Below are positions 1 to 64,000 of a stretch of 64,000 nucleotides of DNA, piece after piece. The DNA is taken from NCBI GenBank assembly GCA_003117195.1, contig BDSI01000032.1, positions 62,001 to 126,000 of the forward strand, written 5' to 3'. Position 1 is the stretch's first letter; every line of letters begins with the position of its first letter. A program made the translations under genes and the position numbers. Source of the stretch: Eudorina sp. 2006-703-Eu-15. Its lineage: Eukaryota; Chlorophyta; Chlorophyceae; Chlamydomonadales; Volvocaceae. Below the pieces are notes generated by a model. That model was not told the origin of the DNA. It ran no database searches and saw only the letters and a program-made list of their open reading frames with translations.

Positions 1-281
1 GCACTACCGAACCAGCCTGCTCCATCCATTCTCGGGGACAGCTGTGCAGGAGACATGCAGCTGTATGTGAAGGACCCCTAACAACTGCTCCTCTCATGTC
101 CATCGATGTCCACGTACATCTTCATCTTGTCTTGACAGGAAGCTACACATTCACTGTACGGCATTCGATGTACGGCTCATGAGGGGGTTTGAGCCTGAGA
201 TTGGTGGGCGCGGTAGGTTCCTTGGACATTGGACAGGTGACACCGTCAGTGGCCTCCTCCGTACGACAGTCCCCGGGTTCG

Positions 282-354
282 GCTCGGTTAGCTCAGTCGG
301 TAGAGCGTACGGCTGTTAACCGTAAGGTCGACGGTTCGAACCCGTCATCGAGCG
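282..354 (+). tRNA. tRNA-Asn (anticodon GTT), unit 1
   Basis: A 73-nt cloverleaf can be folded: acceptor GCTCGGT pairs with ATCGAGC (one G-U), D-stem GCTC/GAGC, anticodon stem TACGG/CCGTA with loop CTGTTAA, T-arm GACGG-TTCGAAC-CCGTC, discriminator G. The anticodon GTT lies at 315-317. There is no intron and CCA is not encoded. Internal A and B boxes look intact. All 15 copies of this gene in the array appear identical. Confidence 0.96.
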
Positions 355-399
355 TGTTGGAGGCCAAGGCACGGCTGCGTGTGCGTGTGTGTGAGGGTC

Positions 400-500
400 G
401 GGGTCGTAGCTCAGATGGTAGAGCGCCGCTTAGCAGTGTGTGTCCCTCGATGGCACATGTGACTTGCGGGAGGCAGGGGGATCGATACCCTCCGACTCCA
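400..500 (+). tRNA. tRNA-Ala (anticodon AGC) with intron, unit 1; one base short
   Basis: Same gene as in the other units, but the 5' strand of the anticodon stem reads CCGC instead of CCCGC, so it is 101 nt instead of 102. This would unpair one position. It could be a real pseudogenising deletion or a homopolymer sequencing error. Confidence 0.8.
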
Positions 501-527
501 AGGGCCATGCAGGCAGGGTCGGGGCTG

Positions 528-531
528 TTTT
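528..531 (+). terminator. First T-run after the tRNA pair (weak Pol III terminator)
   Basis: TTTT occurs 27 nt after the end of tRNA-Ala in unit 1 and at the same place in every full unit. No T4 run is present between tRNA-Asn and tRNA-Ala. A run of four T is only a weak RNA polymerase III stop in many organisms, so the assignment is tentative. Confidence 0.4.
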
Positions 532-874
532 ATCAGGCCGGGATGGTAGTAGCCACTGGCTGGCATCCACCTGCCATGCACCGCTGTTGCCTGCACTACC
601 GAACCAGCCTGCTCCATCCATTCTCGGGGGACAGCTGTGCAGGAGACATGCAGCTGTATGTGAAGGACCCCTAACAACTGCTCCTCTCATGTCCATCGAT
701 GTCCACGTACATCTTCATCTTGTCTTGACAGGAAGCTACACATTCACTGTACGGCATTCGATGTACGGCTCATGAGGGGGTTTGAGCCTGAGATTGGTGG
801 GCGCGGTAGGTTCCTTGGACATTGGACAGGTGACACCGTCAGTGGCCTCCTCCGTACGACAGTCCCCGGGTTCG

Positions 875-947
875 GCTCGGTTAGCTCAGTCGGTAGAGCG
901 TACGGCTGTTAACCGTAAGGTCGACGGTTCGAACCCGTCATCGAGCG
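875..947 (+). tRNA. tRNA-Asn (GTT), unit 2
   Basis: Second copy, identical by eye to the unit 1 gene. Confidence 0.96.
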
Positions 948-993
948 TGTTGGAGGCCAAGGCACGGCTGCGTGTGCGTGTGTGTGAGGGTCG

Positions 994-1095
994 GGGGTCG
1001 TAGCTCAGATGGTAGAGCGCCCGCTTAGCAGTGTGTGTCCCTCGATGGCACATGTGACTTGCGGGAGGCAGGGGGATCGATACCCTCCGACTCCA
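994..1095 (+). tRNA. tRNA-Ala (AGC) with 29-nt intron, unit 2 (intact reference copy)
   Basis: Acceptor GGGGTCG/CGACTCC with discriminator A, D-stem GCTC/GAGC, anticodon stem CCCGC/GCGGG, loop TTAGCA+T, variable loop AGGCA, T-arm GGGGG-ATCGATA-CCCTC (one G-U). The intron is 1,031-1,059, directly 3' of position 37, the canonical eukaryotic site, and starts GTGTGTGTCC. The mature tRNA would be 73 nt. Introns in nuclear tRNA genes are common in Chlamydomonas. Copies in units 6-14 match this one. Confidence 0.94.
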
Positions 1096-1467
1096 AGGGC
1101 CATGCAGGCAGGGTCGGGGCTGTTTTATCAGGCCGGGATGGTAGTAGCCACTGGCTGGCATCCACCTGCCATGCACCGCTGTTGCCTGCACTACCGAACC
1201 AGCCTGCTCCATCCATTCTCGGGGACAGCTGTGCAGGAGACATGCAGCTGTATGTGAAGGACCCTAACAACTGCTCCTCTCATGTCCATCGATGTCCACG
1301 TACATCTTCATCTTGTCTTGACAGGAAGCTACACATTCACTGTACGGCATTCGATGTACGGCTCATGAGGGGGTTTGAGCCTGAGATTGGTGGGCGCGGT
1401 AGGTTCCTTGGACATTGGACAGGTGACACCGTCAGTGGCCTCCTCCGTACGACAGTCCCCGGGTTCG

Positions 1468-1540
1468 GCTCGGTTAGCTCAGTCGGTAGAGCGTACGGCT
1501 GTTAACCGTAAGGTCGACGGTTCGAACCCGTCATCGAGCG
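1468..1540 (+). tRNA. tRNA-Asn (GTT), unit 3
   Basis: Third copy, identical by eye. Confidence 0.96.
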
Positions 1541-1586
1541 TGTTGGAGGCCAAGGCACGGCTGCGTGTGCGTGTGTGTGAGGGTCG

Positions 1587-1687
1587 GGGGTCGTAGCTCA
1601 GATGGTAGAGCGCCCGCTTAGCAGTGTGTGTCCCTCGATGGCACATGTGACTTGCGGGAGGCAGGGGATCGATACCCTCCGACTCCA
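1587..1687 (+). tRNA. tRNA-Ala (AGC) with intron, unit 3; one G short in the T-arm
   Basis: The G-run before ATCGATA has four G instead of five, so the 5' strand of the T-stem is one base short (101 nt in all). Confidence 0.8.
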
Positions 1688-2060
1688 AGGGCCATGCAGG
1701 CAGGGTCGGGGCTGTTTTATCAGGCCGGGATGGTAGTAGCCACTGGCTGGCATCCACCTGCCATGCACCGCTGTTGCCTGCACTACCGAACCAGCCTGCT
1801 CCATCCATTCTCGGGGACAGCTGTGCAGGAGACATGCAGCTGTATGTGAAGGACCCCTAACAACTGCTCCTCTCATGTCCATCGATGTCCACGTACATCT
1901 TCATCTTGTCTTGACAGGAAGCTACACATTCACTGTACGGCATTCGATGTACGGCTCATGAGGGGGTTTGAGCCTGAGATTGGTGGGCGCGGTAGGTTCC
2001 TTGGACATTGGACAGGTGACACCGTCAGTGGCCTCCTCCGTACGACAGTCCCCGGGTTCG

Positions 2061-2133
2061 GCTCGGTTAGCTCAGTCGGTAGAGCGTACGGCTGTTAACC
2101 GTAAGGTCGACGGTTCGAACCCGTCATCGAGCG
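2061..2133 (+). tRNA. tRNA-Asn (GTT), unit 4
   Basis: Fourth copy, identical by eye. Confidence 0.96.
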
Positions 2134-2179
2134 TGTTGGAGGCCAAGGCACGGCTGCGTGTGCGTGTGTGTGAGGGTCG

Positions 2180-2280
2180 GGGGTCGTAGCTCAGATGGTA
2201 GAGCGCCCGCTTAGCAGTGTGTGTCCCTCGATGGCACATGTGACTTGCGGAGGCAGGGGGATCGATACCCTCCGACTCCA
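2180..2280 (+). tRNA. tRNA-Ala (AGC) with intron, unit 4; one G short in the anticodon stem
   Basis: The 3' strand of the anticodon stem reads GCGG-A instead of GCGGG-A (101 nt). Confidence 0.8.
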
Positions 2281-2652
2281 AGGGCCATGCAGGCAGGGTC
2301 GGGGCTGTTTTATCAGGCCGGGATGGTAGTAGCCACTGGCTGGCATCCACCTGCCATGCACCGCTGTTGCCTGCACTACCGAACCAGCCTGCTCCATCCA
2401 TTCTCGGGGACAGCTGTGCAGGAGACATGCAGCTGTATGTGAAGGACCCCTAACAACTGCTCCTCTCATGTCCATCGATGTCCACGTACATCTTCATCTT
2501 GTCTTGACAGGAAGCTACACATTCACTGTACGGCATTCGATGTACGGCTCATGAGGGGGTTTGAGCCTGAGATTGGTGGGCGCGGTAGGTTCCTTGGACA
2601 TTGGACAGGTGACACCGTCAGTGGCCTCCTCCGTACGACAGTCCCGGGTTCG

Positions 2653-2725
2653 GCTCGGTTAGCTCAGTCGGTAGAGCGTACGGCTGTTAACCGTAAGGTC
2701 GACGGTTCGAACCCGTCATCGAGCG
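2653..2725 (+). tRNA. tRNA-Asn (GTT), unit 5
   Basis: Fifth copy, identical by eye. The spacer directly upstream has one C fewer than in most units. Confidence 0.96.
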
Positions 2726-2771
2726 TGTTGGAGGCCAAGGCACGGCTGCGTGTGCGTGTGTGTGAGGGTCG

Positions 2772-2872
2772 GGGGTCGTAGCTCAGATGGTAGAGCGCCC
2801 GCTTAGCAGTGTGTGTCCCTCGATGGCACATGTGACTTGCGGGAGGCAGGGGATCGATACCCTCCGACTCCA
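2772..2872 (+). tRNA. tRNA-Ala (AGC) with intron, unit 5; one G short in the T-arm
   Basis: Same single-G difference as in unit 3. Confidence 0.8.
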
Positions 2873-3245
2873 AGGGCCATGCAGGCAGGGTCGGGGCTGT
2901 TTTATCAGGCCGGGATGGTAGTAGCCACTGGCTGGCATCCACCTGCCATGCACCGCTGTTGCCTGCACTACCGAACCAGCCTGCTCCATCCATTCTCGGG
3001 GACAGCTGTGCAGGAGACATGCAGCTGTATGTGAAGGACCCCTAACAACTGCTCCTCTCATGTCCATCGATGTCCACGTACATCTTCATCTTGTCTTGAC
3101 AGGAAGCTACACATTCACTGTACGGCATTCGATGTACGGCTCATGAGGGGGTTTGAGCCTGAGATTGGTGGGCGCGGTAGGTTCCTTGGACATTGGACAG
3201 GTGACACCGTCAGTGGCCTCCTCCGTACGACAGTCCCCGGGTTCG

Positions 3246-3318
3246 GCTCGGTTAGCTCAGTCGGTAGAGCGTACGGCTGTTAACCGTAAGGTCGACGGTT
3301 CGAACCCGTCATCGAGCG
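3246..3318 (+). tRNA. tRNA-Asn (GTT), unit 6
   Basis: Sixth copy, identical by eye. Confidence 0.96.
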
Positions 3319-3364
3319 TGTTGGAGGCCAAGGCACGGCTGCGTGTGCGTGTGTGTGAGGGTCG

Positions 3365-3466
3365 GGGGTCGTAGCTCAGATGGTAGAGCGCCCGCTTAGC
3401 AGTGTGTGTCCCTCGATGGCACATGTGACTTGCGGGAGGCAGGGGGATCGATACCCTCCGACTCCA
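3365..3466 (+). tRNA. tRNA-Ala (AGC) with intron, unit 6
   Basis: Full-length 102-nt copy matching unit 2. Confidence 0.94.
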
Positions 3467-3839
3467 AGGGCCATGCAGGCAGGGTCGGGGCTGTTTTATC
3501 AGGCCGGGATGGTAGTAGCCACTGGCTGGCATCCACCTGCCATGCACCGCTGTTGCCTGCACTACCGAACCAGCCTGCTCCATCCATTCTCGGGGGACAG
3601 CTGTGCAGGAGACATGCAGCTGTATGTGAAGGACCCCTAACAACTGCTCCTCTCATGTCCATCGATGTCCACGTACATCTTCATCTTGTCTTGACAGGAA
3701 GCTACACATTCACTGTACGGCATTCGATGTACGGCTCATGAGGGGGTTTGAGCCTGAGATTGGTGGGCGCGGTAGGTTCCTTGGACATTGGACAGGTGAC
3801 ACCGTCAGTGGCCTCCTCCGTACGACAGTCCCCGGTTCG

Positions 3840-3912
3840 GCTCGGTTAGCTCAGTCGGTAGAGCGTACGGCTGTTAACCGTAAGGTCGACGGTTCGAACC
3901 CGTCATCGAGCG
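3840..3912 (+). tRNA. tRNA-Asn (GTT), unit 7
   Basis: Seventh copy, identical by eye. One G is missing from the spacer just upstream. Confidence 0.96.
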
Positions 3913-3958
3913 TGTTGGAGGCCAAGGCACGGCTGCGTGTGCGTGTGTGTGAGGGTCG

Positions 3959-4060
3959 GGGGTCGTAGCTCAGATGGTAGAGCGCCCGCTTAGCAGTGTG
4001 TGTCCCTCGATGGCACATGTGACTTGCGGGAGGCAGGGGGATCGATACCCTCCGACTCCA
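3959..4060 (+). tRNA. tRNA-Ala (AGC) with intron, unit 7
   Basis: Full-length copy. Confidence 0.94.
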
Positions 4061-4433
4061 AGGGCCATGCAGGCAGGGTCGGGGCTGTTTTATCAGGCCG
4101 GGATGGTAGTAGCCACTGGCTGGCATCCACCTGCCATGCACCGCTGTTGCCTGCACTACCGAACCAGCCTGCTCCATCCATTCTCGGGGACAGCTGTGCA
4201 GGAGACATGCAGCTGTATGTGAAGGACCCCTAACAACTGCTCCTCTCATGTCCATCGATGTCCACGTACATCTTCATCTTGTCTTGACAGGAAGCTACAC
4301 ATTCACTGTACGGCATTCGATGTACGGCTCATGAGGGGGTTTGAGCCTGAGATTGGTGGGCGCGGTAGGTTCCTTGGACATTGGACAGGTGACACCGTCA
4401 GTGGCCTCCTCCGTACGACAGTCCCCGGGTTCG

Positions 4434-4506
4434 GCTCGGTTAGCTCAGTCGGTAGAGCGTACGGCTGTTAACCGTAAGGTCGACGGTTCGAACCCGTCAT
4501 CGAGCG
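4434..4506 (+). tRNA. tRNA-Asn (GTT), unit 8
   Basis: Eighth copy; first of the run of 595-bp units. Confidence 0.96.
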
Positions 4507-4552
4507 TGTTGGAGGCCAAGGCACGGCTGCGTGTGCGTGTGTGTGAGGGTCG

Positions 4553-4654
4553 GGGGTCGTAGCTCAGATGGTAGAGCGCCCGCTTAGCAGTGTGTGTCCC
4601 TCGATGGCACATGTGACTTGCGGGAGGCAGGGGGATCGATACCCTCCGACTCCA
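4553..4654 (+). tRNA. tRNA-Ala (AGC) with intron, unit 8
   Basis: Full-length copy. Confidence 0.94.
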
Positions 4655-5028
4655 AGGGCCATGCAGGCAGGGTCGGGGCTGTTTTATCAGGCCGGGATGG
4701 TAGTAGCCACTGGCTGGCATCCACCTGCCATGCACCGCTGTTGCCTGCACTACCGAACCAGCCTGCTCCATCCATTCTCGGGGGACAGCTGTGCAGGAGA
4801 CATGCAGCTGTATGTGAAGGACCCCTAACAACTGCTCCTCTCATGTCCATCGATGTCCACGTACATCTTCATCTTGTCTTGACAGGAAGCTACACATTCA
4901 CTGTACGGCATTCGATGTACGGCTCATGAGGGGGTTTGAGCCTGAGATTGGTGGGCGCGGTAGGTTCCTTGGACATTGGACAGGTGACACCGTCAGTGGC
5001 CTCCTCCGTACGACAGTCCCCGGGTTCG

Positions 5029-5101
5029 GCTCGGTTAGCTCAGTCGGTAGAGCGTACGGCTGTTAACCGTAAGGTCGACGGTTCGAACCCGTCATCGAGC
5101 G
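5029..5101 (+). tRNA. tRNA-Asn (GTT), unit 9
   Basis: Ninth copy. Confidence 0.96.
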
Positions 5102-5147
5102 TGTTGGAGGCCAAGGCACGGCTGCGTGTGCGTGTGTGTGAGGGTCG

Positions 5148-5249
5148 GGGGTCGTAGCTCAGATGGTAGAGCGCCCGCTTAGCAGTGTGTGTCCCTCGAT
5201 GGCACATGTGACTTGCGGGAGGCAGGGGGATCGATACCCTCCGACTCCA
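5148..5249 (+). tRNA. tRNA-Ala (AGC) with intron, unit 9
   Basis: Full-length copy. Confidence 0.94.
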
Positions 5250-5623
5250 AGGGCCATGCAGGCAGGGTCGGGGCTGTTTTATCAGGCCGGGATGGTAGTA
5301 GCCACTGGCTGGCATCCACCTGCCATGCACCGCTGTTGCCTGCACTACCGAACCAGCCTGCTCCATCCATTCTCGGGGGACAGCTGTGCAGGAGACATGC
5401 AGCTGTATGTGAAGGACCCCTAACAACTGCTCCTCTCATGTCCATCGATGTCCACGTACATCTTCATCTTGTCTTGACAGGAAGCTACACATTCACTGTA
5501 CGGCATTCGATGTACGGCTCATGAGGGGGTTTGAGCCTGAGATTGGTGGGCGCGGTAGGTTCCTTGGACATTGGACAGGTGACACCGTCAGTGGCCTCCT
5601 CCGTACGACAGTCCCCGGGTTCG

Positions 5624-5696
5624 GCTCGGTTAGCTCAGTCGGTAGAGCGTACGGCTGTTAACCGTAAGGTCGACGGTTCGAACCCGTCATCGAGCG
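5624..5696 (+). tRNA. tRNA-Asn (GTT), unit 10
   Basis: Tenth copy. Confidence 0.96.
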
Positions 5697-5742
5697 TGTT
5701 GGAGGCCAAGGCACGGCTGCGTGTGCGTGTGTGTGAGGGTCG

Positions 5743-5844
5743 GGGGTCGTAGCTCAGATGGTAGAGCGCCCGCTTAGCAGTGTGTGTCCCTCGATGGCAC
5801 ATGTGACTTGCGGGAGGCAGGGGGATCGATACCCTCCGACTCCA
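5743..5844 (+). tRNA. tRNA-Ala (AGC) with intron, unit 10
   Basis: Full-length copy. Confidence 0.94.
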
Positions 5845-6218
5845 AGGGCCATGCAGGCAGGGTCGGGGCTGTTTTATCAGGCCGGGATGGTAGTAGCCAC
5901 TGGCTGGCATCCACCTGCCATGCACCGCTGTTGCCTGCACTACCGAACCAGCCTGCTCCATCCATTCTCGGGGGACAGCTGTGCAGGAGACATGCAGCTG
6001 TATGTGAAGGACCCCTAACAACTGCTCCTCTCATGTCCATCGATGTCCACGTACATCTTCATCTTGTCTTGACAGGAAGCTACACATTCACTGTACGGCA
6101 TTCGATGTACGGCTCATGAGGGGGTTTGAGCCTGAGATTGGTGGGCGCGGTAGGTTCCTTGGACATTGGACAGGTGACACCGTCAGTGGCCTCCTCCGTA
6201 CGACAGTCCCCGGGTTCG

Positions 6219-6291
6219 GCTCGGTTAGCTCAGTCGGTAGAGCGTACGGCTGTTAACCGTAAGGTCGACGGTTCGAACCCGTCATCGAGCG
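6219..6291 (+). tRNA. tRNA-Asn (GTT), unit 11
   Basis: Eleventh copy. Confidence 0.96.
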
Positions 6292-6337
6292 TGTTGGAGG
6301 CCAAGGCACGGCTGCGTGTGCGTGTGTGTGAGGGTCG

Positions 6338-6439
6338 GGGGTCGTAGCTCAGATGGTAGAGCGCCCGCTTAGCAGTGTGTGTCCCTCGATGGCACATGTG
6401 ACTTGCGGGAGGCAGGGGGATCGATACCCTCCGACTCCA
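6338..6439 (+). tRNA. tRNA-Ala (AGC) with intron, unit 11
   Basis: Full-length copy. Confidence 0.94.
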
Positions 6440-6813
6440 AGGGCCATGCAGGCAGGGTCGGGGCTGTTTTATCAGGCCGGGATGGTAGTAGCCACTGGCT
6501 GGCATCCACCTGCCATGCACCGCTGTTGCCTGCACTACCGAACCAGCCTGCTCCATCCATTCTCGGGGGACAGCTGTGCAGGAGACATGCAGCTGTATGT
6601 GAAGGACCCCTAACAACTGCTCCTCTCATGTCCATCGATGTCCACGTACATCTTCATCTTGTCTTGACAGGAAGCTACACATTCACTGTACGGCATTCGA
6701 TGTACGGCTCATGAGGGGGTTTGAGCCTGAGATTGGTGGGCGCGGTAGGTTCCTTGGACATTGGACAGGTGACACCGTCAGTGGCCTCCTCCGTACGACA
6801 GTCCCCGGGTTCG

Positions 6814-6886
6814 GCTCGGTTAGCTCAGTCGGTAGAGCGTACGGCTGTTAACCGTAAGGTCGACGGTTCGAACCCGTCATCGAGCG
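6814..6886 (+). tRNA. tRNA-Asn (GTT), unit 12
   Basis: Twelfth copy. Confidence 0.96.
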
Positions 6887-6932
6887 TGTTGGAGGCCAAG
6901 GCACGGCTGCGTGTGCGTGTGTGTGAGGGTCG

Positions 6933-7034
6933 GGGGTCGTAGCTCAGATGGTAGAGCGCCCGCTTAGCAGTGTGTGTCCCTCGATGGCACATGTGACTTG
7001 CGGGAGGCAGGGGGATCGATACCCTCCGACTCCA
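6933..7034 (+). tRNA. tRNA-Ala (AGC) with intron, unit 12
   Basis: Full-length copy. Confidence 0.94.
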
Positions 7035-7408
7035 AGGGCCATGCAGGCAGGGTCGGGGCTGTTTTATCAGGCCGGGATGGTAGTAGCCACTGGCTGGCAT
7101 CCACCTGCCATGCACCGCTGTTGCCTGCACTACCGAACCAGCCTGCTCCATCCATTCTCGGGGGACAGCTGTGCAGGAGACATGCAGCTGTATGTGAAGG
7201 ACCCCTAACAACTGCTCCTCTCATGTCCATCGATGTCCACGTACATCTTCATCTTGTCTTGACAGGAAGCTACACATTCACTGTACGGCATTCGATGTAC
7301 GGCTCATGAGGGGGTTTGAGCCTGAGATTGGTGGGCGCGGTAGGTTCCTTGGACATTGGACAGGTGACACCGTCAGTGGCCTCCTCCGTACGACAGTCCC
7401 CGGGTTCG

Positions 7409-7481
7409 GCTCGGTTAGCTCAGTCGGTAGAGCGTACGGCTGTTAACCGTAAGGTCGACGGTTCGAACCCGTCATCGAGCG
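7409..7481 (+). tRNA. tRNA-Asn (GTT), unit 13
   Basis: Thirteenth copy. Confidence 0.96.
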
Positions 7482-7527
7482 TGTTGGAGGCCAAGGCACG
7501 GCTGCGTGTGCGTGTGTGTGAGGGTCG

Positions 7528-7629
7528 GGGGTCGTAGCTCAGATGGTAGAGCGCCCGCTTAGCAGTGTGTGTCCCTCGATGGCACATGTGACTTGCGGGA
7601 GGCAGGGGGATCGATACCCTCCGACTCCA
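7528..7629 (+). tRNA. tRNA-Ala (AGC) with intron, unit 13
   Basis: Full-length copy. Confidence 0.94.
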
Positions 7630-8003
7630 AGGGCCATGCAGGCAGGGTCGGGGCTGTTTTATCAGGCCGGGATGGTAGTAGCCACTGGCTGGCATCCACC
7701 TGCCATGCACCGCTGTTGCCTGCACTACCGAACCAGCCTGCTCCATCCATTCTCGGGGGACAGCTGTGCAGGAGACATGCAGCTGTATGTGAAGGACCCC
7801 TAACAACTGCTCCTCTCATGTCCATCGATGTCCACGTACATCTTCATCTTGTCTTGACAGGAAGCTACACATTCACTGTACGGCATTCGATGTACGGCTC
7901 ATGAGGGGGTTTGAGCCTGAGATTGGTGGGCGCGGTAGGTTCCTTGGACATTGGACAGGTGACACCGTCAGTGGCCTCCTCCGTACGACAGTCCCCGGGT
8001 TCG

Positions 8004-8076
8004 GCTCGGTTAGCTCAGTCGGTAGAGCGTACGGCTGTTAACCGTAAGGTCGACGGTTCGAACCCGTCATCGAGCG
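8004..8076 (+). tRNA. tRNA-Asn (GTT), unit 14
   Basis: Fourteenth copy. Confidence 0.96.
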
Positions 8077-8122
8077 TGTTGGAGGCCAAGGCACGGCTGC
8101 GTGTGCGTGTGTGTGAGGGTCG

Positions 8123-8224
8123 GGGGTCGTAGCTCAGATGGTAGAGCGCCCGCTTAGCAGTGTGTGTCCCTCGATGGCACATGTGACTTGCGGGAGGCAG
8201 GGGGATCGATACCCTCCGACTCCA
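8123..8224 (+). tRNA. tRNA-Ala (AGC) with intron, unit 14
   Basis: Last full-length alanine copy in the array. Confidence 0.94.
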
Positions 8225-8598
8225 AGGGCCATGCAGGCAGGGTCGGGGCTGTTTTATCAGGCCGGGATGGTAGTAGCCACTGGCTGGCATCCACCTGCCA
8301 TGCACCGCTGTTGCCTGCACTACCGAACCAGCCTGCTCCATCCATTCTCGGGGGACAGCTGTGCAGGAGACATGCAGCTGTATGTGAAGGACCCCTAACA
8401 ACTGCTCCTCTCATGTCCATCGATGTCCACGTACATCTTCATCTTGTCTTGACAGGAAGCTACACATTCACTGTACGGCATTCGATGTACGGCTCATGAG
8501 GGGGTTTGAGCCTGAGATTGGTGGGCGCGGTAGGTTCCTTGGACATTGGACAGGTGACACCGTCAGTGGCCTCCTCCGTACGACAGTCCCCGGGTTCG

Positions 8599-8671
8599 GC
8601 TCGGTTAGCTCAGTCGGTAGAGCGTACGGCTGTTAACCGTAAGGTCGACGGTTCGAACCCGTCATCGAGCG
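8599..8671 (+). tRNA. tRNA-Asn (GTT), unit 15
   Basis: Last asparagine copy, still intact by eye even though its unit is truncated further downstream. Confidence 0.95.
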
Positions 8672-8717
8672 TGTTGGAGGCCAAGGCACGGCTGCGTGTG
8701 CGTGTGTGTGAGGGTCG

Positions 8718-8809
8718 GGGGTCGTAGCTCAGATGGTAGAGCGCCCGCTTAGCAGTGTGTGTCCCTCGATGGCACATGTGACTTGCGGGAGGCAGGGGGA
8801 TCGATACCC
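8718..8809 (+). pseudogene. tRNA-Ala fragment lacking the 3' acceptor strand, unit 15
   Basis: Sequence matches tRNA-Ala through the T-loop (ATCGATACCC), then jumps to the distal spacer (CTAACGACTTC) instead of continuing to CGACTCCA. The 3' half of the acceptor stem is absent, so no functional tRNA can form. The jump removes about 176 bp relative to a full unit. CCCC occurs at both joined ends, which suggests a microhomology deletion. Confidence 0.9.
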
Positions 8810-8892
8810 CCTAACGACTTCTCCCCTCATGTCCATGTCCATCTTCATCTTGTCTTGACAGGGACCTACACATTCACTGTACGGCATTCGAT

Positions 8893-8911
8893 GTGGACCC
8901 CGCGGGTCAGC
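8893..8911 (+). repeat. Copy of the GTGGACCCCGCGGGTCA motif at the right edge of the tRNA array
   Basis: The array spacer ends in GATGT, and instead of the usual ACGGCTC the sequence continues GTGGACCCCGCGGGTCA. The same motif begins the inverted-repeat element at 63,795 and occurs reverse-complemented at 54,514. It is probably the end of a transposable element that abuts or cut the array. Confidence 0.6.
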
Positions 8912-10042
8912 CGAAGCTCACCACACAATGCATAAACGAACCTGCACCACCATGCATGGCACACCAGACAGGCTCTACAAGTGCACGGAAACACTCCCTG
9001 TGCCCACACTTTCACGGAACCACCCTGTTCCTGATAACCAATCTCAGCCAGGGATAAAACCCGCTCAGGGTACTCAGGGGGAGTTAGTCACCAGGATGTT
9101 CCTTTTAGTGAACCACCACCCCAACCAAGGTGGGCTCATGCCTCCAGCGGTGGCCTGTAGTCTTGGATAGCCAGGGAGGCTAGCTTGGCATACATTCGAT
9201 CGGCAGGACTGGCCCAGCATGCTAGCCCTACCAACCTGGTCGCAGCCGCTTTGGTCGGACTGGTGTGCCAGTATACACATGTCACCACACGGTACAAATT
9301 AAGGATACTTTCCGCCGCTAGGTTGTTTTTGTACTTTGCTCGTGCAGCGGCGGCTGGGAGTGGTGAGCAAGCAAGATTGACTTACAGGAGTGCTGGTACA
9401 TACATATAGCTGTGGAGCTGCCCGATGACCATCAAGTTCCAGAGAGCGTTTGAATTATTGTGAATACTGACACTAGTGTGTAGGCCTATCTAGATTGGAA
9501 GGTAAGGAGCGCCTGACTCAGGCAGGTTCCATAAACTAACGGGCTGTGTCCCACAGCTAGCGATAGGTTGATTGGTGTTGACTGACGATATGGGGCATCC
9601 ATTGACGTTGAGGGGCTGGTACAGTGGACGAGGTAGGCGTCAGCATGTAGGAGACTGATTAAACAGACATCTCTCCTCTATCTCCTCAGGGTGTGTCCCC
9701 TTGCTTTACTAATAACACATGCCAGGCTTGAAGGATTCCGGCGCCTAATAACCAACTAATAAACATAAACACAGTCCTGCATGACATTCACCAACATCAA
9801 TACCGCCGGCACTACCAGCACGCAGGTAAAAATTGCCTGCCACGATTATAACTACTAACAATACCTAACCTAATACGATTATAACTACTAACAATACCTA
9901 GTATCCAAATAATCCATCCACAAGTAAGGCTTTCTGCAGACCAATACAGACCCAAGCAAAGGCTTATATATCCCACGAATTACACGAATGCCAGCAGGGC
10001 ACTGGGCTTGCAACCAAGCAACACGTTGTTGGTTCGCTAACA
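8912..10042. other. Intergenic DNA between the tRNA array and the 3' end of the hydrolase gene
   Basis: No coding region supported. It holds a short direct duplication (25 bp at 9,842-9,866 and 9,875-9,899) and AT-rich DNA. The 3' untranslated region of the minus-strand hydrolase gene probably occupies the right end. Confidence 0.6.
9980..9984 (-). promoter_or_regulatory. Candidate TGTAA polyadenylation signal of the FSH1 hydrolase gene
   Basis: TGTAA on the minus strand, about 60 nt past the stop codon. TGTAA is the usual green-algal (Chlamydomonas, Volvox) polyadenylation motif. The motif is short and could occur by chance. Confidence 0.45.
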
Positions 10043-27795
<17,753 letters not shown>

Positions 27796-28024
27796 AACAG
27801 AGCTACGGAACACCAGAGATATTGCGGCAAACTAGCGTTGGAACGAGGTAACATGTAGCTGTCTCCAATGCCAACAAAGTACGATAACGCGGTCGTCGAT
27901 GAGCAAGGCAGCAAGCACAGGGATCCACACGAATAGTTAGTAGTTTGCGTGCCATAGTTATATCAATCGTTTTTTGTACATGGAAATTGTTGAAACATCC
28001 GTCAAACTAGAAGGTCGACACTAA
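27796..28024. promoter_or_regulatory. Bidirectional promoter region between the hydrolase and glycosyltransferase genes
   Basis: Only 229 bp separate the two divergent start codons, so both 5' untranslated regions and promoters must share it or overlap. No TATA box is obvious. Location is inferred from gene order alone. Confidence 0.55.
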
Positions 28025-31000
28025 ATGACGACCGCCAGGCAGAGTCGTCTTCGCCTTGAATTTATTTGGATCGCTTTAGGTATTGTATGTGCTATTCTCT
28101 TGGGTTTCGCATCTTTGCGTAGATATCGACATAGTGCGGTTCTGTTGCTGCACTTGGATCAGCTGGAGCATAGAGTTTCGCTCATAAGAAATGACACAAT
28201 TCAGTCAAGTCAAATACTTCATATATCACAGCAAGATCTGGCGGTGAGATCGAAAACACAGTTCGCATTGCTCCTCGGCATGGCGAACGGCAGCGGATCG
28301 GTGCTCGAATCGGAGAAATGGAAGCCGCTGCTCCTCCGACATTGCACTGAGGGTAAGCTAGGAGTATGTCTGCCTCTTCGGCGACGAACGCGGTTCAACC
28401 TCCTTACTTCGTGTTTCAGTACGGCGCTATTTGCGACGTAAAACCCCTGTGACGTGCCATTATGCTAGGCATGTGCAAGGACCGTAGCCCCTTTACCCAT
28501 GGTCGCTTCGCCTAAGACTCTGGGAACCTCCTGCCACGCTGTGCCCCCTCCTCCCCCCTCCGCACGCACACACTCGAGAAGACCCCCTCCGCCTGCCTAC
28601 GCACACACTCGAGAAGACCCCCTCTGCCTGCCTACGCACACACTCGAGAAGACCCCCTCTGCCTGCCTACGCACACACTCGAGAAGAACCCCCGCCAGCG
28701 CTTGTGCCATGAGGTCATGCTGTGCGCCAGCTTCATGCCGTGAGCCTGTGCTGCAAACCGCCTTCTAGCTGACTCGCATCGTGGGTGCTGCAGATATGCC
28801 GCTGTACTACGCGCCGTGCCTTACCAAAGTATTGCCCAATCTCGAATACGGCGAGGAGGTGGTGTACCCGGATTTCGAGGTAAGAGCAAACGTGAACAGG
28901 GCGGGCCGAGGAGCAAGGGCAGGGGTGGCACTGGGGCGGGTTCATTAGGTCATCCGGGGCGCCTCAGACGGGATGCTGTCACGCGGCACCCTTACGACAA
29001 GAGGAATCGTGTCCAGCACCCAGCGGCAGCGAATCGCCAAGACACCCGTTCCGCCGGTGGCTGGTGCTGCGTGGCATGTGCCAGCAGCATTCTACAGCAG
29101 CGTTGGCTGCGGGATACCCGCCCAATGCCTGTGATTGTGGGGCCGCTGTCACGCCTCTTGCCACGGGGGGACGTCGCAACCTGCTCATCATTGTTGTTTC
29201 TCAAAGCCCAGTCGCCCAGTGGTGATCCCCCCGGGTGAGGGAAAAGGGATGGGTGCACCCACACGGGCGCAACATGGGCCAAAGCACTGGTGGCGGCGCG
29301 CGCCACCAGGTGGGCCTGGGTCCCGGCATTGGCGGAGCGTTCCCCCTCATAACCCACCATGAGGTCCTCCGACGTCCCCCACATGACCCACCATGAGGTC
29401 CTCCGACCGCTGTGTGGTGGTGAAGTTGTGCCCGGAACCCCCCCGCCCCCGTAGGCTGCGCTGCCCGGGTTCTTCAATGAGGAGGCGGTGCGGCTGTGGT
29501 CCCAGGCCAACTACGGTCCCGAGGTGCAGGGCCAGACGGGCGCCAACAAGCGGGCCATCCTGGATGAGCGGCAGGGCCGACTGCTCTTCCTGGGGCTGCG
29601 GGGGCAGAACCTGGTGTTCAATAACGTCAGGTGGGGGGCCCCGGGGAGATGATCGGGCGGGCGGGTGGTTGGCTGGCCGGCTGGCTAGTAGGTGACCGGA
29701 AAGAGGGGTGTTATGGTGTTAGGTGGGCTGGCAGCGATCATCGCTGTGGGTCAGCGGGACGCGGCACGGATGGCGGGCGATGCTGTAACCTGAAGCCCCT
29801 AGGTTCCAGAACAGGGGGCCCCTCAACGGGGGGTCCCTCAACGGGGGGTCCCTCAACGGGGGTCCCTTTGCCATTCCACACGGGCGTTGTGGATTGCGTG
29901 TTCCTCAACCGCGTGCCACCATCCCCGTTGCGGGGGTATGCTCCCCGCCGCTCCGTGTTCACTGCTGCCGCGCCGGCCCCCTCCTGCCCCTCCTCCTGCC
30001 CCTCCTCCTGCCCCTCCTCCTCCTGCCCCTCCTCCTGTCCCACCTCCTTCTCCCCCCCCCAGATACACGGAGGGTATCCTGCCCAACACATGGCTGGGCG
30101 ACTCTAGCCACTGCCTCGGCCACATGACCTCCACGGACGGCTTCGCGGCCGCCGATGGAGGGGAGCCGGCGGACGACGTGGAGGAGGCCGCGGTGTACAT
30201 CACGCCGGACAGCGAGAGGTACGGCGGTAAGGCCTGGATTGCTAGGGGGACCTGGTGGTAGGCGGGCCACTTTACCGCTGGGGAGGAGGGGAGGGGGCTG
30301 TGGTCCGACACGCCTGGCCGGGGCTTCCCGTCGTTCCCTTCCTGATCCCTGGCCCCCCCCCTTCCTGATCCCTGCCCCCCGCCCCCCATCCCCCGCAGGT
30401 ACCAGCACTTTTTGGATCACACCACTAAGCCGCTCATGCAGTCGGCGCACCTCATCACGGGGAACACCATGATCCTGCCGGGTGGGAGAGGAAGAAGGGG
30501 GGGAGGGAGGGGTATAGGAAATTGGTAGACATATTAAGGAGGGGGTTAAAAAGGGAGGCGGAAGGGGAGGGGAGGGGAGGCGGAAGAGGAGGGGAGGGGA
30601 GGGGGTACGGGAGGGGGAGCAGACTGGGCCAGGAGGTTACGGAGAGAGAAAGGTCCCCTGGATAGGAAACCCACTGGAGACCTGATCGGGCTTGGCCGCG
30701 CTGCGGCCAAGCCGTCGCGCGCAATGCGCGGCGGTGTACGGTCCCCAGGACCGACTGTACCGGCCGGTCGGCGGGAAGGCTGTCGCGCAGCCTCCTGACA
30801 CCCCCGGGTGGGTGGAGTCACGACCCCTTACCGCGCTGTCCTGCTTGCCGCCCCTCCCCTCCCGTCGTCGCAGGCATGACCCTGGACGTGAAGCAGGGGG
30901 TGGTCCAGACCATGTGGGGCTGGCTGCCGCACCTGAACCAGAGCAACTTCAGGACGGGCAACCGCGACCTGCGCGTCAAGCGGCTGATGACGGCATGCCG

Positions 31001-34000
31001 TGTGCCGTACGTGCACCCGTACCTCTTCTTCCGGTTGCAGGTGCGATGGACGCCGCGGCTCCGCAACCTTGGGGCGGCCCCCTTGGGCCCCCCCCCCGGG
31101 GTTTAGGGTTTAGGGCCCGGCCCCCTGATTATGGGTTTTGGGGTTCGGGGCACGCCCCCGTGTGAGGGAACCATACCAACAGGACGTCCGTTCAAGCGAG
31201 GGGTGGAATAGCGGGTGGGGGGCGGGCTGAAGGGGGGGGCCGGGGGACGGTTAGAGAGCGGGCATGGCCATGCGCGGTATGCGGGTGTGTGCGGCCCATC
31301 TGTGCCCGTTGTCCGTTCACTGGCGCTCTTATGTGCGGGGAAGCGACCAACCCAACCCAACCCAACCCAACCCAACCCAGCCGGACGTGGAGACCAATGT
31401 CCCAGCGTGCCAGCGCGCCTCTGCGTCACGCGTGGGCTCCGAAACCAAACCCAAACCCATCACCCTCCCTCCCGCCCTCCCTCCCGGTCGCCCGTCCGCG
31501 CACCCGCCCGCCCGCTGTGCGCAGGAGATGGTCCTGGGCCCGGAGTCGCCCCGCGTACCCCTGTCGCAGCGCAAGGTCGTGGTGTGGTACACCCGGTACG
31601 GCAGGGGTACGGCAATTGGCACGAGGGCCTGACGTGGGAGCGCGGGACGCCGAGCTAGCTGTCTGGGCCGTAGGAGGGGGATGCAAGGCTCCCTCATTTT
31701 GTGTCTCCTGTTCGGACCCCACCCCACCCCACCCCTCCTCCCACTTCCCGCCCGTCGCACTGCGGCGTGTGCCAGCGGGTACGGATCGTGCCGTACCGGT
31801 GTCGCAGGTGATTGGGCAATCGCGGGCAAGCAATCGCGTGCTCTCATGCATATACACGCAAAGGGGGAAGAGGGGAAGAGTACGACATCACATGCGCACG
31901 ACACAGGTCGTGATAACGACCCACGACCGCGCCGCACCAAGGTGTTGTCGTGCGGGTTTCGTACGGGTCCTCCTCCTCACGTGTCGCCCCCTTCTCCCGC
32001 TCCCTCCCTCCCTCCAGGTCGAGCAACGACGCTCAGCGTCAGAACCGGGGCCGCGAGATCTTGAATGAGGCCGAGGTGATGGCGGCCATTGAGCAGCTGC
32101 TGAAGGAGAGGGGGCGGGGCGAGCGGCTCGAGGTGGGTGGGTGCGACCGGGTGGGGTGGGGGGGGGGGTGGGGAGGAGATGGGAGCCCGCCGTGGCGGTG
32201 CCTCTATGTGCCCCGCGCTTAAGTCCCGTCATGTGCAGTGGAGGGGGCGAAGGGGTCCGCCGGGGGGCCAGCAGTATGCTGGACCGGCCCGCGGTGAGTC
32301 CACGGAGCGGAGGGGAGGGGCGGGGCGGGGCGCCCGAGGGGCTCCCACTTCAACGGCGGCGTCAGCCAACCGGACAACTACTGCTGCAAATCGGTGATTG
32401 TTTCGCGATTTCGCTGTCTTTCGCTGTCAAAAAGGGGCTCCCACGGCCTGATCCGCCGCACGGCCGATGAGGGTCGGCTCTTACGATTGGCGTCGCCTTC
32501 GGGCCCAGGGCCCCCGGCGCTGCCCCGTCAGCTGACCGACGTGCAACCGCCCTTCCTGGACACCCCCTCGTGGCCCCCACACACCCCCTGTCTGCCTGCC
32601 TGCCTAGCCGACTGACGGCCTTTTCCTGCCTGACCCGTCTTTTGACCCTTGGGTCCATCATACGGTACTGTCGCCCGCCAGATCCACCCGCCCGCCAAGT
32701 CGTACTCCGACCCGCGGGACTACCTGCTCTACCTGAATCAGAACGTGGCCGCCATGATCGGCCCCCACGGTGGCGGTCTGTGTAACTTCAAGTGGCTGGC
32801 CTCCAACACGCTGGTTCTGGAGCTGATGCCCAAGGAATGGATCAGCACTCCGCTGTACGAGGAGGCCATTGGACACGGCCTCAATTACTGGGTGGACCTG
32901 CTGGTGAGGCGGGCGCTTGGGATGGTGCTTTGTGAGGGCGGTTGGGGAGGGCGGTTGGGGAGGGCGGTTGGGGCGGGCGAGGCGGGGGGCCTCATGACGG
33001 TCGAAGCGCTGGTGGAGTGGGGACAGCACAGCTTGGAGGGCGCTGAGCTGCCGTACAGCCGCATGGGTGAAAGCACAACGGACAACGGCATCGGCAAGGT
33101 GTGAGGGTTCACATCACCCCAGGCCAGACGGACCCCCGGACCCCGGACTGGCAGACGGTGTACGCCCGTTGCCGTCGTCATCATGGACCCATGGGCCGGT
33201 CTGACGTCCATCCCCAAGCCCTCCTTTTCGCGCGCTATGCGCCTTCCCTACTCCCCCCTTCCCCCCACCCCGGCACCTCCTTACCCCCTACCTGCCCCCA
33301 CATCCCCCCCCACCCCACACACACACACACCCACACAGGAGTCCACGAGCTCGCAGCACGACATGCTGGCGAATGTGGACAACATCATCAACATGCTCAA
33401 GGCGGAACTCGGCAAGGTGCGGAGCGGGGAGGGGGCGGCTGGGGCGGGGCGGGCTGCAGTATGGAGGTGTTACGATGCGGGGGGGTGGGGCGGACAGGGG
33501 CGCCCGCGGTGCAGGGAGGGACCGGTGAGTCGCGTCACTGGGAGGGACCGGCGGGTCGCGAAGCTTGCCTTCTCGCATCCGGGGGTTAAGGCGCATTGTC
33601 ATGGCGTCTCCAGCACGGCACCACTCCCCCAGGGCAAGGGTTCGCCGCCCCGGCCCAGGGGCCCACGGGCCGAGCGCGCAGTGGCGCGATGGGTGCACCT
33701 ACATGCCGCCCGGCACCCGCAGTCCACTTCCCTTCCACGCCGCGCGCGCAACCCACACACGTCGGGTCGGGTCGGGTCGGGCGGGCTTCTCGCTATAACC
33801 ACACACACACGTGCATACGTACATTACGTACATACGACCACAACACACACGTACACGCAGACGCACACGTGCTCCAGGTGATTATGGGAGGTGCATTTGC
33901 AACTCTAGGGTTTGGGCGGGGGCGGGTCTCCGCGCTAAGCCTACACGTTCACCCCAGACCCCACCCGCCTCCTCCCTCCCCCCTCGCAGGAGCCAGCGCG

Positions 34001-34169
34001 CGGTCCCATCATCCGGCACCGCTACGACTGGCCCGCCGCCGTGGACGACGCGCTGTCGCGCGTCCCCGGCCAGCACCCCTACTGGACGTCGCTCAAGGAC
34101 AAGTGCTGCAACGGACCCAAGGCGGCGCCGGGGTACGAGGGCGCCTACGTGCTACAGCCCCAGCAGTAG
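28025..34169 (+). CDS. GT61-family (DUF563) glycosyltransferase, type II membrane protein, 553 aa, 11 exons
   Basis: Exons: 28025-28352, 28794-28879, 29455-29630, 30063-30218, 30399-30481, 30874-31040, 31525-31595, 32018-32132, 32682-32903, 33339-33416, 33990-34169. All junctions agree in phase (1,0,2,2,1,0,2,0,0,0); 554 codons with stop TAG. Residues 12-33 form a single membrane anchor (FIWIALGIVCAILLGFASL) after a basic N-terminus, as in Golgi glycosyltransferases. GT61 hallmarks: WYTRSSNDAQ followed by REILNE (about 353-372), and IGPHGGGLCN (about 420-429) followed by VLELMP. Family members transfer sugars such as xylose or arabinose onto glycans or glycoproteins; donor and acceptor here are unknown. 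The acceptor site of exon 9 (32,682) is the least certain. Introns hold minisatellites and one copy of the splice-proximal repeat. Confidence 0.9.
28563..28687 (+). repeat. 35-bp minisatellite, about 3.5 copies
   Basis: Unit of about 35 bp containing CGCACACACTCGAGAAGA, in intron 1 of the glycosyltransferase gene. Confidence 0.85.
30511..30536 (+). repeat. Splice-proximal repeat, donor side (glycosyltransferase intron 5)
   Basis: Contains TATAGGAAATTGGTAGACAT, 31 nt after the donor at 30,482, with only G/A-rich sequence between. Confidence 0.8.
31349..31379 (+). repeat. (AACCC)n short tandem repeat
   Basis: About six copies of a 5-bp unit in intron 6 of the glycosyltransferase gene. Confidence 0.85.
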
Positions 34170-34326
34170 CAACGGTTTCTGAGTGTGAGCGCACGTGTGT
34201 GTGGGGGGGGTGGATCCAGGGGGTTGGGGGAAGGGGGTTTTGGGGAGAGGGGGGCCCCAGGTCCGGTTCCGGTAGGCAGATGGCGGGGCGGGAGGGCGCT
34301 GTGTGTGTAAAAGATAACTGAGCCTG

Positions 34327-34357
<31 letters not shown>

Positions 34358-34389
34358 AGCGCATGTGTGTGTGAGCGCACGTGTGTGTG

Positions 34390-34394
34390 TGTGT
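34390..34394 (+). promoter_or_regulatory. Candidate TGTAA polyadenylation signal of the glycosyltransferase gene
   Basis: TGTAA 220 nt after the stop codon, at the end of a GT-rich run. Motif match only. Confidence 0.4.
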
Positions 34395-35502
34395 AATGAG
34401 AAGCCCGCGGTGTGTGTATATGCGCGGGAGGGGTGTGGTTGAGGGGCCTTATGCGTGCGGGCGTGCGTTGCCCTTTGCGGCTTGGGAGGGGGGGCGGGCT
34501 TGTGCTGATGATGTGCTGTGAAGGCCTTATGTAGCGTCGAGCTTGCGCCGTCTTGTCAGCCGCTGCGCTGTCAGTCTGACTGTGGAGTGCACTGACTCCG
34601 CCCGGGTGGGTTCCTGTTGGGAGGATCGAGACGGCCAGTTGGCATGCGTGTCAAGTCGCGAGAAACCCGCCGGAGCCGCCCGGACGTGTGTTTACAATAA
34701 TGGGCAGTTTAGAGATGACGGGTGGTTGGTGGTGATTGCTCAATCAACGCACATGTACGGCACTGTACGGACGACACCTCTCGCCTTTTTCGTATTTTGT
34801 TTGGTTGGGTCGTTGGTATGCAGCGTATTGGGCGTTCTTTCTGCTGAGCCATGTAGGCTTTCAAGTGAGTAGGGGCTGTCATCTGCGCACGCGGCGGAAA
34901 TGACAGTGCGTCAGTATGCCGTACCGCCGAGGGCACCGCCAGCAGGTGAGGGCGCAGTTCCGTGCAATCGTCCTGCCGTACACCCGTACGTCTAGTGTGT
35001 GTGCGCGAGCGCCTAGAGACGCCGCCTCGAAGGACCGGGAGTGCGTGCGAGCAAGGGAGGGAGGGGCGAGGGATGACAGTGCCCTGGGCTGAGACGCGGC
35101 CGCCGCACTGGGCTCATCAGACACGGCCGCCGCCGTCAGGATCAGGAAAGCAGCTGTTGATGGAGGCCTCGGGGGCAGCGAGGCCGCCAGGTGTGCGCGG
35201 CCTCGGGGCCTGGGCCCTCTGGTGTTGAGGGCTCCCATCGCCTTGTGGTCTCCTTCCAGCGACCGCGTGCTTGTGATGTGCGGCGTTACTCATTTTGTTG
35301 TTGGCGAAAAGTGATAACAGCACAATGTCCGACGCCTTTTCGGACTCGGGGAGCGCGGACGTCGAGGGGAGCTCTGATATACATTGTGATGGGGCCGTGT
35401 GAGGACTCCGGCGGGGAACTACGCCAGTGTGGGCCAGGGAGGAGAGGGCCATGTGTGGACGTCGGCTGTGGGTGCGGAGACCGGCGGGAATCGGAAGACA
35501 GG

Positions 35503-35504
35503 CG

Positions 35505-35543
<39 letters not shown>

Positions 35544-35544
35544 G
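35503..35544 (+). repeat. (GACA)n microsatellite
   Basis: About ten units. Confidence 0.9.
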
Positions 35545-37199
35545 GAGGGACGGAACGGTGGGGTCCAGGAGGGGCACTGAGAGGCGGCGGTATGATGAGG
35601 AACTATTTGGGGAGAGGGGTTAAATAGGACATGCCTGTGGGGTGGGTCTACCCACATGCAGACTGGGGTTGGACTGGTGGGGGGTCGTACTGACGAGGGC
35701 CGCATGACTCATGATGATGACAAGGACCGAGCGGTGAGGCCACGGAGCGGGGCGATCCTCGCAGAGCTCTGGTGCAGCACCCACCATACAACTTGTGTGT
35801 TCGTGTTCGTTTGCTGTGTTCGTGTGTGTGTGTGTGTGTGTGTGTGTGTTCTAAGACCGGCGTGCAGATGACTACTGGCTGGCTCATTGGGGCCGACTGC
35901 ACCCTGTGTGCGAACCGAACCGAACTGAACCGAACCGCTGGTCCCATCGCGGCCCCTGGCTGGGCCCCATCGCGGCGGATGCTCCGCCGCTGCACACCTC
36001 GGCAGCGTCTCGCACACCCCCACATCGCCACGTCCGCACCAGACGACGTCCGCACCAGAGCCCCGCGACCCCTGGGCGAATGCGAATGTGGTGTGTGCTC
36101 GGTCTAAGGGTTTTGAGGACCGACCGTCAAAACCTCCTTTGACTACCGCAAAGAGCTTTCCATGGCTGGAGTGGACAGGGGTCGGGCCGCCGGGTCAGGG
36201 GCAAGATCGGGGCGCATTGGTGCACCCGGCTTGTGGCGTACAAGAATGCGCTTCTTAAGGTTGGGCACGGCGGTCAGGAGCAGCGGCTGTCTGGGGCTCT
36301 GGCCTGCAGGCCGCACCCCGGAGCGCTCGAGGTGATGGCAGGTGCGCCTGAGGTGCTGAGGACGGGGGGGGGGGCGCAGCGCCAACGCCGCCGCCGCAGG
36401 CGGCCCCTAAACCCTAAATCCTGTCACCACCTTGTGTCCTCAGTCCTCAGCTGATCCCAGAGCACGGCACTCCTTCCATTTCCTCATTCATTCGATCTTC
36501 ATTCGTTCTACTACTCGATAATCCCCAACGGATAATGCATGCAGTCAGGGGCCGTCAAGTACAGTCCCGTACATCACGCCAAGTGAAGTCCTGTAGTGTG
36601 CTGTGCCACGTAGATCTTCCCGTGACATAGCGCACACGCCATGTGGCCGGCTGCCACCTCCCTCCCCAGCGGTCAAACACCTCCCGCCCTCCCTCCCTCC
36701 CCAGCGGTCACGTCAGCAGCAGGTCCAAGAGATGTTCCCCTGGCGTCCCGGGTGCGGGTGCGGGGTGCGTGGGGTGGGTAAGGCAGCGGTCCTGTCACCG
36801 CGGCAGGCTTCCGACACTGCACACGGCAATGCTGCGGCAGACGAGGGTGACCCAGCTGTCCCGTGCTTCTCCTGCCGTACACGAGCGAGGCCGTACGAGA
36901 GCCGCGCCCGGTGCTTGTCCGTCCATCCGTCCCGTCACGACGGGTGCGTCGCGACCCGTTAGGTCATATGCCCCTGTTAGGTCCACAGTCCGAGGGCAGC
37001 GGTCACGGGACAGACAGACAGACACGGCAAGGGGGTGGGCCCACCGCGATCCGGCGGGGCGGGGGGATCGGGATTGGACCCACCACCCCACCGGCCGCCG
37101 CCCCTCCCCCCCAATCACCCCATCGTCCGGTTCCAGTTAAACCCCGTCATCACCCCGTCATCCGGCACATGCGGTACATCGCCCCCCCCCCCAAGGTCA

Positions 37200-38668
37200 T
37201 CACCCCCGCTGCCGCGACCCGCCCACTGAGGTGCCCGGCCGCGTGGGGGAGCCCGACGGCTTGCTGATCACCCCCGCCGCGGTGGCCACCCCTTTGCGGC
37301 TGCTCATGAAGCTGCTGGCGGGGCGCTCCTGCAGCGCGGACAGCTCCGAGACCTGCGGGGGGGGGGGGGGCCGGGCGGGGCGCGGGACGTAGGGGAAAAA
37401 GGGTGACTATGGCGACTAAACACGGAGGTGGTAAGTGGAGAGTGGGACGGGCGGAGGGGGATGGCCGGAGGGGGGTACGGAGCCCCCCTGCCTCCGCCTC
37501 GTCTAATCAGACCGATGTCCTCCCGCCCCACCCCACCCCACCCCACCCCGCCCGGATCCCCCGCTCTCCCGAATGTTGTTTTCTTCTGGACGCAGTCCAA
37601 CCCCGCCCCCCACCACCTTGAGCAGGTGCGCCACGCCCGCGCGGCCGTTCGCGCCGTAGCCCCGCAGCGCCGCCGCCGCAGCGCCGCTGCCGCCCTCCCG
37701 GTGCTGCCCCGCCGCCGCCGCCGCCAGCATCAGCCGCCGGTGCCGCGCCGCCTCGAACTCGTGCAGCCACAGCGCCGTCGGCACCTCCGTGTCGCTCGAG
37801 TGGTCATCCGAACTGCTGACGCTGCTGATATCCACATCCTCCTCCTCCTCCTCGCCGTCCCCCGCGTCCCCCTCCCCGCCGTCGCTGGGTCGATCCAACG
37901 TGTCCTGCGCATACGGCGCCGCGAATACGGAGCCCGTGCTACGGACGGACTCGCGGTTGGCCCCGACATAGCCCTCAGCTCCCGGGACGGTTCCGCCGGC
38001 GGCGGTGGAGGGCGCGCCGACGCTGGACAGCGAGGCGCCCGCGGCCATGATGACGTCGGTGCCGCCGCTGGTGCTGGTGACGGCGGCGAGGGAGCGGCCG
38101 CTCCGGGACATGGCGCGGCGGGCGGAGGCGCGGCGGTCCAGCCGGGCGGCGTTGGAGGCGCTGCACACCAGCGCGATCTCCGCAGGGGCGCTGTCGGGTC
38201 GCAGCCGGGCGCCTCCCGCGCCGGTGGTGGCCTCGCCGGCGGAGGCGCCGGCCGCCACGACGGCCACTCGGCCGGAGGAGCCGGCGGCGGGGCTGGACCG
38301 CCCCGGCGGCAGCGGCGGCCGGCCAGCCCCACCCGCGGCGGCGGCGCCGTCGGAGGGTTCGGATCGCCCCTCGCCGCCGCCGGCGGCCGTGGCGACGGCG
38401 GCGGCGGCGGCGGTCGCGACGCTGCGCAAGTAGGCCTCGCCGCTGGTGGTTGGAGCAGTTGACAGGGAGCTGTTAAGTTGGTTGACTGGGTCGGAGCGTG
38501 GGATGACCCGGGAGGCCTCCATGATCCAGGTGTCCCGCTCCTGTGTCGTTTGCCGTTGGGAGTTGGGGGAGTTGGCAGTTGAGGGCGGTTGAGGGGAATG
38601 TTCTAAGGTTGCTCGTCGGAGGTCGCCGATTCATCGGGCACACTCGGAGGGATATACGGCGGTGCACA

Positions 38669-38706
<38 letters not shown>

Positions 38707-40581
38707 CCGCAGTAGCAAAAACAGCGTCGAGACCGCTCCAGGCAGTGACGCACCGGCACGCGGCCGCACCTGCTCCGCGGCCCCCACACCCCGTTTCTGT
38801 TTAACCCCCGCACCCTGCAGCCCAACCCAAGCCCGGTGGCGGCCCCCGCCCCCGCCCCCGCCCCCACCGCCCCCCCACTCACATCCAGGGGCATCTGCTC
38901 CTTCTCCGCCCAGCTGGTCTTATCCTGAGGGGGATGGGCGAGGTGGATAGCAGAGAGGGAAAAGCCTTGGAGGAGACGTGGTGGTGGTACGGTAGTGGTG
39001 GTGGTAATGGTAATGGTGGTGGTGGTGGTGGTGGTGAGGAGGAGGAGGAGCGGGAGTGCAGCCCGTCAGCGAGCTGGTTGCGGTCGAAGGAGCTGTCAAA
39101 CTCCAGGGGGGGGGGGAGCCCCCAGTCGGCCAGTGAGGGCCGGCCGCCCTCATCGCAGCCCCAGATGGCCATCCGGATGTGCCCACAAGGGCCGCAGTGG
39201 AGTCAGATCCACGCCGCCGCCGCCGCCGCCACGGGGGGCACTTCTCCCGCCAAGCACGGTCCCTCCGGCGCTCCAGCACCCCTCGTTGCCCCGCACCCCT
39301 GCGCCCCTCCACCTCCGAGCCCCCAATCGCCACCACCCCTCCACTGGCTTCCCCTGCTTGGCGGGAGCGGGACCTGCGACCCCCGCCCTACCTCCCCCCT
39401 CCTGCCGCTCGCATCCTCCCACCCCAGCCCCAGTTCTTCGGGTTTATTTCTTTTTTCAATCTTCACCCCAGCCCCAACCCAACCCAACCCAACCCTCCTG
39501 CCTCTCCCACCCCAGCCCCACCCCAGCCCCACCCGCCCCACCCGCCACCCCACCCCACCCCAGCTCACCTCCAGCGACCAGTTGTTCTGTCCGAAGGTGC
39601 CCACCCGCACCCCCCGCTCCGTCCACAGCGACACCGTGCAGTCCGCGCTGCTGCTCACCAGGAACAGCCCGGGGCGGCCGCCGCCCAGACCCAGGGCGTG
39701 CGCGTGGGACGACGATGACGACGACCCGTGGGTCGTCGGCCCCCCGTGCCCCAGCACGGGCGAGGTGGTCCCGCTGCCGCCGCCGCCGCCGCCGCCAAAC
39801 CCCGAGGAGAAACCCGCGTTCACGTCCACCCAGTCCAGGGAGGTCACGTGGGCCTTATGCGCCCGCCACATGGACACCTCCCGGATGGTGATGGCGGCGG
39901 CGGCCTGGGAGAGGGCGCCGCCGGTGTAGCGGGAGATGTCCCACACCTGCGCGCACAGGGGGCCGGGGGGGGGGGTAGGAGGGGGAAGGGGTTATAGGAG
40001 ATTGGTAGACATATTTATACTGCGCTGCTGCCAGAGCAAAGGTCCGGTGAAGGGGCGCGGATGGGGACGGAGGACCGCGAAGGGCCGGGTTGAGAGACGA
40101 TGGGCAGGGGCCCAGAGGGGAGGGCGCCCGGGGACGGCCGCGCAAAGGCGGAGAAGAGAGCTTGGAGGTTGATATCTTTGTGGGTGGCGCCCGCGACGAG
40201 CCCCACGGGAGCGGACGGCTCCGACAGGAGCGAACTGCCACAAGTAACGACGATAACACTCGTACGAGCACCAGCCGCCATCCCAGGAGCAATGCCACCA
40301 GGTGGGGGTTGCCGGGCGCGGCCTGGGGGCGCCGAACGGAGGCCGCACCCGGCGGCCGGGTGGGCGGGTGGGTGGCTGGGCGAATGTCGGGGTATGTCGG
40401 GGTATGGTGTAGTGTGGTGCGGGCAATGGTGGGAGGGCCGCTGGATGCGGCCGCCCGGGGGACCTAGGGGTTAGAAAGAAACAGCCCAGACACACCCAGC
40501 CCAGGACCCAGGGGTGAGGGGGCATGTCCGCATGTACGTGCGATGTGTGCACGTGTCGTGTTGTTCAGGCAGGCAAACTGG

Positions 40582-40658
<77 letters not shown>

Positions 40659-43600
40659 GGGCAGGCAGGCAGGTGGGGCGATGGGCGGGGAGCTGAGGGC
40701 ACACCGCGCCCTGCCTCCCGCCCCGCCTCCCACCTTGATGATGCCGCCGCTGTCCCCGGTGGCGATCCGCGTGTTGTTGCCGTCCAGCGCCAGTGCCTGG
40801 ACCGTCTCACCCTTGAGAGGAGGCAGCAAGTGGGGGAGGAGGAGCGGGAAGGGGTTAGAGGGAGGGGGTGGAGGAGCAGCAGCAGCAGTTGGAGACGGAG
40901 GGGGATGGCCCCTGGGGGGCCTCGAAGGACAAGCATTAAACGCAGGAAGCCGGGTCGGTTGGCCGCCCACCCCCCCAAAACATGCCCTCCTCTGCCCGCT
41001 CCTGCCCTCCTATGCTCTCTCCTACCCTACCCCCTTACCCCTCTTACTCTTTCCCCTCCTCCCCTCCTCCCCTTTCCTGCCCCCCCTCCCCTGGACCCAC
41101 CTGCCGGTGGCCGGTGAACCTCTCCGCCAGCAGCGTCCCATCCAGCACGTCCCACAGCCGCAGCCACCGGTCCGCCCCCACCGCCACCAGCACCCCCCGC
41201 AGCCGCCCGCCGCCGCCCCCGCCCGCCGACGCGCCCGTGGCCCCCGCCGACAGGAAGCCCAGCGCCTCCACCGCCCGCTCGTTGGCGGGCCGCGAGGCGG
41301 TGCCGGGCGCCACCATGCGGCGCTTGGGGGCGCACGAGTCCATGTTCCAGACCCACAGCTCGCCGTCGTCGGAGGCGGTCACCACCGTGCTGCTGCCCTC
41401 CAGGGCCACCATGGCCAGGATGTCGGCCTGGGGGGGGGCGCGCAGGGGGGGGGGGAGGGGGACGGGGGGGAGGGGCGGGTAGGGGGGAGGGGAGTATAGG
41501 AAATTGGTAGACATATTGGAGCTGCGCTGCTGCCAGAGCGAATATCCGATAAAGAGGGATGGAGGGGTGGGGAGGGGGTGGAGGGGCGGAGGGGGAAGGG
41601 GAGGAGCGGAGGTGGGAAGCAAAGACAAGGGGAGGGGAGGAGGGGTGGGCGGGAGGAGGGGGAGGGAGCGCGGGCCGAGGAGATGGGATGTGGCGGGCCC
41701 TCCCCCTCCCGGGAGTTGACCGGGGTGCGGGGTGCGGGGTGCGGGTGCGGGTGCGGGGTGCGGGGTCCGGGGTGCGGGGTCCGGGGTGCGGGGTGCGGGT
41801 GCGGGGTCCGGGGTGCGGGGTGCGGGGTGCGGAGCAGCTCATGGGTCACGTATCGCGGAGGGGGGCGCCCGTGGGCGGCCTGGTGCTCCAGTCACTCTCA
41901 AAGGATGTAGCAGCGGGGTGCGGCAGCTCCCAATGTAGGTGCACCGTAGCCCGGTGGTGCACCCAACGAGGGAACCCTTTGCCGGGCCCAATTCAGGGCA
42001 GCACAGGGCCCTCCGTTGTGGTGGGTGGGAACGGAGGGCCCTGTCCTCCGTTCCCACCCACCACACAGGGGGGCTCCGGTCGGTCCACTCGCGCTCCTCA
42101 CCCCTGTGCCACCCCATTGCGCCCCGATCCCCCCGCCCCCCCTCCAACTCCGCGCCCCGGACAACGCTCCCTGGCCAATTTCCTGTACCCCCCTCCGGCC
42201 CACCTTGCGCCCCGCCAGTGCCCTTGTACGCCCCCTCCCCCCCTGTCCCCCTCTGCGCTCCCGACCCCCCTTCCGCACCCTTCCCCCACCTTGTGCCCCG
42301 CCAGCGCCCTGGAGGGCCCCACCGACTTGGCGTTGTTGTCCTCGTAGAAGGTGATGCGGCGGTCCCACCCCGCCGCCAGCACGTAGCGCGTGAGCGGCCC
42401 CCTCAGCGGCACCAGCGCCGTCACCTCCGCGCGGGTCTTGCTCACCAGATGGCTCAGACAGGCGCCGCTGCTGAAGTTCCAGATCTGAGGGGGCCGACCG
42501 CGCCCGTTTGGGCGGATTGGGGGGGAGGGGGGGAGGGGAAGAGAAACCGGCGGGGGGAGAGATGGAGGGAGGGGGAGGATTGAACGAAACGAAACCCCAG
42601 AATCAAACCGAAGGGGACGGGAAGGGGGAGGGCCAAACGAAAAGCCGGACGGTTTAGAGGAGGACCCCACGCCGCAACGTGGGAGGTGGGGGGGACCCTA
42701 ATGAACCCGTACGATTATGGGCGGGTGGGTGGGAAAACAACAACCCAGCAGCACCGACCCGCCCTGGCAACCAGCCCGCACGCCCCGGGCCATACCCTCC
42801 CCAGGTGGCAGCAACTGCCACCTCCCCTCCCCTCTCCTCCCTAACCGCCAACACCTCCACCGCCCCACGTGGCCGCAATCCCCCCACCCCCCCTGGTACA
42901 GTCGAGTCTTTATCGGATATTCGCTCTGGCAGCAGCGCAGTATAAATATGTCTGCCAATTTCCTATACCCCCACCCCACCCCACCTTGCAGTCGCCGTCC
43001 TCCGCCCCGGTGACGAGCCGCCGCTTGGCCGCGTCGAAGGCCAGGGCCGTGATCCGCTTGTCGCCGTGGCACTGCAGGAAGCGGTAGCGCAGCTTGCCGC
43101 TGGGCACGTGCCTGGATCAGCCCCCGGGAGGGGTGGGTGGGGGTTGAGCGGGGACGAGGCGGAGAGAGAGAGCCGAGGCAGGGAGGGGGGCAGCGAGGGG
43201 AAGGGGGTGGGTGGGTGGGTGAGGGTTTAGGGTTCAGCCCCAGCCCCCTGATCACGGCTCTGGTGCTCCGGGGGGGGGGAGAGGGGGAGGGGGGGGGGTG
43301 TATGGCGCTCCGAAGCCCCAGGACACCAGCCCCAGGACAACCCACACCTCACCTTCCCCCCACTCACCTTCCGGTTCCCTCTGAGGCTTGCAAACCATTT
43401 CTTAGAAAATCTAGCCCACCCCACCAAGCCACCATCCATCCGAGACGCGTTTCCTTGGCCTGCTGTGGCCCGTCCTGACACCCGACTCGACACATCCTGA
43501 CACCGGGCAGGTTGCGCGGGTTTCCTCCCTGAACGCCCTCACACCCCCAGTCCATCCCATGGGGACAAAGCCCTCCTCCCATCCACTCACCAGGCCCCCA

Positions 43601-46600
43601 CTCCCCCCCCCCGCCCCAACCCTGGGCCCCCCTCTCCCCCCCGCACTCCCCCACACACAGCAACCCCAACCCGCCCCCCCACACATACACCGCATCCTAC
43701 GACGTCATAGCCGCTACTTCTGCTGGCGTCACGGCGCCCACCGGCGCTCGACAACGATACGGGGCGCTGCAGCATCACGGACTACACCACCTTGGGACTA
43801 CTTATGGTCGACATACTTCGCCCTGGCATATTGGTAACTCTGGTCTCGGTCTCAGTCGTCGGTTGCATTGCTGGACACGGTTCTGCTTATTCGCGGCTCA
43901 GCTTTTCTCCTTGCTAACACACCGCATTCCCCCCCCGGCCCCCCACCCACCAGACGCTGATGGTCCCCGCGTGGTCGGCCGAGATGGCCTCACTGAAGTT
44001 GGAGTTGTACATGACCCGCGTGACGGCCGCGTTGTGGGCCTGGGTGGCGCCCGCACCCGCCGTCGTCATCTTCCATACCTGGAAAGGCGAGGGGGGGAGG
44101 CGGAGGAGGAGGAGGAGGCGGAGGAGAAGGCAATGGAGGAGGAGGGGGCGGAGAAGGACGAGGAAGGGGGGGAGAAAGGCGGAGGCGTGTAAGAGGGGTG
44201 CGATGGGAGGGTGGGCCTCTCCGTCAACTTGCGCGACTGGTCGACGTCCCCCTTCCCTCTCACCCGCCCCGCCCCGTCCCCCCCGGCTCCGTACGGTGCC
44301 TTACCTTGGGTTTCATGAAACCAGTCACCAGCTGCCGCCGCTGCGTGTCGTACAGCAGGGGTGTCACCGCGTCGTCGGTGGCGGACTGCCCGGGGGAGCG
44401 GGAAGGGGGCGGGGTCGGGGTCAGGAGGGGGAGCGGGGGAGGGAGGGAGGCGGGGGCAGAAATGGGTTTGGGGAGGTCCCCTCGACATCACGCCGGGCAC
44501 TCCTGACAAGCCCAAGCCAACGCATCACAACAAGCGATGGTGCCAAGACAACGCCAGCCGCATAGCTGGCCCCTCTCTGACCCCCCTCCCCCTCCACCTG
44601 CCGTCCCTACCTGCGGCATGCTGATGAGGTCGCGGTCCGGTAGGGACTGCACGCACTTGTGGTTCCGGATGTCCCAGATCTGGGGGATGGGAAGGAGGGA
44701 AGAGGAGGAGGGAAGAGGCGACAGGGCCGGCCGGCCGGCCGGCAAGCGGGGGAGGCGGGGGAGGTTGCGGTCAGGCGGTGGGTCCTCGGAGCCGCCACAG
44801 GGGGACGGAGTGAGAGGGCAGGGGAGCTGCCTGGGCCGCCAGGTAAGGGCACCCAGGACATCCCCAGCCCCGGCCCCCAAATGCGGATCTGGACCCTCGG
44901 CACCCTCGGCACCTCCGACCTCCTCCCCGCCTGCCACCCGAACACCTTCCGTACCCCCTCATCCTCGCCGCTTCCCCCCGACTAGGATGACACCCCCTCC
45001 CACGAATCCCACGAACCCCCGAAATCGCCCCGCCCCGCCCCGCCCCGCCCCGCCGCGCCCTCCCCCTCCTGCCCACCCGGCCCGCCCCCCCTTCAATCCC
45101 CTCTCCCGGCAGGGTCCCCCCACCTTTATGATGTGGTCACTGGACATGGAGATGATCTGGTTGTCCCGGTCGTTGACCACCACGCCGGTCACCGCCGCGT
45201 TGTGGCCGCTGAGCACCGCCAGCGGCTTCTGGCTGAAGGGGTTCCACATGATAACCCGCCGGTCCAGGGAGCCCGTCACCACGAACTTGTACAGCGAGGA
45301 CCAGTCCACCGCGTTGACGCCCTGGGGGGGTGAGAGAGGCGGGGGGGGGAGGCGGGGGGGAGGCGGGGGGGGGGAGGCGGGGGGGGCAGGGAGGCGGGGG
45401 GGCAGGGAGGCGGGGGGGGGAGGCGGGGGGCAGCCAGCCGCGGACCGGGAGGAGAAGGGGGCAGGGGGGGTATAGGAGATTGGTAGACATAATGATACTG
45501 CGTTGCTGCTGGGGAGAAGGGTGGGGGGAGAAAGGGGGGCATAGGGGGAAGGAGCGGGAGGCACAGGTACATTCAGGTGTGGGACCGCCGCTTGGGCTGC
45601 CCCTGCCCTAACGCCACCTCCCAACTGTTTCCGCTGCCCACGCCGAGCGCCTTCGTCCCTCCCCCACCACACACAGTCACACACACACATACTTCCGTCG
45701 CCTTTGTCGCCTATTCCGCTGGACTTCGCTTCTCGCGGCTCAGTTTTCTTTTACACACACATGCGCGCAAACATCCCCCCCCCAGGTACCTTGGTGTGGT
45801 GTCCGTCCAGCTTCTTGAGCGGCACCCGCTCCTCCGCGTCGGTGATGGACACCGTCTTGTCCAGGGAGGCCGCCAGCACGCAGTTCATGTCGGCCACGTA
45901 CCTGGGGGTATGGGGTTATGTTGGTGTGTGGGTGTTTAGCGAAGATTGGTGAAGTGCTTGTAGGAGGGGGGCCATCGCCGGGGCGTCGGAGGGAGGGAGC
46001 CCGGAGAGCCCTCTGATGGCGTGTGAAGCATCGTGTCCGCCCGCCCATCCACCTTCCTCCCCCTCCCCCTCCCCCGGCCCCTCCGCACCCACTTGACCGA
46101 CATGACCCAGTCGTTGTGGTGGTGGAAGCGCCACCGGGGCCGCTCCGACAGCCGCTCCACGCTGCCGCTGCCGCCGCTGCCGCCGGCCGCCGCCATGGCG
46201 TCCCCCTCCGAGCCGCCGCCGCCGCCCCCGCCCGTGGACCGCACCTCGAACAGCCGCACCCAGCCGCCCCCGTCCCCCACCACCACCAGCTCGCTGTCCT
46301 TGGCCCGACTGGGCACCCACACGTCCAGACACAGCGGCACGAAGTCGATCTCCGGGATCTGCGGGCACGCGAACCCCCCCGCCGGGGTGGGATGGGGTGG
46401 GATGGGGTGAGATGGGCGTTGAGGAGAAAGGAGACGGCCAAGACACACCCAGCCCGGGGTCAGGCGTGGCGCGCTAAGCGTGGAGAAACTACCCTGGGGA
46501 AATCCCCGGGATGCAGGGTGCAGTGGGTGGAGTGGGTTGTGTGGGTGAGTAAGTGGGAGTGGGTGATTGGGGGTCGAGTGGACCGGACAGCTGCCACCCA

Positions 46601-47180
46601 TCCGGTGCCTGTTCGCAGTGTCGCGGTCTCGACTGAATCGACACGAGAGAGGGGGTGAGTCTTGACCCCACAGGGGATACGTGGCGGCAAGCCCCTACGA
46701 GACCCTCACAGGGATGTAGGAGTTGGGAGCGAGGAAGCGTACGAATGAATGGGTACAACGGACGCAGCCCGCCGCCTCCGTCTCCTCCTCCGTCTCCAAC
46801 GCCGCCGCTTGCAGCTCCGGTCCATCGGACCACCCGCCACCTGCACCGCCCGCACCTGGCCCGCGATCTCGTACGAGGCGAGGTCGTACATCCGGATGGA
46901 GCGGCTGAAGGAGCCCACCGCCAGCTTCTGGGTGAGCGGCATGAAGGCGGCGCAGGTGGCCCACAGGCCGCCGCTGTGCGCGGGCCGGGAGGGGCGCGCG
47001 CTGGAGAGGCGGTCGGAGCCCTCGCGGGAGGGCACCGCGATGCGGGGGCGCGGCAGGTGCAGCGTCTTGACGTGCTTCAGGTCCTTGGCGTTCCACAGCC
47101 GCACAGTGCCGTCCCTGCGGCCCAGGCGGCGGCGGCGACGGCCGAGCGTGTGTGTTATCAAGGAGAAAAGCTGAGCCGCG

Positions 47181-47250
<70 letters not shown>

Positions 47251-50200
47251 TCAAGGAGAGAACTGAGCCGGGAGTGTGTGTTGCTTAGGTAGGCAGAACA
47301 GGAGCGCATGACATGCGAGGGGCCGAGTAGCGCCCAAAACATTGCCCGTATGCGTAAGTAATATACCCATTTGCCCGATCCGGGAGTGTGTGTGTAAAAG
47401 AAACCCGGGAGTGTGTGTGTGTGTGTGTGTGTGTGAATCGTTACATATCTGCCGGGCCGACGCTGGCCGGGGGCGCTAACCCGCCACATACGGGAGACCG
47501 CCGAAGCACTCTCCCCCGGATACGCTCGCTCTCAACCAAGGGCGCGCCGATCCCTGAGGATCGTTGACAGCTGTGCCCCCTCAAGGGATTGGGCGGAAGC
47601 CCATCCCGGGCGGTCTGCGCCTCGCAGTCCACTGTTCAACCTCCTCAAGTCCTTGCAGCACCCAGGTGTGTGTGTTATCAAAGAGAAAAGCTGAGCCGCG
47701 AATAAGCAGACCCGTGTCCAGCAATGCAACCGACGACTGAGACCGAGACCAGAGTTACCAATATGCCAGGGCGAAATATGTCGTCCATAAGGAGTCCCAA
47801 GGTGGTGTAGGCCGGGATGCTGCAGCGCCCCGTATCGTTGTCGAGCGCCGGTGGGCGCCGGGACGCCAGCAGAAGCAGCGGCTATGACGTCGTAGGCTAA
47901 TGCAGATGAAAACTCTACTAAGCTACCTACTGATCCTAAGGTGCAGCAAAAGCAAGGGCGTATGCGTCAACAGCGCGTGCAATGCCGACAGCAAGCAAGT
48001 GCCCGGCACAACCGTCCCAGCCCGTGCAGAAGGAAAAGATACTGACCTGAATGCAGAAACGGGAGCACCAAGCGAAGCAGCACCGTCAGTGGTTAGCGAA
48101 GCGAAGTCGGAGGACATGCAAGGCGGATGGCAAGACAGGGACACACGTGAGCGCGACGGTCCTAAAAGGTGTGTGTGTGTGTGTGTGTGAGGGGGAAGGG
48201 CGGGGAAATGTGTGGTGGGCGTGGGGATGGGGGGAGGTGACGGCAGCAAGGTGCTGCGGCTTCCGGGCGGCCGAAGCAGGGCCAGACGGTTGGGGCTGCA
48301 CGGTGTGTGATTTCGGCAGTAAGGCAGCGCGCGCACAGGGCGTTGGCCCCCCTCCCCTCCCCTCCCCACCCGCGCGCGCACAGAGCCCCGTGGGCACTCA
48401 GTTGCGGCCCCGAGCTCCCCCCATCCAGTAGGCGCCACGTGTCAGGCGCCCCCGTGCCGTGCTGCGGCACTGCCTTTCCTCCCCCCGCCCCCGCCCCCTT
48501 CCGCCCCGCTCCTCTCCCTCCGTACCGGCTGCCCCTGCACCCACCCACTGCGGCCCCACCCGCCTCCCCCCACCCGCCCCCACCTCCCACACGTGGCGTA
48601 TCTGTCCACTCCGTTGACGAGCCTCATCGCGGTGATGTGGGTGATGGCGTCCTTGTGGGCCAGCAGGTCGGACACCGGGGAGGGGATGGGCTCCTGGGGG
48701 GACGGGGGGTTGGGGGGCGCGGGCAGGGGGAAACGTAAACCAAGGGCAGGACCCGGACCCGGACCAGAGGCCATCGCTGCAGGAGCACGGCCGGCGGATC
48801 TCGGGTAGCAGCCGCGGGCGGTGGCGGTCGGGCGACATTGGCTGACGGCCGTGCCGAATGGCAGGACGGCAGTTGACGAGGTCCTGATTCGGCCGCCTGT
48901 CGGGCTGCGCCTACCCCTCGTCCCCTGCCCCCTTCCGTCCACCTCCGGTTCAGGGCACCCGGCCTCCACCCCTCCCCTCCAACCTCCGTAGTATGAATAT
49001 GCCTACCAATTTCCTATAGCCCCCACCCCCCCTCCACCCACCCCCCTACCCACCCACCCCCTCCTCACCTGCATGGTGACGGTGCTCTCGAACTCGCGCA
49101 CCCGGGCACTGCCCTGGCTCTCTAGCAACATGTAGGTGGAGAACTCGTCCCAGTCGATGGTGCCGTCGCTGTGTGTGTGTGTGTGTGTGTGTGCGAGGGG
49201 GGCGGGGTAGGTAATTGGTAGACATATATGAGGGGTGATAGGAAGTTGGTAAATGTAACGACGTTAGGCCTACAAGGCCGCTCGTCCAAAGTTCGCACGT
49301 GCCGTATGGCGCTTGCATTTTGAGTCGGCTAAATACCGATGCTTCAACCTAAACGGTATTATTCAATACCACCAATCTGTGGACTACTAACTTACTAGAC
49401 ATATTGTTGCATATATGAAAGGGGGGGTCAGGGCAAGGATTGGGGGACAGAAAGAGACCATAGGAGGGGGGGCCCGCAGCGAGGGGGTCCAGCCAGAAGA
49501 AGTAAGGGGAGGGGAGCGGTGGGTGCTGGGCAAGTGGGGCGACGTGGGAAGCCGGGCGGAGGGGCGGAGGGGGCGTGGGTTCGCTGTTCCGAATGACAAG
49601 AGGGGTGGGGGTGTGTCGTACCGAGCACCGACCGTGCCGCGCATGCCCCCACGGCGCGGGCTCGCAGGCGGCACAGGCGTCTCCTCGCCACTCGCCCCTC
49701 CCTAATGGCCCCCCTTTCTCCCCTGCCCCCGCCGCGACTCCCTCCCAAGGCCCTCCCAAAGCGGCCTCCATGTCAGCGCCACCAGGGCTCCACCACCTGA
49801 CCCCGAAACACGTGTTGACATCCCCTGCGACCTCACACGTCCGTCGGGCGTATCCGTCCACCCTCTTCACCCCCCGCCCGTCGCGAGGCCCGCAGCGCCG
49901 TACAGTGGCGGCCCCTGCCAGCCCCTCTCCCTCCCTCCCTCCCTCTCCCCCCCTACCCCTTTCCCTCCATGGACGGGAGGACATGGGACCGCTCCCCACC
50001 TGTCCGCGTCGATGCGCATGAACAGCTTGGCCAGGGCCTCCGCGTCCCCGCCATCCTCCGTCTGAAGGATACCTGCGAGCGTGGGTGTGTGCGGGGGGCA
50101 GGCAGGGCAGGAGCGCATGTGCGTGTGGGTGTGTGTGTTTAGATTAGAGACCCGCCCGACCCAAACCAAACACCATGGGGGTGTGTGCGGTGTTGAGAGG

Positions 50201-51317
50201 CAGCCAGGGGCCGTAAGCTGAGCGGGGCGCTAGAGAGCTCCAGGGGGGCCGAGGGGGGTGTAGGAAATTAGAAGACATTTCAAACGAGGGGCCGGGCCGC
50301 GGACACCCGGGGAGAGGACGTCGAGTGTGGGCCGGGTTCCACACGGCCGGGCCGCGGGGTCGGCAGCTGGACGTCATGGCCGCTCTGAGGTTGCTGCGCC
50401 CCCCGGGGATGTCCGCTCCGGCCACGTTGCCGTGGCTGCCTCCGCCCGTATGCGGTATGCCCCCGCACCCGCCCCTCCAGGAGCCCGGCACTGCACATCT
50501 CCACGTGTGACCATCCCCCCAAAGCCGTTCTCTTTCTAACCCCAACCCCCAAGCCGAAACCAAAAACCCACCCGCCAGGAGTCCTGGGCCATCCCGCCAG
50601 CCGCCACTCGGGCCCACACAAAGTGTGTGCTCTCCTCCCAGCCGTCGCATAACCCCATCCTCCCCACCTCCCTGGGGTTCATTGGACGTTTTTTTCAAAC
50701 GCCCCCCCTGGTGACGTGCCACGGGTCCATCTCACCTCACTTCCCGCAGGATGCCCACCCGCCCCGCCCCGCCCCGCCCCCAGACCGCCAGCTGCACAAA
50801 GTGACTCCTTCGAACCCTCTCCCGCCACTCCACTCCAGTGCTGATCGGGACAAGGCAGGACACAGGACCATCGCGTGCCCTCCCGCCGGGGGCCCTCTTC
50901 AGTGTCCCGCTCCGCCCAGCCCGGGTCACCCCCTCGCCGGGTCCCGCCCCGCCCCAACGACCACCACCCACCCAGGAAGGCCTTAATGAACTCCTGCGGG
51001 TGCAGCTGCCCCGTGCCGTCCGTGTCTGCGCTGTCGAACTTGGCCTTCACACGCCGAAGGATGTCCTGTGTGTGGCCGGTGGACAGGAGGGAGGGAGGGA
51101 GGGGCGGGCCACCGGGCGATTGCAGTGCGGCAGGCGAGCTGATGTGGCCGGGGCGCGCTAGTGGAGGGGCGGAGGGTGTGAGGCGGGTGGTGACGGTGTG
51201 GGGGAGCGAGTGGCGATAGCGCGAGTGGCGGTGGGGCAACGGCGCAGCGGGTGGACCCAGCGCTTCATGGCGGCTGCACATTGATCCCCCGGGGTCCAGC
51301 TGGCCCTGGCGTCGAGC

Positions 51318-51370
<53 letters not shown>

Positions 51371-53011
51371 GGCACGCACCCCGCGGGCATAGGGCTGCGG
51401 GGTACTCGGCCCTCTCCGTCCTCCCGCCTGATCGCCGCCGCTGCACGCCCGGCCCAGCCCGGCCAACCACTGCACCGGGTTGCCTCCGCGAGGCCCTCTG
51501 TGGACCGCAGCTCAGAGGCGAGGAGCCCCGCGGCCGCGGCCACCGGGACGGGACCACATCGGGCGGCGGCTGTTCCCGAGTGCGGCAGGCCGGCAAGAAC
51601 GGGTTGGCCGCTGGTTGGCGGAACCCCTCCCGCTCCGCTCCGGTCCGCTCCCCTCTCCTCTGGGGCCCTGTGTCCGCCCACACGCTGCCGTTGCTTCCGC
51701 GGGCCGCAGCAGGCAACGGCAGCTGCCGTACTGCGTGCCTGCTGCGGCGCGCGCCGTCCCTGTACCCGCTGCGGCAGCGCCACGGCGCCCCCACCAACCC
51801 ATCGCGGCTGTCGTGATGGGGGGAACCGGGGGCTTGCCGCCCGTGGTCCGTTCCTGCTGCTGGCTGGAAACCAGAGGATCTTCTCCGCCCGGGATGTCCT
51901 CCAGTGCCCCTTGCTGCCCCGGCAGCGGCAGCGACCACGTGCAGCTGCCGCCGCCCGCTTAGGCTAGGGCCTGACGCCGCCAGCATCCCGACCAGCCAGC
52001 CAGCCGTTTGGGCACGTGCTGTTACCCCCCCCCGTGCGAGCACCTCCCGCAGCTGCCACTGCCGCCACAGTTGCTGTCAGTCCTGCCGCCGCCGCGGCGG
52101 TGCTGCGGCCGCCGCTGCTGCAGTCCCCCGGGCCACTACTCCAGCAGCGGTGCAGCCCGTGCCAGTCGGTGCGCAGCCGTGCGCCAGTATAACCGTGCGA
52201 GCGGGCTGAGACGCGCCGGGCACCGCCCTCCCCCCCTTTGAAGGAAGGTGTCCAGCCCCGGGCTGCGGCGGGGCGCGGCGTGACGGCTCGCGGGCCCTCT
52301 GCGGGGGCCCCTTCCACCGCCCGGTCTCGCGGCCACTGCGCTCCCCTTCTCATCTCAGTGCGGTCCACCCTAGACAATCTTTCTCAGCGGTCCACCCTAG
52401 ACAATCTTTCTCAGCGGTCCACCCTAGACAATCTTCCTCAGCGGGCGGCACTGCCCCTCTGCCCCTCCGCATACGGTGCGGAAACCACCCAAGCGGCAAA
52501 GCATCCCATCGCCCTCCGTGAGCTGCGCGCGTCCACGCCCGCTCCCACCTGATTGATGGCCTCCGTGCCGGTGCCCTGCTCCGCGGTATACTTGGGGACG
52601 TAGCCGCCGCTCTTGGCGCCGCCCTGCGCGTTCCCGCTGGCGCTGCGCGCCGGCATGCCCAGCCTGCCGCCCGCGCCGGCGGCGGACCGGGACGCCCCCG
52701 AGCCGCCGACTGCACCCAGGTGTGGTTGAGTGGATGATGATTCAAGTCAGTGCACCCGGGGGAAGGGAGGGAGGGGAGGGAGCGGGGGGGAGAAGCCGGG
52801 GACCGCCGCTGTCGCGAGAGGCGAGCTCCCACAGTCCAGTCGGGCATGTGGACGGGTGACGGGAGCATGCAGTCAACGGCGGCCAAGGCAGTGCAGCCAG
52901 CCGGGTGTGAGTGAGGTCGACGGGGCCCCAGGCCGGACCCGAAGGCCACAAGCCGCGCCGAGGCACCGTCCAATACCCGGGGGCACTAGCAGCGGTGGAC
53001 TTACTCGACAT
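37200..53011 (-). CDS. EF-hand/WD40-repeat protein (WDR49/WDR64/WDY type), 1,334 aa, 22 exons
   Basis: Minus-strand exons: 53011-53005, 52709-52549, 51065-50972, 50072-50000, 49168-49069, 48693-48584, 47114-46856, 46358-46093, 45901-45790, 45321-45124, 44679-44611, 44385-44305, 44078-43951, 43111-42985, 42484-42290, 41427-41101, 40811-40734, 39946-39569, 39100-38978, 38924-38883, 38540-37617, 37352-37200. All phases agree. Two EF-hands follow a Gly/Ser/Ala-rich head: a loop at 70-81 (DTDGTGQLHPQE) and a perfect loop at 109-120 (DADSDGTIDWDE). Then come many WD40 repeats (VRLWNAKD, VIMWNPF, IWDIRNH, VWKM, IWNFSSG, VWNMDS, LRLWDVLD, VWDISRY, VSLWTERG), probably two propellers, and a low-complexity Ala/Gly tail encoded mostly by exon 21. 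Relatives with this layout occur in ciliated organisms and several are linked to cilia; a flagellar role is inference. Exon 19's donor (38,977) is the weakest junction. The first coding exon supplies only 7 nt. Confidence 0.88.
38671..38703 (+). repeat. (CAG)n triplet repeat
   Basis: About ten units in intron 20 of the EF-hand/WD40 gene, so not translated in the model. Confidence 0.9.
39991..40040 (+). repeat. Splice-proximal repeat, acceptor side (WD40 gene intron 17)
   Basis: Plus strand reads TATAGGAGATTGGTAGACAT then TTATACTGCGCTGCTGCCAG. In the gene sense it is the reverse complement followed by a C-rich run and the acceptor at 39,947. Confidence 0.8.
40569..40672 (+). repeat. (GGCA)n microsatellite
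   Basis: About 100 bp in intron 17 of the WD40 gene; Gln/Ala/Gly or Cys/Leu/Pro frames across it are artefacts. Confidence 0.95.
41491..41560 (+). repeat. Splice-proximal repeat, long copy, acceptor side (WD40 gene intron 15)
   Basis: TATAGGAAATTGGTAGACAT followed by a variant of the GCGCTGCTGCCAGAGCGAAT / ATCCGATAAAG extension. It ends about 65 nt from the acceptor at 41,428, with only C-rich sequence between in the gene sense. Confidence 0.85.
42905..42968 (-). repeat. Splice-proximal repeat, long copy, donor side (WD40 gene intron 14)
   Basis: Opposite orientation to the 41,491 copy. In the gene sense the exon 14 donor is followed by a G-rich run and then TATAGGAAATTGGCAGACAT, TTATACTGCGC and ATCCGATAAAG. 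Confidence 0.85.
43695..43922 (+). repeat. Inverted repeat arm 1 (about 228 bp)
   Basis: Nearly identical to the reverse complement of 47,668-47,896. It starts CCTACGACGTCATAGCCGCT and ends at TTCTCCTTGCTAACACAC. It lies in intron 13 of the WD40 gene, ending just upstream of exon 13. Confidence 0.85.
45470..45520 (+). repeat. Splice-proximal repeat, acceptor side (WD40 gene intron 9)
   Basis: TATAGGAGATTGGTAGACAT then AATGATACTGCGTTGCTGCT. About 150 nt of C-rich (gene sense) low-complexity DNA separates it from the acceptor at 45,322. Confidence 0.8.
47189..47248 (+). repeat. (GT)n microsatellite
   Basis: About 60 bp in intron 6 of the WD40 gene, next to a copy of the TTATCAAGGAGAAAAGCTGAG motif family. 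Confidence 0.9.
47668..47896 (-). repeat. Inverted repeat arm 2 (about 229 bp)
   Basis: Partner of 43,695-43,922, in opposite orientation, in intron 6 of the WD40 gene. Its GTGTGTTATCAAAGAGAAAA end also recurs as short pieces at about 47,152 and 45,740. Confidence 0.85.
48989..49018 (-). repeat. Splice-proximal repeat, donor side (WD40 gene intron 5)
   Basis: Gene sense: donor at 49,068, G-rich run, then TATAGGAAATTGGTAGGCAT. Short copy. Confidence 0.75.
49205..49232 (+). repeat. Splice-proximal repeat, acceptor side (WD40 gene intron 4)
   Basis: TAGGTAATTGGTAGACATAT about 40 nt from the acceptor at 49,169; a second degenerate piece (GATAGGAAGTTGGTAAATG) follows at 49,238. Confidence 0.7.
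50258..50282 (+). repeat. Splice-proximal repeat, degenerate copy (WD40 gene intron 3)
   Basis: TGTAGGAAATTAGAAGACAT, about 190 nt from the acceptor at 50,073, in acceptor-side orientation. Confidence 0.6.
51321..51371 (+). repeat. (CTGT)n microsatellite
   Basis: About 12 units in intron 2 of the WD40 gene. Confidence 0.95.
52361..52441 (+). repeat. 27-bp direct repeat, three copies
   Basis: CGGTCCACCCTAGACAATCT plus a short tail, repeated three times with one base difference in the last copy, in intron 2 of the WD40 gene. Confidence 0.9.
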
Positions 53012-55873
53012 GCCAGCACCGCCGGACCGACGCCCATCCTGCGGAAAATTCGGGAATGCGTCGCGACCGAGTCGTGCGACGAGTGAGTGAAGCATCGAAT
53101 GAGATTACTACGCCAGAAGCAGAACATGCCGGCTTGGGTTTCCCACGCGCGTCGTCACACTAACTGAGCGGACGAACACCTGCAGCACACATACAAGCAA
53201 GCGCACAAGCATTACCTGCCCAACGTTAAACATGGCTTAATCGATACGCTCTATCGATTTGTCCATGCAACGGCAACGCGTATTCCAACGGGTCCCAGGA
53301 AGGTGTGCATGATGAATGACCCGCTGCGCAGACCTTTCACAAACGACACTGTTGTGACGGAACAATTCTTATGTGCTGCGCATCATAATTAAGAGTCGAG
53401 CATAGCCTTGGAGTAAAAAACTTATGTGTCCCTCCAGGATATTAGACAGAAATGCAGGTTCTGTAAGGACGCTTGGTCAAAACATTAGCGAACAATTAGG
53501 TAGAGAAACAGACATTTCGAAGTCAACCGCATGTCGTACGAGCGACCGTTCTCCATGGAGAATGTCACCTATGTGTTCTGTGATCTGTTAAGTTGATACC
53601 ACTGTATCTACATTACCATATGCCTAGCTCCAAAAATGCTTAGTGTACGCTGTGCATGCTGTGAACAGTTTGGCCACCCAGGCAGGATAAGAAGGGACGA
53701 TACTGCACACAGCTATGCAAAGCAAAAGGATACAATGCTGCAATGGTGTTGTCGGGGTTGCAGATGGATGCTACGTAGCGACTTGTCCGAAGCCACGCCC
53801 TTAGCGATCGTGTCCGCCTTGGAAGATGCATGGCGATGTCACGTTTACCACATACACAGGCCCTTTCCTATCCAGGCGTGTGCCGATAAAGGTTGCGGAA
53901 TCCGACGGTATCGGCCCTTGCAGTTGTCGGGTTCCGGTAATGCGTCGGCGCGTGTCGGTGAGCGCCTAATAAACCCCCCTACATTACGTGTCCTATGATG
54001 ATGCTCCTCAGAGTCACAGTTCATTACTGCGAGGCATGCTGATGACTCGCCTGTGACGCTTGTGATCGCCATTTACAGTTGTGCGGGCGTTCCTAGCATG
54101 GAAACGCGAAACGGTGCCCGCACGCCTGAGCGGGCTGCGAATTACAAAGGGTGTATGCACATGCCCCCTTAATAACAAGCAAGAAACCCCACCCTACGAA
54201 TACGGTAAAGGCCAAGCCCCGCAATCCTTCTTCTGATGTGATTCGTTTACCAGCTGGTCGGCCAGGCTCTTGACGTATCGCTGCCTACTAGACACGGCTT
54301 CGGCAGCGCGGCCACCTTACAACGGTCATTGTTGTAACAAACTTGACTGGCTGCTCAACCAGGCAGCCGTCTCTGGAGAGGGCAGCGGTGAGGTTGGAGA
54401 GGCCAGAGGGGAGGTTGGAGCGGCCAAGGATGAGACCCTGTGAGACCCTCCACCCTCCACTGTCCACCCCAACGCCCAAACGCCTAGGCACCGGGAGCGC
54501 CTTCAGCAACCGATGACCCGCGGGGTCCGCTGTAACATTCTTAATAATAATGAGATAGCATCAATGATGGGGGGGCCATATCACAGTTGTGCTCTGCTGT
54601 ACAGGCCCTCGTACAGGCCATGCTGCGGTGCTCCCCTGACTTCGCTTGCCGTTGCACTGGCGGCAGCGCGGCAGCGCCGCCGCGCGCCCGCGCGCAGTCT
54701 CTGTTCTTCCACTGCAGTGCAGGTACCTCACCACGTAAGTATCCTGAGTACTTCCCCTGACTCAATCTGCAGTCTGCACCAACCGCTCGTCCTCAGCCTA
54801 CATCGGCAGACATCGGGACCCCGACAATCGTGCACATTGTGGTACGGGACGTCAATAATCTCGCCACTTGGCCCGTTCATCTGGCCCCAGGCCAGCAACT
54901 GCGCGCCTTCCCGGCTGCTGGGTTTCCAGGCGTTGCGGCAGGTTGCGGCGAATGCGACATAGTCAAAACGTACGTGCAGGTACGTGAAATCAGCCGTTGT
55001 CTGTCGGAAACGACTGACAGGGACCGAAACGCAGGCTAAGCGGTTGTTTTTTTGGAGTGGGGCGTTCTGCGCTAATGACTGCCTTTCGTCCATAGACTGT
55101 CTTAGTTCACATCTTTGACCAACATGCACTCGCTGGCGCGTGCTGGCGTGGACGCGCGCGACACGACGATCCGGACTCCGCTGACATATATTCGTCTTTT
55201 TTCAAATTTTTACTCTTATAGTCCATCGGTGCTGTGCCGACTAGCAGAGATGGCTAAGACACTACGATACGCTGCGTCGGAGCAGTCGCGAAGCGCGAGT
55301 GTGACAGCCCGTACTCGTGCCAATTGGCTTGGGCGTGCCGCAGGCCGTTAGGACCGAACGACATTGATAAATCCTTTCGATAGGTCGCTCTGCCGACCCA
55401 GTCCGACCCCCGGATTACGTGAGGAACAGGGCTGTACAGGACATGACAAGTATCAAAGTAAGTCTCAGTCTCCGTGCGAACGCCATGATAACATAAAGAC
55501 CTGCATAGGTCTGGAATAGGGGCGGGCCTCAGGAAATAATACGGTGAACAACGTGACAGTAAATTGGGACCTCGTAAATCCATAAGAAATATTCATGGCT
55601 AAATGTCAATATAATGCCATCTACTGAACCGAACGGCTTCTTTATTGCCTTGACGAAACTGCCGCACTCCGTACCTACGAAATGGGACCGGGAACAAGGA
55701 CCATACCTGATGAACGGTTTATCGATAAAGCTTACAGTGAATTCGTTTCATGCAACAAATGGTAAAGATGCAGTTAGGTCATCGCTCGAATAATCCTGCA
55801 ACAGGACGCCAACAGACGTCTCCAACAAAGACAGGCAACTGAGATCGACATTACTGAGAGTATTAATAGACTA
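53012..55873. other. Region between the divergent WD40 and solute-binding genes
   Basis: Contains both promoters. No family-level gene recognised. A plus-strand stretch ending TACGTGCAG before GTACGTG at about 54,979 reads openly for some 65 codons and could be an exon, but the opposite strand is also open there. Part of a repeat end lies at 54,514-54,536. Confidence 0.5.
54514..54536 (-). repeat. Reverse-complement copy of the CAGTGGACCCCGCGGGTCA motif
   Basis: Plus strand reads TGACCCGCGGGGTCCGCTGT then AAC; one base differs from the copy at 63,795. No partner end was found within about 250 bp. Confidence 0.6.
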
Positions 55874-58800
55874 ATGGGATGGGAAGATTGGTCACGTTGT
55901 CGCTACCTCGTGGTGGGGCTCCTCCTCCTGGGATTGCGAGGATACCTGGCACAAACACCTGCTGCTGGTGCCTTGGCGGACATAACCGATGAAGTTCTAT
56001 GTTTCAGGCAAAAAGTTGACGCACTTAGGAGGTAAGCCTTATCGCACATGACGCTGCCACATTGGCTTTCTCCTTGGTTTTCTCCCTGGCTTTCACCACA
56101 TTCTGATCCCCCAACCTGCGCTCCATAATTTGTGTTTCTATTTGTGCGCATCAAACCAAAGCGTACTGCTAGGTGGGCTGCGTCAGCGGTTAGGCGCGCG
56201 GTTTTCTTATTGTCGGGAGAACGCCAAATCAGTTACGAATATCCAAAATCGCGTGGGAGAAGGTGCACGTGATGAAGTTTGGTCTGGCTCGTGACTGCGG
56301 AACCTGGTTATGCTGGTGTTCTGAGTGTGTGATTGTCAATCAAGACAAATCAGGGTTGCTGTAGGTGCGTTTCTGTCTGTGCATATGCCGTAGTCGGGGA
56401 GCACCGTCATAGGTATTTCCTAGGTGGGTAGGATGGACGTTAGTGACATACGAACAAATGGGCATATGAGGCGACGGCTACCTCTCACGCATCCTGCGCA
56501 TTCGCTGCCAGTGCTGTGTGAGAGTGTGAAGCAACTGCTGCAGCCGCCGCCGAGGAATCGTAGAACGCGCGCCAGGGCGAACTCTTCACTGCCAACCGCC
56601 GCCCGCCCAGTGTTTTTTGGCGCGTCTCAGTGGCGGGAAGTGAAGATTGTAGGACGAGGCGCGCCGCAAAGGCGTACCTCAGAGATGTTGGGAATCCCTT
56701 GCTCGGGTTTCCCAAGCGGTCCGCCCCGGGCGACACCAACCATGCCACAACCACTGTCCGCGCAACAGCCGGCCCACCGGTTGTCAGCCGCATCGGCCGA
56801 ATGCGAATATGGTCGCCAAGCCGCCAACTGCGCCGGTGTGGTTGCACCCTGGCAGGCGGAACCAACCGCCCCAGATGCGCTGCGGGCCCCACCACCGCAG
56901 CCGCAACCGCGGCATGCGGACCGGCCGCTGCACGCCGCTGTGCTTGCTGGTGGCACAGTAACGTTGTGGTTGCTGGCGCCCCCGGCCCTTCCCCCATCCG
57001 CCGTCGCACCCCCGCAGCTGCAGTGACGCGGCCGGCGCGGCCACGGCGACCACCCCGCAAGACTTCCTGGTGATGTGGACGCAGTTCGTTCGAGGCACGG
57101 CGGAATGCGTGTCAAGGTTGGAGCTCCAGGTGTGGCGCCGGTGGTGGGCGATGGCGGGCGAGCGGCTGGGAGGCAAATCAGGCTGGGCGTCCTGCTGGGC
57201 TCTTGGGGGCCTGGGAGGCTGGGGGATCCGCTCCCGCGACGCGCCGGGACCCCGCTGGCACCTGCAGCAACAGTAGGCGGCAGAAAGCTGGTCTCGCCGC
57301 CGCGGCTACGTCCCCCTCCTCGGCGCCCTCTCCCGACCTTTCCTTCCATCCGGCATAAGCATCCCAACAACCCCATCCGCTCCGTCCGTCCTTCCGTCCG
57401 TCCGTCCGTTCCGTCCTATCCCGGTCCGTGCAGGGCTCCTCGTCGCCGCAGCCCGCGGTGGCGGCTTCGGGCACCTTCCTGCTGTCCTCCTGTGTGGCCG
57501 CCTTCAAGTCGGTGCTGGCCGACTTCCAGAACTGGTCAGGGCTGAGCTACAACGTCACCACAGTGGATCTCAGCACGTACATGGACTTGCCGTACCGCAT
57601 CTCCGCCAAGCTGCCCACCGCGGACGACCCGGGGCCGTACGACTTCTGGATGGTGTCCGCCGAGGTGTTCGGGGTGCCCGAGGCGGATGATGTGTTCGTT
57701 GACACGACGCTGCTGCTGCAGAACGACTTCTTCCACGTCAGCGAGATCCCCGTGGCGTGGCGGTGAGAGGGAGGGGCCGGACCGCGGGTCCGCGACAGCC
57801 AGCAGGGGGCACAGGGATGGAGGGAGGGGACATTGGGGCTTCGGGAGGGAGGGAGAGAACGGACCCGTCCTGCGCAGAGGATGTCGTCTGTGGTTGTTTC
57901 TCGGGGCCGCTGGGCGGCAGCTGTCAGGTCTGAGGGACACCGATGTGAGGGGCACCGACGTGAGGGGCAGGCACCTTACCCGTTGTAGGCATGCGGGGGT
58001 GCCCCAACCTGGAGTTCGCTGCCGGGCTCACCACCCGCGCCCGTGCCCGTGCCGAACGTCCCTCCCGCTCCCCCTCCCCTGCTTCCCGCGCCGGGGCCCC
58101 CTGCCGCCTGCCGCCTGGCCCCAGTGCGGCCATGTCCTCCGCAGCCGCCAACAGCTACCACGCCATTCCGGTGGCGGTGCTGCCCAGCCACCTCTTCTAC
58201 CGGGCTGACCTCTTCACGCAGTACGGCATCAGCGTGCCGCACACCTGGGATGACGTCATCAGCATCGCAGAGATGTACGGCAATCAGGATCTGGACGGCG
58301 ACGGCGCCAACGAGTACGGCATCTGCTTCGAGAGCTCGGCGGGTGGGACCTGTGGGGGCCGAGGGGGCTGGCGGGCAATCTTGGTGCGGCGCTGCGCGGG
58401 GCGGTTGACGCGAACGCGGGGAGTACCGTACATCTGATCCGGTCTGGTGCATGTGCTCACCAGTTCTCACTGCACCCTGCACCCCACGGACTGTGTCCAC
58501 CACCGGCCCGCAGCCACCGGGCAACGCTGAGGTCTCTCGCCCGCCTTCCCGCCCGCCCGCCCATCCCCCAACAGCCTGCAAGGGGTACGGCAGCTTTATC
58601 CTGCACGTGCTCGCCTCCATCATCCAGCTGCGGGGCAACACGGACGGGGTTGCCTTCGACCCGGGGGACCTGCGGCTGCTGATCCAGGGGGAGGCGCTGT
58701 GGGAGGCGCTCAGGGTATTCGACGCGCTGCGCCGGTACGGCATTCCGGACGACACGCCCTGCTTCACAATGTACGGCAAGTACCACGCTGCGGGGCGCTG

Positions 58801-61381
58801 CCTGATGACCATTGGGTATCCGCTGGCTTACAAGGTGCGATGTACGGCATGTGTATGTGCGTGGGCGGCAGGTCGTGGCGGGGCAAAGCAGGGAAGGCGG
58901 GGGTTGGGGCTGGCCGCGACAGGGAGGGCAAGGCCCGGGTGCCAAACGTTTTTGAGGACAAAGTGAGGCTGGGCGGCCGCAACCGCGTCGGAGTCAGGGT
59001 CGGGCGGCCAGAACCGGGACCTGGCGGTGAAGGGGCCGTTCCATTCACAGTACCGGTATTGGCGGCGGACAGGGAAGGGCATGACCACCACCCAAGACGC
59101 GGTGCTGCCGTACCTTCTCTTCCCTTCCCTTCCCTGGACCCAGGTCGCCAGTAGCAACTGGACAGCGTCGCCGCTGCAGGGCAAGCTGCGAACCGCCGCC
59201 CTGCCCGGCTCCTCGAGGGTGCTGCATCGGAGCAGCGGCCGGCTGGTGGACTGTACGGCGGCTTTGTGCCCCCTCGCCAAGGCAGTGGTACGCCCGCAGA
59301 CCAACAGCACGGTGGGTGGGTGGGTGGGTGGGTGGGTGGGTGGGGCGGGGCGAGGTCCTGGCCGCGCGCGAGTGACGGGACCACGTACACTCCGGATACA
59401 TGGGATTTGCCTGCCGTCGCGCGCAACGTTGGATTTTGGGGAGGGGGCCTGATGGTTTCTCAGGGACGTTGAACGGCGTCTGCTGTCGAAGAGGGATAGC
59501 AGTAGAAGTTCTGCGCCTTGCTAAATGGGTGTTTGCTGATCATGCAAGGACCTGCGTGCTCAGCGAGACGCTAATGAATTTCAATTTCAAATACGTTCTC
59601 TTTTTTGGGTTCATCTTCATAGGAGCTGGTCAACAAACCGATCAGTTTCGAAAGCGTCAGCTTCGCGATCAACAAGTACGCTCCTGTCCACCGCCAAGCC
59701 GCGTCCTACATAATGATGATGAACTTGCTGGGACCTTATAAGCATCGGCAGCTGGTGCTGGGCCTGTCAGGTGAACTTCTTTCACGGTCTGAGAAACCCG
59801 TCAGACACAAGTCAGGTTGCGCTTTCCGTCGCCTATTGTGTGTGGTAGAAACATGCAGTAATTTTGAGCACAATTTTTCTGTATTCTGATATTCCAGTCA
59901 GTCGCCACGAGCGTTTCGAATCCGTCGTGTTCGGTAAGTGGTCGCGCTCCGGCGTGTCGGTTGATCCGCGTGAACTTCTTGCAACTTGCTGCTTGTTACA
60001 TGCGAAGCAGCGACGTCAATGCGGAATAATAAGAATACACGTATTGTTCTTTACTAAATTGTGATTATTCAGACGTATTGGTACGGGCAGGTACGTTTCA
60101 AGACGTCTGCTGCATGCAACATCCAAGTGGCCGCCATACCGTACTGCAACAGCGGTCGTTTCTGTCTGTATGCCCTCCCCGTCGCATCACAGAGCTGGGT
60201 CCCACGCTCAGCTGCGAGCTCAACCCCGATTTGTGGATATCGGCAGGGTACGAGGCCACCAACACCAAGTCTTACTTGGACGAGGTACGGGACCTAGTCG
60301 TGAGGCACAATACGTGGCAGTTGCTTTGCATCGCATCATCTACGCAGACAGGGCAGAGGTGTACGCGGATACGGTGGAGACGAAGGATGAGAGGTAACGC
60401 TGTCTGGAGCGCAGCCATCTGAATGATGGTGTGGGTATTATGAGGGCGAGGGGTTCAAGAGGAGACAAATGCGAAACCACCAGCCCCGCTTTGGAGGGGC
60501 CTAGTACGAGGTGCTGAATGGCCACTGCCTCCTCACTGTGTCCCATGGGTCGCCGGGCCCCTCCCTATTGCGGCACCCCGATCCAGCTCCCCACCGCCTC
60601 CCCACCTCCTCCCCACCTCCTTCCCCACTTCCTCCTTCCCCTCCTCCTTCCCACCTCCTCCCCACCTCCTTCCCACCTCCTCCCCACCTCCTTCCCACCT
60701 CCTCCCCACCTCTTTCCCCACCTCCTTCCCCACCTCCTCCCCACCTCTTTCCCCACCTCCTCCCCACCTCCTCCCCACCTCCTTCCCCACCTCCTTCCCA
60801 CCTCTTTCCCCACCTCCTCCCCACCTCCTCCCCACACGCAGTACCAACGGACGTTCGCCGACCCGAACATCTTCTTCGAGATGCGCTTCCCGGGCGTCTT
60901 CGAGCTGCAGTGGGTCTCTACTCTCCAGGGCTGTGGGGGCGGGAGGGAGCACTGGGAGGGGACCCAGCCTGCCCCGACGTCGTCTGGCCAGCGGGTTGTG
61001 TCCTCGGGGGGGACAGTCCGCCCGGGGTGTAAGCTTGGGAGCTCGGACCCCGTAAGCCCACACAGAGGATTCACGGAGGTCCGGTCGCTGATGGGCCCTC
61101 CCCACGGGCCGCCGGGCGACCTCGCCTCCCCTTTCCCCTCCCCCCTGGGGTTCAACACGGCCTCCACCGCCACCCCGTCCCTGGCCCCCCTCAGGGACCA
61201 CCTGACGGCCCTGGTGGAGGCGGTCTCCGTGGGGGGCAACACCAGCACCAGCAGCCAGGCCGCCGAGGCGCAGTTCGTGGCGGCGGTGGGGCGCATCGTG
61301 GCGGCCCGGGGGGGTCCGGAGGCGCTGCTGCCGCTGTACCGCAAGTCCCTGGGCATCGTGCCCCTGCCGCAGCCGGCGAGG
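55874..61381 (+). CDS. Secreted/membrane protein with a bacterial-type solute-binding (type 2 periplasmic-binding) domain, partial model
   Basis: Exons: 55874-56031, 57018-57129, 57434-57762, 58145-58342, 58575-58834, 59144-59311, 59623-59770, 59898-59933, 60073-60090, 60193-60284, 60842-60913 and one ending at 61381. Start ATG 55,874 opens a signal peptide (RYLVVGLLLLGLRGYLAQT). Then FKSVLADFQNWSG, MDLPYRISAKL, YDFWMVSAEVFGVPEADD, PSHLFYRADLFTQYGI, TWDDVISIAE and EYGICFESSA follow the sequence of sugar-type ABC binding proteins (SBP_bac_1). The join 57,762 to 58,145 is out of phase, so an exon is missing (perhaps near 57,990-58,050) or another acceptor (58,155) is used. The start of the last exon is unresolved (between 60,914 and 61,195). 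No stop codon or membrane segment is seen, so the gene probably continues past 61,381. In Chlamydomonas/Volvox such ectodomains can be fused to nucleotide cyclases; that is inference here. Confidence 0.7.
60590..60836 (+). repeat. Pyrimidine-rich minisatellite (CCCCACCTCCTT-type)
   Basis: About 245 bp of irregular CCCCACCTCC/TTCCCACCTC units on the plus strand, in the intron before the 60,842 exon. It could act as an unusually long polypyrimidine tract. Confidence 0.9.
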
Positions 61382-61565
61382 GTGAGAGGGGGCGCCCCGT
61401 GCTTTGTGGGGCTGTGACAGCAGACTGTGAGAGGACGCAGTGCAGTGCTGTGCAGTGCAGTGCAATGTACCTTGATGTACTTTAGATGTACGATAGATGT
61501 ACTGTAGATGTGCGATCGATGTACGGGAGATGTGTGAAGGGGAAAACAGCCCGCCTTTGCGGGTT

Positions 61566-63347
<1,782 letters not shown>

Positions 63348-63794
63348 GGGGGGCCCCCACCGCGACCCCCGCCGCGTACGGAAGCTGGCGGCAGCCCAGG
63401 CTCAAGCAGACGACCTGGATGGCCCGGCACCCCGGGGCCGATGGCGAACGACTTTCGGGGCCGGCGCGGGTGCATGCATGGGCTAGCGGCAGCGGGCGTA
63501 CCCAGGAAGGGGTACGGGTGTTTCGCGATCGGGTCCTGGCATCCCATCTATCTAGGGGCGCGGGCTGCTGCCCCGGGGACACGACCAGGAGGGAAGGGCG
63601 GGTTCGGGCTTATGCATTCTCGACATTGATGGTTGGTTCCAACGTGATCGCTTTCGCAACTCGGAGTTCGCGCCCGGATGACTTGCATGGCCCTTCTGGG
63701 ACCGCACCTAACGGCGACTCTAGCAACTCTGGTGCCGCCGTGGCCAGCCGTGACTGCGGGCCACTGCCGGAGAGTGGCTGTTATTAATGATGCG
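63348..63794. other. Unassigned GC-rich DNA
   Basis: Open on the plus strand for much of its length, but no domain or splice structure was recognised. It could contain a distal exon of the solute-binding gene. Confidence 0.4.
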
Positions 63795-63975
63795 ACAGTG
63801 GACCCCGCGGGTCATCGATGACAGCCGCAGCCTCCTCACCACATACTGCCAAAACGAAATGGCTGTTGTCACAGCTGCTTAGGTGAAAGGCCGCTGCTAG
63901 GGTTGTCGGTGTGAACGGAGTGATTCCCTAGTAGGGAAGCTTCGGCTGTCACTTATAACCCTCGGGGTCCACTGT
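63795..63975. mobile_element. Small inverted-repeat element (MITE-like), 181 bp
   Basis: Begins ACAGTGGACCCCG and ends CGGGGTCCACTGT, a perfect 13-bp terminal inverted repeat. The first 20 bp recur at 8,893 and 54,514. No target duplication is evident, so superfamily is unassigned. It is non-coding. Confidence 0.7.
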
Positions 63976-64000
63976 AACAGATAGAGTCACTCGCAAAAGA

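What the first reader, a model, noticed from the sequence alone, without database searches (positions are those of the whole stretch)
1..8892. Near-perfect tandem array of a two-gene tRNA unit
Fifteen head-to-tail copies of a 595-bp unit each carry tRNA-Asn(GTT) and intron-bearing tRNA-Ala(AGC). The non-coding spacer is as conserved as the tRNAs, which points to recent amplification or ongoing homogenisation, as in rDNA. Tandem tRNA arrays are well known in Entamoeba, but such an array beside ordinary protein genes in a green alga is unusual. It could set tRNA dosage, act as a barrier or boundary element, or be a fragile site.
Basis: partly seen in the sequence, partly recalled or inferred. 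Interest (0 to 1): 0.8.

Follow-up and report, generated by a model that had tools for sequence, protein, structure and literature searches.

The report
Tandem tRNA gene array, green alga
What looked like one odd run of repeated tRNA genes is the right-hand third of a roughly 30-kb array with 46 asparagine tRNA genes, the only ones found in this probable green alga's genome, and it is one of at least seven kinds of tandem tRNA array there, an arrangement best known from the amoeba Entamoeba.

Summary
In detail: the window has 15 tRNA-Asn(GTT) genes, 14 complete units of 592-595 bp and a broken last unit. The array starts about 21 kb upstream, spans about C32:40,977-70,894 and holds 46 Asn genes between non-array flanks. 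A loop plus B-box pattern for tRNA-Asn(GTT) has 45 hits in the 181-Mb assembly, 44 in this array; the other is no tRNA by ARAGORN. The unit's only T4 run follows tRNA-Ala, so Asn and Ala are probably co-transcribed (inferred). Variants shared by neighbouring units, an insertion at one site in three units, decayed edges and 22 substitution-free units indicate unequal exchange. Six further tandem unit types of 1.2-4.2 kb carry other tRNAs: iMet/Tyr/Ile/Ala, Gly/Asp/Glu/His/Lys/Arg, eMet/Thr, Leu(CAG), Leu(AAG), Ser(GCT) (the last three read by eye). The kind is known (Entamoeba, human, Arabidopsis); several arrays in a probable volvocine alga are a new instance. Copy number, expression and species are not proven.

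The parts
1..8894 (+). Right part of array A: tandem units of tRNA-Asn(GTT)-tRNA-Ala(AGC). The whole array is about C32:40,977-70,894, i.e. it starts about 21 kb left of the window
282..8671 (+). 15 tRNA-Asn(GTT) genes, starts at 282, 875, 1468, 2061, 2653, 3246, 3840, 4434, 5029, 5624, 6219, 6814, 7409, 8004, 8599 (73 nt each)
   Evidence: ARAGORN; Rfam (70.8 bits each)
994..8224 (+). 13 full-length intron-bearing tRNA-Ala genes, starts at 994, 1587, 2180, 2772, 3365, 3959, 4553, 5148, 5743, 6338, 6933, 7528, 8123; those at 1587, 2180 and 2772 (44.8 or 40.8 bits) carry a single-base deletion
   Evidence: Rfam; anticodon AGC and intron shown on the reference unit
401..501 (+). tRNA-Ala of the first unit (approximate ends), not reported by Rfam, with single-base deletions (probably assembly errors)
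5029..5623 (+). Reference 595-bp unit
5029..5101 (+). tRNA-Asn(GTT) of the reference unit
5102..5147 (+). 46-bp Asn-Ala spacer without any T4 run; the corresponding site carries the 898-bp insertion in three upstream units
5148..5249 (+). tRNA-Ala(AGC) of the reference unit, G3:U70 acceptor pair
5185..5213 (+). 29-nt intron of tRNA-Ala at position 37/38
   Evidence: ARAGORN
5277..5280 (+). The only T4 run in the unit: presumed RNA polymerase III terminator for an Asn-Ala transcript
   Evidence: function inferred
5281..5623 (+). Remaining non-coding spacer up to the next tRNA-Asn, as uniform as the genes
8721..8819 (+). Broken last tRNA-Ala at the right array edge
8808..8894 (+). Decayed remnant of spacer (unit 389-485, 84% identity) that closes the array after an internal deletion

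Best explanation
It is a tandem array of a two-gene RNA polymerase III unit that supplies tRNA-Asn, and part of tRNA-Ala(AGC), to the cell. Each 595-bp unit is probably transcribed from the internal promoters of its tRNAs into an Asn-Ala precursor that ends at the single TTTT behind Ala; tRNA end-processing and removal of the 29-nt Ala intron then give two tRNAs (inferred from sequence). The array is held uniform and changes in length by unequal sister-chromatid exchange and/or gene conversion, as rDNA does; variants that arise spread to neighbours or are pushed to the edges, where units decay. It is one of at least seven types of tandem tRNA array in a probable volvocine green alga, an organisation like that of Entamoeba but of separate origin (inferred).
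For: Shown: 46 tRNA-Asn (44 GTT, 2 ATT) in one orientation on a 1.10-Mb contig, with non-array sequence on both sides. Shown: the pattern CTGTTAAN{10,16}GGTTCRANNC has 45 hits genome-wide (0 in the reversed-pattern control), 44 in this array; the other (C73) is no tRNA by ARAGORN. Shown: 16 of 23 left-hand units carry substitutions and 0 of 22 right-hand units do; the 22 differ only by 27 single-base deletions in G or C runs (the cut was chosen after looking). Shown: an 898-bp insertion with a 7-bp direct repeat (TGCGTGT) at its ends sits at the same site in three units; one of the three inserts differs from the other two by one SNP; two of the three units share G34A and C89T; three consecutive units share A176G. 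Shown: the only T4 run of the unit lies 27 bp behind Ala, none between the genes. Shown: other tandem unit types, with gene content read on C363 and C11 (B), C131, C287, C419, C434, C499, C522, C570 (C), C289 and C1042 (D), and regular spacings of one gene on C18, C36, C66 (E, F, G).
Against: No RNA data: transcription, co-transcription and splicing are inferred. The T4 rule does not fit every gene of the sister arrays: in array B no T4 run follows Tyr within the unit, and in array C none follows Arg on its strand for about 700 bp, so absence of T4 between Asn and Ala is weaker evidence for one transcript than it seems. The copy number may be wrong, since uniform units exceed what reads can phase. 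Some units are defective: two Asn genes have an ATT anticodon, the three leftmost complete units have an Ala gene of 40.9 bits with a mismatch in the anticodon stem, the last Ala is truncated. Dispersed genes exist for Thr(TGT), Lys(CTT), Ile, eMet, Leu and Ser, so arrays are not the only way this genome holds tRNAs. Val, Phe, Pro, Gln, Cys, Trp were not surveyed. An Asn gene with an intron or an unusual loop would have been missed.
Confidence: 0.8

Rival explanations
1. Assembly artefact: one or few real units multiplied by the assembler.
For: Right-hand units are identical apart from homopolymer deletions, and such repeats are hard to assemble.
Against: The array is closed on both sides by non-array sequence in a 1.10-Mb contig; left units carry private and shared substitutions and three copies of an insertion. 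Other tRNA arrays in the same assembly show the same design with other genes.
Confidence: 0.06
2. Mostly silent array: like the Arabidopsis Pro and Tyr-Ser clusters, most units are repressed and the array is a by-product of unequal exchange without dosage role.
For: tDNA clusters of Arabidopsis are reported as methylated and repressed (passage of PMC11700998, citing Hummel et al. 2020). For Entamoeba the authors think it more likely that many copies are inactive (PMC2652664, Function section). Dispersed low-copy tRNA genes exist here too.
Against: No other tRNA-Asn(GTT) source was found, so at least some units must be active; interior Asn and Ala genes keep intact tRNA structure.
Confidence: 0.3
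3. One recent burst of amplification, with no continuing homogenisation.
For: 22 uniform units on the right.
Against: The left half shows layers of variants: copied insertion, shared SNP groups, repeat-length variants. That fits repeated exchanges better than a single burst, although the right half alone cannot tell.
Confidence: 0.25
4. Structural role: the array acts as chromatin boundary or replication-fork barrier, with tRNA supply secondary.
For: The human 1q23.3 tRNA repeat is proposed as a boundary element (PMC4041453 abstract); tRNA clusters are linked to fork pausing in the literature (PMC2888827 passages). A retrotransposon lies 4.1 kb from the array.
Against: Nothing in the sequence tests this; one unit each of arrays A, B and C compared pairwise share only tRNA sequence or nothing.
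Confidence: 0.08

Closest known systems
Entamoeba tRNA gene arrays (25 array units in E. histolytica; PMC2652664: abstract, Discussion part 1, Function section and passages seen)
   Same: Several distinct tandem arrays, each unit with one to several different tRNAs; units uniform within an array; dispersed low-copy genes for some isoacceptors; maintenance by concerted evolution proposed there and supported here; retrotransposon sequence near an array.
   Different: Probably a green alga; array A unit is 59% GC, without the STR blocks of E. histolytica/E. dispar between genes; tRNA introns in several unit types; no 5S RNA in the stretches of arrays A-D scanned; the spans measured here are a small share of the genome as assembled; mixed gene orientation in unit type C.
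Human chromosome 1q23.3 tRNA VNTR (PMC4041453, abstract seen)
   Same: Long tandem array of a multi-tRNA unit; there with copy-number variation of 9-43 units.
   Different: 7.3-kb unit that binds CTCF; one locus, in a genome with many other tRNA genes (recalled).
Arabidopsis tRNA-Pro and tRNA-Tyr/Ser tandem clusters; Zea mays tRNA-Ile cluster (PMC11700998, passages seen)
   Same: Tandem tRNA clusters of about 25-28 repeats in the green lineage.
   Different: One to a few clusters per genome, in Arabidopsis reported as repressed; here several array types, one of which seems to be the only source of an isoacceptor.
Volvox carteri and Chlamydomonas reinhardtii tDNA clusters (PMC2888827, passages seen)
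   Same: Same algal group if the species inference holds; 1051 tDNAs, 41% clustered in Volvox; 336 tDNAs, 56% clustered in Chlamydomonas.
   Different: The passages give clustering within 1 kb, not tandem unit arrays; whether Volvox has the same arrays was not tested.
Eukaryotic rDNA arrays (recalled)
   Same: Head-to-tail units, uniform spacer and genes, decayed edges.
   Different: Pol III tRNA unit of 0.6 kb; no rRNA.

Membership tests
Tandem tRNA gene array (general) | Head-to-tail units with the same tRNA genes and near-identical spacers | tested here: met
   45 complete units, 46 Asn genes; 45 Rfam Ala-type matches
Tandem tRNA gene array (general) | Genes have intact tRNA structure | tested here: met
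   15 of 15 Asn in the window at 70.8 bits, 13 of 15 Ala full-length and above threshold; reference unit folds as tRNA; edge Ala genes defective; ARAGORN calls only 7 Ala in the whole array
Entamoeba-type multi-array organisation | Several distinct array units covering many isoacceptors | tested here: met
   At least seven unit types: Asn/Ala; Ile/Ala/Met/Tyr; Gly/Asp/Glu/His/Lys/Arg; eMet/Thr by ARAGORN (eMet partly by eye); Leu(CAG), Leu(AAG), Ser(GCT) by pattern, anticodon by eye
Entamoeba-type multi-array organisation | Almost all tRNA genes arrayed | tested here: inconclusive
   Asn: all 44 GTT matches. Thr(TGT), Lys(CTT), Ile, eMet, Leu, Ser have dispersed copies. Val, Phe, Pro searches did not complete; Gln, Cys, Trp not sent
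Entamoeba-type multi-array organisation | Arrays exceed 10% of the genome (E. histolytica; other species range down to 1.1% of reads) | tested here: inconclusive
   Measured spans: array A about 30 kb, C18 84 kb, C36 about 20 kb at regular spacing, C66 at least 21 kb of 181 Mb. A total was not computed; as assembled 10% is not in sight, but collapsed copies cannot be excluded
Entamoeba-type multi-array organisation | STR blocks between genes (E. histolytica/E. dispar only) | tested here: not met
   Array A has only a short ATGTCC repeat in its leftmost units, expanded to about 390 bp at the left edge
Entamoeba-type multi-array organisation | 5S RNA in some units | tested here: not met
   Rfam on stretches of arrays A, B, C, D gives tRNA only; E, F, G not scanned
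Concertedly evolving repeat (rDNA-like) | Variants shared by neighbouring units, uniform block, decayed edges | tested here: met
Concertedly evolving repeat (rDNA-like) | Copy number differs between individuals or strains | not testable with these tools
   one assembly only
Dicistronic Pol III tRNA unit | No T4 terminator between the genes, one behind the second | tested here: met
   Only T4 run at unit position 249; but T4 is lacking behind some genes of arrays B and C as well
Dicistronic Pol III tRNA unit | Joint precursor RNA observed | not testable with these tools
   no RNA data

The most novel reading that the evidence does not exclude
A photosynthetic alga has independently evolved an Entamoeba-like tRNA gene organisation: most bulk nuclear tRNAs are made from long, concertedly evolving tandem arrays, and at least one whole amino acid (Asn) depends on a single array, so its tRNA dosage and identity are maintained the way rDNA is rather than by dispersed copies.
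Probability: 0.45. Interest if true: 0.8.

Novelty: new member of a known kind. Interest (0 to 1): 0.62.

Why it matters
Why tRNA genes become tandem arrays has been open since Entamoeba, where the authors call the function obscure (PMC2652664). A second, unrelated lineage with several arrays would show that the organisation is convergent. An array that is the only source of one tRNA makes dosage directly testable by changing copy number. An essential tRNA held in one locus is also a clean case for how concerted evolution protects or endangers a gene, here with a visible spread of an insertion and of an anticodon mutation (G34A) inside the array.

Tried and rejected
Rejected: that the 592-595 bp length differences in the window are real variants; they are all single-base deletions in G or C runs with no substitutions, as expected of long-read assembly errors in repeats that short reads cannot polish (inference). 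Rejected: C73:95581 as a second tRNA-Asn (ARAGORN finds no tRNA in L070). Rejected: shared spacer between arrays A, B and C; one unit of each was compared and they share only tRNA sequence (A-B the Ala gene, 80%; A-C Asn against Lys, 81%; B-C nothing). A weak relation exists between the window's right flank (8922-9089) and the spacer of array D (about 72%), probably an old dispersed repeat.

Led nowhere: the tRNA-Asn 41-mer in viral contigs gave 0 matches. Pfam on 18 window ORFs other than the retrotransposon gave nothing. ARAGORN calls some eMet genes as Arg(TCG), SeC, Cys or Ser because of the intron; I read them as eMet from the loop CTCATA (by eye). Leu and Ser anticodons of arrays E, F, G are read by eye from the strings matched, whose pattern also gave 17 hits in the reversed-pattern control against 169, so some of its hits are chance. 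One search's pattern gave 15 hits against 10 in the control; only its tRNA-like strings are used. A first Asn pattern used a gap that excluded the array itself; it was corrected. An earlier count gave about 50 units and entry 2 wrote 48 Asn; the correct figure, 46, is in entry 3.

Species: inferred, not proven. Lengths of 22 contigs, with guessed values for C1-C5 and the assumption that contigs are numbered by length, give L50 81-84 and N50 0.56-0.58 Mb. This matches Eudorina sp. 2016-703-Eu-15 (184.03 Mb, 3180 scaffolds, N50 0.56, L50 83; PMC8226300 passage), but this assembly has 181.20 Mb in 3033 contigs. The best-scoring named relatives of the neighbouring retrotransposon are Haematococcus lacustris proteins; some unnamed metagenome proteins are closer in identity (120 of 7641 hits listed).

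Literature: seven of the nine paper searches asked about tRNA arrays or tRNA gene organisation; one search asked for the Eudorina/Yamagishiella assemblies and for dicistronic tRNA genes in Chlamydomonas. In the listings and the passages opened (eight papers) I saw no report of tandem tRNA arrays in Eudorina or another volvocine alga; the word tRNA does not occur in the main text of the two papers on the Eudorina assembly, and a Volvox small-RNA paper says that no database lists the V. carteri tRNA genes in full (PMC5093975 passage). Most subscription papers are not held, and the 2008 Genetics paper on Chlamydomonas tRNA genes that I recalled is not held.

Full report
What is there. The window is bases 62,001-126,000 of contig C32 (1.10 Mb) of a 181.2-Mb assembly of 3033 contigs. 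Its first 8.9 kb carry 15 tRNA-Asn(GTT) genes (confirmed by Rfam) at spacings of 592-595 bp. Rfam reports 14 Ala-type matches; the first unit's Ala is not reported, probably because of two missing single bases, and the last (8721-8819) is truncated and fused to later spacer. With introns allowed, ARAGORN reads the second gene of the reference unit as tRNA-Ala(AGC) with a 29-nt intron at 37/38 and a G3:U70 pair.

The array is larger. A search of the own genome with one unit found more units upstream (which scored 39 of 188 candidates). I fetched C32:38,001-62,400 and read it with the window start: 46 tRNA-Asn genes (44 GTT, 2 ATT) from 41,166 to 70,671, all on the + strand; homology to the unit runs from about 40,977 to 70,894, with a weaker 77% piece at 40,565-40,649. 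There are 45 complete units plus one broken last unit; both sides pass into other sequence. Rfam passes 45 Ala-type matches over the array (31 upstream; 14 in the window), ARAGORN only 7. On the left the array starts in a run of about 390 bp of ATGTCC repeats, a motif that is also present in short form in the leftmost units. On the right it ends by a jump from the T arm of the last Ala into later spacer, followed by a decayed remnant.

How it evolves. Against the reference unit (window 5029-5623) I listed every difference in the 45 complete units. In the left 23 units, 16 carry substitutions; in the right 22 units none does. The right 22 differ only by 27 single-base deletions, all in G or C runs of two to five, and the last seven are identical. 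(The division was chosen after seeing the list; one search gives a descriptive chance figure of 4e-7 for that split.) Neighbouring units share variants: A176G in three consecutive units, T172A in three and T27A in two consecutive units, and G34A plus C89T in two of the three units that carry an 898-bp insertion; some variants (G41A, A142G, A206T) are shared by units that are not neighbours. The insertion sits between Asn and Ala at the same site each time and is flanked by a 7-bp direct repeat; two copies are identical and the third differs by one SNP. One insertion event copied into three units, together with edge decay, is what unequal exchange or gene conversion produces. G34A turns the Asn anticodon into ATT in two units, so even a change of the anticodon has spread.

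What it makes. The pattern of the Asn anticodon loop plus B box (CTGTTAAN{10,16}GGTTCRANNC) has 45 hits in the whole assembly and none in the reversed control: 44 are in this array and the other, on C73, is not a tRNA by ARAGORN. A broader pattern (TAGCTCAGNNGG plus B box) has 177 hits; among the 100 listed, Asn-type strings occur on C32 only (by eye). Within these limits (no intron, canonical loop and B box) this one array is the only source of tRNA-Asn(GTT) found. tRNA-Ala(AGC) is also made elsewhere (array B below). In the unit, the only run of four T is at position 249, 27 bp behind Ala; there is none between Asn and Ala and none on the other strand. I infer one Pol III transcript of about 250 nt with both tRNAs. 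Similar layouts recur: Ile-Ala in array B with T5 directly behind Ala, and Glu-Asp in array C with 18 bp between them and a T4 behind Asp. Against this, no T4 follows Tyr within the array B unit, and none follows Arg on its strand in array C for about 700 bp, so termination may not depend on T4 alone.

It is one of a set. Array B: Ile(AAT)-Ala(AGC, 30-nt intron)-Met(CAT)-Tyr(GTA, intron), unit 2.26 kb, gene content read on C363 and at the end of C11; the Ala gene of this type has at least 32 matches on C363 (13), C231 (7), C11 (4), C2201 (4) and C1261 (4), and four single matches on C156, C25, C50 and C10. Its Met gene has the AGGATCGAAACC T arm that I recall from initiators (by eye). Array C: Gly(GCC), Asp(GTC, intron), Glu(CTC), His(GTG), Lys(CTT), Arg(ACG) in mixed orientation, unit about 3.49 or 4.2 kb, read on C131, C287, C419, C434, C499, C522 and C570; Lys spacing alone suggests it on C629, C805, C929 and C1334. 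On C131 copies are irregularly spaced and some have two Asp genes. Array D: eMet(CAT, intron)-Thr(AGT), unit 1.2 kb, on C289 and C1042. Array E: Leu(CAG, intron), 37 matches over 84 kb on C18, with higher-order spacing patterns; array F: Leu(AAG, intron), 13 matches on C36, 11 of them at 2.04 kb; array G: Ser(GCT), at least 17 at 1.31 kb on C66 (which lists 100 of 169 hits, with 17 in the control; spacings; anticodons by eye). Dispersed genes exist too: Thr(TGT), Lys(CTT), Ile, eMet, some Leu and Ser. Whether a type found on several contigs is one locus or several is unknown. I could not survey Val, Phe, Pro, Gln, Cys or Trp because the genome tool stopped answering. Rfam sees only tRNA in the stretches of arrays A-D that were scanned, no 5S RNA.

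Which organism. Interpolating known contig lengths (with guesses for the five largest) gives L50 81-84 and N50 0.56-0.58 Mb, which fits the published Eudorina sp. assembly (184.03 Mb, 3180 scaffolds, N50 0.56 Mb, L50 83; PMC8226300 passage; PacBio RS II with HGAP3 and Illumina correction, PMC6123790 passages). The totals differ by 2.8 Mb and 147 contigs, so this is a likely but unproven match. The retrotransposon near the array is closest, among named proteins, to Haematococcus lacustris, which also points to Chlamydomonadales. If it is that assembly, Illumina reads could not be placed in identical repeats, which would explain the leftover homopolymer deletions, and an exact count of uniform units is not to be trusted.

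Against the known. In E. histolytica 25 array units hold almost all tRNA genes and over 10% of the genome; in other Entamoeba species tRNA reads range from 1.1% to 15.7%; the authors propose concerted evolution and call the function obscure (PMC2652664: abstract, Discussion part 1, Function section, passages). This genome works like that in having several mixed-gene units, uniform arrays and dispersed exceptions. It differs in base composition, introns, lack of STR blocks and of 5S. A 2010 survey says large tDNA clusters arose independently many times and gives 1051 tDNAs, 41% clustered, for Volvox carteri (PMC2888827 passages and Conclusions), so relatives may have the same arrays; this was not tested. 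Human 1q23.3 (PMC4041453 abstract) and Arabidopsis or maize (PMC11700998 passages) have one or a few large arrays. In my paper searches on this question I saw no report of tandem tRNA arrays in a volvocine alga, within the open-access library held.

Verdict. A real, large, concertedly evolving tRNA array; a known kind in a new lineage, with the added point that one amino acid's tRNA seems to hang on this one locus.

Noticed in passing
window 12998-19570 (+): Ty3/gypsy-type retrotransposon with gag (12998-15280) and a pol frame with protease, RT, RNase H, integrase and chromodomain (15284-19570), about 4.1 kb right of the array; best-scoring named relatives in Haematococcus lacustris.
   Followed up: partly
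window 61566-63346: 1.8-kb array of the hexamer CATACA, about 295 copies.
   Followed up: no
C32:44,237-45,134, 46,327-47,224, 49,009-49,906 (approximate; in L039 and L040): 898-bp insertion with 7-bp direct repeats, three near-identical copies inside the tRNA array; possible non-autonomous transposon, not identified.
   Followed up: partly
window 8922-9089: About 72% identical to the spacer of array D units (L073, L074): a shared repeat next to or inside two different tRNA arrays.
   Followed up: partly
C131:284,001-292,000 (L071): Array C variant with two tRNA-Asp per unit and a Cys(ACA) call in place of Arg(ACG): different unit types of one array family in one genome.
   Followed up: no
C18:1,292,109-1,375,772: Leu(CAG) array with alternating spacings (1466/1585, 1466/2548, 1466/7.8 kb): higher-order repeat structure.
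   Followed up: no
C11:1,725,001-1,734,055 (L044): Array B runs to the end of the 1.73-Mb contig C11: either a broken assembly or a chromosome-end position.
   Followed up: no
window 57964-58966 (+): ORF stretches that look by eye like exons of a substrate-binding-protein-like gene; not tested.
   Followed up: no
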